Notes under the pieces: model-generated | The model's database searches: none | What the model was told of the DNA's origin: nothing | The model's input: only the letters and a program-made list of their open reading frames with translations | Source: Geothrix sp. PMB-07 | Lineage (GTDB): Bacteria > Acidobacteriota > Holophagae > Holophagales > Holophagaceae | Direction of reading: 5' to 3' | NCBI RefSeq assembly: GCF_030758935.1 | Contig: NZ_CP132333.1 | Location: 1,860,992-1,924,991 of the forward strand | Length of the DNA: 64,000 nucleotides | In this document: positions 1 to 64,000 of the stretch, piece after piece | Position numbering within the stretch: position 1 is the stretch's first letter | How the letters are laid out: each line of letters begins with the position of its first letter | Position numbers and translations under genes: made by a program

Positions 1-235
1 TGAACCGCCAAAGCTGCAGGCCGTCGACCTCTTCGCTGGTCCAGCGGCCGCCGGGATCTCCATCCTGGCCCTTGGCCAGGTCATCGTAGGTTCCCTGCAC
101 CCGCGTCAGCGGCTGGGGGCGGTAGAAGGGCGGATCCACCAGCTCATGGGCCACGGCCCGGCTCTTCCAGGCCATGAACCCAGTGACACCGAGGATGGGT
201 GCGAGGCTCAGAGAGATCCAAATTACGCGCTTCAC
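1..235 (-). CDS. Membrane-anchored or exported protein, N-terminal part only
   Basis: The gene runs off the left edge; 78 N-terminal residues are visible. A GTG start overlaps the stop of the upstream ferredoxin gene (GTGA), which implies translational coupling. The N terminus (MKRVIWISLSLAPILGVTGF) is a positively charged end plus a hydrophobic stretch, so a signal peptide or membrane anchor. The segment HELVDPPFYRPQPLTR followed by a DGLQLWRF strand is reminiscent of the start of secreted alpha/beta hydrolases, but no catalytic motif is in view and the function is left open. Confidence 0.6.
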   Translation of the reverse strand, partial: MKRVIWISLSLAPILGVTGFMAWKSRAVAHELVDPPFYRPQPLTRVQGTYDDLAKGQDGDPGGRWTSEEVDGLQLWRF

Positions 236-525
236 CAGTACCCCGTCGTGACCAGGAGTTCGTTGGTGGCAGGGCCGGTCACGCACTGACAGCCCAGACG
301 TTGGGCGGGCTCCGCGCCATTTCTTTCGAGGACTGCCAGTTCGTGCGAATCCGGCGGTGGCAGGCGCTCCAGGCCCTGGAGGATGGTCAGGACGCATTTC
401 CCGCAGGCGCCGCGTCCCGAACAGGCTGAAGCCACGGGCAAACCCACGGCCAGACACTGCGCCATGAGGGTGCCCCGTCCCGAAAGGATGTGGTCCCGTC
501 GACGGGTCCGGGCCACCACCGTCAT
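232..525 (-). CDS. 2Fe-2S ferredoxin-type protein
   Basis: A 97-residue protein that should carry a plant-type 2Fe-2S cluster and pass electrons in the cytoplasm. The cluster motif is ACSGRGACGKC (cysteine, four residues, cysteine, two residues, cysteine), with the distal cysteine in LGCQC, the usual fold order. The start is the ATG at 525, which lies immediately after the stop of the lipoprotein gene; longer in-frame starts would run back through that gene. It overlaps the next gene by GTGA, so lipoprotein, ferredoxin and the partial gene look like one leftward operon. The redox partner cannot be named. Confidence 0.8.
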   Translation of the reverse strand: MTVVARTRRRDHILSGRGTLMAQCLAVGLPVASACSGRGACGKCVLTILQGLERLPPPDSHELAVLERNGAEPAQRLGCQCVTGPATNELLVTTGYW

Positions 526-527
526 GG

Positions 528-965
528 CTACTTGTGCAGGGTCGCGGTCACGCCGGGCAGGCCTTCGGCGGTGGGCAGGGGATCCGGCTTCCCGTAGAGC
601 ACTGCATCCAGGCGCTGCGTGAGGGTCACCTGATAGATGCCCTTGTCCGCCGGCAGATCCAGCTCGCCCTGATCGGGGCTGAAGGTTTCCCGCTGACTGG
701 TGAGGAAGAACCGGTGCTTGCCCGTGCTCAGGCCCTGGACCTGAAGGCTGATGCCCCCCTTGGCTGTCTGTTGAACCGGGATGCGGGCCCCGTCCAGCGT
801 GAGTTCCACGGGCCCTCGGACGGGGCGGGTGAAGCGGAAGACCACCGAACCCGCAGGGATCGGGTGCTTGGGTGTCAGGGGTACCTTGCTGCAACCCATG
901 AACAACGCGGCGGACATCGCGGCGCCCAACAGCACCAGGGCGGATAGAACGGGGTGGAACTTCAT
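528..965 (-). CDS. Putative lipoprotein of unknown function
   Basis: A 145-residue protein starting MKFHPVLSAL, with a hydrophobic signal ending in the lipobox ALFMGC, so probably lipid-modified and envelope-anchored. The mature part is rich in beta-strand-like sequence (VVFRFTRPVRGPVELTLDG), as in small beta-sandwich domains. The start at 965 is preceded by GGAGGG; an upstream in-frame start would place the signal peptide in the interior. No family is recognised. It heads the operon with the ferredoxin gene. Confidence 0.6.
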   Translation of the reverse strand: MKFHPVLSALVLLGAAMSAALFMGCSKVPLTPKHPIPAGSVVFRFTRPVRGPVELTLDGARIPVQQTAKGGISLQVQGLSTGKHRFFLTSQRETFSPDQGELDLPADKGIYQVTLTQRLDAVLYGKPDPLPTAEGLPGVTATLHK

Positions 966-1023
966 GAACCCTCCGGGACTTCCATCATATGCGATGAAGG
1001 CCCACGAGGTCTCACCTGAGGCC

Positions 1024-1515
1024 TTATCTGCGCTGGAGGAGCACGACCGCTTGGGCCGCAAGCCCTTCGCCGCGGCCCGTGAAGCCCAGCTTCTCGGTGG
1101 TGGTGGCCTTCACGTTCAGACCTTCCGTGGCCACTCCGAGCAGGGGCGCCACCCGCTCCCGCATGCGCTGCCGGTGGGGGCCGATCTTGGGCCGTTCACC
1201 GATGAGGCACACATCCGCATTCACCACCTGCCAGCCCCGCGAGGTGAGGTCTGCCATGACCCGCTCCAGGAGCAGGGCCGAATCTGCGCCCTTGTAGGCC
1301 ACGTCGGTATCCGGGAAGTGCTGGCCGATGTCTCCGAGGCCCGCGGCTCCCAGCAGGGCATCCATGAGGGCGTGCAGCATCACGTCGGCGTCGCTGTGGC
1401 CCGCAAGACCCTGGTCATGGGGGATCTCGCAGCCCATGAGCATCAGCGGGCGGCCCTCCTCGGGCTGGGCGAAGCGATGCACATCGAAGCCTTGGCCGAT
1501 GCGGCAGCCAATCAT
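1024..1515 (-). CDS. ispF: 2-C-methyl-D-erythritol 2,4-cyclodiphosphate synthase
   Basis: IspF (163 residues, normal length) converts CDP-methylerythritol 2-phosphate to the cyclodiphosphate in the MEP isoprenoid pathway. The N-terminal metal-binding signature GQGFDVHRF (Asp and His ligands), the [19 protein letters not shown] segment and [10 protein letters not shown] are clear, as is the C-terminal [18 protein letters not shown]. Its ATG overlaps the stop of the upstream histidine kinase gene (ATGA), so the two are translationally coupled, an unusual pairing for ispF, which often follows ispD. Confidence 0.95.
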
Positions 1516-3065
1516 GGGCCCTCGCTGCCCAGCACCCGGTGATTCCCCGTGGATTCATCGGAGACTTTGTAGGCGCCGGTGATGGCGTGTTCGGGCAGGG
1601 TGATGATCACTTCCGTGCCCTTGCCTTCTTCGCTGATGAATTCGAGGGTGCCGCCGTGCTCCTCCACGATCTTCTTGACGGTGGCCATGCCGAGGCCGGT
1701 GCCTTTCTTCTTTCCGTAGCTGAAGAAGGGCTCGAAGATCCGCTTCATCACTTTGCGGGGAATGCCCCGGCCGCGGTCTTTCACCCGGATTTGGACGGCG
1801 CCGGTCACCTGGCTCCAGGACACGATGACTTCGCCGGTCATGTCCGTGGTGGCATCGAGGGCGTTGGCCATGATGTTTTCCATGACGCGGGTGAAGCGTC
1901 CCGGATCGAGCTTGACCAGGCACTTGGGCCCTTCGGCGCGGAGTTGCACCCCCAGTTCTGCGGCCCGGGGAACCATGGGCTCCAGGATGGCTTCAAGGAA
2001 GACCTGCAGATCCACGGTCTCGCGGTTGGGCTCTCGCACCTTGGCGAAATCCAGCACGTCCTGGCTCAGATGGGTCAGCCGGTCCACGCATTCCAGGATC
2101 TTCTGGCTGTGATGGCGGACCTTGTGATCCTCGGTGGAGAGCTCCAGCAGGTCCGCATGGCCGCGAAGGACGAACAGGCCGTTCTTGAAGTCGTGCACGA
2201 TGGAGCTTGCCACCTGGCCCACCGTGGCCAGCACGTGGCTGCGCAGGTTCTCTTCGGAGAGGCGGGTCCGCTCGATGGCGATGGCGCAGAGGGCGACGAT
2301 GGCCTCGAAGGTCTCCCGGTCCGGCGGCTCGGTGATGGGGCGCCGACTGTCCAGATAGACCACGCCGAGCCGCTTGCCCTGAAGCAGCAGGGGCAGGCAG
2401 AGGATGGTCTTCAGCTCCAGCCGCTGGATGGACAGGTGGTTCATCAAGTGGTGTTCATCAGCCACATTGAGGATCCAGATGGGATCCCCTGTCTCGAACA
2501 CCTTGTGGACACTGGAGAGGGAGACCTGGATGCTACCTTCCAGTTCCTTGCCCAGGTTGCGCTGCACCCGGGTCAGGAGCTCGCCGTCCTCCAGCAGCAT
2601 GAGGAAGCCCCGGTCGGTCCCCGAGATGGAAAGCAGCTTGTCCAGGGACTGCTCCAGCAGGTCTTCCAGGTCCACTTCCTCGGCCAGCAGCTGGGCGGTT
2701 TCCAGGATGGCCTGGAGGTGCAGCTCGGAGCTGGTCTGATCCAGGCTGAGCAGAGTCAGGGTGTAGGCGCCGTCCGCCAGGCGCAGCGGCGTCCCCGGCT
2801 CCCAGGCCACTCGGCCCAGCTGCTGGTCTTTGTAGAAACTGCCGTGAGTGGTTTGCAGATCTTCGGCCCACCAGACGTCATCGCGCAATTCAAGGCGCAG
2901 GTGGTTGCGGCTGATCATGCTGTCGGACAGCACCACATCGCAAAGGCTCTGCCTGCCCAGGGTGACGGACCGGGTGAGGGGGACACTGCGCTCGAAGCCG
3001 TGCCTGTCTCTGATCAACAGCTGGTAGCGCTGGGCCACAGCAACTCTCGGGAAGGGGAAGGGCAT
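1512..3065 (-). CDS. FHA-GAF sensor histidine kinase
   Basis: A 517-residue soluble kinase with no membrane segment. Domain order: an FHA phosphothreonine-binding domain (about 15-100; [32 protein letters not shown]), a linker, a GAF domain (about 125-270), then a HisKA/HATPase_c core. The phospho-acceptor H box is [11 protein letters not shown]; the N box is [10 protein letters not shown]; the G1, F and G2 boxes are DRGRGIP, FEPFF and [18 protein letters not shown]. The start MPFPFPRV at 3065 lies just outside the FHA fold. It is divergent from ruvB with 79 bp between the starts. No response regulator is adjacent, so the target is unknown. Confidence 0.88.
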
Positions 3066-3144
3066 TTGGACGGGACTGCGTGAACCCAAGATTATCCGCC
3101 CACCGGCTGGACACAAGTGGAAGTCCCGTGAGGGAATAGGAGTC

Positions 3145-4158
3145 ATGCACCGACACCCCGATCTCGATCCCACCGATGGTTCTGAGGATCCGGCCGAATA
3201 CTCATTGCGGCCGCAGAGGCTCCAGGAATATATCGGCCAGGAGAAGGTCAAAGCTCGATTGGAAATCGCCCTCCAGGCCGCCACCCGGCGGGGAGAAGTG
3301 ATGGATCACGTGCTGCTGTTCGGCCCTCCCGGCCTCGGCAAGACCACGCTGGCCCATGTGCTGGCCAATGAAATGGGGGCGCCCTGCAAGGTGATCCAGG
3401 CTCCGGCGCTGGAGAAGAAGGGCGATCTGGCGGCCATCCTCACCAACCTGGAAGCCGGCGAATTCCTCTTCATCGACGAGATCCACCGCCTGTCCGCGCC
3501 CATCGAGGAACTGCTCTACGCGGCCATGGAGGATCGGAAACTGGACATCCTCATCGGGCAGGGGCCCAGTGCCCAGACCCTCAAGGTGGACCTGCGCCCC
3601 TTCACCCTGGTGGGCGCCACCACGCGGGCGGGGCTCATCTCCAAGCCCCTCCACGACCGCTTCGGCATGGTGCATCGCCTGGAGTTCTACACGCGGGCCG
3701 AGCTGGCCATCATCGCGAACCGTTCGGCGGACCTGCTGGGCATCCACCTGGCGAAGGAAGGCTCCGAAGCCATCGCCCGGCGCAGCCGCGGGACGCCGCG
3801 CATCTGCAATCGGCTGTTGCGGCGCTGCCGGGACTATGCCGAGGTGAAGGGCGACGGCACCATCACCGAAGCCTCCGCCGATGCCTGCCTCAAACTGCAT
3901 GAGGTGGATGACCTGGGCCTGGATGCCTTGGATCGCGAGTACCTTCAGGCGATCTGCCACAAACACCGGGGTGGTCCCGTGGGCCTGCGCACCTTGGCGG
4001 CGGCTCTGGGCGAGGATGAAGGTGCCTTGGAGGATCTGGTGGAGCCCTACCTCATGCAGGTCGGGTTCCTGGACCGCACGCCCCAAGGCCGCAAGGCCAC
4101 CGACGCGGCCTATGCCTACCTCGGCGTGAAGTCCGATCCGGGGCCGTTGTTCCGGTAG
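3145..4158 (+). CDS. ruvB: Holliday junction branch migration helicase RuvB
   Basis: RuvB (337 residues, full length) is the AAA+ motor that drives branch migration with RuvA. Visible motifs: the N-terminal LRPQRLQEYIGQEKVKARL, Walker A GPPGLGKTTLAH, Walker B FIDEIHRL, sensor-1 region GATTRAGLISKPLHDRFG and arginine-finger-like TPRICNRLLRRCRD, then the C-terminal winged helix (DREYLQAICHKHRGGPVGL). An AGGAG precedes the ATG. ruvA and ruvC are not next to it. Confidence 0.97.
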   Translation: MHRHPDLDPTDGSEDPAEYSLRPQRLQEYIGQEKVKARLEIALQAATRRGEVMDHVLLFGPPGLGKTTLAHVLANEMGAPCKVIQAPALEKKGDLAAILTNLEAGEFLFIDEIHRLSAPIEELLYAAMEDRKLDILIGQGPSAQTLKVDLRPFTLVGATTRAGLISKPLHDRFGMVHRLEFYTRAELAIIANRSADLLGIHLAKEGSEAIARRSRGTPRICNRLLRRCRDYAEVKGDGTITEASADACLKLHEVDDLGLDALDREYLQAICHKHRGGPVGLRTLAAALGEDEGALEDLVEPYLMQVGFLDRTPQGRKATDAAYAYLGVKSDPGPLFR

Positions 4159-4174
4159 GTTGCGTGAAAGCGCC

Positions 4175-4627
4175 TCAGCGCTTCAGATCCACTCGCTTGG
4201 GGTCGGAATCCGGAAGCTTCGCTGCGGGAAGGGAGCCTCCCTTCGCGGTGGTGATCGCCTCGGCCCGGTCCTTCCGGACGCAGACGCCCTGCAGGGTGCC
4301 GCCTTCATCGACCACCAGCGATCCCACTTCCACATCGCCTTCCACGTAACCCGTGCCATGGATTTCCAGGCATTCGGTGATCTTCATGGTGCCTTCGGCC
4401 CGGCCCGTGACCACCAGGTGCTTGGCGAAGATGTTCCCTTTCACCAGCCCCCCGGGGGCGATGGAGACTTCGCCGGTGGAGTGGATGGTTCCCTCGACCA
4501 CGCCTTCCACCCGGAAGCTGTGCGAATTGGAATGCACCTCTCCCTTGAAGATCACGTCCTTGCCCAGCAGGGAGTGGATGGCTGGGGCGGCATCAGGCTT
4601 GGGCTTGTTGTTGCGGAAAACGGCCAT
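4175..4627 (-). CDS. Bactofilin family cytoskeletal protein
   Basis: A 150-residue bactofilin (formerly DUF583), a nucleotide-free beta-helical filament protein that scaffolds envelope enzymes at the membrane. Typical repeats of the beta-helix are seen: SLLGKDVIFKGEVHS, FRVEGVVEGTIHS, VSIAPGGLVKGNIFAKHLVV, GRAEGTMKITECLEIHGTG. The start at 4627 has AAGGAG upstream and lies 15 bp after the M23 peptidase stop; a longer frame exists but would overlap that gene. Bactofilin-M23 peptidase pairs are a known arrangement in which the filament places a cell-wall hydrolase. Confidence 0.92.
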   Translation of the reverse strand: MAVFRNNKPKPDAAPAIHSLLGKDVIFKGEVHSNSHSFRVEGVVEGTIHSTGEVSIAPGGLVKGNIFAKHLVVTGRAEGTMKITECLEIHGTGYVEGDVEVGSLVVDEGGTLQGVCVRKDRAEAITTAKGGSLPAAKLPDSDPKRVDLKR

Positions 4628-4641
4628 GGTCACTCCTTGGG

Positions 4642-5613
4642 TCAGGACTGCCTGCCAAGGGCGCTGAGCCATTGGCGTTGGAGCCGGAGGTAGGGCTGGG
4701 GGTTGACGGTCTTTCCGTTCCGGCGGACTTCGTAGTGAAGATGGACGCCCGTGGCATTTCCGGAGCGCCCCATGGCACCCAGGATATCGCCTCGGCTGAC
4801 CTTCTGCCCCACTTTCACATCCACCCGGTTGAGGTGGGCGTAGAGGGTCTCCTGTTCTTCGGTGTGGCGCACGCGGACGCCCCAGCCGTAGCGATCCATC
4901 CAGCCGGCTTCGATCACCTCGCCATCGGCGGTGACCTGGATGGGCGTGTCGAGGACGTTGCTGATGTCGATGCCGGAGTGGTACCCGAGCAGGCCATCGC
5001 CGGATTCATTGGAGCGGGAGAAGGGGCTGACGCGAACCCCGAACCCGGAACTCAGGTACCCCGCTGTCGGGGGAATGGAAGGGGTGTGGCTCCAGGCCCA
5101 GAGCACCGGCGCCATGCGGGCCCGCACCACGGCAGCCTGCTTGGCGGTGTAATCGAGATCCTGGTGCAGTTTGGAAAGCCGTTCCTGGGTGCCCGGTGGG
5201 GGCGGGGCAGCGTTGGTCTGGCCGGGCGGCGTGGGCAGGGGAGTGCCGGTCTGGGCCTTGGGGTCCAGCAACTTCAACAGTTCGGTGTGCTGTTTGCGAA
5301 GGGTCTCCACTTCGGATTCCAGGGCCTGGGCCTGGTCGAGCGAAGAACGCAGCTGCTCCTGCTGTTCCCGGGTTTCCTGCTGGAGGCGGCCGAAGCTCAT
5401 GATCTTCTTCGTGGCCCACATGCCATAGCCCGAGCCGATCATGGCCAGGGCGCAGAACCCGGCCACCCCGCCGACCACCCACAGCATCAGGCGTCGCGTG
5501 AGGGACCAGCGGAAGGTGCGGTGGCTGAAAACGACCATAACTGTGAGCCAGCGACCGGAATCCGGACGGCTGGAGCGCAGGGCGCGGCGGCGTTCAGGCT
5601 GGGGGGTGGACAT
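4642..5613 (-). CDS. M23 family metallopeptidase, membrane-anchored
   Basis: A 323-residue cell-wall endopeptidase. A basic cytoplasmic tail is followed by one membrane segment (about 40-65, LMLWVVGGVAGFCALAMIG), a periplasmic coiled coil (about 72-120, rich in Gln/Glu/Leu), a proline-rich linker and the C-terminal M23 (lysostaphin-like) domain. Zinc-ligand motifs are present: HSGIDI and HLHYE, plus YAHL. So it is likely active, unlike the degenerate EnvC/NlpD type. It is co-transcribed with the bactofilin downstream, which probably places it. Confidence 0.92.
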   Translation of the reverse strand: MSTPQPERRRALRSSRPDSGRWLTVMVVFSHRTFRWSLTRRLMLWVVGGVAGFCALAMIGSGYGMWATKKIMSFGRLQQETREQQEQLRSSLDQAQALESEVETLRKQHTELLKLLDPKAQTGTPLPTPPGQTNAAPPPPGTQERLSKLHQDLDYTAKQAAVVRARMAPVLWAWSHTPSIPPTAGYLSSGFGVRVSPFSRSNESGDGLLGYHSGIDISNVLDTPIQVTADGEVIEAGWMDRYGWGVRVRHTEEQETLYAHLNRVDVKVGQKVSRGDILGAMGRSGNATGVHLHYEVRRNGKTVNPQPYLRLQRQWLSALGRQS

Positions 5614-5673
5614 GACCTCCCAGCATACCTGGGAACCTCGATGCAGGCGAGTCGACTTCTTACGACTAAGGGA

Positions 5674-6555
5674 CTAGAGCGGCGCCAGCAGCGTTTTCGA
5701 AAGCCAGTATTCCAAGGCATGACCCGCGAAAAAAACGAGTCCGACGAGGCTGTTCAAGGTGAAGAAAGCCTGGTCGATGCGGGAGAGATCACCGCCCCGC
5801 ACCAGCCACTGTTCCCGCCCCAGCATGGCGGCCACCAGGGCCCAGCCAGCCCAGGACCAGAGGTGCCCGCCCATCTGGAGGTTGAACACACCCCAGCAGG
5901 CCAGGGCGATCACGTGCAGGCTGCGCGAGAGCCAGAGGGATCCAGTGACGCCCAGCTTCGATGGGATGGAATGCAGGCCCCTCTCGCGGTCGAAGGCCTC
6001 GTCTTGCAGGGCGTAGAGAATGTCGAATCCCGCGGTCCAGGCCAGCACACCACCTGACAGCCACAGTGCGGGCGGTTCGATGCGGCCCGCCACGGCGATC
6101 CAGGCGCCCAGCGGCGCGCCGGAAAGCGACAGTCCGAGCACCACATGGGCCCAGGCGGTAAAGCGTTTGCAGAGCGAGTAGCCCAGGATGATGACCAGGG
6201 CCAAAGGCGAGAGGCTCCAGGTCAAGGGCCCGAGCGCACCGGCGGCGAGGCCGAAGAGGACGATGCCCGCACCCATGAGCACCACGGCACCGGCCTGGGA
6301 TACCCGGCCTGCCGGCAGGGCGCGGCTGGCCGTGCGGGGATTGGCGGCATCCACATCCACATCCACCAGCCGGTTGAAGGTCATGGCCGCCGTCCGGGCT
6401 CCGACCATGGCCGCCAGGATCCAGAGGGCCGTACGGAGGGGGGGCAGTCCCTGCGCCGCTCCCACTGCGCCCAGCAGGGCGAAGGGCAGGGCGAAGACCG
6501 TGTGCTCGAACTTGATCATGTCGAGCAATTCTCTGGATTGTTTGAAAATAGTCAT
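5674..6555 (-). CDS. ubiA: UbiA-family prenyltransferase, 5' end replaced by the integrated element
   Basis: A polytopic membrane prenyltransferase of quinone biosynthesis, about 293 residues from the start chosen. The first Asp-rich motif NRLVDVDVDAANPRT and the second, YALQDEAFDRERGLHSIP, are intact, and the entry helix MIKFEHTVFALPFAL is typical. It could be the 4-hydroxybenzoate enzyme or the related MqnP of the futalosine menaquinone route; sequence alone does not decide. The ATG at 6555 lies one base after the integrase stop (TAACATG) and has AGGAAG 9 bp upstream, inside the integrase gene. The eight residues MTIFKQSR are element-encoded; the native 40 codons are stranded at 29722-29841. 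An in-frame ATG at 6585 is possible but lies inside int. Confidence 0.9.
   Translation of the reverse strand: MTIFKQSRELLDMIKFEHTVFALPFALLGAVGAAQGLPPLRTALWILAAMVGARTAAMTFNRLVDVDVDAANPRTASRALPAGRVSQAGAVVLMGAGIVLFGLAAGALGPLTWSLSPLALVIILGYSLCKRFTAWAHVVLGLSLSGAPLGAWIAVAGRIEPPALWLSGGVLAWTAGFDILYALQDEAFDRERGLHSIPSKLGVTGSLWLSRSLHVIALACWGVFNLQMGGHLWSWAGWALVAAMLGREQWLVRGGDLSRIDQAFFTLNSLVGLVFFAGHALEYWLSKTLLAPL
6511..6531. repeat. attL, 21-bp direct repeat within ubiA
   Basis: The core contains ttgatcatgtcgagcaatt and is identical over 21 bp to 29701-29721; the next base on each side differs. On the minus strand it encodes ELLDMIK, in frame with UbiA. It lies 26 bp from the end of the integrase gene, as expected for an att site. 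Confidence 0.92.
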
Positions 6556-6556
6556 G

Positions 6557-7693
6557 TTATGAAGCTTCCTGTTTGGAGGGCGCACCCAAGGCGAACCCCA
6601 TTGCAGCTGCCACTTTAGCCTGGGCCTCAGCGGCCCTCACCTGCCGCATCTCAATGTATTTGAGGGTCGTGATGGGCTTCTCATGGCCCATCATCTGCTG
6701 GATTTCCGATAGCGGCGTCCCAGCCTCGTAGTGGGTGGTTGCGAAGGTGGCTCTCATTCGATGGGGGTGCAGCCCAGGAACCCCGATGTCATCACCTGCC
6801 TCGCGGATCGCGTTCTTGGTGAACCCGCGCGCTTTCTGCTCCTCCTTGGCATCCGGGAGGACCAGCCCATGAGTTGGACAGCCCTGGCGATTCCATTCAG
6901 CGAGGAGCAGTTGTAGCAACCAGGCTGGGATGGGAATCCGCCTGGTCTTTCGGTTTTTTGTGTCTCCAGGCAGGTACTCCTCCTGGCGCCAAGAGAGCCA
7001 CTCCCAGCGAGCTCCACCTGCCTCCGATTCACGAAGACCAAGTCCCAGCTGCATTCGGATGCCAAGGCGGATGACTGTCTTTCTCGAATGTGAATCCACT
7101 GCCGCCAGATAGGCCTGGACTTTCTCTGGCCAGACGACTGGGCGGCCGGTCTGCTGGACCTTCCTCTCCCGCGCATACCAAGGACGTGAAGAGAGATATT
7201 TCCTATCTCGGATCGCCCAGCCGTACACGGCGCTGAGCAGGCGAACCTGCCTGTTCCATCCTCCGAGGGTGTGGGGGATCTCAATGCGGTGCCCCTTGAG
7301 GGTCTTGAACCCGTTCCCGCCGAGGTAGGACGCTCGAAGCTTGTCTACTTTCTCGGTGGTGACCTCGTTCATCGGGTCCTTCGCAATTGGAGCCCAGTGG
7401 CGGTCTAGGCTTTCCAAGGCCTGATTAAGGTAGCGGTCGGAGAGGACACCTCGATTGCAAGAGGCCCACTCACGCACCACGTCGCCAACTAGGGGAGCTT
7501 GGATGGATTCAGGGAGCTTGATCCCGAGCCTCTGGAACCCCTTCTTGCGCTTCTCCTCGGCGAGGACGAATTCCGCATCCGCCCGGTTAGTGCAGCCTGT
7601 GGAGAGTTCCACTTTCTGCTTTCCCCGCTTGAAGCAGATCCACCAGTAGCGACCGACCTTAGCGAGGCCGTTCTTGTAGCGCCGTGTGCTCAA
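6557..7693 (-). CDS. int: Tyrosine-type integrase
   Basis: A 378-residue tyrosine recombinase that should integrate and excise the element. The catalytic set is present: first Arg in LGLGLRESEAGGARW, Lys near TKNRKTRRIPIP, HPHRMRATFATTHYEAG (His-x-x-Arg), MGHEKPITT and the nucleophile Tyr in LKYIEM. An N-terminal SAM-like core-binding domain precedes it (about 70-175). The start is a TTG at 7693 that overlaps the repressor stop (TTGA), so expression is coupled to the repressor. Its last codons carry the AGGAAG that serves as ribosome site for the captured ubiA. Confidence 0.95.
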   Translation of the reverse strand: MSTRRYKNGLAKVGRYWWICFKRGKQKVELSTGCTNRADAEFVLAEEKRKKGFQRLGIKLPESIQAPLVGDVVREWASCNRGVLSDRYLNQALESLDRHWAPIAKDPMNEVTTEKVDKLRASYLGGNGFKTLKGHRIEIPHTLGGWNRQVRLLSAVYGWAIRDRKYLSSRPWYARERKVQQTGRPVVWPEKVQAYLAAVDSHSRKTVIRLGIRMQLGLGLRESEAGGARWEWLSWRQEEYLPGDTKNRKTRRIPIPAWLLQLLLAEWNRQGCPTHGLVLPDAKEEQKARGFTKNAIREAGDDIGVPGLHPHRMRATFATTHYEAGTPLSEIQQMMGHEKPITTLKYIEMRQVRAAEAQAKVAAAMGFALGAPSKQEAS

Positions 7694-8364
7694 AGGACCT
7701 GGACCTTTGCGAACACTCGGCCATAGACCTCTACAAGCTCGCTATCGAAGGGGAAATTCACTGCCCCTTGTGTGATGGCATCCCAGCCGTGAGGAGTCTT
7801 TCTCCGGATGTACCACTCGCCATATGCGCGAATCGCATAGTCCTTCCATAGGACTGATTCGCTCTCGTCACCGCTTGGGGACGGCGCCACCAAAAGCAAA
7901 TCCCCCGGGAGATAGGCTGGGGCCATGGAGGCATCCTTGACCTTCAAACATCCGATCGGTTCCGGAATGTCTAGCGGACCGCAGATGGATTCGACCCAGG
8001 CTAGGGAAACAAAGTGAATGGGGCAGGTGGAGTCTTCTCGAAGTAGAGGTGAAACGGGCTGCCAGTCTTCATCCATCAGAGGGTTACGTTGCGCTCGTCG
8101 GATTGAAGCCATCACCCTTGCAGATTCGGTTGGTGCTGTTCCTTTCCCCGACAAAAGCCAGACGAGGTCGCACCCAGTCGCCCGAGAGAGCCGAGCCAGC
8201 TTGGGGCGGGTCGGGGTATAGACCCCTGAGATGTATCGCTGAATAGTGCGAGGCGTCCAGCCTGTGGCAGAAGCAAGTTCGGGTGTTCCACCGGCCAAGT
8301 TCGCCAGGAGACGAATTCGCTCGCCGAGTTCAGAGCTGTGTGAGGGGGGCAAATCGGTGGTCAT
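7690..8364 (-). CDS. CI-like repressor with S24-type C-terminal domain
   Basis: A 224-residue regulator. An N-terminal helix-turn-helix (about 12-72; GGTPELASATGWTPRTIQRYISG) is followed by a C-terminal LexA/S24-like domain with VKDASMAPAYLPGDLLLVAPS, matching the family's Ser-Met-x-Pro catalytic strand, and EWYIRRKT near the position of the catalytic Lys strand. It probably represses the divergent small gene at 8487 and controls its own operon (repressor-integrase-ubiA). Whether it self-cleaves cannot be judged. Confidence 0.85.
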   Translation of the reverse strand: MTTDLPPSHSSELGERIRLLANLAGGTPELASATGWTPRTIQRYISGVYTPTRPKLARLSRATGCDLVWLLSGKGTAPTESARVMASIRRAQRNPLMDEDWQPVSPLLREDSTCPIHFVSLAWVESICGPLDIPEPIGCLKVKDASMAPAYLPGDLLLVAPSPSGDESESVLWKDYAIRAYGEWYIRRKTPHGWDAITQGAVNFPFDSELVEVYGRVFAKVQVL

Positions 8365-8415
8365 GCATTGATTTGTATCACTCTAAACAAAACTCCACAA
8401 ATCGAAAAAGGGGGC

Positions 8416-8456
8416 TTGACTGCGACGGAATGGCGACGCAATATTCAAATTGTCGC
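8416..8456. promoter_or_regulatory. Candidate operator between repressor and excisionase-like gene
   Basis: Between the divergent starts are TTGACT (8416-8421), two direct units GCGACGGAAT (8422-8431) and GCGACGCAAT (8433-8442) 11 bp apart, and an inverted TTGTCGC (8450-8456). Spacing of one helical turn fits a repressor operator. No strong -10 box is found at 17 bp for the rightward promoter. Confidence 0.45.
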
Positions 8457-8486
8457 GAAAAAGTCATGAAGCGATTAGGGGGGGAC

Positions 8487-8723
8487 ATGAGATTGGTCAG
8501 TGAGCGCAAGCTCCGGCAAGAGTTGGCTGAGATCTACGGCAAGGCGCCGCACCCTTACACGGTGAGAAAGATGGTGCAGCGCGGGATGCCTGTGAAAGCT
8601 CACCCCTGGAACGAGGGAGTGATCATGTATGACCTCGACGAGGTCCTGCCGTGGATTCAGGCGGATTGGCAGACCAAGTCGAAGGAGGCTGCCTCCGCCC
8701 ATCACCGTCGAAAAACCGCCTAG
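8487..8723 (+). CDS. Small helix-turn-helix protein, excisionase/AlpA-like
   Basis: A 78-residue basic protein, MRLVSERKLRQELAEIYG at the start, with a predicted winged-helix core: TVRKMVQRGMPVKAHPWNEG then MYDLDEVLPWIQA, the pattern of MerR/AlpA-type excisionases that read a short recognition helix and then a D-x-x-E-V-x-x-W-I helix. The start at 8487 has a G-rich ribosome site 2 bp upstream; ATG 8466 is an alternative adding seven residues. Divergent from the repressor, as recombination directionality factors often are. Confidence 0.65.
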   Translation: MRLVSERKLRQELAEIYGKAPHPYTVRKMVQRGMPVKAHPWNEGVIMYDLDEVLPWIQADWQTKSKEAASAHHRRKTA

Positions 8724-8733
8724 CGCCCAAATG

Positions 8734-8760
8734 AACAGCCCCCCAACTCGGGGGGCTGTT
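8734..8760. terminator. Hairpin after excisionase-like gene
   Basis: An 11-bp perfect stem (AACAGCCCCCC with GGGGGGCTGTT, loop AACTC) just after the stop at 8723. There is no T run, so a terminator is likely but not certain. Confidence 0.55.
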
Positions 8761-8777
8761 GACGTTTACCTGGGGGT

Positions 8778-8808
8778 GGTAGGCCAGAGGTTCGAGCTCC
8801 GGCCTACC
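8778..8808. repeat. Inverted repeat upstream of rep
   Basis: GGTAGGCC (8778-8785) and GGCCTACC (8801-8808) form an 8-bp stem with a 15-nt loop 28 bp before the rep start. It could be part of a double-strand origin or a leader attenuator for the replication gene. Confidence 0.4.
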
Positions 8809-8836
8809 GATCGCCTCCGCTTTTCCGGTGAGGGAT

Positions 8837-10354
8837 ATGTCAGCTGCGACCGCGGCGGAGGACCGCCGCAGGACCAGTATAGGTCTGCCTGCAGGTTGCG
8901 AGGAGGGGCTGAAGGTTCCAGGCCTGATGGCTCTGGAGGACGGCACAGTCGTAGACCTTGCATCTGGCGAGATTCTGAAGGCAGAGACCGAGGCCTTGAT
9001 GTTGGCTCGGCGAAAGGGTCTGGCGTCGAACTATTTCGCTTCGGCCTTGATGGAGGGCCTTGCCGGGGAGGCGTTGAAGCTTGGACAGGACGACGCCGGT
9101 GAGGTGGTACTTCTTGGGGCAGATGGTCGAGAACTCGTGGCCGGCCCAGGTGAGGGCCTTGAGTTGAGAGCGGCAGCACTCCTCCTACTTGAGGCCTCCA
9201 CACCTTGGGCGGCCGTGGGGAAGGCGGACGATGGCCGAGTATACGGAGTTGGGGGGGCTGGCTACACGCCTGGGCTCCGCTTCTCCCCGGCCTACCAGAG
9301 AAAGCAGGCAGCTAGATCTAGGAAGGTGGCCCGCCAAGCCTTGAGGCTAATTCGGCAGCGGCTTTTTTCGGTCGCCTACAGCACCAAATGGGTAGACGGT
9401 GGGAAGGTTCTTCCAGTGGCATGGACTCTAACCACGCCCACTCTGGATCCTTCGGTCGTTTCTGGAATTACCGAAGCAAGAGAAGAAGAACGAATTTTTT
9501 TGGCGTGGTCGTTGTTTCGAAAACTCGAGATCTTCAAATCAAGGGTATTTGCGTGCTTCCGAGGTTACGAAGTGACACGGAAGGTGTTTTGGGATGAGGT
9601 CCTGACCTTCCATCCTCATTTCCATTTGTTGAACTGGTCGAAATTCATTGAGCAAGCCGAGGGGGCTCGGGCCTGGTGGGCGTGTCTTCGAACTGCGACT
9701 CTCAAGGTTTATGGGTTCGACATCGATCACCTCTACGACCACCAGGGCAAAGACAAGGACGGAAGGACGGCGCTGGACAAAGCCATCTCAGCCTCTTTCT
9801 ATGTCCAGAAGGTAAAGCGCAAGCCAGGCAAGGGAGATGGGGCAATCAGCCTTGAACAGGCTATTCAAGAAACCCTCAAGTACGCGACCAAGGCAGATGA
9901 AATCGCCTGCTATGCACCTGATCCGGACCGGCCGGGGAAGACGATGGTTGTAGGCATTCCTGGGACGCACCTCAGAGCAGAGATCTTCAGGCGGTCTGCA
10001 AGGGTCTTTGAAAGAGTGGGAGCTGCACGAGCCAGGTGGAAGGCTCCGGAATGGTGCGAGGCCGCTGAAGGGGTCTCTGCAGAGCTCTGGAACGAGCTCA
10101 CAGGCGAGGCTGCTAAGCGTGCAGCTGCTTTGGCCGCGGAGGCGGCCCGTTCACTCGATACCCCGCCAATATCTGACGGCGATGGGGAAAAGAAGAAACG
10201 CGAAACCCTCAGGTCCCTGATGCTCACGCTTGATCTGCATCGCTGGCTGCAAATCGCGTCCCGGCGTGCGTTTTCTTCGCTTGAGCACCTTGAAAAGGGG
10301 CTTCGAGCGAAGGGCTTCTGGGTTCCGGCTCTTGCTGGTGCTCCACCAGGTTGA
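8837..10354 (+). CDS. rep: Rolling-circle replication initiator (HUH, Rep_1-like)
   Basis: About 505 residues. Three motifs of the pC194-type Rep family are in order: motif 1 VAWTLTTPT (about residue 198), the metal-binding HUH motif FHPHFHLLNW (about 260), and the active-site tyrosine motif ETLKYATK (about 350). The protein should nick a double-strand origin and start rolling-circle replication of the circular form. The N-terminal 150 residues are not recognised. The start is uncertain: GTG 8828 and ATG 8837 are both possible and neither has a well-spaced ribosome site. It is convergent with the coupling protein gene. Confidence 0.82.
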   Translation: MSAATAAEDRRRTSIGLPAGCEEGLKVPGLMALEDGTVVDLASGEILKAETEALMLARRKGLASNYFASALMEGLAGEALKLGQDDAGEVVLLGADGRELVAGPGEGLELRAAALLLLEASTPWAAVGKADDGRVYGVGGAGYTPGLRFSPAYQRKQAARSRKVARQALRLIRQRLFSVAYSTKWVDGGKVLPVAWTLTTPTLDPSVVSGITEAREEERIFLAWSLFRKLEIFKSRVFACFRGYEVTRKVFWDEVLTFHPHFHLLNWSKFIEQAEGARAWWACLRTATLKVYGFDIDHLYDHQGKDKDGRTALDKAISASFYVQKVKRKPGKGDGAISLEQAIQETLKYATKADEIACYAPDPDRPGKTMVVGIPGTHLRAEIFRRSARVFERVGAARARWKAPEWCEAAEGVSAELWNELTGEAAKRAAALAAEAARSLDTPPISDGDGEKKKRETLRSLMLTLDLHRWLQIASRRAFSSLEHLEKGLRAKGFWVPALAGAPPG

Positions 10355-10387
10355 CGGGCCCGGTGCTTTTCGTGAGGGAAAAGGCAA

Positions 10388-10406
10388 GGCCCGCTGTGTG
10401 CGGGCC
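10388..10406. terminator. Hairpin between convergent rep and coupling protein genes
   Basis: GGCCCGC and GCGGGCC pair around a TGTGT loop in the 74-bp gap between two convergent stops. No T run follows on either strand. Confidence 0.5.
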
Positions 10407-10428
10407 CTGGGATGCGCATGGCTCCAGA

Positions 10429-12282
10429 TCAGAAAAAGTCAGGGTCCCGAGGCATGCCTGCGTGCTGATCTTCTGAGAACACAGTCCGCTTGGGGAGTTC
10501 CTGCAGGGCAGCGGACTGCTTGAGGCCATCCCAGGTGTCAGGGGGTTCTTCATCGAAGCTGGTGGGATCCTGCCAGGGGTCTACCTCCTCCATTCGGGGC
10601 CCAAGCGGGGTAGGGGGGGTGGGAATGCTGAGGGGAAGCCAGTAGGTCCACCCGTTGATCCGGCTGAGGGCTGCGCCCTCCTCAGACCATCTGCCCCACT
10701 CGCTTGCGGGTAGGAGCTCGGATTCGCGCTCCTGCTCCTGGTTGGCACCAGCGGTTTTGAAGCGGAGGGTGAATTTCCCGGCATTCTTGGTCATTTGTTC
10801 CCGGTACTCATCCTCAAGCCGCCTAGCCAGGAGGATCTTGGTGCCGAAACCCTTTGTAACGGCCTTGAGGTCGCGCCCATAGACCTTCTCCAGGATGCCG
10901 AAGTTCTGTACCCCGGCGACGATGCCGACGCCCTTGGACCTCAGCAAAATTAGGGCGTTCTCGATGTTAGGTAGGCGGCCTGCATCTCCGAATTCGTCCA
11001 TCAGGAGAAGGATCTTCGAGGAACCTTCAGGGCGATTCCGGAGGCGTCCAAGGAGCATGGCCCAGAAGAGATGAACAGGCGCCCTGAGAGCGTCGGACAT
11101 TTCGCAGTTCATCACGTAGCCGCCCTTGGCAAGGAAGTCATCGATGGTCACCGTAGAGTGCCCTTCGGTGATTGCGGCCACACGCGGGGTCTCCCACTTC
11201 CCAAGGGTAGTGACCATGTCACCCAGGACCGGGACGCTGGTTTTCTCCTCCGACATGAGGTTCTGCCAGATAGGGGGAAGCTTGGCTAGGTAGGTCTTCA
11301 GAGGGGTGGATGTGAGCGCCCGCGAGATCTCCTGCAGGCTGTCCCAGCGACGGCTGGTGAGAATGGCACGGAACATCTCACGGGCCAGGAGGCGAACCCA
11401 GGGATTGTTGTCGTGTGAGAGGACCGGAAAAACGTAATCGACAATGAGGTCGAGGTCCTCTGGGGTTTTCGCTTCTTCAAGGAAATTGAGGACGCCGCTT
11501 CGGGTCTGATACCCACGCACGTCCAGGCCGAACACAGGAAGATTCGGGTTCTCCTCTCTCCATGGCAACTCTGCCTTGGAATCCTGGTAAATCCAGGGGC
11601 AAGAGGCGCTGTGCATGATGTGGGAGTACCAGGTGGTGGTCTTCCCGCTGCCCTGTGCGCCCAGGACAAAAATGTGACCAGCAACAATGTCCCACCGAAT
11701 CTGAATGGCCGTCAGATTTCGCTTATGGCGCTGGTCGTCGATCAAGGTTCTGGAGGCTGCTTTACAGGGGGACCGGTAGGCCAGAACCGCGGCGACAGGT
11801 GAATTGTCGTAAATGTTTTTTCCTTCGGTGTCTTTGAAGGTTCGGCCCCAGTCCTGCTTGGGATCATGCCATTTCGCATCGGACCTTCCAGTCCCTGCTT
11901 TCACGTGTGCAGGCAGCTTGTCCCGGAAGATCATGAAGATTAAAAAAAGGCCAAAAAGAATGCCCACGTGTGCGGCCAAAAATAGCTCGGGACGGCGGTG
12001 GGCCCATTCCTCTACCCCAATTCTAGAAATGGCAATTCGGACCAGCATTCCAATGGAGAGGAGGGCCAAGCAGAAGGGAAGCCACAGCCGTTTTGGGCGC
12101 CATTCGAATAGGGTCCGATATAGCTTGTCGCCCCTGGAGCGAAGGAGCTTCAGGGGGTCTTCGCGGTGAATGAAGAACCACCTAGTGGAGTAGAAAAATA
12201 TTCCGATGAGCCCGAGGAGGGAAACGGTTACCGTGCCCCCCAGGTTCCAGAAGTTGAGTAGCGATTTGATGGTTTCTTGCAC
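10429..12282 (-). CDS. VirD4/TraG-type coupling protein (T4CP)
   Basis: A 617-residue inner-membrane ATPase that links the relaxosome to a mating pore. Three hydrophobic segments lie near the N terminus (about 14-36, 63-82, 98-117). Walker A is VLGAQGSGKTTTWY with QDSKAELPW behind it, as in TraD_N/TraG proteins. Walker B is ILLLMDEFGDAGRLPNIENA, followed by GIVAGVQNFGILEKVYG, the usual VirD4 sensor region. It lies 8 bp downstream of the relaxase gene, so mobC, relaxase and T4CP form one leftward operon. Confidence 0.9.
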   Translation of the reverse strand: MQETIKSLLNFWNLGGTVTVSLLGLIGIFFYSTRWFFIHREDPLKLLRSRGDKLYRTLFEWRPKRLWLPFCLALLSIGMLVRIAISRIGVEEWAHRRPELFLAAHVGILFGLFLIFMIFRDKLPAHVKAGTGRSDAKWHDPKQDWGRTFKDTEGKNIYDNSPVAAVLAYRSPCKAASRTLIDDQRHKRNLTAIQIRWDIVAGHIFVLGAQGSGKTTTWYSHIMHSASCPWIYQDSKAELPWREENPNLPVFGLDVRGYQTRSGVLNFLEEAKTPEDLDLIVDYVFPVLSHDNNPWVRLLAREMFRAILTSRRWDSLQEISRALTSTPLKTYLAKLPPIWQNLMSEEKTSVPVLGDMVTTLGKWETPRVAAITEGHSTVTIDDFLAKGGYVMNCEMSDALRAPVHLFWAMLLGRLRNRPEGSSKILLLMDEFGDAGRLPNIENALILLRSKGVGIVAGVQNFGILEKVYGRDLKAVTKGFGTKILLARRLEDEYREQMTKNAGKFTLRFKTAGANQEQERESELLPASEWGRWSEEGAALSRINGWTYWLPLSIPTPPTPLGPRMEEVDPWQDPTSFDEEPPDTWDGLKQSAALQELPKRTVFSEDQHAGMPRDPDFF

Positions 12283-12290
12283 AGGTTCTC

Positions 12291-13949
12291 CTACCGGCTA
12301 AGTTCGAGGGACGAGGATTTTGGGAGAGAGTTCGCCGCCGCAGTTGCCTCTGCACCAAGGCGAGCTACGGTACCGGCTAGGCCAAGGATTGGGATCTTCT
12401 CAAGGGTAGAAATAGCCAGCTTTAAGGAGGCTGGGATATCCTTCAGGTGGACCGCAGAACCAAGCAGGTGTTTGCTTGTTTCAAGGCCACCAAGGGCCAA
12501 TGTTTTGGCCGCGCCCTGGATATCGAGTGTCGCGAGGTCCTTGGCGGCCATGGCCGTTGTTTTGGTGGCTGCGAGGCCCGCTCTGACTGTCGATTCCATT
12601 GGTTTCGGAAGAGCGCCTAGTCCTAGATTATTGGCAACCTTTGCAATAGATACCCCGGTATTTGCAGCGGATCTGGCGGCCTCTTTCCCGGCGTTTTTGG
12701 CACCATGGGCGAGCTCCTTCCCGGCCTCCTTTCCTCCCTCGGCAAGATCACGTCCGGCCTCTTTGGCGGCAGCCTTGAGGCTGATGCCTCCAGTCGGAAT
12801 TGACAGGGCAAGCCCCGCTCCGACCTTGACGGCAGCTGTCGTGGTTCTGATGCCCAATTTGGTCGTGGCTGCTGTGGCTGCTTTAGCAACTTCGGCACCA
12901 ACGCGAGACAGGCCCTTTGCAGCTTCAAGAGCGACACCTTTAACTGATTTTGAAATTCGCCTCCCTTCTTGAATAGTCCTTGGGTCTTGATGTTGTTGCT
13001 GGGTTGCTTCTTGGAACTTTCGGATGAGGTCCTTGGCGATTTTCGAATTGACCCCACCAATAGTGGCTGTTGCAGCCCTCTTCCCTGCGCGTTTTGCAAC
13101 GCTTATTGAGCGTCCAGCTTTTTCGCGGAGGACCATGGAGGCTTTGGTTATGTCAGATGAAACGCCTCGCATCTGAAGACGCTGTAGAGATGCGGCTTTT
13201 CTTTGGAGGGCGTTCTCGATCTCAGCCACATTGGCGGGCGAATTCAGATCGCCACGGGAGGCATAACGATGGTTTGTGGCTGCAGTTTCAAGGTCGAAAC
13301 GACGATCAATAATCACCCTTTCTTTTTGGCCGAATTCCATGCGGATCTTAAAATGCTCAGACAGAGAGGCCCCGACCAGGGCCTTGTATCGATCACGTTC
13401 TAGTTGCCTTTGCTCTTTCTGAAGTTCCTTGAGTTCACTTCGAACCCGCTTGAATTCCTGATGCTCCTTCCAGTTGGTTATAGGCCTTCTGTCAGACCAT
13501 TCGCGATCCCAGGCCTTCTGAATGGCACCATGTGGGCCACGCATGAGCGCGTGTGTTTCGGTGCCTACAAAGTGATAGTGAATCTTCATCCCATCGTCAG
13601 AAACCTTTTCAAAATGAATTGTCATTTTGGGCGGTTCTTTGTCCTGAGTTAGGGAATGGAGTTGCAGAGCAAGGCGCTTGCCGTGCTCAACGGCGGCATG
13701 TTCGATTGATTTGCCATATCGTGCATAAATTTCCTGACATTCGTGGACACTTGGATTAACGATGGCGTGCCAGTAACGACCGAGGTAACCGCCCATTGAA
13801 TCGATAGTAGAAGCCACCTCAATGGGCTCACCAGTTGCCGAAAGGAATAAGACTGCCTCTCGTTTCTCCTCTCTGGCGAGATATGAAATGAGCCGTCCAA
13901 GGGATGGTGCGCGGCCACCGGAATGACGTGGGGGCTTGCAAATCGCCAT
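12291..13949 (-). CDS. MOBP-like relaxase with long Lys/Ala-rich tail
   Basis: A 552-residue DNA transesterase candidate. The N-terminal 150 residues have the MOBP arrangement: catalytic Tyr23 in GRLISYLAREEKRE and the metal site His112 (MTIHFEK) with His124 and His126 (KIHYHFVG). The middle is a charged coiled coil (about 160-200). Residues about 300-480 are built of Lys/Ala/Gly repeats (KEAGKELAHGAKNAGKEAA) that could form amphipathic helices. The sequence is divergent and the assignment rests on motifs, the adjacent RHH and coupling genes, and the nic-like site at 14514. ATG 13949 is one base after the mobC stop. Confidence 0.75.
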   Translation of the reverse strand: MAICKPPRHSGGRAPSLGRLISYLAREEKREAVLFLSATGEPIEVASTIDSMGGYLGRYWHAIVNPSVHECQEIYARYGKSIEHAAVEHGKRLALQLHSLTQDKEPPKMTIHFEKVSDDGMKIHYHFVGTETHALMRGPHGAIQKAWDREWSDRRPITNWKEHQEFKRVRSELKELQKEQRQLERDRYKALVGASLSEHFKIRMEFGQKERVIIDRRFDLETAATNHRYASRGDLNSPANVAEIENALQRKAASLQRLQMRGVSSDITKASMVLREKAGRSISVAKRAGKRAATATIGGVNSKIAKDLIRKFQEATQQQHQDPRTIQEGRRISKSVKGVALEAAKGLSRVGAEVAKAATAATTKLGIRTTTAAVKVGAGLALSIPTGGISLKAAAKEAGRDLAEGGKEAGKELAHGAKNAGKEAARSAANTGVSIAKVANNLGLGALPKPMESTVRAGLAATKTTAMAAKDLATLDIQGAAKTLALGGLETSKHLLGSAVHLKDIPASLKLAISTLEKIPILGLAGTVARLGAEATAAANSLPKSSSLELSR

Positions 13950-13950
13950 G

Positions 13951-14379
13951 TCATTTCCCCTGCAGGATTTGTTGTATTTCGGCCTCGACTTCAGCCCGTT
14001 TATGCGCTGTCCGAGTTAGGGCCATCAGGCGAACAAAGATGTCGCTAATGAGGGGGTCAAACTCCTCCAGTTTCGGCATCACTTTGTCGTCAAAACGCGC
14101 GTACATTCGTTTCTCAAATTCACCGAAAAAGGAAAAAAATTGCTCTAATCGAAGTCTCGATTGATTCACCGATTCGAGCACTTTTTTGCTCTCGGAAAGG
14201 ACCATTTCGAACCGCGTTTCTCCGCGTTCCTCCTGGAACCTAGAGTGCTCAGATTCAATGGCCATGCGTGTGGCCTCTGCAAGGGAGACCCCCCATGAGT
14301 CCGCAAGGGTCTCAAGGCGAACCTTGTCGTCTTGCCTGAGACGAACTGGGAGGGTGTGTGTCAAGGTCTTTTGTTTCAT
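13951..14379 (-). CDS. Ribbon-helix-helix relaxosome accessory protein (MobC/TraJ-like)
   Basis: A 142-residue protein. The N-terminal 45 residues (HTLPVRLRQDDKVRLETLA, SLAEATRMAIE) fit an RHH DNA-binding domain: a beta strand then two helices. The remainder is helical and probably mediates oligomerisation or relaxase contact. It is first in the operon with relaxase and coupling protein, reads away from the candidate oriT, and its promoter is flanked by a 10-bp inverted repeat that could be its own operator. Confidence 0.7.
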   Translation of the reverse strand: MKQKTLTHTLPVRLRQDDKVRLETLADSWGVSLAEATRMAIESEHSRFQEERGETRFEMVLSESKKVLESVNQSRLRLEQFFSFFGEFEKRMYARFDDKVMPKLEEFDPLISDIFVRLMALTRTAHKRAEVEAEIQQILQGK

Positions 14380-14396
14380 TGTTTAGCCTCGTTTGT

Positions 14397-14440
14397 ATAT
14401 CGGTTTGTAAATGTGCGTTAAAACTATCTAAAACCGATAT
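14397..14440. promoter_or_regulatory. Inverted repeat flanking the mobC promoter
   Basis: ATATCGGTTT (14397-14406) and AAACCGATAT (14431-14440) are perfect inverted copies 24 bp apart. On the minus strand TTTAAC and TATACA, 17 bp apart, lie within this stretch and could be the mobC promoter, so binding would block it. This fits autoregulation by the RHH protein. Confidence 0.55.
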
Positions 14441-14477
14441 CGAAAACGAATACGCTGAATTGCTTGGAAATCAAGGT

Positions 14478-14604
14478 ATGCCGCGAAAGCGGCATCAGTC
14501 ATGCGATAGCACCATCTTGCCCCCACACCCTTTGGGTGCGGGGACCCTTCGGGCGCGCATACCTAGGTGTGTGCTGCTTTCACGGGTATCTGCTCACTGA
14601 GCAG
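14478..14604 (+). other. Candidate origin of transfer (oriT)
   Basis: This gene-free stretch lies between the divergent mobilization operons. It holds a 7-bp stem with GAAA loop (ATGCCGC/GCGGCAT, 14478-14495), then ACCATCTTGCCCC, close to the P-type nic consensus ATCCTG|C (candidate nick after 14519), then an imperfect stem CCCCaCACCC/GGGTGcGGGG (14521-14543) and a palindrome CTGCTCAcTGAGCAG (14590-14604). Position, hairpin and nic-like hexamer together support oriT. The exact nick site is inference. Confidence 0.6.
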
Positions 14605-14663
14605 GTATTAGGGTTAAACAGCGTGAAGCACTGTGAAACAAGATGAATAAAATGCTAGTTAAA

Positions 14664-14692
14664 TTGACTAGAAGCCTTTGTGGCCCTATTCT
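14664..14692 (+). promoter_or_regulatory. Sigma70-type promoter of the Trb-like operon
   Basis: TTGACT (14664-14669), a 17-bp spacer and TATTCT (14687-14692), followed by GGAGGAG before the ATG at 14717. Confidence 0.65.
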
Positions 14693-14716
14693 TGACGCAT
14701 CTTCCTGGAGGAGCAC

Positions 14717-14968
14717 ATGGCTTTTAAGCCGATCAAGAAGGGGCAGCAAGAAATGAAGGACGTTCGCTTCCAGCTCCCGCTGGATGTCTTCAACGCAGTT
14801 GAGCGGTGGTCCCAGCGTGATGGGATGGAGCCTGCTGACCTCCTGCGCCAGGCCATTAGCTACGTGATGAAGCCCGAGCTCAGGAAGATCCGCGCTGAGG
14901 CCCGTGCGCTGAAGGTTTCGAGGAAGGGCCAGGCTCCGGTTCCGGAAATGGCTGGCGGCAATGTCTAG
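14717..14968 (+). CDS. Small RHH-like protein
   Basis: An 83-residue basic protein. KDVRFQLPLDVFNAVERWSQ followed by EPADLLRQAISYVM resembles a ribbon-helix-helix domain (strand, helix, turn, helix). It may be a second relaxosome protein or the regulator of the rightward operon. A strong GGAGGAG ribosome site precedes it, and its stop overlaps the next gene by 8 bp. Confidence 0.6.
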   Translation: MAFKPIKKGQQEMKDVRFQLPLDVFNAVERWSQRDGMEPADLLRQAISYVMKPELRKIRAEARALKVSRKGQAPVPEMAGGNV

Positions 14969-16841
14969 GGCCCTGGATGAATTTCTCTTCTGGTGGGATG
15001 CGACAGAGCGCAGGCTCGGGTTCAGTTCGGCTCCTCTGGTCGGCGCCATGGTCAGGGTGGTTCGGTGGCCCTTCGGGCTCCTTTCAACCTCTGGAAAGCG
15101 CCGGGCGGCCGGGACAGTTGTTCTCATGCTGGCCAGCGGTGTCGTGAGCCCTTCTCAGATGGCTGTTGTGGACGCGGCCAGCATTCAGACGCAGAAGCTT
15201 CTGACGGAGCTGAAGAGGCAGCAGGACCAGGTCAGCCAGCTCTGGAAGGAGGGGAAGGACAACACCAGGTTCCTCACTGACCTGCTGCAGGTCTACCGGA
15301 CCATCAAGCTCGCGAAGGCCCAATACGAGGCCATCGCCAATTTCAACCTGATGAACAACATCAACGTCGTGGACATCCTGCCCGTCGTGCCGCTACCTGA
15401 CGGATTTCTTTACGGTGACAGCGAGCAGGTTCCTCAGACCTTCCGCTACACCGACGGAAACGGGCAGGAGCAGGAGGGCAAGGTTCAGAGGAGTCTTGCC
15501 CTGCGGTTCACCTCTAAGCAGGGCGGGGTGGCCTCGACCTTCCAGGATTGGGCGAAATTCAAACCGAACTTGAAGATCGACCTGTCCCAGATCGCGAACC
15601 AGCTCTCGAACATCGATTTCGACGCCGCCGAGATGACGCAGTTTGTGGATGGGACTGGCCACCCCCTGGCAGAGGCCTACAGAGCCCTCGGCCCTGCCGA
15701 GCGCCTTGGCAAGATCACCACCTTCTATAACGGCCTCCTGAGCGAGGTTCAGAACTGGAAGTACACCTTCCAACAGGAACGGGCAGCCCAGGCCCTTCTG
15801 GATCACGATGCCCAGGCCATGCTGCAGGACTACGAGGGAAGCGTTCTGCTGTGCCGGAAGGAACTGCGGCGCGAAGCGGAGCGCCAGCTGCAGGACAGGC
15901 AGATGACGTACGACCAGCTCAAGCTCGAACCACCTCCGGGAAACCCCATGGCCGAGTTCTGGCAAGCAAAGCAGCAGAGCTTCGAGCGCGACGTGAATCG
16001 GCGACGGATCTTCCTGGAAGGAATCACGCAGAAGAAGCGGACCCAGTTGGACCAGCTGATGCTGGCATTCAACGCCCTGAAGGCTGGGCACAGCGGCACG
16101 CAGTCAGCAATGGAGGCCCTGAAGATCCTGGAGTCCGCCCAGGCGGCCATGAGCTCGGCTGAGCAGAATTTCCAGAAACAGCGCCAGGACCTGCTTACCA
16201 GATACGGCATGGAGTTCAAGAAGGGTGGGGACTTCGAAGAGCTCCAGTCAATCCAAATGAATGACCAGGCGTGGAAGCAGTACCAGGCGATGCGGGATGC
16301 CCGGGACACGGCCGTGAATAAGGCCAGGGCGGACATGGACGGCGCAATTGCCAGGATCACCTATCTGAAGGGAATTGAAGGCGCTGGCAAGGCCTTCGAC
16401 GCCCTGCAGGAGGATCTGGGGAAGAACCTCCTGAATCACTATCTCGATGCTGACGGGATGAACCTCAGTGGGAGCCTTGCGCAGATCCGCGGGATCCAGA
16501 ACAACATGACCCAGGCCATCGCCAAAATTGATGCCGATGAGCAACGGGACGCCATGACCATTTCCCGCGGGGCGATCGACAAGCTGGACTCCGTCGTCGA
16601 CAAATACCTGAACACGTTCGTCTGGACGGAGGACAAGAACGGGAACAGCCATCTCACTCGTGGGGGGCTTCCCGTTTACCTGGTGACACGGGTTCTTGGG
16701 ACCTATTTCCAGGCCATGAAGAGGGCGTTCGGAAGCTCGAACGTCGCCGACATCATGATGCCCGACGACACAGACGCCAGGAAGAAGGCCGACCAGGAGT
16801 ATCGGGCCTTTCTCAACAGCATGTTCAAGATTCGGGGGTGA
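14961..16841 (+). CDS. Coiled-coil envelope protein, TrbJ/VirB5-like by context
   Basis: A 626-residue protein. A basic N terminus of about 50 residues precedes one hydrophobic segment (AAGTVVLMLASGVVSPSQMA), so most of the chain should be exported or periplasmic. A long Gln/Lys/Glu-rich helical region follows (residues about 75-115), where SIQTQKLLTELKRQQDQVSQ resembles the start of TrbJ/VirB5 minor pilins, and further helices to about 560. It is much longer than TrbJ (about 250). The name is inference from topology and from the polytopic protein encoded next to it. Confidence 0.5.
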   Translation: MSRALDEFLFWWDATERRLGFSSAPLVGAMVRVVRWPFGLLSTSGKRRAAGTVVLMLASGVVSPSQMAVVDAASIQTQKLLTELKRQQDQVSQLWKEGKDNTRFLTDLLQVYRTIKLAKAQYEAIANFNLMNNINVVDILPVVPLPDGFLYGDSEQVPQTFRYTDGNGQEQEGKVQRSLALRFTSKQGGVASTFQDWAKFKPNLKIDLSQIANQLSNIDFDAAEMTQFVDGTGHPLAEAYRALGPAERLGKITTFYNGLLSEVQNWKYTFQQERAAQALLDHDAQAMLQDYEGSVLLCRKELRREAERQLQDRQMTYDQLKLEPPPGNPMAEFWQAKQQSFERDVNRRRIFLEGITQKKRTQLDQLMLAFNALKAGHSGTQSAMEALKILESAQAAMSSAEQNFQKQRQDLLTRYGMEFKKGGDFEELQSIQMNDQAWKQYQAMRDARDTAVNKARADMDGAIARITYLKGIEGAGKAFDALQEDLGKNLLNHYLDADGMNLSGSLAQIRGIQNNMTQAIAKIDADEQRDAMTISRGAIDKLDSVVDKYLNTFVWTEDKNGNSHLTRGGLPVYLVTRVLGTYFQAMKRAFGSSNVADIMMPDDTDARKKADQEYRAFLNSMFKIRG

Positions 16842-16844
16842 GGC

Positions 16845-18353
16845 ATGGGACCTGGACCAATTACACAAATCATTGCCACCGTCAGCGACATCTTCTCTGG
16901 TCTAGCTGGGAAGGGCTGGGTCTACAATTCTGCGTCTCTGACAGCCATGTCGTTCATGTTCACAATCCTGAGCGTGGTGATCGTCAGCTGTTCGTTTTAC
17001 ATCCAAATCCTGAAGCACAACAAAGTCACCTCCGCAGACGAAAGGATCAACAGCTTCAAAGATGCATGCCTCTATTTTGGTGCCCGTCTTTTCTTCATTC
17101 CATTGATCGTCGGGGCTCCGGCGTTGCCCCTGGTCGCAAAATCAATCGCCGACAATTTCAGCGTCTGGGGGTCGTCTCAGGCAGTGGCTGTTCAAGTCGC
17201 CGGGGTGGGAGATTCGCTTCTAGCCAAGCTCTCGCGGTTGGATCGGATGAGCATTCATCCCGATACAGACCCCACCGGAATGGACCCAGGCGCCCTGAAG
17301 GATGCCGGGGTGGACGCAGAAAAGGCGGCAAAGGTTCGGGCCGCCAGGCTGGAGGCCGCTGCGAAGACGGAAAAATTCACCCAAGAACTGGACCAGGCCC
17401 AGAATCCCCGGGCTAGACAAGCTGCTCAAGCACGCCTTGATGAGGCTAGGAAGGCTCAGGACCAGATCGAAGGGCAGGTGGACCAGCTGCTCAATCAGTA
17501 CAACGTGTGGGCAAAGAAGAAGCAAGCCACCGTTTACAACGCCGAGACCTTTAAGCGTGCCATCGAGAAGTTGGTCAGCAACTACAACGAGGTGCACGGA
17601 GGCTCAGGGTTGGATGGTGGGACCTTCTATGGAGCGAGCGGCACCCTGCAGACCAAGGACGGGCAAACCGTCGCCGTCCTCGGGAACCTTGATCCGAACG
17701 CCATCCAGGCCGTGGTGGACGAGCGAAACGGGAACGTCATCGCCCGGGGGGAAGACATTGCTAGGGCCCTGATGGAGGTAGAAAAGGAACGGACAAAGGA
17801 AGACAAGATCGGGGTCTGGGGTGCGACAAAGCTCTTGGCAGAGTTCGTTGGGAGCGCTGGATTCTATCTCAGCATTGCCCCTGCCGTGCTTGGGATTGGC
17901 GCTGGCAGCCTGGCGACGTTGAAGGCGGCCTTCGGCCTTCTCCAGTTCGGCGCGAAGGTGTCGATCATGGTCAATCTCGGGCTAAGTATCGCGGTGATAT
18001 TCAGCAGTTTCTTCGTGCTCTTGCTGATGTTCCGGAAGACCGAGCAGTTTGGCTTCACCTTCTTCCGCTTCCTCATGAGCGTGATCCTCACCTGCTTTGG
18101 CATTCACTTCGTGATGGGAACGGTGGGTATGACGGTCGCCCATTCTTCGTACGGCCTGGTGGCCACCTGCAATTCACTTCTCGTGAAGGCCGGATTCCTG
18201 GGGAAGAACGGATCCATGGAGCTCTTCAAGATCAGTTGTGGAGCGGGTCTGGCCGCCTTTGCTGTGGGGATGATGGTCGATTTCATCGTCGAGCTCTGCA
18301 AGTCAGCAGGCCAGGTTGCGCAAGGTGTCCTCAACGGAAGCTTCAATCCATAG
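16845..18353 (+). CDS. Polytopic membrane protein, TrbL/VirB6-like topology
   Basis: A 502-residue protein. Two hydrophobic segments lie in the first 100 residues (LTAMSFMFTILSVVIVSCSF; LFFIPLIVGAPALPLVA). A hydrophilic coiled-coil region follows (about 145-230), and four or five membrane segments cluster in 320-490 (GFYLSIAPAVLGIGAGSL; MVNLGLSIAVIFSSFFVLLL). This layout resembles VirB6/TrbL inner-membrane channel proteins. It begins 3 bp after the preceding gene. No VirB4-type motor is nearby, so it may modify a helper's pore or act in entry exclusion. Confidence 0.5.
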   Translation: MGPGPITQIIATVSDIFSGLAGKGWVYNSASLTAMSFMFTILSVVIVSCSFYIQILKHNKVTSADERINSFKDACLYFGARLFFIPLIVGAPALPLVAKSIADNFSVWGSSQAVAVQVAGVGDSLLAKLSRLDRMSIHPDTDPTGMDPGALKDAGVDAEKAAKVRAARLEAAAKTEKFTQELDQAQNPRARQAAQARLDEARKAQDQIEGQVDQLLNQYNVWAKKKQATVYNAETFKRAIEKLVSNYNEVHGGSGLDGGTFYGASGTLQTKDGQTVAVLGNLDPNAIQAVVDERNGNVIARGEDIARALMEVEKERTKEDKIGVWGATKLLAEFVGSAGFYLSIAPAVLGIGAGSLATLKAAFGLLQFGAKVSIMVNLGLSIAVIFSSFFVLLLMFRKTEQFGFTFFRFLMSVILTCFGIHFVMGTVGMTVAHSSYGLVATCNSLLVKAGFLGKNGSMELFKISCGAGLAAFAVGMMVDFIVELCKSAGQVAQGVLNGSFNP

Positions 18354-18362
18354 GGGGGTGGG

Positions 18363-18710
18363 ATGCCTGCAAATCGAGCATGGATAAGGAACCCCAGCCA
18401 AAAGCTGCTCAAGCTGGTTCTGATGCGGCACGGGAGCTGCTCTGCCGCCATCGAGGCACTTGAGAGTCACGGGGACGATGCCTTTGGACCGCTGCCGGAT
18501 GACCTGGCCGTGGTCCGGGCTTTTGGTGTGAAAGGCTGGCTTCCGATCATCCAAGACGTCTACCAGGGGCTGGGAATGGTTCTGTCGTGGACTTGGTGGG
18601 GAGCCGAGCCCACGAGGCCTTCTTGGGCCCTTCCTGGCGCACGGCGCCTGTGTCCAGCCTGTGGGGGGGCGCTGCCCCCGGCGCCTGGCGGCGCCTCCCC
18701 CGGGATTTAA
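18363..18710 (+). CDS. Hypothetical protein
   Basis: 115 residues, basic N terminus, no recognised domain; a CPAC pair occurs near the end. The last 25 codons run through a GC-rich hairpin tract (18665-18708), so the real product may be shorter or the hairpins may have been added to the 3' end. It follows the TrbL-like gene by 9 bp with a GGGGGTGGG ribosome site, so it is probably in the same operon. Confidence 0.45.
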   Translation: MPANRAWIRNPSQKLLKLVLMRHGSCSAAIEALESHGDDAFGPLPDDLAVVRAFGVKGWLPIIQDVYQGLGMVLSWTWWGAEPTRPSWALPGARRLCPACGGALPPAPGGASPGI

Positions 18711-18713
18711 CGC

Positions 18714-19169
18714 ATGGAGGCCAAAGCTGATGAGGAAAGGGGAAGAAGGATGAAAGAAGAGGCATCAGAGGGTTGGATCGATCGCCATGGGAGGCTCCTG
18801 GCGGCAGAGGCCCTGAAGACCTATCGGAATCCCGAAGACGCAATGGTGGCGGTTCAACGGCCCGGCGAGATTCGGTGGCTGTGGGCGGATACCGGTCAAC
18901 CGCGCATGCCTTCTCACTTGGAGGATGGTGCGATGACGCCATTTCTGATGTCGGACATCATGAGGAGGCTCGAAGCTGAGCGCCAGGTGCAGGTACCATC
19001 TCGTTTGGAGGCCTCTTCTTCACGAACTTGCGAAGCTAAAGCCCGGTTGGAAGAGATTGCAGCCCTGACGCTTTCCTGGTGGTGTATGGACGCTGGCGAG
19101 CGGGCGGAACGCGCCTCGGCCGTGATGAAGGAAGTTCAGGCGCTGGCTGCGGTCGGGAGTGGGCCATGA
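18714..19169 (+). CDS. Hypothetical protein
   Basis: 151 residues, acidic and helical (EERGRRMKEEASEGWIDRHG; ERASAVMKEVQALAAVG). No family recognised. ATG 18750, preceded by GGAAGAAGG, is an alternative start. Its stop overlaps the start of the next small membrane protein (ATGA), so it belongs to the same rightward operon. Confidence 0.5.
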   Translation: MEAKADEERGRRMKEEASEGWIDRHGRLLAAEALKTYRNPEDAMVAVQRPGEIRWLWADTGQPRMPSHLEDGAMTPFLMSDIMRRLEAERQVQVPSRLEASSSRTCEAKARLEEIAALTLSWWCMDAGERAERASAVMKEVQALAAVGSGP

Positions 19170-19300
19170 CCTACGTGGCCCGCAGATTGCTCTGGATCGT
19201 GGTCGCCGCTCTTGTCGGGTGTGTCGTGCGCTGGGGCTTTTGGCAATCAGTCCGGCACACCAGCCCTCATCCTCGCAATGTCCATCAACCCCGAGAATAG
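19166..19300 (+). CDS. Small single-pass membrane protein
   Basis: A 44-residue protein, MTYVARRLLWIVVAALVGCV at the start: a basic residue pair then one hydrophobic helix of about 18 residues and a short hydrophilic tail. Its ATG overlaps the stop of the preceding gene (ATGA), which supports translation. The role is unknown. Confidence 0.5.
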   Translation: MTYVARRLLWIVVAALVGCVVRWGFWQSVRHTSPHPRNVHQPRE

Positions 19301-19302
19301 TT

Positions 19303-19656
19303 ATGGTTTCACGCTGCATGCACCCCTGCATCTGCACCTACTGCTATGAGCAGCTTTCCGAAAGCGCTGTCAGAGTCGGCCGTGATTGGGTTTGTCCGGG
19401 CTGCGTGGCGTTCGCCAAGATCGCCCAACCCGATTGGGTCGTTTGCGTTTCTACGAAGGGGCATCGAGGTCAGCTGTCGAGTAGCAAGAGGTATCAGGTC
19501 CTTAATCGCGGGATGCTGCGCAAACCCGGCGATCCGATTCTCCTCGTTCTCGATGATCGAGGCGTCGTGAACTCATTCCCTGGGCTTTGTTTTACGCCGT
19601 GCGACCCGCCGGAGGATCCAGGGCCGTTGAATGTCACCCTGAGCGCTGGCTTGTGA
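19303..19656 (+). CDS. Zinc-ribbon-like small protein
   Basis: 117 residues. Near the N terminus CTYCYEQLSESAVRVGR is followed by DWVCPGCVAF, two CxxC knuckles 16 residues apart, a probable treble-clef or ribbon zinc site. The C-terminal half (WVVCVSTKGHRGQLSSSKRY onward) looks like a small SH3-type beta barrel with a GDPILLVLDDRG strand pair. The ATG at 19303 follows the membrane microprotein stop by 2 bp. No function is assigned. Confidence 0.55.
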   Translation: MVSRCMHPCICTYCYEQLSESAVRVGRDWVCPGCVAFAKIAQPDWVVCVSTKGHRGQLSSSKRYQVLNRGMLRKPGDPILLVLDDRGVVNSFPGLCFTPCDPPEDPGPLNVTLSAGL

Positions 19657-19669
19657 AGGCTCAACGAGA

Positions 19670-19693
19670 AGGGGCCGGGTTTCCCCGGCCCCT
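19670..19693. terminator. Hairpin ending the Trb-like operon
   Basis: A 10-bp GC-rich stem AGGGGCCGGG/CCCGGCCCCT with a 4-nt loop, 14 bp after the stop at 19656. No T run. The rest of 19694-19863 holds only a weak second hairpin (GCGGG/CCCGC near 19830). Confidence 0.6.
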
Positions 19694-19863
19694 CGAAGCG
19701 TGTGTCAGCTTCGGCCCCGGATCGGCGCTCGGGTCGCATCCCTGCGTTGCCCTATCCTCCGTCCGGATATCTCAGTTTAGTTCTGCATCCGTTCTTCTGC
19801 CAGGTAGCTTTGGCCTTCATGCGGGAAATCCCCGCAGGCCCCTGGGGGCCGAGGACAGGGCCG

Positions 19864-20583
19864 TCAGGCCCGGGGGCGTTCTTTGAGCGCGATCAAGATG
19901 GAATTGATTAGGCCCTTGGAGTCGCGCTTGTCCGAGGGAATGGTTCCGATGAAGGTGGTGCTTTGACTCATGAAGATGCCGTAAGGATGCAGGTTCAGCT
20001 GAAGAGTGAATGTGGTCAAACCGTTCTGGGTGCGCGGTTCGGAAGGCTTGAGGGAAACGACGAGCATCCGGACAATGGCGCTGTTCTTGGCTCCCCCGAT
20101 GCTCCGAAGTTCCACCTGCTTCATGAGGCTCTTCAATGCCTCCGAGGACTTGGGGCGAAAGAGGAGCGCGGGACGAAGGCCGAACTGACCGAGGCTGGGG
20201 TTGCTGGGGAAGCTCCGGAACTTGAATTGAGCGAACTGGAGCTCCTCCCAGGTCATCGGGACCAGACCGAGATGGTCCAAGGCTTCAAGAACCTTGTCTT
20301 CCTTCATCCAGGCATCCAGGGCCTTCTCGGGGATGTCGATTTTGGCGCGGCCACCAATGAGAACGCTTTCCGCCTCCAGGAGTTCAGAATCATTGGAGGT
20401 GTCGTTGGAGATCTCCTGAGAGGACTCCATGGAGACGCTGAAGAGCTTGAGATTCTTCTCTATTTGGGCCAGGTGGGCTTTGGCTGCAGGCGAGAGCTGC
20501 GCGGGCTTCCCGGGGTTTGGACGTTCAGCCGCAGCCAGCACCCAACTGGCGGCGAGGAAGAGAGCGATGAGGGAATGGCGCAT
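19864..20583 (-). CDS. Secreted protein of unknown function
   Basis: A 239-residue protein with a clear Sec signal peptide (MRHSLIALFLAASWVLAAAE, cleavage near AAA-ER). The mature part has a Ser/Asn/Glu-rich stretch (about 50-70) and then alternating helix and strand, with no recognised domain. AGGAGG lies 5 bp before the ATG. Its promoter (20745-20773) is built on the same triple 9-bp repeat as the parA promoter and a second copy abuts its ribosome site, so it should be controlled by the same DNA-binding protein as the partition operon. Confidence 0.7.
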   Translation of the reverse strand: MRHSLIALFLAASWVLAAAERPNPGKPAQLSPAAKAHLAQIEKNLKLFSVSMESSQEISNDTSNDSELLEAESVLIGGRAKIDIPEKALDAWMKEDKVLEALDHLGLVPMTWEELQFAQFKFRSFPSNPSLGQFGLRPALLFRPKSSEALKSLMKQVELRSIGGAKNSAIVRMLVVSLKPSEPRTQNGLTTFTLQLNLHPYGIFMSQSTTFIGTIPSDKRDSKGLINSILIALKERPRA

Positions 20584-20596
20584 GATGGCCTCCTAT

Positions 20597-20620
20597 GTCA
20601 AAAGTGGCAAAAGTGTCAAT
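20597..20620 (-). promoter_or_regulatory. Triple 9-bp repeat, copy A
   Basis: Plus-strand units GTCAAAAGT, GGCAAAAGT, GTCAATCCG in tandem, 4 bp from the ribosome site of the secreted protein gene. It differs from copy B at one base in 24. On the minus strand it holds TTGACA, but the sequence 17 bp on (ATAGGA) is the ribosome site rather than a -10 box, so this copy is more likely an operator than a promoter. Confidence 0.65.
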
Positions 20621-20744
20621 CCGCAGTTTCTGTGGATTCGATGCACCTGATTGAGGTGTTCAACTTCGTGGGAGAACAGGTTTGGGGTTTGAACATTTCT
20701 GGAGGCACCCTCCCTTCGCCTGCGGTTCTTGGGCCTCGATTAAC

Positions 20745-20774
20745 AATATAGGCAAAAGTGGCAAAAGTGTCAAT
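20745..20774 (-). promoter_or_regulatory. Promoter with triple 9-bp repeat, copy B
   Basis: Plus-strand units GGCAAAAGT, GGCAAAAGT, GTCAATACT. Read on the minus strand, TTGACA (20773-20768), a 17-bp spacer and TATATT (20750-20745) make a near-consensus promoter pointing at the secreted protein gene. The repeats cover the -35 box and the whole spacer, so a protein bound here would block RNA polymerase. Confidence 0.75.
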
Positions 20775-20811
20775 ACTGGCATAACTGAATTTTTGACCGT
20801 AGGAGGCCCTT

Positions 20812-21048
20812 GTGGGAGCTCGCTTTATTCGAGATGAGAAGGTTTGGCTTCAGGCACTACAGCCTGGAGACGTGGTTCAGCGCCTCATTGGCACGACTGC
20901 TTGTCCAATGAGGCTGAAGGTAACGGCTGTCACGGAAACGAGAATTTACTGCGGAGATTGGGAGTTTGATCGAGACACTGGCTGGGAGATAGATGAAGAC
21001 CTTGGTTGGGGACCGAGTGGATCTGGAACTCGGATTGGTCCGTTCTAG
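20812..21048 (+). CDS. Small conserved-looking protein
   Basis: 78 residues from a GTG start with AGGAGG 5 bp upstream. LQPGDVVQRLIGTTACPMRL is a KOW/SH3-like opening, followed by YCGDWEFDRDTGWEIDEDLGW, a phrase I recall from small uncharacterised proteins of other bacteria; that recollection is not verified. It is divergent from the secreted protein gene and precedes the multi-hairpin tract. Confidence 0.6.
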   Translation: MGARFIRDEKVWLQALQPGDVVQRLIGTTACPMRLKVTAVTETRIYCGDWEFDRDTGWEIDEDLGWGPSGSGTRIGPF

Positions 21049-21079
21049 CAAGGATCTACGAGCTGTGAGCCTGGCCCGA

Positions 21080-21316
21080 CCTCGCGAGCGAGGCCGGGGG
21101 CATCACCCCCGGCCTGCGTCCCCATCCTGGTCGCAGGAGACCGCAGCACAAGGGATCCCGGAGCCCGGACCGCGAAGCGGGTAGGGGGAGGACAGCCCTT
21201 GTGCGAAGGGACCGCCGGAGGCGGCGAGACGGAGTGACGAGGGCGGTAGGGTTCCCTGCGCGCGGAAGCGCGTAGGGCCGCCGTGGGAGTGGAGCGAGTC
21301 CGAGGCCTATCCACGG
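21080..21316. other. GC-rich multi-hairpin tract; candidate structured RNA or origin
   Basis: At least six hairpins are packed in 237 bp: CCTCG/CGAGG (21080-21093); GCCGGGGG/CCCCCGGC with loop CATCA (21093-21113); GCACAAGGG (21146-21154) with CCCTTGTGC (21196-21204), enclosing CCGC-GAA-GCGG (21170-21180); CCGCC-GGA-GGCGG (21212-21224); CGCGC/GCGCG with a GGAA loop (about 21259-21272); CCGTGG (21281-21286) with CCACGG (21311-21316). Three modules end in GTAGGG or TAGGG. No convincing coding frame is seen. It may be a structured RNA, the single-strand origin of the rolling-circle replicon, or an inserted repeat. The remaining sequence to 21625 is described separately. Confidence 0.6.
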
Positions 21317-21487
21317 AGGGCCGGGCGTGTTGAATCGGCGCCCCAGGTGAAAAAATGAGCGCTGGGATCGTGGCGTTTTCCCTACTCGGCCTAATGGAGT
21401 GGCTGCGACTTCTGATTTCTGGTTCACGGAAAGATGGCGATTCGTCAAAAATTCGCTATACTGATAGAATTATCTATGTGCTTGCTT

Positions 21488-21514
21488 AGCTCAAATGCTC
21501 AAAAGCTCAAATGC
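21488..21514. repeat. Direct repeats upstream of the methyltransferase gene
   Basis: AGCTCAAATGC occurs at 21488-21498 and 21504-21514 with GCTCAAA again between them, giving three tandem GCTCAAA motifs about 8 bp apart. They follow an AT-rich stretch with TATACT (21457-21462) that could be a -10 box. They might be an operator for the restriction-modification pair. I see nothing else in 21320-21620. Confidence 0.4.
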
Positions 21515-21625
21515 ACCTCGGCCAACATCAGCTCTTGCCAAGAAGTTGGAGGCGTCTGTGACACCATCGCGTGCTTCGGGTACACTCTTTATTGGCCAAG
21601 CAGGACTTAGAGGAGGGCGGCGATC

Positions 21626-24600
21626 GTGAACAGTGTCCCCTTTCGGAGGGCCCTCCAGGCGAGCGGCTACCTCTCAGAGGATGGGACGCCTGTCCCCGGC
21701 CTGGAAACTCAAGGCGGGCACTCAACTCTGCGGGTGCGACCTATTTTTGCAAACAAGCAAATTGGTTTGTGTGCAGATGCCATATTTACTGCGCAAGGCA
21801 CACCGATAGCCATCTTCAAAGATGCAGGGTGGAGTGAACCGTCAATAGAAGAAATAACTCGATGGCATGAAATTGCTTGGAATATTGGGTTAGCCCCACT
21901 TTTGTGGATTATTACCCCGACTGAAATCCGACTTCACAATTGTTTTGCCACTCCTTCAAGCACTGACGGAGACGGCCACGCCTCCTCCGCTGTTGATAGA
22001 TTTTTGTTGAAAGAGGAGTCTGATCTCCAACGATTAAATGCAGCGTGTGGAAGGATTGCTACTGAAACAGGTGCCTTCTGGTCGAGCGAAATTGGAAAGA
22101 AAATTGACCGGCAGTATCGTGTCGATCAAGAGCTACTTGGTGAAATTAGTGCTTTGGAAGAGCGTCTAACAGCATTGGCTCCTGCGAACGGAACTCCGCA
22201 CGAGAATATTGCAAGAGAAAAGCACGTCTCGCGAGAATTTGCGCAGCGATTGATTGGCAGATGTATTTTCTTCTCATACCTGCTCGATCGACAAATTGCT
22301 CAGCCATTTTTACCAACAAATATTTCTTCTAATATTTCTGAGTCTTTCGAGACTGTAGAAAGTGCTTTTGCTTTATTCCGATGGCTGCGTGAAACCTTTA
22401 ACGGTGATCTCTTCCCAATGGATGATCCTGGGGCAGAGCAGGAGAGGCTTGGGCAGGCTCATTTGATTTTGCTTCGGGACTTTGTGGAAGGGCAAAGCCT
22501 CATCCCGAAGAACTGCGGTAAGAGAAGGCTTTTCCGCTTTCAATTTAATGCGATACCGGTTGACCTGATTAGTTCGATATATCAGCAATTTGCAAGGTCA
22601 AGTAGTGAGGTCGAAGCTGCTAGCCAAGGGTTACATTACACCCCGGTGGAGTTGGTGCATCTCACCCTTGATCCGGTTTTTGAGGGCCTTGCTTCCACTG
22701 CGAGAGTAATCGATCCAACCTGTGGTTCTGGGGCTTTTCTCGTTGAGGCCTTTCGTAGGCTCGTTTGGAAGGGGGCCCCTAATGGAAGACCATCTAGATC
22801 ATTGATTCGTAAAATTCTTTATGAACAGTTGTTTGGCATTGATATAAATAAATCTGCACTGGGCATCGCGGCGTTTAGTCTTTATTTGGCTGCAATGGAG
22901 CTTGATGAAGACCCTGTATTAGAAATTACAGACTTAAAATTTCATCGCCTTATTGGTTCCACGCTCCACGAGGCGGATACATTAAGCGAAGTATTGCCAG
23001 AGCAGATTAATCAAATAGAATTTGACGCAGTTGTGGGAAATCCTCCCTGGACTTTCGTTCGACGTGAGGGATTGCGAACCCGGTCCAACAGTGAAAGGCG
23101 GCCACGCAGAAGCCCTGATCATGGCTTCTTGAAGGTTGCCTCGCGGTTTGCTTGCGAAAATGGGCGGATCGGGATGGTGATGAAAGCCTCTCCGTTCTTC
23201 TCCAAGGATGAGCATGCCGTAGCCTCAAGAATGGAGTTGCTCCAGAATTTGGCACCTGTCGCGTTAGTGAATTTGTCTCAGTTGCGTAAAGAAAAATTGT
23301 TTCCAGATGCTGACGGACCCGCTCTTCTTTTCTTCTCGCGCTGCAAATTGATTCCGAACCGGGAAAAATTGCTTGTTGGTTCTATTCCTTGGTCTCCAGA
23401 TTTCAGGCGAACCGGCATCTTCCAGGTTGGACCTGGAGATCTCCGAAGTATTTCTCTCGATCGGGTGGCCAAAAACCCAGCCATGCTGAAGGCTGCAACC
23501 TTTGGAACGGTGCGAGATAGCTGGTTAATTGAGAGGCTTGAATGTGAATTCCCGACCCTTGAATCTGTTCTGAACGACCTTGAAATTCGTCCAAGTTTCA
23601 ATCGAGGGCAGGGATTTCAGGTTGTAGGGGATGAGAATTCCCCTCCAGACTTGTTCTATAAGCTTCCCATGCTCATGCCCGATGAGTTTGTCCCCTTGCG
23701 GATAAATAGAAGGGCATTGCCAGATTTTGAGTACGAATTCCTACATAGGACCCGGGACGAGGGAATTTATAAAGGACCACTTTTAATTTGCCCCAAGGCT
23801 TGCTTCTCCTCCGCGCTTGAACCTGGTAGGTATTCGTCCACGTATTATGCCCGTGGGGTCGTATATTCTGAAAGCTTTTATGGTATTTCGTTCGCCGGAA
23901 AGGATCAGAGATTTGCCCGTGTGCTAAATGCGATTATGAATTCGAGTGTAACCGCTTTTCAATTTGCCTTTGGAGGTGGTGTTTGGGGATTGGAACGACC
24001 TACAGTCGAACCTAAGGATTTGCTAGCACTTCGAATCCCGAGGCTCATGGATCTAAGTGATTCTCAGATTGACGAGGTTTTATCAATTGAAGAGATGATC
24101 TCGCGAGATCCTTCGAATCGGTCGTTGTTGGTTAAACTAGATGAGGCTGTTTCGAATTTATTTGATTTGAATTTGGATGAGAGAATTGTTGTTCAAGATA
24201 GCGTTTCACGCGCAGGGATGCTCATTTTTGATGGACGAAGTCAGCGTCTAAAGTATACAGAGCTTCCCTCGCAAGATCTGCTAAAGTCATATGCCGAGAC
24301 AGTCGTAACAACCGTTAATAGATATCTTAAGGCCCGTGGGAAACGACATCTCGAAGCGGTTATCTATCCTCACCCACCGCCTCGGCCAAGTTTTTCCAGG
24401 TCAGAATCCCCCATGTCTGTCGTTTCATTCTCGATGGAGGCTGGTTCTCCAGGGGACCACGAGCTGATTGGGATAAGCGCTATCTCTGGAAACGACTTGG
24501 TTCGAAGGTTACTTTCTGGGGCAGAAAATCCGAACGTCCCACCATACTTAAATGAAAGAAAACATGTTCGAATCTACGCTGGGCCTGCGTTGTTTATCCT

Positions 24601-24697
24601 TAAGCCTGCTGAGATTCGTTACTGGACAGATGTTTATGCCCTAAACGATGCTGACATGATTTTGGCAGATCATTGGGTTAAGGGAAAGTCATGCTGA
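21626..24697 (+). CDS. N6-adenine DNA methyltransferase (Eco57I/type IIG-like)
   Basis: A 1023-residue protein. Motif X/I region GLHYTPVELVHLTLDP and VIDPTCGSGAFLVEAFRRL (about 362), then the catalytic motif IV FDAVVGNPPWTF (about 467), mark a gamma-class adenine methyltransferase. The N-terminal 200 residues (ITRWHEIAWNIGLAPLLWII) resemble the lead region of Eco57I-type proteins; I do not see an intact nuclease motif there, which fits a separate endonuclease. The C-terminal half should hold target recognition (TVEPKDLLALRIPRL). GTG start after GAGGAGGGCGG. Its stop overlaps the endonuclease start by 7 bp. Clearly AT-richer than the host. Confidence 0.85.
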   Translation: MNSVPFRRALQASGYLSEDGTPVPGLETQGGHSTLRVRPIFANKQIGLCADAIFTAQGTPIAIFKDAGWSEPSIEEITRWHEIAWNIGLAPLLWIITPTEIRLHNCFATPSSTDGDGHASSAVDRFLLKEESDLQRLNAACGRIATETGAFWSSEIGKKIDRQYRVDQELLGEISALEERLTALAPANGTPHENIAREKHVSREFAQRLIGRCIFFSYLLDRQIAQPFLPTNISSNISESFETVESAFALFRWLRETFNGDLFPMDDPGAEQERLGQAHLILLRDFVEGQSLIPKNCGKRRLFRFQFNAIPVDLISSIYQQFARSSSEVEAASQGLHYTPVELVHLTLDPVFEGLASTARVIDPTCGSGAFLVEAFRRLVWKGAPNGRPSRSLIRKILYEQLFGIDINKSALGIAAFSLYLAAMELDEDPVLEITDLKFHRLIGSTLHEADTLSEVLPEQINQIEFDAVVGNPPWTFVRREGLRTRSNSERRPRRSPDHGFLKVASRFACENGRIGMVMKASPFFSKDEHAVASRMELLQNLAPVALVNLSQLRKEKLFPDADGPALLFFSRCKLIPNREKLLVGSIPWSPDFRRTGIFQVGPGDLRSISLDRVAKNPAMLKAATFGTVRDSWLIERLECEFPTLESVLNDLEIRPSFNRGQGFQVVGDENSPPDLFYKLPMLMPDEFVPLRINRRALPDFEYEFLHRTRDEGIYKGPLLICPKACFSSALEPGRYSSTYYARGVVYSESFYGISFAGKDQRFARVLNAIMNSSVTAFQFAFGGGVWGLERPTVEPKDLLALRIPRLMDLSDSQIDEVLSIEEMISRDPSNRSLLVKLDEAVSNLFDLNLDERIVVQDSVSRAGMLIFDGRSQRLKYTELPSQDLLKSYAETVVTTVNRYLKARGKRHLEAVIYPHPPPRPSFSRSESPMSVVSFSMEAGSPGDHELIGISAISGNDLVRRLLSGAENPNVPPYLNERKHVRIYAGPALFILKPAEIRYWTDVYALNDADMILADHWVKGKSC

Positions 24698-25341
24698 CTT
24701 CTGCAGATTTTCCTTATGGTCAACCATCTCTAGATCTCGGAGAGGATGAAATATTCACAGTTGCCAAATTGATTGTGGATGCAGCAAGAGTAGTCCGACC
24801 GAGTGTGCCCCCTGGCGACTATGAAGTTCCCATTAATATCCGAATGCGAAAGGCATTGCGAAAGGTCAAGCGAGATATTGGTTTGAATAATATAGAAATT
24901 CACGGAGAAGATGAGGTCCTTAACGAGGCTATTGACGATCCAGAAGTAGAGGGACGAATTGATATCGTCGTTCGATTCCTTCAGCAATTTGGGGATGAAA
25001 ATGCCTATTTGGGCATTGAATGTAAAAGACTTTTGCGCGGTGATTCCGGGTTGAATATTAATTATGTTGATAAGGGATTAGCTCGATTTGTTACCTGTCA
25101 ATATTCATGCGGCCATAAGTGGGGAATGATGGTCGGGTATGTGATGAACCCACCCTTAGGCGACATTACTGAGTATCTAAATAGCAAAATATGTGAACGA
25201 TATGGGCCAAGTGCTGCAATGGAGAATGTCGAGTCAAGCGAACTCGTAGATGCGCTAGATTTTAAAAAGAGTAAACACACTCAGATCCGTGCGGCTAATG
25301 ATATCAATATTCTTCATATTATCGTTCCAATGGGGAATTGA
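24691..25341 (+). CDS. PD-(D/E)XK restriction endonuclease partner
   Basis: A 216-residue protein overlapping the methyltransferase gene by 7 bp. EGRIDIVVRFLQQ followed by AYLGIECKRLL fits the Asp...Glu-x-Lys nuclease core; the helix KGLARFVTCQYSC behind it is where such folds often carry a conserved Gln. The name as restriction enzyme rests on this motif, the coupling to the methyltransferase and the shared AT-rich composition. The recognition site is unknown. No controller gene is next to the pair. Confidence 0.75.
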   Translation: MLTSADFPYGQPSLDLGEDEIFTVAKLIVDAARVVRPSVPPGDYEVPINIRMRKALRKVKRDIGLNNIEIHGEDEVLNEAIDDPEVEGRIDIVVRFLQQFGDENAYLGIECKRLLRGDSGLNINYVDKGLARFVTCQYSCGHKWGMMVGYVMNPPLGDITEYLNSKICERYGPSAAMENVESSELVDALDFKKSKHTQIRAANDINILHIIVPMGN

Positions 25342-25360
25342 ATTTCAGTAGCAGACATGA

Positions 25361-25384
25361 AATGAGCGCCTTTCGGCGCTCATT
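25361..25384. terminator. Terminator between convergent endonuclease and par-operon genes
   Basis: A perfect 10-bp stem AATGAGCGCC/GGCGCTCATT with loop TTTC, then ATATTTG. It serves at least the rightward restriction-modification transcript. Confidence 0.8.
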
Positions 25385-25412
25385 ATATTTGTTGACGAAA
25401 GCTGAGAGAAAC

Positions 25413-25898
25413 TTAGGGGAACAGCGGTAGAGCGTCGCCGATTCTGAGCTCCGGGGGCATGGCGAGGAACCCTCGATCGCGAAGTGTCCATACGAAGCCA
25501 TGGACGCCCTTCAGGGCCTTCCTCCGTTCAAGCTCCATCTCCCCTTCAAGCCACAAATCCCCTCGTCGCCAGCACTCCTCGCATACAGCCTTGATAAGGC
25601 TCTTGGTGAGGCGTGCAGGATCAGGCTCGGGGCCCATCGTAAAGTGGAGGTGACCTCCAGCTCGGGCAAGGGCCAAGAGGACTTGGTTGTTCCACGCCTT
25701 ACCAGTCCTGATCCCGATCCGGTGGAGCTGGGGACGCACCAAGTGGCAGAAATCATAGACGAAAGAATCACCGTCTTCGATTTCGTATCTAATCTGGTGG
25801 GCCGCATTTGCCAGGTGAGAGAAGAGATGACGGCGGGCCCGATGTTCATCTACGGCGGCTTGGGCGCGGATTTCATGTTCGGTGATTTCGACACTCAT
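25413..25898 (-). CDS. Hypothetical protein, third gene of the par operon
   Basis: 161 residues starting MSVEITEHEIRAQAAVDEHR. Mixed helical protein with an Arg/Lys/Trp-rich C-terminal half (ECWRRGDLWLEGEMELERRK). No family recognised. The start at 25898 lies after the RHH stop with GGGA 5 bp upstream; ATG 25928 would overlap that gene by 22 bp. Co-transcription with parA and the RHH gene suggests a role in maintenance or copy control, but nothing in the sequence proves it. Confidence 0.55.
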   Translation of the reverse strand: MSVEITEHEIRAQAAVDEHRARRHLFSHLANAAHQIRYEIEDGDSFVYDFCHLVRPQLHRIGIRTGKAWNNQVLLALARAGGHLHFTMGPEPDPARLTKSLIKAVCEECWRRGDLWLEGEMELERRKALKGVHGFVWTLRDRGFLAMPPELRIGDALPLFP

Positions 25899-25906
25899 TG
25901 AAGTCC

Positions 25907-26215
25907 CTACTTGTTCTTTTGGGTCCATTCGGCGACGAGCTGAGAAGGTGTCAGGCGGCGTTGGGCAGCCAAGGCTTTGAGGTCTCCGGCGACATCAGGG
26001 GGAAGGAATAGCGAAACCTTCACCGTTTCTTCGAATGCGCGCTTGCGTCCACCGCGGCGGACTGTGGCGCTATCGACTTGGGATTTGGGGCCAGATGGGG
26101 CAATAGCCTCTGGTTCTTGAAATCCCGGTTGGCGGCCCATGTGTTCTTCCGAGCGGTGGGAGGCTCCTTTTTTCGCAAAGGCGCGAACATCCATGCGTGG
26201 TTTCTTCTCACTCAT
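25907..26215 (-). CDS. RHH DNA-binding partition partner (ParG/omega-like)
   Basis: A 102-residue basic protein. The first 55 residues are flexible and charged; the C-terminal 45 (ETVKVSLFLPPDVAGDLKAL, then RLTPSQLVAEWTQ) form a good ribbon-helix-helix. A flexible tail plus C-terminal RHH is the plan of ParG and of omega, which bind tandem short repeats as centromere and operator and stimulate ParA. It overlaps parA by 8 bp. It is the best candidate to bind the 9-bp repeat arrays on this element. Confidence 0.75.
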   Translation of the reverse strand: MSEKKPRMDVRAFAKKGASHRSEEHMGRQPGFQEPEAIAPSGPKSQVDSATVRRGGRKRAFEETVKVSLFLPPDVAGDLKALAAQRRLTPSQLVAEWTQKNK

Positions 26216-26888
26216 TCGCCGCTCCTGCTTTGGCCTGAACTCGATTGCTGATGAAGGTTTTTGCTAAAGTGACAGAAGAGGCAATTTTGACAACTTTGTC
26301 AAATCCCTTCAAGGCCTTCCGAACAGCTGGGTCGGTTGGAGCCTTTCCTTTGGCGATGGTCTCAGCGATGGCGACATGCATGGGCACGGATCCGATGAAA
26401 TTCCGGCCGTCTTCGGGGGAGTGCCAGGATTGCAGAAGGTCCTGGAAGTCTCTGCTCAAGGCTGTAGGGCGGACCGAATTGAGGAGCACGACTGCCTCCA
26501 TGTCTGGATTGACCTTCCATGCTTCGTCCAGAAGATCGGACATGCGGCCCCAGGCCTGTGCATCCTGGGCACCCCCAGGAATGAGAGGTACAAAGACAAT
26601 GGCAGCTAGGGCTAAGGCTGCTCGGGTCGCCTCGCCTTCATTGGGGGGGCAATCGGCAACATGCCACCAAAGGTTGTCATTCGCTGCGGCTTCGAGGTCC
26701 TCGAAAAGGGTCTCGGGCCAAATGAGCTTTGAATCCACTCTCGCCGCTTCCGCCCAAGTGTGGGCATCCCCTTGCTGAGGATCCAAATCCAGGAGCCGTC
26801 CTGAGCCGTTGAGATGACTCTTGAGGATGGCTGACCAAGTGCTCTTGCCCTGGCCACCCTTAACGTTAGCAACTGCCACAAGTGCCAC
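26208..26888 (-). CDS. parA: ParA-family partition ATPase
   Basis: A 226-residue Walker-type ATPase. The deviant Walker A is VANVKGGQGKSTWSA with the signature Lys; Walker A' is GRLLDLDPQQGDAHTW; Walker B region is WWHVADCPPNEGE; IVFVPLIPGGAQDAQAW follows. Short, without an N-terminal helix-turn-helix, so of the ParF/delta type that relies on an RHH partner. The start is GTG 26888, with AAAGGAGG 6 bp upstream; an in-frame ATG at 26942 lies inside the promoter and is rejected. It should segregate the circular form. Confidence 0.9.
   Translation of the reverse strand: MALVAVANVKGGQGKSTWSAILKSHLNGSGRLLDLDPQQGDAHTWAEAARVDSKLIWPETLFEDLEAAANDNLWWHVADCPPNEGEATRAALALAAIVFVPLIPGGAQDAQAWGRMSDLLDEAWKVNPDMEAVVLLNSVRPTALSRDFQDLLQSWHSPEDGRNFIGSVPMHVAIAETIAKGKAPTDPAVRKALKGFDKVVKIASSVTLAKTFISNRVQAKAGAANE
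26274..26306 (-). promoter_or_regulatory. Degenerate triple 9-bp repeat, copy D, inside parA
   Basis: Plus-strand units GGCAATTTT (26280-26288), GACAACTTT (26289-26297), GTCAAATCC (26298-26306) within the 3' part of parA, 65 bp upstream of the RHH start. On the minus strand TTGACA (26302-26297) is followed 17 bp later by TCTTCT (26279-26274), a weak -10. It keeps the exact geometry of copies B and C although the sequence is also coding. Confidence 0.45.
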
Positions 26889-26913
26889 AATAGCCTCCTT
26901 TGACACAACTGTA

Positions 26914-26943
26914 AAAATAGGCAATAGTGGCAAACTTGTCAAT
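26914..26943 (-). promoter_or_regulatory. parA promoter with triple 9-bp repeat, copy C
   Basis: Plus-strand units GGCAATAGT, GGCAAACTT, GTCAATAGT. On the minus strand TTGACA (26942-26937), 17 bp, TATTTT (26919-26914), then the ribosome site and the GTG at 26888. It matches copy B at 21 of 24 positions. It is probably both the operator and, by analogy with omega/ParG systems, a centromere. Confidence 0.75.
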
Positions 26944-27033
26944 AGTGAAAATCGAATTTTCTAACTTCGAAATGGTCTACAGATTTGAGGAAATGTCGAC
27001 CAAAGCGGAATTCTCTGGTTAAGAGGCTGGCCT

Positions 27034-27117
27034 ATTCTGGCAACGGGAATGGGGGTATTGGCAATGGAATGCCCCCTATTGGCAATGCGGCACCCCCTCT
27101 TGGCTGTAAGGCATCCC
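27034..27117. repeat. Four degenerate 21-bp tandem repeats (iteron-like)
   Basis: Units start at 27034, 27055, 27076 and 27097, each 21 bp, sharing TTGGCAATG near the left and a run of G or C at the right; units two and three are the closest (TATTGGCAATG in both). The 21-bp period is two helical turns. They lie in the 382-bp gap between the parA start and the next gene. The rest of the gap (27118-27270) shows only AT-rich leader and AGGAGGG before the ATG at 27271. Confidence 0.6.
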
Positions 27118-27270
27118 TGTTGGTGACGAGAGGATTATGGGTCTCTTCAAGCCTCATCCGCCCCTGGCGGATTCAATTAGTGCAGATTCGAGATCCAGAT
27201 TTCATGTTTACGGCAAAATCTGTAAATATTTGGTTTGTGGGATAAAATAATCTTGGTTTGAGGAGGGACA

Positions 27271-27825
27271 ATGACCCAGCAGCTGTCTTTTCATGCCAGG
27301 CGTAGAGCATTTTGGATGCGATTTCCCCTGGGAATGCTCATCTATTGGCTATTTTGTTATCTGGCATTTAAATTGATTGGCGCTTATAGCTATCGTGGAT
27401 TTTCGCCAAATTACTATACGACAAAGAATGGGAGTTCCTTTTTTACCATCACCGGATTGAGCATTCTGTTGGCATTTCTGCTTTTCAGTATGGCGGCCGT
27501 TGTTGCATCGATACAAGTTATTGATAAAGATGAAAATGACTTTCGAAAATTGAGTAGGTACTTGGCTAGCCTTATGGTTCTCACCGCGGTTGTTCTTCCT
27601 ATTCTTGGCCAATCCATGGTTAAAGCTAGTAAGGCAAAGGAAATTGAAGGTATTTTCTTGTTGGCAGATGAGCTTAAATTGTCTAGCCCGGAGCTGATGC
27701 GCCTAAAAATTCAATATTTTACGGACTTTCGTGGAATGAACGGGGTCGAAGCCGAACGGATAATTAATGATGCCAAGATTATTCTGGATAAAAAACTTGC
27801 TGAGTCGAGCTTGGATGGTCGTTAG
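27271..27825 (+). CDS. Membrane protein of unknown function
   Basis: 184 residues, AT-rich. Three hydrophobic segments: LGMLIYWLFCYLAFKLIGAY (about 22-41), ITGLSILLAFLLFSMAAVVA (about 60-80) and LASLMVLTAVVLPILGQ (about 98-114). A soluble helical C-terminal tail of about 65 residues follows. AGGAGGGAC precedes the ATG. It could be an exclusion or abortive-infection effector, but there is no motif to support either. Confidence 0.6.
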   Translation: MTQQLSFHARRRAFWMRFPLGMLIYWLFCYLAFKLIGAYSYRGFSPNYYTTKNGSSFFTITGLSILLAFLLFSMAAVVASIQVIDKDENDFRKLSRYLASLMVLTAVVLPILGQSMVKASKAKEIEGIFLLADELKLSSPELMRLKIQYFTDFRGMNGVEAERIINDAKIILDKKLAESSLDGR

Positions 27826-27885
27826 CACCTTCGGTAATCCGTGATCCCGGCAGTCTGTCTTCCATAGGCTTGCGGTCCGGCCCCT

Positions 27886-29310
27886 TCACTCAAGGGTTGG
27901 AAGCTGGAGGTAGTCCAAGGGCAACTGGAAGTCCGTCCGTAATTTATCCAGATAGGTCGTTCCGGCTGCATCCAGGGGCGGCTCCCCGGCGATGATCAGG
28001 CGGCAGGCAGTCTGATTTCCGGGCCAATAGGCATATTCGAGAATTTGGCCCAGGGCCTGCCGGAGGCAAGCCCTGGCGGTGGTCTCCGTCTTGATCTCAT
28101 AGAACCAGTAGCCCTCGGACGTTTGGACCATCACGTCCACATGGTTACCAACCCCACTGCGTACTTCCGTACCGACGTTTTTAGCGCCGTGTTCCCTGAC
28201 TAGGGCTGCGTGGAGCTGCTCCTGGAGGCGGTTGTGGCGCAAATCTAAATTGATGATGCGTTCCACGGGGGTCGCGGTGGCGTACCCTGGCTTCGAGGGG
28301 CAACCAGGCCGGAACGAAAATCCTTGGTCACCTGAAAGTGGATCTCGATCCAGGTGTCCGCCTCCCTCTACAAACTGATAAAGAGGAAGGAGGCGGTCCA
28401 AATCTGCCAAGAGATTCTCGTAATTCAGGTCGGACAAATCTTGGCGCCTACCCAGAAATACGAAGACATCTGGGCGTGCTAGTTCCGGTGGAATGGGGCC
28501 CACAGGGTAGTCCGCGGAACGATGGCCTGCTTGAAAGTGCCACATGCGAAAGTCGGACCAGGACTCAGGTTGAATGGTCATGAATTCGTTGAAAAGGCGG
28601 ACTTTGGGGGCCAGCAGGGTGACGAGGTCGGGATAGGAATCACTGGGTTCGAATGAAAAGGCAACGCCATGCCGCAGCTCCGCTTTGCCCTCGATGTCTT
28701 CGAAGCCCAGATTGAACTGCAATTCTGATCGGCCGCCCCAATGGTAGGCCCAGCCTTCCTTCGTGAACATGGAGGCAAAGGTGGTTTTGGCTGGTAGTTT
28801 TTTGAGTTTTTTCAGAGCCTGGCGGATCTCGTGGAGGCGTCCGATAGGATGGGAGCCAACTTGGCCTTGAATCTCCTTAAGTAGGAGTTCCATCTGCGAA
28901 AGCGGCGGGGGAGGCGGCAGCTCAAGGGATACTGAGAGACCCGGATGGATGATGGTTCCTGCCGAACGAAAATCCGACCGAGAGACCATCTGGGTAGAGC
29001 CATTGACCGCTCCGGTTGAGCGGGAAGGGTACATGAAGTTTTTATACTGGCCCGCGGACAAGGACAGGATCTCAAACGTTCCATCCTTTTTCTGGAAGGC
29101 CCCGTACACTGCCGTAACGCGGGCCAGGACGTTTGGAGTAGCTCCTACGCTGGTGCTGCCGTATTTGGCGCATTTGATGGTGATTGATTGGCCATTCAGG
29201 GTGGCTTCGTTTGTTCTCTTACCGGCCATCTGGGCTCCCAGGGCGGCAGCGATTCGTGGGGCCATGACCCGGCCAAAGATGTTTCCTTTGGCACCGCTAT
29301 TTTCCGTCAT
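27886..29310 (-). CDS. PD-(D/E)XK nuclease-domain protein, likely defence
   Basis: A 474-residue protein. The C-terminal 130 residues carry a clear restriction-nuclease core: GVGNHVDVMVQ (Asp), YWFYEIKTE (Glu-x-Lys) and the following helix RQALGQILEYAYWPG with the conserved Gln. A domain of about 130 residues at the N terminus (KCAKYGSTSVGATPNVLARV) looks beta-rich, and the middle contains WHFQAGHRSADYP. No helicase or GTPase motif is present. A standalone restriction-like nuclease near the element's end fits an anti-phage or anti-plasmid role; this is inference. Confidence 0.65.
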   Translation of the reverse strand: MTENSGAKGNIFGRVMAPRIAAALGAQMAGKRTNEATLNGQSITIKCAKYGSTSVGATPNVLARVTAVYGAFQKKDGTFEILSLSAGQYKNFMYPSRSTGAVNGSTQMVSRSDFRSAGTIIHPGLSVSLELPPPPPLSQMELLLKEIQGQVGSHPIGRLHEIRQALKKLKKLPAKTTFASMFTKEGWAYHWGGRSELQFNLGFEDIEGKAELRHGVAFSFEPSDSYPDLVTLLAPKVRLFNEFMTIQPESWSDFRMWHFQAGHRSADYPVGPIPPELARPDVFVFLGRRQDLSDLNYENLLADLDRLLPLYQFVEGGGHLDRDPLSGDQGFSFRPGCPSKPGYATATPVERIINLDLRHNRLQEQLHAALVREHGAKNVGTEVRSGVGNHVDVMVQTSEGYWFYEIKTETTARACLRQALGQILEYAYWPGNQTACRLIIAGEPPLDAAGTTYLDKLRTDFQLPLDYLQLPTLE

Positions 29311-29700
29311 TCCGGTCTCCTCTCAGAGCTGGCATTCAGAGCTGGCACACCGAATCATCCGTGCTGGTCAGGGATTTTGAGGATTGAGAAAAAGCATCAG
29401 AGGAGCAAGCAGTTTGGGGAGTACTGAGAGTGACCCAACCAACAGGGTTCCCTCAATCGAGCTGCTCGATTTTGGGTGGCAACACCCGCCCTTGGCAAAT
29501 TCGGGATTAAGTGGGAACTCCCCCCAAACGTAGCGAACCATGAGCGAACCAGAAGCTGAAGCACGCTTAAAAATAGGGAAGTTAGATGAACGTAGAGCTA
29601 TCGTTTGAGTCTAGTGAAACAGGATGAAACATTGGTTTAAATTTAAAAATGAAAGAGGTTAAATATGATTGCTGTGAACAGGTGGAAGGAACGGGTCATT
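29311..29700. other. Gene-free right end of the element with short repeats
   Basis: Contains TCAGAGCTGGCA twice (29323-29334, 29336-29347) in the nuclease leader, a perfect hairpin AATCGAG-ctg-CTCGATT (29455-29471), and AGCGAACCA twice (29532-29540, 29543-29551). These could be integrase arm or excisionase sites. I see no gene here. Confidence 0.4.
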
Positions 29701-29721
29701 CTTGATCATGTCGAGCAATTC
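29701..29721. repeat. attR, 21-bp direct repeat
   Basis: Identical to 6511-6531. On the minus strand it again encodes ELLDMIK, now as the end of the stranded ubiA 5' fragment. Confidence 0.92.
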
Positions 29722-29841
29722 CCGGACCTGCCCAGCTTTGGGCTCGTTCTGGGGCGATGGTCCTTCGGTTCTCCCGGGAGTCGAATCCGGGGTTGGGGTG
29801 GGGCTTTGCGGGTCGGAGGCAGGCTGATCCATTGGATCCAT
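29701..29841 (-). pseudogene. ubiA: Severed native 5' end of ubiA
   Basis: An ATG at 29841 opens 40 codons rich in Pro, Ser and Thr (MDPMDQPASDPQSPTPTPDS at the start, ending EPKAGQVR), then ELLDMIK exactly over attR; the frame continues only 13 codons into the element. Joined across the 21-bp repeat it reads straight into FEHTVFALPF of the prenyltransferase, which lacks this N-terminal tail at its present location. So this is the host gene's original start, left behind with its own promoter by integration. Confidence 0.88.
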
Positions 29842-29974
29842 GATCGGACGAAAGATCCCGTTTGTCTTCGCCTCCGCGAATTCCCCAGGGACCAGTGATC
29901 ATCGTCCTCGTAAGTTCATGCTGACTCGGGAAGGGCGGGCCCCTATGCTGTTCGTTTGACTCAAGAGGTGAATC

Positions 29975-30436
29975 ATGACCCGCGTGCTCCTGCAGACTGA
30001 CAAGGGCGACATCAACCTGGAACTCTTCCCGAAGGAGGCGCCTGGGACCGTGGCGAACTTCGTGAAGCTTATCGAAGCCGGCTTCTACGACGGCCTCGCC
30101 TTCCACCGCGTCATTCCTGATTTTGTCATCCAGGGTGGCTGCCCCAACACCAAGCCGGGCGCCTCGGGCATGCCCGGCACGGGCGGCCCCGGCTGGAAGA
30201 TCAAGTGCGAGACTGCGGGCAACCCCCACAAGCACAAGCTGGGCGCCCTTTCCATGGCCCATGCGGGTCCGAACACGGGCGGCAGCCAGTTTTTCATCTG
30301 CAATGGCAGCGCCCCCAGCCACCTCGATGGCGTGCACACGGTCTTCGGCCAGTGCATTGCCGACGCCGATATCAAAGTGGTGCAGGCCATCAAGGCCAAC
30401 GACCGCATCGTGAAGGCGACGGTCGTCGAGGCCTAG
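29975..30436 (+). CDS. Peptidyl-prolyl cis-trans isomerase, cyclophilin type
   Basis: A 153-residue single-domain cyclophilin. [32 protein letters not shown] and the DGVHTVFG loop are family hallmarks; the catalytic Arg is in FHRV. No signal peptide, so cytoplasmic. AAGAGGTGA precedes the ATG. It is divergent from the stranded ubiA fragment with 133 bp between the starts. Confidence 0.95.
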
Positions 30437-30456
30437 GTGGTTGTTGACCCGACACC

Positions 30457-30483
30457 GAATCGGGCGGGTTGGCCGCCCGATTC
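30457..30483. terminator. Terminator after cyclophilin gene
   Basis: An 11-bp stem GAATCGGGCGG/CCGCCCGATTC with a 5-nt loop, 21 bp after the stop; only a short TCTGTG tail. Confidence 0.7.
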
Positions 30484-30505
30484 TGTGTGACGGAAGGCGG
30501 GGGAG

Positions 30506-31072
30506 GTGTGTGTGGAGAAGGAACGTTGCGGCTGGTGCGGCACAGATCCCCTCTACATCGCCTACCACGATGACGAGTGGGGCGTGCCCCAGCACGATGA
30601 CCGGCGGCTCTTCGAGAAGCTGATCCTGGAAGGGGCCCAGGCCGGGCTGAGCTGGATCACGATCCTGCGCAAGCGGGAGGCCTACCGGGCCGCTTACTTC
30701 GGTTTCGACCCCGAGCGGGTCGCGGCCATGACCGATGCAGAACTGGAAGTCGTCCTCCAGAACCCGGGCGTGGTCCGGAATCGCCTCAAGGTGTTTTCCG
30801 CCCGCAAGAACGCCCGGGCCTTCCTGGCGGTGCAGCGCGAGTTCGGCAGCTTCGATGCCTTCCTCTGGGCCTTCGTGGGCGGGAAGCCGAAGCTGAATCA
30901 CTGGAAAACCCTTGCCGAGGTGCCCGCGGTGACGCAAGAGGCTGAGGCCCTCAGCAAGGCCCTGAAGAAGCGGGGCTTCACCTTTGTCGGACCCACGATC
31001 ATGTACGCCTACATGCAGTCCCTGGGCCTGGTGGACGACCACCTGGTGACCTGTTGGAAGCGCCAGGGCTGA
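30506..31072 (+). CDS. tag: DNA-3-methyladenine glycosylase I
   Basis: A 188-residue Tag enzyme that removes 3-methyladenine in base excision repair. RCGWCGTDPLYIAYHDDEWG, FEKLILEGAQAGLSWITIL (with the catalytic Glu) and the C-terminal DDHLVTCW give the zinc ligands (Cys, His, His, Cys). The start is within a GTG run; GTG 30506 or 30512 are both possible after GGGGGA. It precedes metG by 31 bp. Confidence 0.92.
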   Translation: MCVEKERCGWCGTDPLYIAYHDDEWGVPQHDDRRLFEKLILEGAQAGLSWITILRKREAYRAAYFGFDPERVAAMTDAELEVVLQNPGVVRNRLKVFSARKNARAFLAVQREFGSFDAFLWAFVGGKPKLNHWKTLAEVPAVTQEAEALSKALKKRGFTFVGPTIMYAYMQSLGLVDDHLVTCWKRQG

Positions 31073-31103
31073 CTCACTGTAGACTGGAAGGCTCGGAGTC
31101 CCT

Positions 31104-33083
31104 GTGTCCAAGCCCTTCTACATCACCACCCCCATCTACTACGTGAACGACCGGCCCCACATCGGCCACACCTACACCACGGTGCTCGCAGATGTGATCG
31201 CCCGCTTCCACCGCATGCGCGGCGAGCAGGTGTTCTTCCTCACGGGCACCGACGAGCACGGACAGAAGGTCGAGAAAGCTGCCGCCGCCCGGGGCATCAC
31301 GCCCAAGCAGCTGGCCGACGAGGTGGTGGCCAACTACCACGAGCTGTGGAAGCGAATGGGGATGACTCACTTCCGCCACATCCGCACCACCGATGCCGAC
31401 CACCGGGCCCAGGTGCAGCAGCTCTTCAAGCGCCTTCTGGACAAGGGGGACATCTACAAGGCCACCTACAAGGGACTCTACTCCGTCAGCGACGAGGCCT
31501 ACGTTACCGAGGTGCAGGCCAAGGAACTGCAGGCGCAGGGTCTCGCCCACCAGCTGGTGGAGCTGGAAGAGGAGACCTACTTCTTCCGCCTCAGTGCCTA
31601 CCAGGATCGCCTTCTGAAGCTCTATGAGGAGCGGCCTGACTTCGTGCAGCCGGATTTCCGCTTCAACGAGGTGAAGCGCTTCGTGGAAGGCGGCCTGCAG
31701 GATCTCTCCATCAGCCGCACCAGCATCAGCTGGGGCATTCCCGTGCCCGGGGATGAGAAGCACGTCATCTACGTGTGGTTCGATGCGCTGCTCAACTACC
31801 TGACGGGCTGCCCTGCCAATGGATGGCCGCCCGACCTCCAGTTGGTTGGCAAGGACATCCTCCGCTTCCACGCCGTCTATTGGCCCGCCTTCCTCATGGC
31901 GGCGGGCATGTTCCTGCCCACGACGATCCTGGCCCACGGCTGGTGGCTCATGGGCGAGGACAAGATGTCCAAGAGCAAGGGCAATGTGGTGCGCCCCGAC
32001 ACGCTGCTGCGCTTCGGCAACGATGCCTTGCGCTTCTACTTCATGCGCGACATGCAGGTCGGTCACGACCGCGGCTTTTCTTTCGAGGGGTTCATGGACC
32101 GTCTCAACGCAGATCTGGCCAACGGCCTGGGCAACTTGGCCTCACGCACCCTCAGCATGATCCAGCGTTACCGCGGTGGCGTGGTGCCCATGCCGTCCGT
32201 CTTCGATGTGTCCGATCAGGAAGTGGCAACCCAACTGCTCCAAGTCTTCCCCGAGTATCTGGAGAAGGCCCGCGCCAACGACTTCCATGCCGCCCTGAAC
32301 GCGCTCTGGACCTACCTGCGCGCCCTCGATGGCTACATCGTTCAGGCCGAGCCCTGGAAGCTGGCCAAGGATCCAGCGAACGATCCCAAGCTGGATGCCG
32401 TGCTGGCCAACCTCTACCGCGCCTTGCGCGCCACGGCCCTGCTGGTGGCACCGGTGATGCCCGAGCTGGCCCAGACCCTGTGGGAATCCCTTGGACACAC
32501 CTCGAAGGTGGCCGAGACCACCTTCCATGGCTTCGCCCTGGACGGTCCGGCCGTCGGCCCCATCGGCGATCCGAAACCGCTGTTCCAGCGCATCGACAAG
32601 GAGAAGGAATTGAGTGATCTCGAGACCGGAGCAGGAGCGGAGGTCCACCGTCGCCCTGGGGGCGATGACCCGAAGGGCGCTTCACAGGAGGTGAAGCGTG
32701 AAGAGGCGGCAGGGCCCGTCGAAACCAAACCCACGCTGGATGTGCCGGAGATCCGCGAGGTGGTGGACGCCGACACCTTCTTCAAAGTGGACCTGCGCGT
32801 GGGCCGGATCCTCGAAGCCGAGCGCGTCCCCAAGAGCGATAAGCTCATCAAGATGAAGGTGGACATCGGCCTGGAGCAGCGCACCATCGTGGGCGGCATC
32901 GGCAAGGCCTACGAACCCGCGGACCTGCTGCAGAAGCTGGTGGTGGTTGTGGCCAACCTCGCGCCGCGCAAGCTCATGGGCATCGAGAGCCACGGCATGT
33001 TGCTGGCCGCCAGCGACAACGCCAGCAAGCCCTACCTGGTGGCGCCTCCCGCCGACGCTCAGCCCGGGTTCCTGGTGAAGTGA
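31104..33083 (+). CDS. metG: Methionyl-tRNA synthetase with C-terminal tRNA-binding domain
   Basis: A 659-residue MetRS. The class I signatures are HIGH (in DRPHIGHTYTTV) and DKMSKSKGN. The connective peptide lacks the CxxC zinc knuckle seen in many MetRS (KGLYSVSDEAYVTEVQAKEL has no cysteine), so it is the zinc-less form. An acidic, low-complexity linker (about 505-550) joins the C-terminal EMAP/Trbp111-like OB fold (FFKVDLRVGRILEAERVPKS), which boosts tRNA affinity and dimerisation. GTG start. Its stop overlaps the next gene (ATGA-type). Confidence 0.96.
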   Translation: MSKPFYITTPIYYVNDRPHIGHTYTTVLADVIARFHRMRGEQVFFLTGTDEHGQKVEKAAAARGITPKQLADEVVANYHELWKRMGMTHFRHIRTTDADHRAQVQQLFKRLLDKGDIYKATYKGLYSVSDEAYVTEVQAKELQAQGLAHQLVELEEETYFFRLSAYQDRLLKLYEERPDFVQPDFRFNEVKRFVEGGLQDLSISRTSISWGIPVPGDEKHVIYVWFDALLNYLTGCPANGWPPDLQLVGKDILRFHAVYWPAFLMAAGMFLPTTILAHGWWLMGEDKMSKSKGNVVRPDTLLRFGNDALRFYFMRDMQVGHDRGFSFEGFMDRLNADLANGLGNLASRTLSMIQRYRGGVVPMPSVFDVSDQEVATQLLQVFPEYLEKARANDFHAALNALWTYLRALDGYIVQAEPWKLAKDPANDPKLDAVLANLYRALRATALLVAPVMPELAQTLWESLGHTSKVAETTFHGFALDGPAVGPIGDPKPLFQRIDKEKELSDLETGAGAEVHRRPGGDDPKGASQEVKREEAAGPVETKPTLDVPEIREVVDADTFFKVDLRVGRILEAERVPKSDKLIKMKVDIGLEQRTIVGGIGKAYEPADLLQKLVVVVANLAPRKLMGIESHGMLLAASDNASKPYLVAPPADAQPGFLVK

Positions 33084-33421
33084 AACGCCCCGCTTTCAGT
33101 TTCGAGGCCGAAGTCCTCACGGATGCCCCCTTCGATCACATCGTTGGGCGGCTGCGTGAAGAGGGGCCGCAAGCCTTCAAAAGCTTGAAGGCGCTTCGGG
33201 AGTGGTCACCCCTTGAACAGGCCGATGGTCGCGTGGTGCTTCGCTGGGCTCGATTGGTGGCCGGCGCGGAGGAATCAGGCGAGTTCACGTTGTCCCCGGA
33301 TCCCAAGGGAGCGCACCTCCGCTTGAACGGTCGCATGAAGGGTTGGTCGGGCTTCCTGCTGTTCGGGATGTTCCGCTGGCGTACGGATCGCCTGCTGGAC
33401 CGTTTCGTGGAGGAGTTATGA
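33080..33421 (+). CDS. Hypothetical protein coupled to metG
   Basis: 113 residues, start overlapping the metG stop and stop overlapping the next gene's start. FSFEAEVLTDAPFDHIVGRL, later RVVLRWARL and a C-terminal LLDRFVEEL helix, resemble a small START/SRPBCC-like alpha-beta domain, but this is only a shape argument. Function unknown. Confidence 0.6.
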   Translation: MKRPAFSFEAEVLTDAPFDHIVGRLREEGPQAFKSLKALREWSPLEQADGRVVLRWARLVAGAEESGEFTLSPDPKGAHLRLNGRMKGWSGFLLFGMFRWRTDRLLDRFVEEL

Positions 33422-33759
33422 AACCTGTGCTCTGGATGAAATCCAGCTGCACCACTTGTCGCAACGCCAAGGCGAAGCTGGCCGAGCTGGGCATCGAGGT
33501 GGAGGTTCGCGACTACTTCAAGAAGCCGCTGGAGGCCACCGAACTGGAACGGCTGCTGCCCTCTGACCCGGGGCCGATGCTGGGCACCAAGAGCCCCAAG
33601 TACAAAGAGCTGGGCTTGAAGGACCGCAAGCTGAGCAAGGCCGAGGCCATCGCGTTGATGGTGCAGGACAACAACCTGCTCAAACGGCCCATCCTGGTGC
33701 ATGCCAAGGGTGTGATCATTGGCTTTGACGCCGCTGCCTATGGCACCCTGGTGTCCTGA
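33418..33759 (+). CDS. ArsC/Spx-family protein
   Basis: 113 residues with thioredoxin-like ArsC/Spx fold: SSCTTCRNAKAKL (CxxC redox motif), VRDYFKKPLEATEL, and RPILVHAKGVIIGFDA. Without the three ArsC arginines clearly placed it could be an arsenate reductase or an uncharacterised YffB/Spx-like protein. ATG 33418 overlaps the preceding stop. Confidence 0.8.
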   Translation: MKPVLWMKSSCTTCRNAKAKLAELGIEVEVRDYFKKPLEATELERLLPSDPGPMLGTKSPKYKELGLKDRKLSKAEAIALMVQDNNLLKRPILVHAKGVIIGFDAAAYGTLVS

Positions 33760-33770
33760 CAGGAGAATCC

Positions 33771-34547
33771 ATGCGCTTCTACAGCTGGAACGTTAATGGT
33801 TTCCGTTCGGTCCTGAAGAAGGGCTTCATGGACTGGCTGGAGGAGACGGAACCGGATGTTCTCTCGCTCCAGGAAATCCGCTGCGAATGGGAAGAGGTCG
33901 ATCTGGGGGTGCGCCGCCAGCTTGAAAGCGCCTACGACATCTGCTGGTTCCCGGCCACGAGCAAGAAGGGCTATGCGGGTGCCGCCACCCTGTCCAAGAA
34001 GGACCTGGGCTTCAGCCACACCAAGGGCCTGGGCCACGAAGGCTACGATGCCGAAGGACGCATGATCGTGTCCCGCAAGGACAAGCTGGTCTTCATCGCG
34101 GGCTATTTCCCCAACGCCTCCCAGGGGTTGGTGCGCCTGCCTTTCAAGCGCCAGTTCGCCAAGGACCTCTCGGCCATTGTGGCCAAGCATCATAAGGCCG
34201 GAGACCAAGTCATCCTCACGGGCGACATGAATGTGGCTCCTGAAGAGATCGATTTGGCGCGTCCCAAAGACAACACCAAGAACCCCGGCTTCACGCCAGA
34301 AGAACGCGAAGACTTCAAACTCTATCTGGGAACGGGGCTGGTCGACGTGCTGCGGGAGCGCAATCCGAATACGCCTGGCCTCTACACCTGGTGGACCGCC
34401 CGTGGTGGCGCCCGTGAACGGAATGTGGGCTGGAGGATCGACCTCTTCCTCGCCAGTCGACCGCTCTTGGAAAAGGTGAAGGAGGCCCGCATCCATGCGG
34501 ATGTCCTGGGCTCAGACCACTGTCCGATCAGCCTAGAGCTGGCTTAA
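33771..34547 (+). CDS. xth: Exodeoxyribonuclease III / AP endonuclease
   Basis: A 258-residue EEP-fold enzyme of base excision repair. SWNVNGFRSV, the metal-binding Glu in LSLQEIRCEW, GDMNVAPEEIDLA, WRIDLFLAS and the catalytic His in GSDHCPISLEL are all present. AGGAGAATCC precedes the ATG, 11 bp after the ArsC-like gene. With tag upstream, this cluster holds two base excision repair enzymes. Confidence 0.95.
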   Translation: MRFYSWNVNGFRSVLKKGFMDWLEETEPDVLSLQEIRCEWEEVDLGVRRQLESAYDICWFPATSKKGYAGAATLSKKDLGFSHTKGLGHEGYDAEGRMIVSRKDKLVFIAGYFPNASQGLVRLPFKRQFAKDLSAIVAKHHKAGDQVILTGDMNVAPEEIDLARPKDNTKNPGFTPEEREDFKLYLGTGLVDVLRERNPNTPGLYTWWTARGGARERNVGWRIDLFLASRPLLEKVKEARIHADVLGSDHCPISLELA

Positions 34548-34582
34548 AAGGAAAGGGCCCCGAAACGGGGCCCTTTCCTTTT
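34546..34582. terminator. Strong bidirectional terminator after xth
   Basis: A 17-bp perfect stem AAAAGGAAAGGGCCCCG/CGGGGCCCTTTCCTTTT around AAA, with T runs on both strands. It separates convergent xth and the TPR gene. Confidence 0.93.
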
Positions 34583-34595
34583 TGGATGTCATGCC

Positions 34596-35606
34596 CTACT
34601 TAATCCGCTTCAGGGAAGGATCCTTCAGCATTTCCTTGGCCGTCGCGGCATTCTTGCCATTGGGAGCCAACTCGAGGTACTTCTCCAGATTCTGCTTGGT
34701 GCCCTTCAGGTTGTTCTCACCAAATTCGACCATGGCCAGCATGAAGTGGGCCTCCGCATAGGTCGGAGCAATTTCCAGCGTCTTCAGCCAATGTGTTTTG
34801 GCCTCTTTGGTTCGACCGGAATTGAAGGCATCCACGCCCTTGTTGTAGTAGGCATCCGGGTTGGGTCCCTGCAGGGTTTCGAGCTGGGTGGTGTATTTCT
34901 GCTCAGCGGCTTTGTCGGATTTGGCCTTGCTGGTTTCGATGAGGGCCATGAGCACCCGCTCGTCCTTGGCATTACGCGCGAGGGCCTTCAGGAGGTAAGG
35001 TTCGGCATCTTCCTTTTTGGCGCCGGCCTGGGCGATGCAGATGCCTAGAACCCGCTCGATTTTGATGAGTTCGGGTGCGAGTTCCTCTTTAGCCTTTTCG
35101 TCTTTCAGTTTTTCCTTGGCTTCGTTAAGGGTCTTGTAGGATTTCTCGATGAGAGGCAGTGCTTCGGAAAAATTCCCGGAGTTGTATAGAGGTATGGCTG
35201 AATTAAAGGACTCTCGACCTTCTGTATCGAGACCAGCACCAGGGTCTGCGGCTGCGACTTGAGCTCCTGCGGCCGCCCGCGCCTCATTGGCCGTGAGCAA
35301 TGAAACATTTTTGACAACCACGTCGCCCAATGGAATTTTTACCTGTTCAGTCAAGGCCACGTAGCCTTCGGCAGTGACGGTCATTAGGTAATCCTTAGGC
35401 TCCATGCCGACTTGGAGAAAGCTTCCGGTTTTATCTGAGATAAGGTCCTTAGTCCAATTCCGATCAGTGCGTTTTAGGTTGATCTTGGCACCGACTATCG
35501 GCTGACCGGCCTTATTGACAACCTTACCGGAGATTCGTCCGGTCGAATCCGCATGGATCGACAGGCAGGCCACGGGGAGCACGAGGGCGAGGGTGAGGCG
35601 TCGCAT
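34596..35606 (-). CDS. Secreted protein with carboxypeptidase-regulatory-like domain and TPRs
   Basis: 336 residues. A signal peptide (MRRLTLALVLPVACLSIHA) leads into a beta-sandwich of the CarboxypepD_reg type (GRISGKVVNKAGQPIVGAKI, AEGYVALTEQVKI; about 22-105), common in Acidobacteriota. After an Ala-rich linker, TPR-like helices follow (about 130-330; YYNKGVDAFNSGRTKEAKTH, PTYAEAHFMLAMVEFGENNL). GGAGGA lies 7 bp before ATG 35606; an earlier ATG at 35630 has no site. Role unknown. Confidence 0.8.
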   Translation of the reverse strand: MRRLTLALVLPVACLSIHADSTGRISGKVVNKAGQPIVGAKINLKRTDRNWTKDLISDKTGSFLQVGMEPKDYLMTVTAEGYVALTEQVKIPLGDVVVKNVSLLTANEARAAAGAQVAAADPGAGLDTEGRESFNSAIPLYNSGNFSEALPLIEKSYKTLNEAKEKLKDEKAKEELAPELIKIERVLGICIAQAGAKKEDAEPYLLKALARNAKDERVLMALIETSKAKSDKAAEQKYTTQLETLQGPNPDAYYNKGVDAFNSGRTKEAKTHWLKTLEIAPTYAEAHFMLAMVEFGENNLKGTKQNLEKYLELAPNGKNAATAKEMLKDPSLKRIK

Positions 35607-35789
35607 GGGTCTTCCTCCAAACCCATTCATCCTTCCACAGGGTCGCCATTCCGCCGAGTGCTTTTCGTCAAATAGTTGCTATCCCTGAAACCTCCACCCG
35701 GCGGTGCATTGATTCCAGTTGGGTGCGGGAAGCGCCTGCCTGTGGTAGGCTTCCGGGCAGACAAGTCCTGAAAGCGTTTGAGGTAGCCC

Positions 35790-36074
35790 ATGAACCCCGC
35801 GATGCCGGAAGCGTCCTTGACGGCCCTGATGCACCTCCTCGCCGAGCAGGCACTCCTGGCCATGGGGGTGCCTCATCCCATGATGAAGGACGCTCCGCCA
35901 GCGAATCCTGCCGTGGCACGCTTCTACGTGGACCTGGTCGCTGTGCTCAAAGAAAAAACTGAAGGCGCGCGCACTGACGCGGAAACGGCCCAGCTCGATG
36001 AAATCCTCTATCAGTTGCGAATGAGGGCCATGGATCTCAAACCCGCAGCGGAAACGCCGGTGGTGCCGAAGTGA
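35790..36074 (+). CDS. DUF1844 family protein
   Basis: 94 residues. LTALMHLLAEQALLAMGVPH and RFYVDLVAVLKEKTEGARTD, with QLDEILYQLRMRAMDL, match the DUF1844 pattern of small helical proteins near central genes; biochemical function is unknown. Preceded by a weak GAGG. Confidence 0.8.
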   Translation: MNPAMPEASLTALMHLLAEQALLAMGVPHPMMKDAPPANPAVARFYVDLVAVLKEKTEGARTDAETAQLDEILYQLRMRAMDLKPAAETPVVPK

Positions 36075-36094
36075 GCCACCGGAGGAGAACAGGC

Positions 36095-37966
36095 ATGGAA
36101 TTCCTGCAGGCCTTCCGGCATGTCTGCCTGGCCATTGGCGTTTCTTGCGCGGTTTGGGCTGCGCCACCCACAGGGGCTCCCGCGCCGGCGGCCCCCGTCG
36201 CCGCTGCGGCCACTGTCACCCCGCTTCCCGCGATTGCCTTGAGTCATCGCACCCAGCACCTGATGACGGCTTTGGCAAAGGGCGACCAGGAGGCGGTTCG
36301 CGCGGCCCAATTGGAGGTAGAGGCCCTGCGCCGCACCTATTCCACTTTGGACGTGGCGCCCCTCATCGAAGCCATGGCCCTCTGGTCCCGCCAGCAGGGT
36401 ATGGCGGGAAAAAGCGCCTTGGGTTTGGAAGGCCTGCAAGCCGTGGAACGCTGGGCACCGGATCATCCGACCCTGCTGGGCACTCGGATCATCCTCATGC
36501 GCCAGCAGGGCATCCATGGCTGGTTCTGGAGTTTCCCGGACGTGCTCCGCTTGAGCCGTCAGCGCATCGATCATCCAGCCCACCGCTGGCTCTGGCTGGT
36601 TCAGCACCTGGGTATGATCCGCCTCTCGGCGACCCTTCTGCTCTGGGGTTGGGCCCTGACCATGGGGCTGCGCTACCGCAATGTGCTACGGCATCTGTGG
36701 GAGGAACCCCTGAAGCACAGGGGCATGGCTCCGGCCCTGGCGGCCTTGATCGGTGCTCTCGTGCTGACTGGCCCCGTCATTCTCGGCTTGGATCCCATGG
36801 CCGCGGCCATGTTGTGGCTTTTCCTGCTCGCGCCCTTCCTCACCACTTCCGAAGTGAAGGTCGCCACGTTTATTCTGCTGCTTCAGCTGGTTCACCCGGC
36901 CCTGGCGGCCCTGGAGCCCTGGGCGGCCCGGGAACCCCAGCCGAGTCTGGCCACGCTGCAACTGCAGCCGCAGGTGCAACCGGTGCCAGCAACCCTGCTG
37001 CGCTTCCTCCCGTCGGCCGACCAGGATTTCCTCAAGGGCTGGGGACATCTGCAGAACCTGGAGTGGGCCGAGGCAGCCACGGTTTTCCAGGGGCTGGTTG
37101 GACAGCATCCAGATCAGGCCGCGGTGCTGAACAACCTCGGCGTTGCCCGTTTCCAGTCCGGAGATGTCGCCGGGGCCGATCAGGCCTTCGACATGGCGCT
37201 GGCCACGGGGCCCAAGATGGAGGTGCTCCTGAACCAGAGCATCCTGGCTTTCAACCGTCTCGATACCACCCTGGGCGCTTCGAAGCGGGACGAGGCCCAG
37301 GCCGCGGCTCCCGAGGCCTACACCCTGCTCATCGCCCTTAACGACGCCCAGAAGGACATCCGCACCTATCCCATGGCGCTGCGCGACACGCCTGAGCGGG
37401 TGCAGGCGCTTATGGATGGGGGCGGAGAAAGCAAGGGGGCTGAGACCCTGCGTCTGACGGAGCGCACCTTCCTCTTCGCGCTGCTCCTCCCCATCATCGG
37501 CCTGTTGGCCTTCCTGGTTCGGGTGCGGGCCAGCATCCGCATGGCCCATCCCACCCAGTGCATCCGCTGCGGCGAACCTTTTCACACCACCGACAGCCCG
37601 GATGTTGAAGTCTGCCAGAAGTGCCACCACCTGTTCGTCCTGCGGGATGGGCTCCATGCGGAGAACCGGAAGAAGAAGCTGGATGAGGTGGCCGATCACC
37701 AGCAGTCCACCCGCTGGATCCACAAGGCCCTCATCGTCCTGCTTCCCGGTTGCGACCTGGCATTCCTGGGCGAAACCAGAGAAGGCCTGGTGGAATTCCT
37801 GCCCTTCTGCCTGGCCGTGGGCATGGTGCTTGCCACAGGCCGATCAGTTCGCTATCCCGGCGAGATCCTGGCGGATCCCACCTCCACCTGGCTGGCCGTC
37901 GGGGCAGCCCTGGTGGCGCTCTTCTACGTTCGTTCCTGGCTGAAGCTCATCATGAGGAGGGCCTGA
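36095..37966 (+). CDS. Membrane protein with TPR and zinc-ribbon segments
   Basis: A 623-residue protein with a signal peptide (VCLAIGVSCAVWA). Pro/Ala-rich start, helical repeats (about 50-150), a block of membrane segments (about 170-270), a periplasmic TPR region (AAVLNNLGVARFQSGDVAGA), another membrane helix (about 465-485; LFALLLPIIGLLAFLVRV), a CIRCG...CQKCH zinc ribbon (about 490-520) and two final membrane segments. GGAGGA precedes ATG 36095. One base separates it from the next gene, so the two are an operon. Function unknown. Confidence 0.75.
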   Translation: MEFLQAFRHVCLAIGVSCAVWAAPPTGAPAPAAPVAAAATVTPLPAIALSHRTQHLMTALAKGDQEAVRAAQLEVEALRRTYSTLDVAPLIEAMALWSRQQGMAGKSALGLEGLQAVERWAPDHPTLLGTRIILMRQQGIHGWFWSFPDVLRLSRQRIDHPAHRWLWLVQHLGMIRLSATLLLWGWALTMGLRYRNVLRHLWEEPLKHRGMAPALAALIGALVLTGPVILGLDPMAAAMLWLFLLAPFLTTSEVKVATFILLLQLVHPALAALEPWAAREPQPSLATLQLQPQVQPVPATLLRFLPSADQDFLKGWGHLQNLEWAEAATVFQGLVGQHPDQAAVLNNLGVARFQSGDVAGADQAFDMALATGPKMEVLLNQSILAFNRLDTTLGASKRDEAQAAAPEAYTLLIALNDAQKDIRTYPMALRDTPERVQALMDGGGESKGAETLRLTERTFLFALLLPIIGLLAFLVRVRASIRMAHPTQCIRCGEPFHTTDSPDVEVCQKCHHLFVLRDGLHAENRKKKLDEVADHQQSTRWIHKALIVLLPGCDLAFLGETREGLVEFLPFCLAVGMVLATGRSVRYPGEILADPTSTWLAVGAALVALFYVRSWLKLIMRRA

Positions 37967-37967
37967 G

Positions 37968-39143
37968 ATGGCATTGGAAGGCTCCCTCCGCGATTTTGAC
38001 CTCTTCTCCTTGTTCAACATGATCAAGATCCAGGGGAAGAACGGCACCCTGGTGCTTTCCCAGGGGCAGGAGTTCGTCAAAGTCTTCTTCGAGAACGGCG
38101 AGATTGTCGGCTGCGATTCCAATCAGGTGCGCATGGAGGACCGCCTGGGCACCATGCTGGTGCGGCTGGGCCGGTTGACGGGCGAAGAACTTCTGGCGAT
38201 GGTTCAGATCCAGCGTCAGACCCTCAAGCGCATGGGCACCCTGCTCATGGAAAGCGGCAAGGTCGCCTCGTCGGACCTTCAGGACGCCCTGTTCAATCAA
38301 GCCACGGCCATCCTCCACCGCACCTTCCGGTGGGTGGAAGGGGATTACCGGTTCGATTCCATGCTGCCGCCGGATCTGGACCGCGATCATTTCGTACCGA
38401 TTCCTGTGGACACTGTGCTGATGGAGGCTGCGCGCATCCAGGACGAATGGCCTGAGGTGGAGCGGCGGCTGCCGGGGATGGATACCGCCCTGGCACGCTC
38501 ACCGAGGGCCCAGGCCCTCCATCTGGATATCGACCGGGATGTTTCGCTGCTGCTGGATGGCAAGGGCGGACAGCTCTCCCAGGGCAGTTCCGGACTTACC
38601 CACGAGCAGGAGATGGTCCTTTCGTATTTCGACCATCCGCAGACCGTCAACGAGATCGTCCAGATCAGCCGCTACGAGGAACTGGATACCTGCAAGACCG
38701 TGGCGGACCTCATCGAGGCTGGCCTGCTGGAGCCCATCTCTGGAGACGCGCCCAAGGTGGTGCGCCCCTGGGTGGTGGATGGCCAGTACGACCTGGCGCC
38801 TCCGGAATGGGAATCCAGTCGGCTGTTGTGGCCCCTGGTGGCCCTCTGCTTCCTGGTGCCGCTCGCCCTCTACGTGCCCCATCACCGGGGGTCCATGAAC
38901 ATGGGGCTCGCCAGTTTGCAGCCGGTGGATGTCCGGGTGGTGCCTGAGGGACCCACGCGCCTTCGGCAGGCCTGGGCGCTCCGGATGGCTTCGCCTCAGG
39001 ATGGCGGTCTCGCTCTGGCCACGAATCTGGGACGGCCCCTTGACGGCCCCAACCCCGTGCCCGACTTCTCGAAGCAGCCCGATCCCATGTCCGCGCCGCA
39101 TCCGCCCGCTCCCGAAGCTGTTCTCCCCCCCAAGAAGAATTAA
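37968..39143 (+). CDS. DUF4388 (PATAN) protein with membrane anchor
   Basis: 391 residues. The N-terminal DUF4388 region (MALEGSLRDFDLFSLFNMIK, NGTLVLSQG, VKVFFENGEIVGCDS) is a PATAN-type domain found with response regulators and gliding/polarity proteins. A second helical part (TLLMESGKVASSDLQDALF, TFRWVEGDYRFD) continues the family. A winged-helix-like stretch follows (TVNEIVQISRYEELDTCKTV), then one membrane helix (about 283-300; LLWPLVALCFLVPLALYV) and a proline-rich tail. Probably a signalling adaptor. Confidence 0.82.
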   Translation: MALEGSLRDFDLFSLFNMIKIQGKNGTLVLSQGQEFVKVFFENGEIVGCDSNQVRMEDRLGTMLVRLGRLTGEELLAMVQIQRQTLKRMGTLLMESGKVASSDLQDALFNQATAILHRTFRWVEGDYRFDSMLPPDLDRDHFVPIPVDTVLMEAARIQDEWPEVERRLPGMDTALARSPRAQALHLDIDRDVSLLLDGKGGQLSQGSSGLTHEQEMVLSYFDHPQTVNEIVQISRYEELDTCKTVADLIEAGLLEPISGDAPKVVRPWVVDGQYDLAPPEWESSRLLWPLVALCFLVPLALYVPHHRGSMNMGLASLQPVDVRVVPEGPTRLRQAWALRMASPQDGGLALATNLGRPLDGPNPVPDFSKQPDPMSAPHPPAPEAVLPPKKN

Positions 39144-39152
39144 GGATTTGCG

Positions 39153-39752
39153 ATGTTCGTGCACCAGCGCCAGGGTTCCCTGGAGGTGATTTGCGGTCCC
39201 ATGTTCTCCGGCAAGTCCGAGGAACTCATCCGCCGCATCAAGCGGGCCATCATCGCCAAGCAGAAGGTGCAGGTCTTCAAGCCGGCTCTGGACGACCGCT
39301 ATGATGCCTCCGCCGTGGCCAGCCACAGCCAGCGCAAGCACGAGGCCATCGCTGTGAAGGACACCACGGAACTGCTGCGGCACCTGGATCCCGAGGCGCA
39401 GGTGGTGGCACTCGATGAGGCACAGTTCTTGGATGAAGGTCTGATTCCCATCATCGAGGACTTGGCCAATCGCGGGGTTCGCGTCATCGCTGGCGGCCTG
39501 GACCAGGATTCCAATGGAGAGCCTTTCGGCATCATGCCGATCCTGCTGGCGAAGGCAGACTATGTCACCAAGCTCCAGGCCATTTGCATGGTCTGCGGGG
39601 CTCTGGCGAGCCGCACGCAGCGCATGGTGCACACGGGCGGCCAGGTGCTGGTGGGCGCCGCCGATGCCTATGAGGCCCGCTGCCGCCACTGCCATGAGGT
39701 GCCCCACGCCACGGGGGATCGGCTGCTGGAGGACCTCAGCCAGGGCTCCTGA
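39153..39752 (+). CDS. tdk: Thymidine kinase
   Basis: A 199-residue type II thymidine kinase of the pyrimidine salvage pathway. Walker A is [14 protein letters not shown], the catalytic region is [11 protein letters not shown], and the lasso zinc site uses CMVCG and CRHCH. GGATTT precedes the ATG, 9 bp after the PATAN gene. Confidence 0.96.
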
Positions 39753-39917
39753 TTTTCCAGTTCGTCAAGGGGATGCGCGCCATGACAGGAATCGGCGCGG
39801 TGGATGGGGATGCGCGACGGACCCGGTTTTGACGCAGCGGTAGACTGGCCCCGACGCGCTGCTGCAGCGTCGAATCCATCAATTGCCCGAGGCTTCAGGG
39901 CATTTCAGGAGGTCCCC

Positions 39918-41108
39918 ATGGCTGGCGCCTACGCCACCTTCACCCACCTCACCGACTACATGGGCTTCGAGGGTCTGCTGACCGACGAAGAACGCATGAT
40001 CCGCGAGTCGGCCCGCAAGTTCGTCAATGCCGAGGTGCTGCCCATCATCGAGCAGCACGCCCAGGCGCAGACCTTTCCCAAGCAGCTCATTCCGATGATG
40101 GGCGAGCTGGGCTTCTACGGTCCCTCGCTGCCCGAGGAATACGGCTGCATGGGCGTCTCCAACGTGGCCTACGGCCTGCTGATGTACGAGCTGGAGCGCG
40201 GCGATTCGGGCCTGCGTTCCTTCGCCTCCGTGCAAGGCAGTCTGGTGATGTATCCCATCTATGCCTATGGCAGCGAGGAGCAGCGCAAATACTGGCTGCC
40301 CAAGCTGGCCACCGGCGAGAAGGTGGGCTGCTTCGGCCTCACCGAGCCCGACTTCGGTTCCAACCCGGGCGGCATGCTCACCAAGGCCGTGAAGGAACCC
40401 GGAGGCAAGTGGCGCCTCAACGGCACCAAGATGTGGATCACCAACGGCACCGTGGCGGATGTGGCCGTGGTGTGGGCCCAGACCGAAGAGGGCATCCGCG
40501 GCTTCCTGGTGGAGAAGGGCACGCCGGGCTTCAGCGCCCCCGAGATGAAGGGCAAGTGGAGCCTGCGCGCCTCCACCACCTCCGAGCTGGTGCTGGAGGA
40601 TGTCATCGTCGACGAGGCCAAGTCCCTGCTGCCCAATGTGAAAGGCCTGAAGGGCCCCCTGGGTTGTCTCACACAGGCCCGCTACGGCATCGCCTGGGGC
40701 GCCCTCGGCGCTGCCGACGCATGCTACCAGTGCGCGCTCGACTACGCCAAGAGCCGCATCCAGTTCGACAAGCCCATCGCCAGCTACCAGCTGCAGCAGG
40801 AGAAGCTGGCCTGGATGGTCACCGAGCTCACCAAGGGCCAGCTGCTGGTGTACCAGCTGGGGCGCCTGAAGGATGCCAAGACCTACACCACGGCCCAGGT
40901 CTCCATGGCCAAGATGAACAACGTGAACGTGGCCCTCGAGATCTGCCGCAAGGCCCGCACCATCCTGGGCGCCAACGGCATCCTCGACGAGTACCCGGTC
41001 ATGCGCCACATGGCGAACCTTGAGAGCGTCTACACCTACGAGGGGACGCACGACATGCACACCCTTATCATCGGCCAGGAGGTCACTGGGATCCCCGCCT
41101 ATCGCTGA
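39918..41108 (+). CDS. Acyl-CoA dehydrogenase, glutaryl-CoA dehydrogenase-like
   Basis: A 396-residue flavoenzyme. LTDEERMIRESARKFVN, the FAD-contact GCFGLTEPDFGSNPGGM, WITNGTVADVAVVW and the C-terminal YEGTHDMHTLIIGQEVTG follow the glutaryl-CoA dehydrogenase pattern, with the catalytic Glu in YEGTHD. It would oxidise and decarboxylate glutaryl-CoA in lysine/tryptophan breakdown. ATG 39918 has CAGGAGG upstream; the longer frame has no site. Electron-transfer flavoprotein genes are not nearby. Confidence 0.9.
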   Translation: MAGAYATFTHLTDYMGFEGLLTDEERMIRESARKFVNAEVLPIIEQHAQAQTFPKQLIPMMGELGFYGPSLPEEYGCMGVSNVAYGLLMYELERGDSGLRSFASVQGSLVMYPIYAYGSEEQRKYWLPKLATGEKVGCFGLTEPDFGSNPGGMLTKAVKEPGGKWRLNGTKMWITNGTVADVAVVWAQTEEGIRGFLVEKGTPGFSAPEMKGKWSLRASTTSELVLEDVIVDEAKSLLPNVKGLKGPLGCLTQARYGIAWGALGAADACYQCALDYAKSRIQFDKPIASYQLQQEKLAWMVTELTKGQLLVYQLGRLKDAKTYTTAQVSMAKMNNVNVALEICRKARTILGANGILDEYPVMRHMANLESVYTYEGTHDMHTLIIGQEVTGIPAYR

Positions 41109-41136
41109 TTCGGGTGGCAGTCGTCCACCCCCAACC

Positions 41137-41162
41137 ATCGGGCCCGCCTTGGCGGGCCCGAT
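41137..41162. terminator. Terminator after acyl-CoA dehydrogenase gene
   Basis: A perfect 12-bp inverted repeat ATCGGGCCCGCC/GGCGGGCCCGAT with a TT centre, 28 bp after the stop. No T run. Confidence 0.65.
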
Positions 41163-41186
41163 GCGATCATGCCTCCAGGAGTGTGT

Positions 41187-41939
41187 GTGAAATACCTCTT
41201 CTGGACATGGGGATCGGTCTTGTTGCTCGCGGCACTTGTCCGCTGCGGCCGGGAACCTGTCAGGGTGCGCCGCCTGCCCATGCGCATGCTCTGGGCATGG
41301 GAGTCGCCCCAGGATCTGCGCTTCCTGCACCAAGGCGAGGGCGTGGCCTTCCTGGCTGGAGAGCTCCGCCTGGAAGGCAGCAGCACCCGCTGGGTACCGC
41401 GACGGAATCCCCTCTGGGTGAATCCGGGCACCGTGCTATTGGCTGTCCTCCGGGTGGAGTCCCGGGCAGCCCAGTTGACCGAAGCGCAATCCCAGGCCCT
41501 GATCGAGCGGGCCTCCGGTCTCCTTTCCCTGCCGCAAGTGCGAGGTCTCCAGATCGATTTCGATGCCCGCGACTCCGAGCGGGCCTTCTACGTTAGGGCG
41601 TTGAAGGGCCTGCGTTCGCGCCTGCCCGAGGCGACGCCCCTCTCCATCACGGCCTTGGCCTCCTGGTGTCTGGAGGATGATTGGCTGTCCCAGGCGGGGC
41701 TGTCTGGCGTGGTGGACGAGGCCGTTCCCATGTTCTTCCGTATGGGCAATGAGGCTGGCTCCATTCGTCGGCGCCTGGGGCAGGGAGTACGCTTCCGCGA
41801 GCCCCTGTCGCGATTCAGTGCGGGAATCTCCACCGATGAGCCCCTACCGCGGCTTTCACGAGGCCGCCGCGTTTATGCTTTTCATCCAGGCCGCTGGACG
41901 GCCGAGGCTTGGGCTCAGATTTCAAGGGAGTTGCCATGA
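41187..41939 (+). CDS. DUF3142-like secreted protein
   Basis: 250 residues. A hydrophobic N terminus (MKYLFWTWGSVLLLAALVRC) could be a lipoprotein signal. The body (MRMLWAWESPQDLRFL, VRGLQIDFDARDSERAFYVR, LSITALASWCLEDDWL, VDEAVPMFFRMG) has the TIM-barrel-like strands of DUF3142 proteins, which resemble glycoside hydrolases; no catalytic proof. GTG 41187 has AGGAG 6 bp upstream. Its stop overlaps the next start. Confidence 0.7.
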   Translation: MKYLFWTWGSVLLLAALVRCGREPVRVRRLPMRMLWAWESPQDLRFLHQGEGVAFLAGELRLEGSSTRWVPRRNPLWVNPGTVLLAVLRVESRAAQLTEAQSQALIERASGLLSLPQVRGLQIDFDARDSERAFYVRALKGLRSRLPEATPLSITALASWCLEDDWLSQAGLSGVVDEAVPMFFRMGNEAGSIRRRLGQGVRFREPLSRFSAGISTDEPLPRLSRGRRVYAFHPGRWTAEAWAQISRELP

Positions 41940-44080
41940 TGCGCCGGTTGGGTTCCATCCTCTGCCTGCTCGTGTTGTTCACGGTGGCCAAGCCCTGTGG
42001 GCCCTTCGTTCCCACCTTCAACCTGGTGGTGATGCGGGTGCCCGATGGGGATCGCGCCGATTGGGTGGCCGGGCGGCTGGGGCTGCTGCAACCCATGCTG
42101 CCCACCGCCGATCTGGTGGTGGCCTGGCGCTGGCTTGCAGGGGTGGGGTTGAATGCGGAGGAACAGAAGGCCATTCTGCCTCCAATGGCTGCCGCCCAGA
42201 TCAGCGGGGCTGAGGCCTGGAAACAGGCTGTCATGGCGGCCGGCGCCCCGCTGGTGGAGCCGAAGTTGAGCCGGGTGGGAGCGCAGTACCAGGACCAACC
42301 GGTGATCGGTGATCACGCGCTGGTCCTCGCCGCCCGCACGCTGGAGGAGCACCTTAAACGCTATGGGAAGGGCAGTGTCCCTGTTCAAAGTTGGCTGACG
42401 GCCCAGCAGCAGGTGTTCACGTGGACCCTTCCGGCGGCGGCGGATCCCTCGCTGCCCCTGCGCATTCGCCAGGACCGCGATTATCAAATGGCGGCGGCGC
42501 AGTTCTACCAGGAGGACTACGTGGCGGCGTTGGCCTCCTTTGAAAAGGTGGCCGCCGATCCCGCCAACCCCTGGCGCGGATGGGCCAAGTTCGTCATGGC
42601 CCGGATCTTCGCCAAGGTCGGTTCCGTGGCCGGGTCGGACATGGACGGGGAACGGGCGCTGGTCCTGCTGTCGCAGATCCAGTCAGAGCCAGCCCTGGCC
42701 GAGATCCACGCCGACGCCGCGGCCCTGGAGAACTACATCCGGTACATCGTGGATGCTCCCGCCTTCTACGCCCGGCTCATCAAGCACCTGGAAGCCAAGG
42801 GGCGGGGCGCTGCGCTGGTTCAGGACATGGAGGATCTGCGGTGGCTGCGGGTTCTGGAACCCTGGACCGAGGGCTTGAAGGAAGTCGAACCGGATGGGGT
42901 TCATGCCTGGATCGACCTGATCCAGAAGGAGGACGCAGAGGCCGCCATGGAGGCCTACGATGCCGCGCCGGACCTGCCCCACCTGGTGGCCGTGATGCTC
43001 TCGCTTCGGCCGGACCATCCGCGGGTGGAAGCCTTCTTGAAACTCGCGCAGCAGGCGAGTGCCAGGCCTGGACCAGCCTACGCGACCCTGGTCAGCCACC
43101 GCCTGCGGATCCTCTGCGCCCAGAGGCGCATGAAGGCCGCCGAAGCCTTGGCCACAGAAGCGCTGGCCCAACCCGGCGCTGCGAAATGGCCCTCGGCCTT
43201 CAACCTCTGGTCCCAGGTGAAGCTGGCCCAAGCAGCTGATCTGAATGCCTTCGCCGCCCAGTTGGGTCGGCGCCTCGCCTCCGTGGATGATGGCGAGTGG
43301 AGCCCCTGGAGCGAGCATCCGGATGAGGATCCGAAAGATCGCCGCCTTCTGAAAGCCCTGGATCCGGCGGCGGTGGCCTTGCTGAACCAGCGGATGCCCC
43401 TGCGCCTCTGGGAGGGGATCCTGGATGCACCCGCCTTTCCGCAGGAGTTGAAACCTGAGTGGCTCGAGGCGGTTTGGACCCGCGCGGCCATCCTGGGGCG
43501 CGAGGATGTCATGGCTCGCCGGGCGCCCGAACTGGCCAAGGCGCGGCCCGCCCTGGCCAAGGATCTGGCAGCCTGGAGCGGCGAAACGGACGCAGCCCGC
43601 AGGAGGGGCCTGGCTTTTCTCCTGATCTGGGATCACCGCCTCTGGCCCCAGCTTCTCAGCTATCGAGAAGAGGCCTTCCAATACGGCACCCTCTATGCCC
43701 GTTGGCAGGGGCCTCCGGAGGCCAGCAAGGAGACGGAGGCGGGCCGGAAGGGCGATGCCGAGGCTCCTCCCCGGGGCCTCACTGGCTATGCTTTGACGCT
43801 GTCGCCGACCTTCTTGGATGCCGCCGCGGATCGCGAGGGTGTGGCTGAAGCGGCGCAGGTACCTGCACCCCTCACCTGGTTTTGCGATCAGGCCCTGGCT
43901 TTGGCCCAGGCCCGACCCAAGGATCCGCTGGCCCCTGGGGCCCTCTCGAAGGCCGTGCGGGCGTCCAGGAACGCGAACCGAGATGCCCGCAGTGCGGGCC
44001 TGGTGCTGAGGGCCTTCCGGCTATTGCACAAGGACTACGAAGGCACTGCCGCCGCCAAGGAGGCCAGCGTCTACCACTGA
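41936..44080 (+). CDS. Large secreted helical-repeat protein
   Basis: A 714-residue protein beginning MMRRLGSILCLLVLFTVAKPCGPF: a signal peptide, and the cysteine could be a lipobox although VAKPC is atypical. The mature chain is almost all helical, with TPR/SEL1-like segments (AAAQFYQEDYVAALASFEKV, AKFVMARIFAKVGSVAGSDM). No enzymatic motif. The ATG overlaps the DUF3142-like stop (ATGA), so the two are coupled and may act together in the envelope. Confidence 0.7.
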   Translation: MMRRLGSILCLLVLFTVAKPCGPFVPTFNLVVMRVPDGDRADWVAGRLGLLQPMLPTADLVVAWRWLAGVGLNAEEQKAILPPMAAAQISGAEAWKQAVMAAGAPLVEPKLSRVGAQYQDQPVIGDHALVLAARTLEEHLKRYGKGSVPVQSWLTAQQQVFTWTLPAAADPSLPLRIRQDRDYQMAAAQFYQEDYVAALASFEKVAADPANPWRGWAKFVMARIFAKVGSVAGSDMDGERALVLLSQIQSEPALAEIHADAAALENYIRYIVDAPAFYARLIKHLEAKGRGAALVQDMEDLRWLRVLEPWTEGLKEVEPDGVHAWIDLIQKEDAEAAMEAYDAAPDLPHLVAVMLSLRPDHPRVEAFLKLAQQASARPGPAYATLVSHRLRILCAQRRMKAAEALATEALAQPGAAKWPSAFNLWSQVKLAQAADLNAFAAQLGRRLASVDDGEWSPWSEHPDEDPKDRRLLKALDPAAVALLNQRMPLRLWEGILDAPAFPQELKPEWLEAVWTRAAILGREDVMARRAPELAKARPALAKDLAAWSGETDAARRRGLAFLLIWDHRLWPQLLSYREEAFQYGTLYARWQGPPEASKETEAGRKGDAEAPPRGLTGYALTLSPTFLDAAADREGVAEAAQVPAPLTWFCDQALALAQARPKDPLAPGALSKAVRASRNANRDARSAGLVLRAFRLLHKDYEGTAAAKEASVYH

Positions 44081-44105
44081 GCTTCGCGGGACAAACGGGG
44101 CGGGC

Positions 44106-44531
44106 CTACTTGGCCTGCTCCGTGCGCACCACCAGCACATCGCAGGGGGCCAGCCGCACCACGCGGGCGGCCGTGCTGCCGAACAGCAGCCGCTCCAGGG
44201 TAGAGTGCCCCACCTGGGCCACCACCAGCAGGGTGTCGGGGTCGGCTTCAGAGACCAGTTCCTCGGCGGGGCCGCCCCATTTCACGAGGGCGGTGGCGCC
44301 GGGATAGGGGCTGACCCAGTTCTCCAGTTGCTCGCGAGCATGATCCTCCATGGCGTGCAGCCAAGCAGGGTCGGGCAGAGCGATCTGGGCCTCCGGCAGC
44401 ATGGGTGCTGGAGATTGCAGCACGTGCATGGCCACCAGGGGCACCCCAAGACGGGTGGCCCAACTGCCTGCACGTTCCAGGGCCTGCTTTGAAGCCTCAG
44501 AAAAATCCACACCTGCCAGCACACGCTTCAT
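44106..44531 (-). CDS. Universal stress protein family
   Basis: A 141-residue single UspA domain: KRVLAGVDFSEASKQALERA at the N terminus, PLVAMHVLQSP, and the nucleotide-binding stretch VGHSTLERLLFGSTAARVVR, close to the ATP-binding G-x2-G-x9-G-S/T type. GGAGG lies 8 bp before ATG 44531. Divergent from the first pirin gene. Confidence 0.88.
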   Translation of the reverse strand: MKRVLAGVDFSEASKQALERAGSWATRLGVPLVAMHVLQSPAPMLPEAQIALPDPAWLHAMEDHAREQLENWVSPYPGATALVKWGGPAEELVSEADPDTLLVVAQVGHSTLERLLFGSTAARVVRLAPCDVLVVRTEQAK

Positions 44532-44652
44532 CACGGCGACCTCCGCTCGGGTACCCAAAGATAAGTCCATGGTCCTCAATGAGCCTGGGAAAAGTTCAAG
44601 ATTGGGGGTTGAAATAGAAGTTGTAACACCTAAAATGAAACCGGGAGGCACC

Positions 44653-45351
44653 ATGATCACGCTTCGACCCGCTGGTTCCCGAGGCCATTTTGATTTCGGC
44701 TGGCTGGATACCCATCACACCTTCTCCTTTGGCGAGTACTACGACCCAGCCCATGAACAGTTCCATGCGCTCCGCGTGCTGAACGAGGACCGGGTGCGGC
44801 CCGGTAAGGGCTTCGGCACCCATGGCCACCGGGACATGGAGATCCTCACCTGGGTGCTCTCCGGCGCACTGGAGCACCGCGACAGCCTGGGCACCCACGG
44901 CGTCATCCGGCCTGGCGAAGCCCAGGTGATGAGCGCAGGTACCGGCATCCGCCACAGCGAGTTCAACGCTTCGGACACAGAGCCTGTGCACTTCCTCCAG
45001 ATCTGGATGCTGCCTGAACGGGCCGGCCTTGCCCCGCGCTACGACCAGAAGGCTTTTCAGGACGAGGACCTTCGCAATGCCTTCCGCCTCATCGCCAGCC
45101 GAGAGGGAGCGGATGGGGCGGTGCAGGTCTTCCAGGATGTGAAGGTCTACGTGGCGCGGCTGGATCCCGGTCATGAGACGCAGGCCCCTTTACCGCCGGG
45201 GCGCGCCGGATTCATGCAGGTGGCCTCCGGAGCCCTCACTTTGAATGGACAGGCCATGGCTGCGGGGGATGGCGCCCGGGTGGAGGAAGAATCAGCTCCC
45301 GTCATTCGGGCCACCTCCCCCGCTGAAGTCCTCTTCTTCGACCTTGTCTGA
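44653..45351 (+). CDS. Pirin family protein
   Basis: A 232-residue bicupin (YhaK/pirin type). The metal ligands are in FGTHGHRDMEILTWVL and GTGIRHSEFNAS; the opening HFDFGWLDTHHTFSFGEYYD is characteristic. Family members include quercetinases and redox sensors; substrate unknown. GGGAGG precedes ATG 44653. A second pirin follows 22 bp downstream. Confidence 0.9.
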   Translation: MITLRPAGSRGHFDFGWLDTHHTFSFGEYYDPAHEQFHALRVLNEDRVRPGKGFGTHGHRDMEILTWVLSGALEHRDSLGTHGVIRPGEAQVMSAGTGIRHSEFNASDTEPVHFLQIWMLPERAGLAPRYDQKAFQDEDLRNAFRLIASREGADGAVQVFQDVKVYVARLDPGHETQAPLPPGRAGFMQVASGALTLNGQAMAAGDGARVEEESAPVIRATSPAEVLFFDLV

Positions 45352-45373
45352 TCCCTGTTTCCCGGGAGTTTCC

Positions 45374-46240
45374 ATGCGCTTCAAACCCGTTGTGTCCCTC
45401 GTCCCCGGCCAGCCCACCCAGGATGGCAACCGCGTGCCCCTCACCCGTCTGGTGCCAGGTCAGGGCCAGCGCGGTGACGCGGCCTTCCGCGCCATGGACC
45501 CTTTCCTGCTCATGGACCATTTCGGCCCCATGGTGCTGCCCCCGGGCACGGATGCGGGCTTCCCGCCCCATCCGCACAAGGGCTTCCAGACGCTCACCTA
45601 CTTGATCCAGGGGGCTTTCCGCCATCGCGACAGCACGGGCGGTTCGGGGCTGCTGCGGCCCGGCGGTGCCCAGCTCATGAATGCTGGTTCAGGCATCGTC
45701 CACGAGGAGATGCCGGTGCCTGAGCATCTGGAAACCGGTGGTGCCATCGAGGGCGTGCAGCTCTGGATCAACCTGCCCAAGGCCCACAAGGGGTCGGCGC
45801 CCGGCTATACGGACCTGCAGCCGGACTCGATGCCGTGGCAGGCCCTGCGAGGGGGACGCATCCGCGTCCTCGCCGGCCGTTGGGCTGGCATCACCGGCCC
45901 CACCCAAACTCCTGCCCAGATTGCCTACGCGCACCTCGAACTGGAACCCGGTGCGCGATTCGAGCACGTCATACCCGCAGGCTGGCTCACGGCAGTGGTG
46001 CCTCTGCACGGGGCGGTGAGGGTGGAGGGGACTGCCGTGGCGGCGGATACGGTGGCGCTGCTGGGCGAGGGCGAAGCCCTTGCCGTGGAGGCTTCGGAAC
46101 CCGCCAGCCTCATGCTGCTCGCGGGACAGCCGCTGGGCGAACCCATCGCCCACTATGGCCCTTTCGTGATGAACACCCGGGCTGAAATCGAGCAGGCGAT
46201 CCTCGATTACCAGCAGGGCCGCATGGGCCATCTGGATTGA
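45374..46240 (+). CDS. Pirin family protein
   Basis: A 288-residue pirin. MDPFLLMDHFGPM, FPPHPHKGFQTLTYLIQGAF and GSGIVHEEMP are the family signatures, with His ligands of the N-terminal cupin; the C-terminal half is the second cupin plus VMNTRAEIEQAILDYQQGRM, the usual pirin end. Tandem with the preceding, more divergent pirin, so likely an operon. Confidence 0.93.
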   Translation: MRFKPVVSLVPGQPTQDGNRVPLTRLVPGQGQRGDAAFRAMDPFLLMDHFGPMVLPPGTDAGFPPHPHKGFQTLTYLIQGAFRHRDSTGGSGLLRPGGAQLMNAGSGIVHEEMPVPEHLETGGAIEGVQLWINLPKAHKGSAPGYTDLQPDSMPWQALRGGRIRVLAGRWAGITGPTQTPAQIAYAHLELEPGARFEHVIPAGWLTAVVPLHGAVRVEGTAVAADTVALLGEGEALAVEASEPASLMLLAGQPLGEPIAHYGPFVMNTRAEIEQAILDYQQGRMGHLD

Positions 46241-46298
46241 ATTTCAGCCACGGTCCGGTCTGCCGATGGGATAATGAAACCCACCCTCGGTGCACAAC

Positions 46299-47873
46299 AT
46301 GTCCCACCCCTCAAGCGGCCTTCCCGCGGACGGCGCGGATCCTACCGGCGCGTCCCAACTGACGCAGGATCTCGTCGTCCTCGAGCGGGTGATTGGCCGT
46401 TCCGCCGCTGGGGCCGCCCGTACGTCGGTGCGGGTGCAGGCCCTGGCGCGGGACATCGATCAGATCTTGTCCAGCACTCGGGACATCCAGCAGACGCTGG
46501 AGGGCCTGGGGGAGAACATCTCCGAATCTGCCGCAGCGGCAGAAGAAGGGGCTGAATCCACCCGGCGCATGGCGGACCTCACCCTTCAGGGACGCCAAGA
46601 AAGCGACCAGGCCGTGGCCACCGTGCGCCAGTTGCAACAGCAGACCCAGATCACTTCGGAGCGGCTGGAATCCCTCATGGGGCACATCCTCAAGGTGAAT
46701 GAGGTGTCCCAGGTGATCGGGGAGATCGCTGACCGAACGGGTCTGCTGAGCCTCAATGCCGCCATCGAGGCGGCCCACGCCGGGGCCGCTGGGCGCGGTT
46801 TCGCCGTCGTGGCGGAAGAGGTGCGGAAGCTGGCCGATCGCACGTCCAAGCAGACCGAGGAAATCGGCGCCCTGCTGGAAGCCATCCGCAAAGACCTGGA
46901 ACCCGCGCGGGAGGCCATGGGGCAGAGCCTCACCTTGGCCTCGGAAACGCGCACCCAGGTGGAGGCGGTGGAGCAGCGCTTCACCGGCATCGCCGACCTG
47001 GCGGAATCCACCGCAGGCAACGTCTCCAGCATCGCCCGCACCTCGGCGCAGGAACACCTCGCCGCCAAGACGCTGGTGGATGCCTCCGGAAAATTGCTTG
47101 AATCCACAGACACCCTCAAGGCTGGGGCCGATGCCGTGGCCCAGGATGCCTTCCGCCTGTCCTACCTCTCCGAGGAAGGCCATCGCCATCTGGCAGGCTA
47201 CGATACGGGTTCACTTTTCCACCGGGCCCTGCGGTTGTCACAGGACCTGGCGCTCACAGGGGCGTCCATTCTCGAAGCGCCGCTGGCGGAGGGACGGCTT
47301 CGCGAGGCCGATCTCCTGGCCCTGGACTACCGTGAAATCCGGGGGGCGGAGATCCAGAGCCTCTCGCGGTTCTTCAACGTGCTGCGGGTGCCCCCGGAGG
47401 GTTTCACGCCGCCCAAGTACCGCACGGCCTACGATGCCCTGGTGGAGCGCCCGCTGCAGGAGGCCTTTGACCGCATCCTGGACCAGGAACCTCGCCTCAC
47501 CTTCGCTCTGCTCATCGACCTCAACAGCTACGCGCCCTCCCACAACAAGCGCTTCTCCCAGGATTGGACGGGCCAGGCGGATAAGGATCTGGCGGGCAAC
47601 CGCGTGAAGCGCTTCTTCACGGACAACCGCGTGTTGGTGCGCGGCGCGCGCCACGGGCTGGGCGAGGCCGCCGAGGCGCTGCCGGACCGGGCCAGTCGCG
47701 CCGATTTCCAGCGGGTGGCCAGCCTTCAGCAGAGCTCGGCCAATCCCCAGGATTTCCTGGTGCAGACCTACGCCCGCGACACCGGCGCCATCATCACGGT
47801 CCTCACCCTGCCCCTGCATGTGTGCGGCCAGCGCTGGGGCGCCACCCTGCTGGGTTGGTCGAGTGAGGACTGA
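46299..47873 (+). CDS. Soluble methyl-accepting chemotaxis-like protein
   Basis: About 524 residues with no membrane segment. The signalling hairpin tip is at about 140-175 ([20 protein letters not shown], then [18 protein letters not shown]). The C-terminal 200 residues form a separate domain ([40 protein letters not shown]) like that found at the C terminus of other cytoplasmic chemoreceptors, so the sensor lies after the signalling part. GTG 46290 is an alternative start; neither has a clear ribosome site. No che genes are near. Confidence 0.85.
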
Positions 47874-47897
47874 TACCGTTTGCCTTCAATCGAAAGA

Positions 47898-48083
47898 ATC
47901 CACCACGGAGGCGCGGAGCATGGGCACACAGGAGGCGGCGGAGCCAGATGCCCGCGAAGGGATCTGGATCCGCCGCCTCCTGTGGCTTCCGGCTTTGCCG
48001 GAAGCGGCCTTTGGCCTGCCCGTGACGGAGGAGCACTGAGGCCTCCGTGCCACCTCAGTGGGCTCAGTGTTTCCGTGGTGGAT
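47898..48083. repeat. 186-bp inverted-repeat element (MITE-like)
   Basis: Perfect 12-bp ends ATCCACCACGGA (47898-47909) and TCCGTGGTGGAT (48072-48083). Inside are a 13-bp stem AGGAGGCGGCGGA/TCCGCCGCCTCCT (47930-47981) with a nested CCAGAT/ATCTGG, and GCTTCCGGC-ttt-GCCGGAAGC (47985-48005). No coding frame. It fills the gap between convergent chemoreceptor and rarA genes and may act as their terminator. Confidence 0.7.
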
Positions 48084-48117
48084 CTTTATTGATGATGGCG
48101 ACTTGGTAGGAGGGGCT

Positions 48118-49506
48118 TCAGATGGGCTTGGCCTCGAGCTTCCGTTCCAGGGTGTAGCTTCCCAGGGCCAGCTTGCCGAGGGCGCGCGCCAGGGCCTCCC
48201 GGCTGCAGGCCAGCTCGGTGCTCCAGGCCTCCAGGGGCAGCTCGCCGCCCTCGGGGTGGGCCTCAGTCCAGGTTTGCCAGAGCAAGGCCAGGGCGGCCGC
48301 ATCCGGTTCCTGGCGATCCCGCCAGCTGCGCTCCTGGGGGCGTCTGGGTTCATAGAAGGCGGTGCCCTTCAGCTTGTCGGGGAGGAAGGTCTGCTCCCGG
48401 TCGTAGTCGTCGTGGGAGTAGTGGTAGCCCGCGCCGCGCCCGGCCTTGCGCGCGGTCGACGTATGGGCGTCGCGGATGGCTTCGGGAATGGGTGCGTCGT
48501 CCGCAGCCAGGGCGGCGTCCACAGCCAGGACGGTGGCATTGCTCTTGGCGGCATTGGCCACGTAGATGATCGCCTGGGCCAGGGGAATGCGGGCCTCGGG
48601 CCAGCCGATCTGCTCCACCGCGCGGCTGGCGGCCTCGGCGAGGATGAAGGCCTGGGGATCGGCGTTGCCCACATCCTCCGCGGCACAGACCATGAGCCGC
48701 CGGGCGATGAAGCGGGGATCCTCACCGCCACGGATCATGCGGCTCAGGTAGTAGAGGGCGGCATCGGCATCAGAGCCGCGCAGGCTCTTCTGAAAAGCGG
48801 AGGCCAGGTCGTAGTGGCCATCGGCGCGGTCGAACATCATGCGGCCACCCAGGGCGCCCTGGAGGGATTCCAGATCGGGATCAGGCATCTCCATCCAGGT
48901 TTCCAGGCCCGAGAGCGCCGAGCGCAGATCACCGCCGGCCCAGTGGGACAGCCACTCGAAGACCTCCGAAGGTTCTGGCTGGTTGGCCCGTTCCTTCGCC
49001 CAGGCCCGCTTCAGCACCTGCTGGATGTGGACCGGTTCCAACGCCTTCAGCGCGATGAGCTGGCACCGGCTGCGCAACGCCGGGTTCAGGTAGAAGGCCG
49101 GATTCTCCGTCGTGGCGCCGATGAGCACGGCCTCGCCGCGTTCCAGGAAGGGCAGCAAAATATCCTGTTGCGCCCGGTTGAAGCGGTGGATCTCATCCAG
49201 GAACACCACAGGCGGCACGCTGCGGAACAGGGGCATCTCACGGCTGTCTGCCAGGAATTTCTTCAGCTCCGCGGCGCTGCCGCTGACGCCGGAGAACTCC
49301 ATGAAGCCATGGCCCGTGGCTTCGGCCAGGATGCGGGCCAGGGTGGTTTTCCCCGTGCCGGGCGGACCCCACATCACCATGGACGGCAGCCGCCCGCCCG
49401 CGGTGAGCCGTGTCAGGGCCCCCTTCGGCCCCAGCAGGTGGGACTGGCCCACCACCTCGTCGAGGGTGGCCGGGCGCAGGCGTTCGGGGAGGGGAACGTG
49501 GGACAT
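48118..49506 (-). CDS. rarA: Replication-associated recombination protein A (RarA/MgsA)
   Basis: A 462-residue AAA+ ATPase related to DnaX clamp-loader subunits that acts at stalled forks. LRPATLDEVVGQSHLLGPKG, Walker A WGPPGTGKTTLARIL, Walker B VVFLDEIHRFNRAQQD, sensor 1 GATTENPAFYLNPALRSRC and the C-terminal MgsA domain (EDVGNADPQAFILAEAASRA; AIIYVANAAKSNAT) are all present. Normal length. Confidence 0.95.
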   Translation of the reverse strand: MSHVPLPERLRPATLDEVVGQSHLLGPKGALTRLTAGGRLPSMVMWGPPGTGKTTLARILAEATGHGFMEFSGVSGSAAELKKFLADSREMPLFRSVPPVVFLDEIHRFNRAQQDILLPFLERGEAVLIGATTENPAFYLNPALRSRCQLIALKALEPVHIQQVLKRAWAKERANQPEPSEVFEWLSHWAGGDLRSALSGLETWMEMPDPDLESLQGALGGRMMFDRADGHYDLASAFQKSLRGSDADAALYYLSRMIRGGEDPRFIARRLMVCAAEDVGNADPQAFILAEAASRAVEQIGWPEARIPLAQAIIYVANAAKSNATVLAVDAALAADDAPIPEAIRDAHTSTARKAGRGAGYHYSHDDYDREQTFLPDKLKGTAFYEPRRPQERSWRDRQEPDAAALALLWQTWTEAHPEGGELPLEAWSTELACSREALARALGKLALGSYTLERKLEAKPI

Positions 49507-49549
49507 GGCGATCTCCAGCCTATCAGCCCAGCTGTGCTAGGCTCCCCGC

Positions 49550-50749
49550 ATGCCCAACCTTCCCGCCTACGAACGTGACCCCTTTGCCACCGCCCTGGAG
49601 ACCCGCATCCTCGACCATGGCGAGGAAAAAGGCCGACCCTTCGTGGTGCTGGAGGACACGCTCTTCTATCCTGAAGGTGGCGGCCAGCCCTGCGACTTTG
49701 GCACCGTGAACGGCGTCGCCTTGGTGGATGTCCAGAAGCGCGGCGGCGAGATCCGCCACTACCTTCGCGGGCCTCTGGCCGAAGGCCCTGCCTCGCTGAA
49801 ACTGGACTGGGCGCGGCGCTTCGACCACATGCAGCAGCACACGGGCCAGCACCTGCTCACGGCCGTGGCCCAGGACCAATTCCAGTGGGAGACCACGGCC
49901 TTCCATTTGGGCCCGGCCACCTGTGACATCGAGTTGAGTGCTGCCTCCATTTCGCCGCGCGACCTGGAGCGATTGGAAGCCGCCGTGGCCGAGGAAATCC
50001 GCGCCCGGCGTGAGATCACGGCCCGCTGGGTAACCCCAGAAGGCTACGCCAACGAGGCGGTGCGCTCACGGGGGTTGCCCGAGGGCCACAGCGGTGACAT
50101 CCGCCTGGTGCAGATCGCGGGGGTGGACTTGAACACCTGCGGGGGCACCCACCTGCGCCACACGGGCGAGATCGAGGCCCTGAAGCTGCTGGGCACCGAG
50201 GGCATTCGCGGCGGCACTCGGCTGTTCTACGTGGCCGGCGGCCGTCTTCGTGCGCGCCTGGGCACCCACGAGCAGCGCAACGCGGCCCTGCGCGCCGCCC
50301 TGGGCGCGCCGGACGAGGACCTGGTGCCGGCCCTGCAGACCAAGCTGGACCAGTTGCTCGCTCTGGATCGCCGCACCCGGAAGCTGGAGGAGGAGCTGGT
50401 GGAGCACATGGCCGTGGCTCTTGCAGCCCGGCCTGTCCCGCTGGTGGAGGCGCATCTGGAGCACAAGGATGTGGCCTTCCTGCAGAAGCTGGCGCGGGGC
50501 ATCCTGGCGGCGGCTCCCGCCAAGGCGGTGTTCCTTACCACTGAGACGAATGGACAGGGGCTTTTCCTTCTAGGTTCAGGCGAGGCCTCGACCCTGGACG
50601 TATCCGCCGCCGGAAAGGCCGTGGCCGCGGCCCTGGGCGCCAAGGGCGGGGGTTCGGGCAAGTCCTTCCAAGGTAAGGCGCCGAGCCTTGCAGGCAGGCC
50701 CCAGGCCCTGGAGGCGGCCCTGGCAGTGTTGGGCGTCGTGGGACACTGA
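49550..50749 (+). CDS. Alanyl-tRNA editing protein, AlaX type with DHHA1 domain
   Basis: A 399-residue trans-editing enzyme that hydrolyses misacylated Ser- or Gly-tRNA(Ala). The zinc site of the editing domain is HMQQHTGQHLL (HxxxH) and NTCGGTHLRHTGE (C and H). The C-terminal part (about 235-399) is a coiled coil and a DHHA1-like domain ending near GAKGGGSGKSFQGKAP, the AlaRS C-Ala pattern. It is the long AlaX form. Divergent from rarA. Confidence 0.9.
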   Translation: MPNLPAYERDPFATALETRILDHGEEKGRPFVVLEDTLFYPEGGGQPCDFGTVNGVALVDVQKRGGEIRHYLRGPLAEGPASLKLDWARRFDHMQQHTGQHLLTAVAQDQFQWETTAFHLGPATCDIELSAASISPRDLERLEAAVAEEIRARREITARWVTPEGYANEAVRSRGLPEGHSGDIRLVQIAGVDLNTCGGTHLRHTGEIEALKLLGTEGIRGGTRLFYVAGGRLRARLGTHEQRNAALRAALGAPDEDLVPALQTKLDQLLALDRRTRKLEEELVEHMAVALAARPVPLVEAHLEHKDVAFLQKLARGILAAAPAKAVFLTTETNGQGLFLLGSGEASTLDVSAAGKAVAAALGAKGGGSGKSFQGKAPSLAGRPQALEAALAVLGVVGH

Positions 50750-50756
50750 TCCCACC

Positions 50757-51902
50757 ATGGATCTGATCTACCTCGACCACAACGCCACATCCGCCCTCGA
50801 TCCCGAGGTCTTCGAGGCCATGAAGCCCTGGTTCATGGAGCGCTTCGGCAACGCCAGCGCGGCCTATGCCTTGGGGCATCTTTCCGATGGCGCCGTGGTG
50901 GCCGCCCGGGAGCAGGTGGCGGACCTGGTGGGCTGCGCCCCGGCGGAAATCATCTTCACTTCCGGCGGCACGGAAAGCCTCAACCATGCGGTGAAGGGCG
51001 TGTGGGAGGCCTTTCCGGCCAAGCGGCATCTGGTTGTCACCGCGGTGGAACATCCGGCCCTGCGCGCCCTGGTGGTGTGGTGGAAGGGGCAGGGGGGCGA
51101 GATCACCGATGTGGGCGTGGATGAGGATGGACGCCTCGATCTGGCCGCCCTCGAAGCCGCCATTCGTTCCGACACGGCCCTGGTGGCGGTCATGGCCGCG
51201 AACAATGAAACCGGCGTGCTCTTTCCCGTGGCGGAGGCCGCGCGCCTCGCCAAGGCCAAGGGCGCCCTCTTTCTGGTGGACGCCACCCAGGCCGCGGGCC
51301 GGATTCCCGTGCAGGCCTCAGCCTGGGGGGCGGATCTGCTCTGCCTCAGCGGCCACAAATTTCACGGTCCCAAGGGCACGGGCCTGCTCATGATCCGGCG
51401 CGGGGTGCGCCTCAAGCCGCTGATGGTCGGCGGCGCTCAGGAGCGGGGCCGACGCGGCGGCACGGAAAACGTCCCGGGCCTCGTGGGACTGGGACGGGCC
51501 GCCCAACTGGCCCAGGCGCGGCTGAAAGACATGGGCCGCGTCCGCGCGTTGCGCGATGACCTCGAAGCCCGTCTGCTGGCCAGCATTCCCGAGATGCGCA
51601 TCCATGGCGCGGCGACCGAGCGCCTGCCCAATACCAGCCTGGTGGGCTTCGCAGGCCTTGAAGGCGAGGCCCTTCAGTTGAAGCTGGCCGAGCGGGGGAT
51701 CTGCGTGTCCACGGGCAGCGCCTGCAGCACGGGCATGCGCGAGCCCAGCCACGTGCTGCGGGCCATGCAGGTGCCCCAGCCCTACGCCCAGGGCACCGTG
51801 CGGCTCAGCCTGGGACATGGCACGACGGAAGGGGAGGTCCAGCGGGTCGCCGAGCTCATGCCGGTGCTGGTGGCCGAATTGCGCGCCCTCGGTCGGCATT
51901 GA
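50757..51902 (+). CDS. Cysteine desulfurase, NifS/IscS family
   Basis: A 381-residue PLP enzyme that takes sulfur from cysteine for Fe-S cluster or thio-cofactor synthesis. MDLIYLDHNATSALDPEV at the start, the PLP lysine in LCLSGHKFHGPKGTGL and the active-site cysteine in STGSACSTGMREPSHVL mark the group I type. It begins 7 bp after the AlaX gene; no iscU or iscR is adjacent, so the acceptor is unclear. Confidence 0.92.
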   Translation: MDLIYLDHNATSALDPEVFEAMKPWFMERFGNASAAYALGHLSDGAVVAAREQVADLVGCAPAEIIFTSGGTESLNHAVKGVWEAFPAKRHLVVTAVEHPALRALVVWWKGQGGEITDVGVDEDGRLDLAALEAAIRSDTALVAVMAANNETGVLFPVAEAARLAKAKGALFLVDATQAAGRIPVQASAWGADLLCLSGHKFHGPKGTGLLMIRRGVRLKPLMVGGAQERGRRGGTENVPGLVGLGRAAQLAQARLKDMGRVRALRDDLEARLLASIPEMRIHGAATERLPNTSLVGFAGLEGEALQLKLAERGICVSTGSACSTGMREPSHVLRAMQVPQPYAQGTVRLSLGHGTTEGEVQRVAELMPVLVAELRALGRH

Positions 51903-51938
51903 CCCCTGCGAATCCGCCTGCATCGCGGTCATAGGAAA

Positions 51939-52050
51939 AGGAATTTTGGAAGCGGAGGTGAGCGGAAGGGCAGAGGAAAGCGGAGAAAGACAAGGGGCAG
52001 TCCTCCGCTTTCCTCCGCCCCTCGGCCATCCTCCGCTTATTCCATTCCTT
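51939..52050. repeat. 112-bp foldback element
   Basis: Nested inverted repeats: AAGGAAT (51939-51945) with ATTCCTT (52044-52050), AGCGGAGG (51951-51958) with CCTCCGCT (52030-52037), and the 13-bp GAGGAAAGCGGAG (51973-51985) with CTCCGCTTTCCTC (52003-52015). Its strands are purine-rich then pyrimidine-rich. It lies between the convergent cysteine desulfurase and hydrolase genes, has no coding frame, and looks like a MITE or REP-type repeat. Confidence 0.65.
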
Positions 52051-52098
52051 GTCTATCGGTGGGGCCGGAAGTAGCTGTGTAGCCAGAGATGGCACGGA

Positions 52099-53118
52099 TC
52101 AGACGGATGAAAGCGGCTGAGCTGGATTCGGGTTGGAGGCGTCGTCGCGGTGGAGCAACTCCTTTGCGTAGTGCTCGACGGCATAGGGAAGCCAGCGGTG
52201 GTCTGGGAGATCCCGGCTCAGGTAGCCCATGTGGCCGCCATGGTCCTCCAGGTGGAGGTGCACCGCGGGCGAGGGTTTGGCTTCCACGGCGTGGCGCCAG
52301 GGGATGAAGGGATCATCCTTGGCCATCAAAAGCACGGTGGGCACGGTGATCTTCGACAGGTGGGGCCCAGCCGAACAGGCTGCGTAGTAGCCATCGGCCG
52401 TTCCGAAGGCGCCGGCCAGGCTGGTGTAGATGCCGTCGAATTCACGCAGGCTCATGGTGGGCCAGGTGCGGTAGATGTCGGAGATGAGCCCGTCCGCGAC
52501 CCGCTCCTGAATGGCCCGGCGGCAGCGGCGGATGAAGCGCAGCTCGTAGAGGCGGCTGAGGCCCCGGTGGATGGTTTCCGAGCAGGCGCTCAGATTCAAG
52601 GGCGGGTTCACGGCGATGGCGGCGTCCGGCTGAGCGGCCGGTTGCCGCAGGCCGCCACCTAGGTTCAGCAGCAGGGCGTTGGCGGACAGAGAATAGCCCA
52701 CGGCCAGCTGCCGGAGGCCGGGATGACGTTCCCGGGCGGCAGCGAAGGCGGCGCCCAGGTCATCGCCGGAACCGCTGTGGTAGGGGTTCCGGGCGAGGCC
52801 GCGGCCCGCGCCGCAGCCTCGGTGGTTCACGGTCCAGACGTGGTGGCCCAGCCGACGGGCCAGTGCCACAGTCCGCCGCACGTAGTGGGCCTGGTCATCG
52901 CCGCCCAGGCCATGGAAGACCAGGGTGAGGACGGGTGCTTCGCCGGGATAGTGCCGCGCCGCGAGCTGATCGCCATCAGGCAGCGGAATGAGGAAGGGGG
53001 TGGAGGGATGATCTGGGGAAGCGCCGGGCAGGTAGTTGCCGAGGATGGTCTGCAGGTGCCCCGAAGCCGCCCACCAGGGCGCGCGGCAGGGCAGGGACGG
53101 GGGATTCAGCTGGCGCAT
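52099..53118 (-). CDS. Alpha/beta hydrolase, YheT family
   Basis: A 339-residue esterase-like protein. PSLPCRAPWWAASGHLQTIL at the N terminus is typical of YheT; VFHGLGGDDQAHYVRR is the oxyanion loop, VGYSLSANALL holds the nucleophile Ser, LMAKDDPFIPW the acid and DHGGHMGYL the His. The natural substrate is unknown. ATG 53118 is chosen because the upstream frame passes through the hairpin repeat at 53144-53189. Confidence 0.88.
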   Translation of the reverse strand: MRQLNPPSLPCRAPWWAASGHLQTILGNYLPGASPDHPSTPFLIPLPDGDQLAARHYPGEAPVLTLVFHGLGGDDQAHYVRRTVALARRLGHHVWTVNHRGCGAGRGLARNPYHSGSGDDLGAAFAAARERHPGLRQLAVGYSLSANALLLNLGGGLRQPAAQPDAAIAVNPPLNLSACSETIHRGLSRLYELRFIRRCRRAIQERVADGLISDIYRTWPTMSLREFDGIYTSLAGAFGTADGYYAACSAGPHLSKITVPTVLLMAKDDPFIPWRHAVEAKPSPAVHLHLEDHGGHMGYLSRDLPDHRWLPYAVEHYAKELLHRDDASNPNPAQPLSSV

Positions 53119-53143
53119 GCCCTCAGTGTGACCGGTTCTCGGC

Positions 53144-53289
53144 GGGGGGACATCGCGGGCAACGCGAACAGGGCGAGCAGGCGGTCCCCTTGCGAAGGAT
53201 CGATGCAGAGGCATTGAGGGAGGCGAAGGCCGACCGAAGGGCGGGGGTTCCGGGGGGACATCGCGAGCGCAGCGAGCAGGCGGTCCCCC
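53144..53289. repeat. Pair of direct-repeat hairpins (REP-like)
   Basis: Copy 1 (53144-53189) and copy 2 (53252-53289) both begin GGGGGGACATCGCG or one base less and end GCGAGCAGGCGGTCCCC; the ends pair as GGGGAC/GTCCCC, and the middle differs by 8-9 bp. They sit in head-to-tail order between the hydrolase and secreted-protein genes. Confidence 0.7.
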
Positions 53290-53298
53290 TGGACAGCA

Positions 53299-53847
53299 TC
53301 AATCGTTGCGTTTGAACACCAGCTTGTAGCTGAAAGGATTGTCCAGCTTGGGGTGGGTGTAGGTGACCTGGATGGCCAGGGAACTGCCGTCCTTCCGCAT
53401 GGAGTAGACGTGCTTCAGGGTGTAGCCATCGCCCACGAGGGTCTGGATCATGGTGGGGCCGTTCTTGGTGAGGGTGGCCTTGAACACTGTGTCATCGCTG
53501 CGTTTCCAGTCCGATTCGGTGCCGTCTGTGGGGGTATCGATGGGCCGCTCTTTGCCCATGGTTACGGAGAAGCTGTCGCCCGCCAGGATGTCCAGCTTGT
53601 TGAAGCTGCGACAGGCGGATTGCAGTTTCTTCTTCCAGAAGAGCTTCATGGCGAAGTTGAGATCTTTGACGTGGGCATCGATCTGTTCGTCGATCTTGTC
53701 GCTCTGGGAGGTGTGGAGGGTCCACTCGCCATCCCAGTCGATCTTGGCCTCCTTGGCTGTTTCAGCTTTTTCCGCCGCGGGTTTGGCCTTCTGGGCAGCG
53801 AGAGGGAGGCACAGCAGACAGGGCAGCAGCAGGGGCAGGGCGCGCAT
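53299..53847 (-). CDS. Secreted protein of unknown function
   Basis: 182 residues. A signal peptide (MRALPLLLPCLLCLPLAAQ) is followed by a Lys/Ala/Glu-rich stretch (KAKPAAEKAETAKEAK) and a domain of alternating strands (DWDGEWTLHTSQSDKIDEQI, GYTLKHVYSMRKDGSSLAIQ, SYKLVFKRND) that resembles a lipocalin-like or DUF-type beta barrel. No family named. Reads away from malic enzyme. Confidence 0.7.
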   Translation of the reverse strand: MRALPLLLPCLLCLPLAAQKAKPAAEKAETAKEAKIDWDGEWTLHTSQSDKIDEQIDAHVKDLNFAMKLFWKKKLQSACRSFNKLDILAGDSFSVTMGKERPIDTPTDGTESDWKRSDDTVFKATLTKNGPTMIQTLVGDGYTLKHVYSMRKDGSSLAIQVTYTHPKLDNPFSYKLVFKRND

Positions 53848-54036
53848 GGGGGCTCCGGATTCGTTGCCTGGAGCCTACCCCCACCGGGGAACTTCTGGAA
53901 GTTGTGAAAGCCATCCGTGTGATCGCTGCAACAAAGGCAAGGATTGATGACCTTCCAGGGAAGATAAGCTGTCGTGAGGTGTAAGCTGGGGGCATTCTCA
54001 GCCCAACAGACAGGGCACTCACTAAGGAGTGTGGCC

Positions 54037-56289
54037 ATGAAACGCAAGCAGGAAGCCCTCGATTACCATTCGCAGGGACGCAAAGGCAAGATCGAGGTGG
54101 TGGCCACCAAGCCCTGCTCCACGGCCCGGGACCTGTCGCTGGCGTACTCCCCTGGTGTGGCTGAGCCCTGTCTGGAAATCGAGAAGAACCCTGAGCTCGC
54201 CTACGAATACACCGCCAAGGGCAACCTGGTGGCCGTGCTCTCCAACGGCACCGCCGTGCTGGGCCTCGGCAACCTGGGCGCCCTGGCCGGCAAGCCCGTC
54301 ATGGAAGGCAAGGGCGTGCTCTTCAAGCGCTTCGCCGACATCGACGTGTTCGACATCGAAGTGGATGAGACCGACATCGACCGCTTCTGCCAGGTGGCCC
54401 GCGCCCTGGAGCCCACCTTCGGCGGCATCAACCTGGAAGATATCAAGGCCCCCGAGTGCTTCGAGATCGAGACGCGCCTGAAGAAGGAAATGAACATCCC
54501 CGTCTTCCATGACGATCAGCACGGCACCGCCATCATCAGCACAGCTGCGCTCATGAACGCCTGCGAGATCACGGGCAAGAAGATGCCCGACATGAAGGTG
54601 GTGTTCTCCGGCGCCGGCGCCTCCGCCATCGCCTGCGCGAACATGATGATCGAAGCCGGCGTGAAGCTGGAGAATCTCTGGCTCTGCGATACCAAGGGGC
54701 TGGTCTACACGGGCCGCACCGAAGGCATGAACAAATACAAGGAGAAGTTCGCCAAGCCCAGCGAGTGGCGCACCCTGGCGGACACCATCAAGGATGCGGA
54801 TGTGTTCGTGGGCTGCTCCAGCAAGGGGGCGCTGACGCCCGAGATGCTGCTGAGCATGGCCAAGCAGCCCATCGTCTTCGCCCTGGCGAATCCGGATCCG
54901 GAAATCGATTACCCCACCGCCAAGGCTACGCGGGATGACATCATCCTGGCCACGGGCCGCAGCGACTATCCGAACCAGGTGAACAACGTCTTGGGCTTCC
55001 CCTTCATCTTCCGCGGCGCTCTGGATGTGCGCGCCTCCGAGATCAACGAGCCCATGAAGATCGCCGCCGCCAAGGCCCTCGCCGCCCTGGCCCGCCAGGA
55101 AGTTCCGGAAAGCGTGTCGCGGGCCTATGCAGGCCAGAAGTTCAGCTTCGGCCCCGAGTACATCATTCCCAAGCCCTTCGATCCCCGCGTGCTGCTGTGG
55201 GTGGCCCCGGCCGTGGCCCAGGCGGCCATGGACACCGGCGTGGCCAAGAAGCCCATCGCCGACATGCAGGCCTACAAGGAGCGCCTGGAAGGGCTCCAGG
55301 GCCGCAGCAAGGATGTGATCCGCAGCGTGGTGCACCGCGCCAAGGAGAACCCCAAGCGCGTGGTCTTCCCCGAAGGCGACCACCCGCTGATCCTCCAGGC
55401 CGTCTCCCAGATGGTGGACGAGGGCATCTGCATCCCCATCCTGCTGGGCGATCCCATCAAGGTGAAGGCCATGGCCGCCGATCACGGCATCAGCATCGAG
55501 GGCGTCGAGATCCTCGATCCCGGTGCGGTGGCCTGGCGTCAGGAGGCGGAGGACGCCTTCTATGAGCTGCGCAAGCGCCGCGGCGTCACCCGCACCGAGG
55601 CCAAGCGCCAGGTGCGCCGCCGCATCTACTTCGGCGCCATGATGTGCCAAATGGGCAAGGCCGATGGGCTGATCGCGGGCTTGACGATGTACTACCCTGA
55701 GACCATCCGGCCCTGCCTGGAAGTGATCGGCACCCGCAAGGGGGTGAAGAAAGTGTGCGGTGTCTACACCATGGTGCTGAAGAACCGCGTGCTGTTCTTC
55801 TCCGACACCACCATGAACATCGAGCCCACCGCTGAGGAACTGGCGGAAATCGCCACCCTCACAGCGGACCTGGTGAAGGACACCTTCAACATGGATCCCA
55901 AGGTGGCCATGCTTTCCTTCTCCAGCTTCGGCAGTGTCGAACATCCCCTGGTCCGCAAGGTCCAGAAGGCCGTTCAGATCGTCAAGACCACGCGGCCCGA
56001 GCTGAAGTGCGACGGTGAGATGCAGGCGGACACGGCGCTGGGCGAGGGCATCCTGGCCGAGAACTACCCCTGGGTGGACCTGCCGGGTGGCCCGAACGTG
56101 CTGATCTTCCCCGACCTCACCAGCGGCAACATCGGCTACAAGCTGGTGCAGCGGCTGGCGGGCGCCGAGGTGATCGGCCCCATCACCTGCGGCATGGCGG
56201 CTCCCGTGCATGTGCTGCAGCGCCACAGCGATCTCAATGACATCATCCACCTCACGGCGCTCACCGTCGTCGAGGCGCAGCAGAAGTAG
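54037..56289 (+). CDS. maeB: NADP-dependent malic enzyme fused to phosphotransacetylase-like domain
   Basis: A 750-residue MaeB-type enzyme that turns malate to pyruvate and CO2. The N-terminal malic domain has [14 protein letters not shown], the catalytic region [25 protein letters not shown] and NAD-binding [15 protein letters not shown]. The C-terminal 320 residues are PTA_PTB-like ([40 protein letters not shown]), which in MaeB is a regulatory acetyl-CoA-sensing part rather than an active transacetylase. AAGGAG precedes ATG 54037. Confidence 0.95.
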
Positions 56290-56312
56290 GCTTCAAGGTT
56301 CAGTCTCAAGAT

Positions 56313-56334
56313 GCGGGGGCCGTGCGGCCCCCGC
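56313..56334. terminator. Terminator between convergent maeB and lipoprotein genes
   Basis: A 9-bp stem GCGGGGGCC/GGCCCCCGC with GTGC loop, 23 bp after the maeB stop; short GTTCGTT tail. Confidence 0.75.
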
Positions 56335-56340
56335 GTTCGT

Positions 56341-56925
56341 TCAGGGCCGGGCGGGCAGGGGCTGCAGGAGGCGATGGACGGCTGCTTCGATGCCAAGCGG
56401 GCGGCCCTCGGCGTCCTTGTCCTTGGGATCGATGCTCATCTCGCCATGCCAGACCCGCTGGCCCGTTTTCCGGTCCTGCAGCTGGATGATGAGGAGAAGG
56501 GTGCTGTGCCCCTTTCCCTCATGACTCGGTTGGGAGCCGCCGCTTCTGCCGGCGCCGCCGCGGCCGCCCCCGTGGCGCCCCTCACCGCCGCCTTCCCGGT
56601 GCTCAGGGCCCCGGGCCTGGCCCTCGGGTGCGCCGGGAATCAGGATGTAGGCGGACAGCCAGAGATCAGCCTCGTCTGGGTTCGCCTGCAGATAGTGGCG
56701 GGTTTCCAATTCGGTCAGCGCGGCTTTGAGATGGAGCTCAGGGTTCAGGGGTCGCATGCCCTCGCGGATGACCATGCGGTCGCGGCGGGGATCCGGAGCC
56801 ACGGTGCGCTGAGAACTGTTGGCGAAGCTGGGATCCACATCGTAGACGAGACGTGTTCCGCCGCAGCCCCAAGCCAGGAGCAACAGGGGAAAAAGGAGGA
56901 GGGGCTGGATTCGGGATAGGCGCAT
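56341..56925 (-). CDS. DUF4136-like lipoprotein
   Basis: 194 residues. Lipoprotein signal with lipobox LLAWGC, then the DUF4136 opening TRLVYDVDPSFANSSQRTVA and ELHLKAALTELETRHYLQ. A Gly/Arg/His-rich low-complexity insertion (about 112-140) interrupts the domain before HSTLLLIIQLQDRKTGQRVW. ATG 56943 is an alternative start; neither has a clear ribosome site. Outer-membrane location is likely, function unknown. Confidence 0.75.
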   Translation of the reverse strand: MRLSRIQPLLLFPLLLLAWGCGGTRLVYDVDPSFANSSQRTVAPDPRRDRMVIREGMRPLNPELHLKAALTELETRHYLQANPDEADLWLSAYILIPGAPEGQARGPEHREGGGEGRHGGGRGGAGRSGGSQPSHEGKGHSTLLLIIQLQDRKTGQRVWHGEMSIDPKDKDAEGRPLGIEAAVHRLLQPLPARP

Positions 56926-56973
56926 GTCAAAAAGATGCGCCATGGCCAGAGGGCGTTCCTGGATTTGTTCGGC

Positions 56974-57771
56974 CTAGATCTGCTTGAGTTGGGCCAACCA
57001 GGCGTGGATCTCGGGATCAGGATCGGGGCTCAGGCGCAGGGCCTCCCGCAGGTCGACCAGCGCAGGGCCGGCCTCTTCACGCTGCAGGTGGATGTAGGCG
57101 CGTTCCTTGTGGCTTCGGGGGTTCTCTGGATCCAGCAGGATGAGGTGGGTGCCGGTCCAGAGGGCTTCGTCCCAGTCCTCCGCATGCATGAAGCGCAGAT
57201 GGAGATTCCGCACCAAGCGGATGAGGGTTTCGCGATGGGTGGCCGGGCGGAGCATGTTCCGGTGGAAGGCCACCCGGCCTGCGGTGGCGGCGCGCACCAG
57301 TTCAGCGCTGCCATCCTCTCCCACGGCCCGCCCTTTGTGGAAGGGGTCAAAGCAAAGCAGCCCGAAATCGGTGCGGAGGGCGGCCAGGAAGTGGCCAGGC
57401 AAACCCACGCCCACGGCATCGAAACCCAGGCGACGGGCCAGATCCACCCAGAGGATGCTGAGGGAGATGGGCAGGCCCTTCCGTCGCTCAATGACGGCCG
57501 GCAGCAGGGCATTCAGGGGATCATCGTAGGTTTCGCGATCCCCTTCAAATCCCAGTTCCACGAAGAGCAGGTGGTTCAGCTCGTCGAGCGCCTTGTGGGT
57601 GTTCCAGGGCAGGGGCATCCTTCCCGCGAGGAGGAAGGCCCACTCGTTCAGCTGCATGGCGAGATGGTCTGGAGCTGGATCATCCAGGGCAGGCGCGACG
57701 GCGTGGACGGCGCCCTCAGCGAGGTTCCGGCATTCCGGATCCTCGCGCAGGTAGTCCAGCAGTGACATCAT
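56974..57771 (-). CDS. SirB1-like transglutaminase-fold protein with TPR
   Basis: 265 residues. LNHLLFVELGFEGDRETYDD, RKGLPISLSILWVDLARRLG and GVGLPGHFLA match the SirB1/Transglut_core2 family, which keeps the fold; a Cys nucleophile is not at the usual place (PISLS), so it may be non-catalytic. The C-terminal TPR-like helices (HLRFMHAEDWDEALWTGTHL) complete the family plan. Its start overlaps the upstream gene by 4 bp. Confidence 0.85.
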   Translation of the reverse strand: MMSLLDYLREDPECRNLAEGAVHAVAPALDDPAPDHLAMQLNEWAFLLAGRMPLPWNTHKALDELNHLLFVELGFEGDRETYDDPLNALLPAVIERRKGLPISLSILWVDLARRLGFDAVGVGLPGHFLAALRTDFGLLCFDPFHKGRAVGEDGSAELVRAATAGRVAFHRNMLRPATHRETLIRLVRNLHLRFMHAEDWDEALWTGTHLILLDPENPRSHKERAYIHLQREEAGPALVDLREALRLSPDPDPEIHAWLAQLKQI

Positions 57772-58259
57772 CCCCGCCGGCGAAGCACCGAGCGGCCCAC
57801 CAGGGCCAGAGCCACCACGGCCAACCCAACCCAGACCCAGCGCTGCCAGGCATTCGTGGCGGCCTGGACCTTGCGCGCCTCTTCAGCCTTCCGGGCGTTT
57901 TCCTCCAGGGACAACTTGGACTGCACTTCCCGGGCGTCCTTGACTGCCTTCTGGGCGGAATCCTTCGAGGCTTGCAAGTCCTTGGCGGCAGGTTCCTGCT
58001 CCTCTTCGGCTCCCAGAACCGCCACCTTCTTGGGTGGGGGCGGGGCTTCGAACAAGCTCGCGGGAACAGCGGCCGGCTCTTCCTCTGCAGAGGCCGAACC
58101 CTGGTTGTTCTCCAAGGATTCGGTCAGAGCCTGGATGTCTTCGCGCAGGCCCGCCAGCACTTGGTTCTGACGATGGAGTTGCGCGCCCTGCACCCAGAGC
58201 AGCCCCAACTGGAGGGCCAGGAAAGCAGGAATGGTCCATCGGAGGGGCGAGCGGCGCAT
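57768..58259 (-). CDS. Hypothetical protein with two membrane segments and coiled coil
   Basis: 163 residues: a hydrophobic N-terminal helix (WTIPAFLALQLGLLWVQGA), an acidic Gln/Glu-rich coiled coil (about 30-130), and a C-terminal membrane helix (WVWVGLAVVALALVGRSVL) with a basic end. It overlaps the genes on both sides by 1-4 bp, so phosphatase, this protein and the SirB1-like protein are one operon. It might tether or sense for the phosphatase; unproven. Confidence 0.65.
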   Translation of the reverse strand: MRRSPLRWTIPAFLALQLGLLWVQGAQLHRQNQVLAGLREDIQALTESLENNQGSASAEEEPAAVPASLFEAPPPPKKVAVLGAEEEQEPAAKDLQASKDSAQKAVKDAREVQSKLSLEENARKAEEARKVQAATNAWQRWVWVGLAVVALALVGRSVLRRRG

Positions 58260-60790
58260 CAGGAGGCCTCCCTCCCTAGGATAAACAGAGTTCGGTCATC
58301 GCGGTTCTGTGTATCGAAGGCGGCCACATCATGGAACACCGCCTCGCAGGCGGCGCGGGGGCTGCCCGTGCCCCAGAGGCGCCGCAACTGGGCGCTCAAA
58401 CGGTCCAGGCCGTAGAGTTCCCCTTCGCGGTTCATGGCCTCAGAAAGCCCATCGCTGTAGAGGACCATCCAGCCCTTGGGGGGCAGCACGCCTTCGACGA
58501 CCTGCCAGTCGCCTGGTCCGGCGGGGCGCAGGCCCAGGCCGCGGCCGTGGGGAACCACCTCACAGGAGCCCTCCTCCTGATGACTCTGGAGCATCAGGGC
58601 ACCGGGGTGGCCCGCCCGGGCCAGCCGGTAGTTCCCGGTGTCGTCCCACTCCAGGAGGATGAGGGTGAGGAAGCCCCGGTGGCCCAGCAGCTGGCGCAGG
58701 GTCTGGTCGAGGCTGCAGAGAATCTCCTCCAGGCCCTGGTCCTCGCGCTGGGCGGCCTGCTCAAGCAGGGCCGTGGCCTGGGCCATGTAGAGGGCCGCGG
58801 CCAATCCCTTGCCGCAGACATCGCCCACGGCGGCCAGCCAGCGGCCGCTGGGGCGCCGCTTGACGAAGAGCAGGTCACCGCCGGTCTCCTGGGCGGGTTC
58901 CAGGCGCAGGGCCACATGGAAACCGGGGATGGGGGGGACGAAAGAGGTAACCAGGCCTTCCTGGATGCGGCGGGCTGTTTCCAGCTCCTGGCTGAGACGT
59001 TCCTGCACCACCAGCCGTTGGTGCATGACGGCCGTCTCCAGCACCTGGCCCGCGGCCAGAGCCACTTCGCGGAGAAGTTCGCGATCCTCGCGGCCATAGT
59101 TCAGCTCGGCGTACTTGCCGCCCAGCAACACCACGCTGTGGGGGATGTCACCCGCGAGGATGAGCAGGAGCAGCTGGGCCTCCAGGGCATCCACATGGGC
59201 CCGCACCGTGCCGCCCTGTTCGCGGATCCAGTCAGCCTCTTCGCTGCCCAGGCCCAGCACCAGCTCTCGGTTTTCCCGGGCCAGGCGGATGAGGCCAGGC
59301 GGAATGCGAAGCGGCTGAGGCGGGAAGTGGATGCGGCGGTCCTCGCGGTCCGACCCTTCCGCACCGGGGAGCATGATCTGGCGGTCCACGATGGGCAGGA
59401 TTTCCAGCAGGTGGGGCTGAAAGGCTTCGCCCAGGGCGCGCTTCAGGGACTTGATGAGGGATTCCTCGCTGAACCGTTTCCGGGGCTCACGCACCGCGCT
59501 GAGGGCGATGTCCCGCGTGCTGGCGAAGTCCCGGTGGAACTTGCGGCGCAGCAGCGTCAGCACTCGCCGCAGCATCCAGCCCAGGGGCAGGGCGAGGATG
59601 CCGATGAGGGCACCGGCCCAACCGGAGGGAATGGCGGACAAATGGGAGAAGGCCCAAGCCAGGCCGCCCAGGTAGCCCGCCACCGTGAGCGACAGGATGG
59701 CCATGTAGCTCACCCAGCGCAGCAGCACCTTCTGTACGTCGAAGAGGCCATGGCGGAAAATGGCGAAGGCGAAGGCCAGGGGCAGGAGCGGCGCGGGCAG
59801 TACGAAGATATAGAGCTGCGTGTTGAAGAGCAGGCTGTTGCCGAACTTGCTTTGCAGGATGACCAGGGCCAGCAAGTCGAGGCAGAGCGCCGCTGCTACG
59901 ATCAGCGAGGGCATCAGGGCCTTGCGGAGGCGGGGCGCGGCGCGGAAGGTGCCCGCCACGAAAAAGCCCAGGCCCGTGAGGGCGGAAGCGACGTAGAGGA
60001 CGAGGGCCACCACCCCGAAGGCCCTGAGGAAGACCCTGATCTGACCCGCGGGCATGGAGCCGCCCAGGATCGAAAGGCGCGCCACCAACATGGTGAGAGC
60101 CAGAATGGCGAACACACCGTACAACGCCTGCAGGAATCTACGGTTCTTCCGCAGCTCGGATGGGTGCGGAAAGCGCAGGAAGAAATGGACCCAGAGAGGG
60201 GGCAATAGGGCGTTGGAGAACGCCGTCAGCATCAGGACGGCTGCGCTGATGGCGAAGGGGGAATTGCCCGATGGGGCCGCGCTGGACATGAGCAGCGCTG
60301 CGGCGGCGAGATAGAAGAAATGCCGCGACGATTTGCGCTCCGGGGCTGAGAGCACCACCAGCAGCCCGATGAGCCAGGCGATGATGCCATTTGCCAACAA
60401 GGCCAGCTGAATGGTGTGCAGGGGCTTCACCAGCCGCACGGGTACCAGGATCTGCCGTCCCTGGCGCTTCACCGTGTAGATGAGGATGGTGCCTTCGGAT
60501 TTGCTGTTGATGAATTTCTGGGCCTTGGTGGTCCCCTCGGAGCTGCCTTCATAGGATCGCCCCTGGATCTTCACCAGTTCGTCGCCCTCGAGCAGGCCGC
60601 CCTCCTCGGCGACACCGTCGGGCAGGATTTCTCTGATGACGATCTTGCCGTTCTCCACCGCCCACTTGCACTGGTCGTCAGATTCCGAGTAGACCCAATT
60701 GTTGAGGGCGAAGGAGCCCAGGGCCGTGGTCAGGCAGATGAAGCTGATCCATAGCAGGCGCCATCGGATGCGTTTCAGGTAGGGGTTCAT
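58259..60790 (-). CDS. PDZ-membrane-SpoIIE serine phosphatase
   Basis: An 843-residue protein. One N-terminal membrane helix, an extracytoplasmic PDZ domain (about 40-115; VIREILPDGVAEEGGLLEGD), about seven more membrane segments (125-410), a GAF-like region (about 480-600) and a C-terminal PP2C/SpoIIE domain (about 610-840; GGDLLFVKRRPSGRWLAAVG, DVCGKGLAAALYMA, VLYSDGLSEAMN) with the metal-binding Asp residues. It should dephosphorylate an anti-sigma or STAS-type partner in response to an envelope signal. No partner gene is adjacent. Divergent from the SDR gene. Confidence 0.88.
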   Translation of the reverse strand: MNPYLKRIRWRLLWISFICLTTALGSFALNNWVYSESDDQCKWAVENGKIVIREILPDGVAEEGGLLEGDELVKIQGRSYEGSSEGTTKAQKFINSKSEGTILIYTVKRQGRQILVPVRLVKPLHTIQLALLANGIIAWLIGLLVVLSAPERKSSRHFFYLAAAALLMSSAAPSGNSPFAISAAVLMLTAFSNALLPPLWVHFFLRFPHPSELRKNRRFLQALYGVFAILALTMLVARLSILGGSMPAGQIRVFLRAFGVVALVLYVASALTGLGFFVAGTFRAAPRLRKALMPSLIVAAALCLDLLALVILQSKFGNSLLFNTQLYIFVLPAPLLPLAFAFAIFRHGLFDVQKVLLRWVSYMAILSLTVAGYLGGLAWAFSHLSAIPSGWAGALIGILALPLGWMLRRVLTLLRRKFHRDFASTRDIALSAVREPRKRFSEESLIKSLKRALGEAFQPHLLEILPIVDRQIMLPGAEGSDREDRRIHFPPQPLRIPPGLIRLARENRELVLGLGSEEADWIREQGGTVRAHVDALEAQLLLLILAGDIPHSVVLLGGKYAELNYGREDRELLREVALAAGQVLETAVMHQRLVVQERLSQELETARRIQEGLVTSFVPPIPGFHVALRLEPAQETGGDLLFVKRRPSGRWLAAVGDVCGKGLAAALYMAQATALLEQAAQREDQGLEEILCSLDQTLRQLLGHRGFLTLILLEWDDTGNYRLARAGHPGALMLQSHQEEGSCEVVPHGRGLGLRPAGPGDWQVVEGVLPPKGWMVLYSDGLSEAMNREGELYGLDRLSAQLRRLWGTGSPRAACEAVFHDVAAFDTQNRDDRTLFILGREAS

Positions 60791-60815
60791 GGAGCCTTTG
60801 TGGAAGAATGCCGAA

Positions 60816-61544
60816 ATGGAACGGACAATTCAAAACGGCAGGGCCTGCTGGATCCTTGTGGGCGGAAGGCAGCGGTTGGGCCGGGTTCTGGCCGAGGATC
60901 TTGCCCGGGACCACGCGCTGGTGTTGACCAGTTCTAGGCCTTGGGGGGATGAGGCATGGGTGAATGGTTTGTCGAAGACGAGTGGGGTCCGGACACTCCA
61001 GTGGGATGCTGAAAACCCGGATCTGGTTTCCCGCATGATGGCAGATATGGACACGTTGGAGGCAGATGGGTGGTTTATTTCCGGAGCCATCTTGCTGGCA
61101 GGATCCTTTCCTGAAGACCCGTTGGGCACCTGGACCCCCGAAGCCCTCGAGGCCACCTGGCGCCTGAACCTCAGCTTCCCCTTCCTCTGCGCCCAGGCCC
61201 TGGCCCCGCGCATGGCCGAAGGTGCCTGCCTGCAGATCCTGCTGGACACCTCCGTCCACCGCCCCTGGCTGAAGCGGCTACCCTACAGCGCCGCCAAGGC
61301 CGGCCTGGCCGCGTTGGTCCCCGGCCTGGCCCAACTGCTGGCTCCCCGCGTGCGGGTGGTGGGCCACGCCCTGGGGGCCCTGCTGCCTGATGAAGGCAGC
61401 GATGGGTCTTTCCTGGCGGGTCGCACCCTGCTCAAACGCCTCGGAGATCCAGAAGACCTTTGTCGCGCCGTCCGCTACGCCGCGGAAAGCCCCTTCCTGA
61501 CCGGGGAGATCCTGACGCTGGATGGCGGGCGGCGCTGGCTCTAA
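60816..61544 (+). CDS. Short-chain dehydrogenase/reductase family protein
   Basis: A 242-residue SDR. The nucleotide loop is atypical (ILVGGRQRLGRVLAEDLA instead of TGxxxGxG), closer to FolM/pteridine-reductase-like members; the active-site tract LLDTSVHRPWLKRLPYSAAK holds the YxxxK pair; ending LTGEILTLDGGRRWL is standard. Substrate unknown. ATG 60816 follows two other in-frame ATGs (60789), so the start is uncertain. Confidence 0.82.
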   Translation: MERTIQNGRACWILVGGRQRLGRVLAEDLARDHALVLTSSRPWGDEAWVNGLSKTSGVRTLQWDAENPDLVSRMMADMDTLEADGWFISGAILLAGSFPEDPLGTWTPEALEATWRLNLSFPFLCAQALAPRMAEGACLQILLDTSVHRPWLKRLPYSAAKAGLAALVPGLAQLLAPRVRVVGHALGALLPDEGSDGSFLAGRTLLKRLGDPEDLCRAVRYAAESPFLTGEILTLDGGRRWL

Positions 61545-61547
61545 CCC

Positions 61548-63422
61548 TTATTCCAGCACCTGGACTTCCAACCGCGACGGCAGGGCCTCGGAGCGGTAGA
61601 CCCGCTGTTCGGCCTTCTGGAACGCCTCGGGCGGGGCCTTGGGAATGTCGCAGAAGGTTTGGGGATTCCGATCCGCCAGGGGGAACCAGGAACACTGGAT
61701 CTGCACCATGAGTCGATGCCCCTTCTGAAAGGTGTGGAAGATGTCAGGCAGCGTGAAGGCCACTTCGGTGGGACGGCCAGGGACGAAGGGTTCAGGCGTC
61801 TGGTAGCTGTTGCGAAACTTCCCGCGAAGGATGTCTCCGCGAACCAGCATCTCAGCCCCTCCGGCATGCCAGCCGCTGGGCGGATCCTTGGGATCGGGAG
61901 TGTCATCGGGGTAGACATCGATCACTTTCACCACCCAGTCGCTATCCGTGCCGGTCGTGCTCACCTGAAGCACCGGCCTCAGCGGGCCCGCCAGGGTGAG
62001 GTCCGCTTCCAGGGGCGCGGTCTCGTAGACCAGCACATCCGGACGCCGGGATGCGAAGCGCTGATCCTCGGTCATGTAGCTGGGGGAAAACCCGGAGGTG
62101 ATCTCCTGGGTGTGGGGCACAGGCCGGGCAGGATCGCTGATGAAAGCGTCGAAGGCTGAGGCGGCTCGAGGTCTGGCCGCAGTCAGGAGGCCCTGGGCTC
62201 CGAAGTAGAAGGTGCGCGGCTTCACGGTCCGGGGTGGCCAGGTGTCGAAGGAGCGCCACTGGTTCTTCCCCGTCTCGAACATGGTGGCCTTTGGCAGAGG
62301 TTGGCCCGCTTCTCCCTTCAGGTGCTGATTGAAGAATCGCAATTCCACGTCCCGTTGAAACCAGGCGGAAGTCTTCGCGCCGAATTCCAGCGGACCCAGG
62401 CGGTCGCCCTCCCCGCGGGCCCAGAGGCCGTGGGACCAGGGCCCCATGACCAGGTGGCTGGCGGTGCTGGGGCTTTGCTGGGCCAGGGTTCGGGCGCAGG
62501 CCAAGGCGCCGAAGAGATCCTCCGCGTCGAACCAGCCGCCCACCGTGAGCACGGCGGGCTGCACCTGCTTCAGGTGGGGCCGCAGGTCGCGGGCCTGCCA
62601 GTAGGCGTCGTAGGTGTTGTGCCGAACGTATTCCTCCCAGATCGGTTCGGCGGGCTGGTTCATTTTCGGGAAGACGGCCTGAACCGATCCTGCCTCCAGG
62701 AACCAGCGGTAGTCATCGGGAGGCCGTTGGGCGGGCGGTGCCACAGGTGGTGCAGTGGCTGGGGGCTGGGTGGGGGCTGCCGCTGGGCGGCTGTGGAAGA
62801 ATGTGAAGAACTCCGCGTTGGCCAGCAGCTGGAAGGCGCCACGGTGGTAGCTGTCGTCGCCCTCCCAGAGGTCGATCATGGGCGCCTGGGGAGAGACGGC
62901 CTTGAGGGCCGGATGCCCGCTGAGCAGGGCCTGGGCGGCATAGTGGCCGGGGTAGCTGATGCCCCATTGGCCCACACGGCCGTTGTGGTTTGGAACATTC
63001 GCCAGCAACCAGGCGATGGTGTCATAGGTGTCAGTGGCCTCGTCCGTATCGCGGGGGCCCTTGGCGGGGTTGAAGGGCCGGGTGTCCACGAACTGGCCTT
63101 CGCTGTGGGAACGACCCCGCACATCCTGATACACCACGATGTAGTCTTCCTTGGCGAAGGCGGGAGAGGGCCCCACGCCGCGCCGGTAGGCGTCGGGCCC
63201 ATAGGGGCCGGCCCCATAAGGAGTGCGGGACATCAGAATGGGATGGGGGCGGGTGGTGTCCTTGGGTTCGTAGATGGAGGTGAACAGCTTCACCCCGTCA
63301 CGCATGGGCACCATGACTTCCCGTTTCTGGTAGCGGACCTGCACTGGCTCCGGCGGTTCCGGCGCCTGGGCGCCAAGGATGAAGCAGGCCAGCGGGACCG
63401 GCAGGAACCGTTGCACGAACAT
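61548..63422 (-). CDS. CocE/NonD-type X-Pro dipeptidyl-peptidase-family hydrolase
   Basis: A 624-residue secreted hydrolase. A signal peptide (MFVQRFLPVPLACFILGAQA) precedes the S15-type alpha/beta hydrolase: VMVPMRDGVKLFTSIYEP, the nucleophile in GQWGISYPGHYAAQ, GPWSHGLWARGEGDR with the His, then a C-terminal jelly-roll (VLQVSTTGTDSDWVVKVIDV). This is the plan of alpha-amino-acid ester hydrolases and cocaine esterase. A Pro/Ala-rich insertion (APTQPPATAPPVAPPAQRPP) sits in the cap. ATG 63480 would add 20 residues before the signal. Convergent with the SDR gene, 3 bp apart. Confidence 0.88.
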   Translation of the reverse strand: MFVQRFLPVPLACFILGAQAPEPPEPVQVRYQKREVMVPMRDGVKLFTSIYEPKDTTRPHPILMSRTPYGAGPYGPDAYRRGVGPSPAFAKEDYIVVYQDVRGRSHSEGQFVDTRPFNPAKGPRDTDEATDTYDTIAWLLANVPNHNGRVGQWGISYPGHYAAQALLSGHPALKAVSPQAPMIDLWEGDDSYHRGAFQLLANAEFFTFFHSRPAAAPTQPPATAPPVAPPAQRPPDDYRWFLEAGSVQAVFPKMNQPAEPIWEEYVRHNTYDAYWQARDLRPHLKQVQPAVLTVGGWFDAEDLFGALACARTLAQQSPSTASHLVMGPWSHGLWARGEGDRLGPLEFGAKTSAWFQRDVELRFFNQHLKGEAGQPLPKATMFETGKNQWRSFDTWPPRTVKPRTFYFGAQGLLTAARPRAASAFDAFISDPARPVPHTQEITSGFSPSYMTEDQRFASRRPDVLVYETAPLEADLTLAGPLRPVLQVSTTGTDSDWVVKVIDVYPDDTPDPKDPPSGWHAGGAEMLVRGDILRGKFRNSYQTPEPFVPGRPTEVAFTLPDIFHTFQKGHRLMVQIQCSWFPLADRNPQTFCDIPKAPPEAFQKAEQRVYRSEALPSRLEVQVLE

Positions 63423-63509
63423 GAACACCCCGGGAAAGGTCGATGCTCCCACAGGATTCGGATTCTTGGGAAGCGCCATGGGACAATGCCAGGGAAGGGG
63501 TTCTGCCGC

Positions 63510-64000
63510 ATGAAGTTCAAGGTCAACGAGGTGTTCCACAGCATCCAAGGGGAAGGTACGCGCATCGGCCGGCCCTGCCTCTTCATCCGACTTTCGGGCT
63601 GCCCTCTGCGCTGCGTGTACTGCGACACCGAGTACGCCTTTTATGATGGGGCGATGCGTGAGCTGGAGGATCTCCTGAGCGAGACGCGGGAGCGCCTCGG
63701 CCCTCCGCGCCGGGGGCCCAACGCACCCTTTGTCGAGTTGACGGGCGGTGAGCCCCTGGCCCATCCGATGGCGCCACAGCTGCTGCAGGCCCTTCTGGAG
63801 GAAGGCTACGAGGTGGCCCTGGAGACTGCGGGCAGCCACGATCTGGCCGTGGTGCCCAAGGCCGTGGTGAAGATCGTGGACCGCAAGACACCCGGCAGCG
63901 GAGAGGCGGAACGCTGGCTTGAAACCAACCTGGATCACATGGTGCCGGGCCAGGATGAGTTGAAGTTCGTCCTTTGCGATGAGGCGGACTACACCTGGGC
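63510..64000 (+). CDS. queE: 7-carboxy-7-deazaguanine synthase, partial
   Basis: The first 163 residues of a radical SAM enzyme of queuosine/preQ0 synthesis; the gene runs off the right edge. MKFKVNEVFHSIQGEGTRIG is the QueE opening, the 4Fe-4S motif is GCPLRCVYCDTEYAF (CxxxCxxC), and FVELTGGEPLAH is the SAM-binding GGE motif. Divergent from the CocE-type gene with 87 bp between starts. Confidence 0.93.
   Translation, partial: MKFKVNEVFHSIQGEGTRIGRPCLFIRLSGCPLRCVYCDTEYAFYDGAMRELEDLLSETRERLGPPRRGPNAPFVELTGGEPLAHPMAPQLLQALLEEGYEVALETAGSHDLAVVPKAVVKIVDRKTPGSGEAERWLETNLDHMVPGQDELKFVLCDEADYTW

What the first reader, a model, noticed from the sequence alone, without database searches (positions are those of the whole stretch)
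20597..26943. Four same-orientation triple 9-bp repeats form a partition-linked regulon
Copies A (20597-20620), B (20751-20774), C (26920-26943) and D (26280-26306) each consist of three G(G/T)CAA(A/T)AGT-like units. In B and C the last unit supplies TTGACA and the first ends exactly at a -10 box (TATATT, TATTTT) with 17 bp between; D keeps the spacing with a weak -10 and A lacks one. They precede parA, the RHH partner and a secreted protein. Omega of pSM19035 binds tandem heptads at several promoters and at the centromere; here a nonamer version seems to link partition to an exported protein.
Basis: partly seen in the sequence, partly recalled or inferred. Interest (0 to 1): 0.85.

Follow-up and report, generated by a model that had tools for sequence, protein, structure and literature searches.

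The report
Partition-module operator repeats, mobile element
A mobile DNA element in a bacterial chromosome carries four matching sets of short repeats in front of or inside the genes for its DNA-sharing machinery and for one exported protein, most likely switch sites for the machinery's own DNA-binding protein; such systems are known from plasmids, and the link to an exported protein is the unusual part.

Summary
The four triple-nonamer arrays are real. A 23-bp core, TTGNCANNNTTGNCANNNTTGNC, has four matches in the 4.24-Mb genome, all on one strand within 6.4 kb. Of periods 6-15 only 9 gives such an array in the window. With a matrix built from A-C only, D still far exceeds shuffles. B and C overlap promoter-like sites (11 and 10 of 12 matches). 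C faces an operon of parA, a ribbon-helix-helix (RHH) gene and a 171-aa gene; B faces a gene for a protein that seems to bear a signal peptide; A abuts that gene's ribosome-binding site; D lies inside parA.

The carrier is a 23.2-kb integrated element with 21-bp direct repeats at its ends. Best reading: a ParA + RHH (type Ib-like) partition module whose RHH protein represses its own promoter and that of the exported protein, the arrays possibly doubling as centromere. A second par locus of the genome (E1) has an analogous layout with other repeats at period 8. Binding is not shown. Plasmid precedents exist (pSM19035 omega, TP228 ParG, R388 StbA), so this is a new member of a known kind; the exported protein is the new part.

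The parts
6511..29721 (.). Integrated mobile element carrying the system (23.2 kb)
   Evidence: 21-bp perfect direct repeat at both ends; of 5 congeners compared, homology ends at 6527-6535 in 2 and resumes at 29912 in 5
6511..6531 (.). att-like direct repeat, left
29701..29721 (.). att-like direct repeat, right
6557..7693 (-). Tyrosine integrase
   Evidence: Pfam PF00589 E 3.3e-20
10429..12282 (-). Conjugation coupling protein (VirD4/TraG type)
   Evidence: PF10412 E 1.3e-15; NF045973 E 2.7e-15, below cut-off
12291..13949 (-). Probable relaxase (histidine motif IHYHF; my reading of the sequence)
   Evidence: translation; relatives in 8 of 396 genomes of the phylum, own included; no Pfam hit
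19864..20583 (-). 239-aa protein with a typical signal peptide (my reading, no predictor run), putative regulon member
   Evidence: translation; no family in Pfam, NCBIfam or PHROGs; of 77 family genomes only its own matches; no match in plasmids
20597..20620 (-). Array A: 3 nonamers, ends 2 nt before the Shine-Dalgarno of the 239-aa gene, no convincing -10 of its own
20751..20774 (-). Array B: 3 strong nonamers (weak units on both sides), forms -35 and spacer of the 239-aa gene's putative promoter
20745..20750 (-). -10 TATATT of promoter B
25413..25928 (-). 171-aa protein, third gene of the parA operon, function unknown
   Evidence: overlaps the RHH gene by 22 nt; no family hit
25907..26215 (-). 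102-aa RHH protein, presumed ParB-like centromere binder and repressor
   Evidence: phrog_2639 Arc-like E 0.0012; AF2 mean pLDDT 66, strands 46-55 and 60-69, helices 73-85 and 90-100; N-terminal motif shared with ParA partners
26208..26888 (-). parA: 226-aa Walker ATPase without N-terminal HTH
   Evidence: PF01656 E 3.3e-8; NF041546 E 1.6e-18, below cut-off; Walker residues identical in the 3 sequences aligned, itself included
26280..26306 (-). Array D: 3 nonamers plus a weaker fourth, inside the parA coding sequence, 64 nt before the RHH start
   Evidence: GC3 0.27 against 0.59 for the gene; core kept in 780 of 200000 synonymous redraws
26920..26943 (-). Array C: 3 strong nonamers (about 5 with weak units), forms -35 and spacer of the putative parA promoter
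26914..26919 (-). -10 TATTTT of promoter C

Best explanation
The element carries a type Ib-like partition module: a small ParA ATPase plus an RHH partner. RHH dimers bind the nonamers side by side, one per unit (the core TTGNCA is nearly palindromic, as fits a two-fold dimer), and cover the -35 and spacer of promoters B and C. This represses the parA-RHH-171aa operon (C) and the exported-protein gene (B, reinforced by A in its leader). D inside parA would be a further binding site, a roadblock or part of the centromere. When the element is excised, the RHH-coated arrays, C above all, would serve as the centromere on which ParA acts; at low RHH level, as after transfer to a new cell, all these promoters would be briefly open. 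Shown: arrays, promoter-like geometry, genes, integrated state. Inferred: binding, repression, centromere role, timing.
For: Four core arrays in the genome, all at these genes and in one orientation; period 9 only, of 6-15. B and C sit on promoter-like sites with 11 and 10 of 12 matches. parA and the RHH gene overlap by 8 nt, the RHH and 171-aa genes by 22. The RHH N-terminal motif is shared with the partners of the two related ParAs of this genome; a looser form (D..AW...G) starts a 46-aa ORF that overlaps the end of a ParA gene in another genus. Of 11 plasmid records with a ParA match I opened 4: all 4 have a small gene behind parA, which I read as RHH in 3, and Sandaracinus pSa001 has dozens of period-8 units upstream of parA. 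E1 repeats the layout with a GTTC core at period 8: with the parA promoter array cut out, a GTTC run like the second one appears in 3 of 200 shuffles of the 18 kb and 0 of 2000 shuffles of the intergenic stretch; allowing any 4-mer of the octamer, in 6 of 200 and 9 of 2000. D resists its coding context: 2 of 212 fifteen-codon windows of parA, D's own included, have GC3 as low, and 0.4% of synonymous redraws keep the core.
Against: No binding data. Three strong units per array; in pSM19035 three repeats bind omega but do not activate ParA. No relative of the exported protein found outside this element, and no similarity to the exported proteins of E1/E2. E1's second run is only marginal as a match to the whole octamer (22 of 32, against at most 20 in 40 shuffles), as is E2's best run (also 22 of 32 against 20; no GTTC run at all), and the GTTC test was chosen after seeing E1. 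No sigma-70-like promoter was found at E1. C ties with three other sites in the promoter scan. The best sequence relatives of the RHH domain sit beside RelE/ParE-like toxin genes (7 of 7 foreign loci: 6 by pattern, L011 read), not beside ParA. None of the 43 named ParA relatives shows the partner motif. In 5 of the 7 other genomes with a related relaxase, and at a fourth site of this genome, the stretches taken show no par genes.
Confidence: 0.68

Rival explanations
1. The nonamers are operators, but of another protein: the 171-aa third gene product, the weak Rep_1-like protein (8828-10354) or a host regulator. ParA and RHH would merely be regulated.
For: The 171-aa gene is in the same operon and has no assigned function; plasmid Rep proteins often bind iterons (recalled); a Rep_1-like hit exists (E 3.3e-4, below cut-off).
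Against: Arrays sit on promoter-like sites by parA, RHH and the 239-aa gene, not by the Rep-like gene; the core occurs nowhere else in the genome, against a host-wide regulator; E1 has a parA-RHH pair with its own period-8 runs.
Confidence: 0.17
2. The module works like R388 StbA/StbB: a DNA binder on 9-bp direct repeats plus a ParA-like ATPase that balances positioning or stability against conjugation, rather than classical partition.
For: R388 has 9-bp direct repeats (TTGCATCAT) in two sets of five and, in smaller number, in other promoters, and a Walker ATPase StbB (PMC3098194 passages); StbA represses several promoters (PMC3937220 passages). Our element has a coupling protein and a probable relaxase.
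Against: R388 repeats are spaced by 2 nt (period 11); ours are contiguous (period 9). The gene order differs (stbA first, ParA-like second; here parA first). R388 stb lies next to the transfer origin (start of abstract); here the module is about 12 kb from the probable relaxase gene (coordinates).
Confidence: 0.2
3. The RHH gene is a relic of a toxin-antitoxin antitoxin, and the arrays are relic or autoregulatory sites without a partition role.
For: Its RHH-domain relatives in the family are antitoxin-like genes beside RelE/ParE-like genes in 7 of 7 foreign loci.
Against: Those relatives match only residues from about 46 on in the search table; the N-terminus instead matches ParA partners; the gene overlaps parA, and what follows is a 171-aa gene without a family hit.
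Confidence: 0.08

Closest known systems
pSM19035 delta/omega (type Ib par; six parS sites of 7-10 heptads WATCACW overlapping the promoters of copS, delta and omega; PMC9499535 passages)
   Same: Small ParA, RHH partner, contiguous short repeats overlapping several promoters, a set of genes under the partition protein
   Different: Nonamer period, 3 strong units instead of 7-10, one orientation only, an exported protein among the presumed targets, integrated element; no PDB chain of that kind matched by sequence
TP228 / pMET1 parFGH (PMC2262945 passages; PMC5016525 passages)
   Same: parA-RHH operon, repeats upstream of parA stretching over its promoter, RHH protein with flexible N-terminus as autorepressor
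   Different: No second target gene in the passages read; other repeats
R388 stbABC with stbDRs (PMC3098194, PMC3937220 passages)
   Same: 9-bp direct repeats at the stability operon and at other promoters; ParA-like ATPase; multi-promoter repressor
   Different: Repeats spaced by 2 nt, sets of five; gene order; StbB dispensable for stability; StbA's fold not tested here
Sandaracinus pSa001 parA locus (PLSDB NZ_CP070226)
   Same: Best-listed plasmid ParA match (33% identity); protein downstream that I read as RHH; long period-8 array upstream of parA
   Different: Octamer units, dozens of them; only 3.6 kb of the record looked at

Membership tests
Type Ib ParA partition module | Small ParA-type Walker ATPase without N-terminal DNA-binding domain | tested here: met
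   226 aa; PF01656 E 3.3e-8, best stretch 4-182; Walker residues identical in the 3 sequences aligned; NF041546 hit below its curated cut-off
Type Ib ParA partition module | Downstream RHH partner with flexible N-terminus | tested here: met
   phrog_2639 E 0.0012; AF2 strands then two helices, low-confidence N-terminus. Weak points: no Pfam or NCBIfam hit, no PDB fold match below E 1
Type Ib ParA partition module | Repeat array upstream of parA overlapping its promoter | tested here: met
   array C with promoter-like -35/-10; the promoter itself is a consensus match
Type Ib ParA partition module | RHH protein binds the array and stimulates ParA | not testable with these tools
   needs purified proteins
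Type Ib ParA partition module | Module stabilises a replicon | not testable with these tools
   needs a partition assay; the element is integrated
Omega (pSM19035) family | Sequence similarity to omega | tested here: not met
   phmmer against PDB sequences, E up to 1: two IrtA chains only, E 0.38; that omega and ParG chains are in the PDB is recalled
Omega (pSM19035) family | Heptad repeats | tested here: not met
   core TTGNCA at period 9; no TTG.C triple at period 7
R388 Stb system | 9-bp repeats spaced by 2 nt at the stability operon | tested here: not met
   contiguous nonamers; no TTG.C triple at period 11

The most novel reading that the evidence does not exclude
A family of integrative elements couples partition to an exported protein: the RHH partner of ParA represses, through arrays specific to each element (nonamers here, a GTTC-type run at period 8 in E1), both its own operon and a secreted envelope protein, so that both are released together when the element arrives in a new cell; co-resident elements keep different repeat sequences so as not to cross-regulate or be incompatible.
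Probability: 0.3. Interest if true: 0.65.

Novelty: new member of a known kind. Interest (0 to 1): 0.42.

Why it matters
If true, it extends the omega/StbA idea, one partition protein as both centromere binder and multi-promoter repressor, to an integrated element, and puts an exported protein under partition control. The exported protein could be an establishment, entry-exclusion or surface factor (guess). Three related ParA modules in one genome with different repeats would be a natural test of partition incompatibility.

Tried and rejected
Chance: rejected. D as a by-product of parA codons: unlikely, though 0.4% of synonymous redraws keep the core. A as a promoter: its listed -10 match (CATCAT) overlaps the start codon. 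The same nonamers elsewhere: none in the genome outside A-D; none by the G[AGT]CAA triple regex in the RHH-relative loci L005-L011; two viral-contig hits of an 18-base pattern lie inside ORFs with no sign of a par locus in what I read. ParA relatives by single protein: none confirmed in viral contigs or genome contigs. By alignment: 43 named loci, 26-42% identity, none with the partner motif behind parA; the script looked only near the 3' end of ParA. Relatives of the RHH protein in plasmids: no match. In L019 a short RHH match (40% over 43 aa) lies about 700 bp from a ParA relative on the other strand; not pursued. Exported protein of the window against those of E1/E2: no similarity. AlphaFold model of the exported protein: mean pLDDT 45, not searched. 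Fold search with the RHH model: best E 1.2. E2 repeats: 22 of 32 against at most 20 in 40 shuffles, not claimed. Autocorrelation alone was weak for E2 and for the stretch with C. The literature searches listed no title or abstract start on a partition repressor controlling an exported protein; passages were read in five papers and an abstract in one more (PMC9723621), the rest seen as listings. pCXC100 is named in a review passage as having only direct repeats; its repeat length I could not read.
Full report
Observation. Reading the minus strand, each array is a run of contiguous nonamers TTGNCANNN: A TTGACACTT TTGCCACTT TTGACATAG; B TTGACACTT TTGCCACTT TTGCCTATA; C TTGACAAGT TTGCCACTA TTGCCTATT; D TTGACAAAG TTGTCAAAA TTGCCTCTT (the third unit keeps only TTGNC in B, C and D). 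The core pattern has 4 matches in the whole 4,242,863-base genome, all in this stretch of 6.35 kb and on one strand; the reversed control has none. The stricter 24-mer with up to 3 mismatches gives A, B and C only. With a matrix from A-C, D scores 29.1 while 60 shuffled windows never exceed 17.4. Of periods 6 to 15 only 9 gives a TTG.C triple in the window. D on the plain 24-mer consensus would not stand out (16 of 24), and the degenerate core was written after seeing D.

Geometry. Of 10 promoter-like sites in 19800-27200 (5.3 expected, sd 2.2) B is the best with 11 of 12 matches; C has 10, as have three others. In both, the first nonamer (minus strand) supplies TTGACA and the array ends where the -10 begins. 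C is followed by AAGGAGG and a GTG start at 26888. parA, the RHH gene and the 171-aa gene overlap (26208-26215, 25907-25928), so C probably drives all three. B faces the 239-aa gene; A lies between, 2 nt from its AGGAGG. D is inside parA, where third-position GC is 0.27 against 0.59 for the gene (2 of 212 windows as low, its own included) and 780 of 200,000 synonymous redraws keep the core. Weak units in register extend C, B and D beyond three.

Carrier. A 21-bp perfect direct repeat at 6511-6531 and 29701-29721 marks an integrated element. Of 5 congeners compared, 5 resume homology at 29912; 2 show it ending at 6527-6535 on the left, and 3 align on the left only at about 6-1014, so the left side is variable. 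It has a tyrosine integrase, a coupling protein and a probable relaxase. The left repeat lies in a gene (5674-6585) kept in a congener at 87% protein identity.

Proteins. ParA: CbiA/ParA family, NF041546 below cut-off. RHH: weak Arc-like hit (E 0.0012) and a model of modest confidence with strands followed by two helices; Pfam and NCBIfam give nothing, nor does a fold search (best E 1.2). 7 of 77 family genomes match it, own included, with 7 foreign loci; all 7 are next to a RelE/ParE-like gene (6 by pattern; L011 by reading). The N-terminus tells the other way: it shares D..A[FW]...GA..R with the proteins behind the two other related ParAs of this genome (for E1 I chose the start at L016 6055). 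The 239-aa protein begins with what I read as a signal peptide; of 77 family genomes only its own matches, and plasmids give none.

Related modules. The genome holds two more related ParAs, E1 and E2 (38 and 37% identity); of 396 genomes of the phylum 2 match at E 1e-12, own included, and of 77 family genomes 4 at 1e-6. E1 and E2 are each followed by an RHH-like protein and preceded, divergently, by a 159- or 158-aa protein with what I read as a signal peptide. E2's surroundings share integrase, coupling-protein and relaxase relatives with the window; 56 kb around E1 showed none of these, so E1 is called an element by its likeness to E2 (4.0 kb at 98%, 2.0 kb at 95%). That likeness runs past the exported-protein gene, then come about 110 bp without alignment, then 80% identity through parA and RHH. 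In E1 the octamer GTTCTAAA stands three times at the parA promoter, and a second run with GTTC at period 8 lies between parA and the exported-protein gene; over 18 kb and periods 6-12 these are the only two places. As a match to the whole octamer the second run is marginal (22 of 32, shuffles up to 20); a GTTC run like it appears in 3 of 200 shuffles of the 18 kb and 0 of 2000 of the intergenic stretch, and with any 4-mer of the octamer allowed in 6 of 200 and 9 of 2000. E2 shows no GTTC run. E1 and E2 are close relatives and count as about one independent case. In G053 the ParA gene is followed by a 46-aa ORF with a looser form of the motif; of 45 loci examined 2 show the motif, E1 and G053.

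Further out. Of 11 plasmid records with a ParA match, all under 60% identity, I opened 4: a small gene follows parA in 4; I read an RHH in 3 and none in Nitrobacter. Sandaracinus pSa001 has dozens of period-8 units upstream of parA. A related relaxase is found in 7 other genomes and at two further sites of this one; in the stretches taken from 5 of those genomes and from the site at 3.25 Mb no par gene matched, so the module looks like a cassette.

Mechanism. The best reading is autorepression plus co-repression of the exported protein by the RHH partner, with the arrays, C above all, as possible centromere. In pSM19035 at least four contiguous heptads are needed to activate ParA, while three bind well (PMC9499535 passages); by analogy A would be operator only, and C, B and D could be both if their weak units count. 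The exported protein's role is unknown; establishment or exclusion are guesses.

Known relatives. pSM19035 omega, TP228/pMET1 ParG and R388 StbA already show partition-type proteins acting at short repeats, in omega and StbA at several promoters. R388 repeats are even 9 bp long but spaced by 2 nt. Hence new member of a known kind; what is unusual is the exported protein and the integrated carrier.

Limits.

Noticed in passing
21488-21511: A separate period-8 triple, AGCTCAAATGCTCAAAAGCTCAAA, lies about 115 bp before the methyltransferase gene at 21626; its unit resembles those of E1 and of Sandaracinus pSa001 (my reading).
   Followed up: no
21626-25341: N6-methylase/Eco57I-type methyltransferase gene plus a 216-aa gene, lying between the exported-protein gene and the par operon; probably restriction-modification cargo.
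   Followed up: partly
5674-6585 and 29659-29841: The element seems to split the 5' end of a gene; the piece at the right repeat looks like its original start, and the element appears to supply a new one (read).
   Followed up: partly
L016 and L017 (E1, E2): Two loci of one genome are 98% identical through the exported-protein gene but about 80% in parA-RHH, with the operator region itself unalignable: possible incompatibility-driven divergence.
   Followed up: partly
L084 about 1072-1490: Sandaracinus pSa001 has dozens of octamers in a row upstream of parA, a likely centromere.
   Followed up: partly
25361-25384: Strong terminator-like hairpin between the end of the methyltransferase gene pair and the end of the par operon, perhaps used from both sides.
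   Followed up: no
19722-19770: A 48-49-bp stretch is about 90-92% identical to stretches near both E1 and E2.
   Followed up: no
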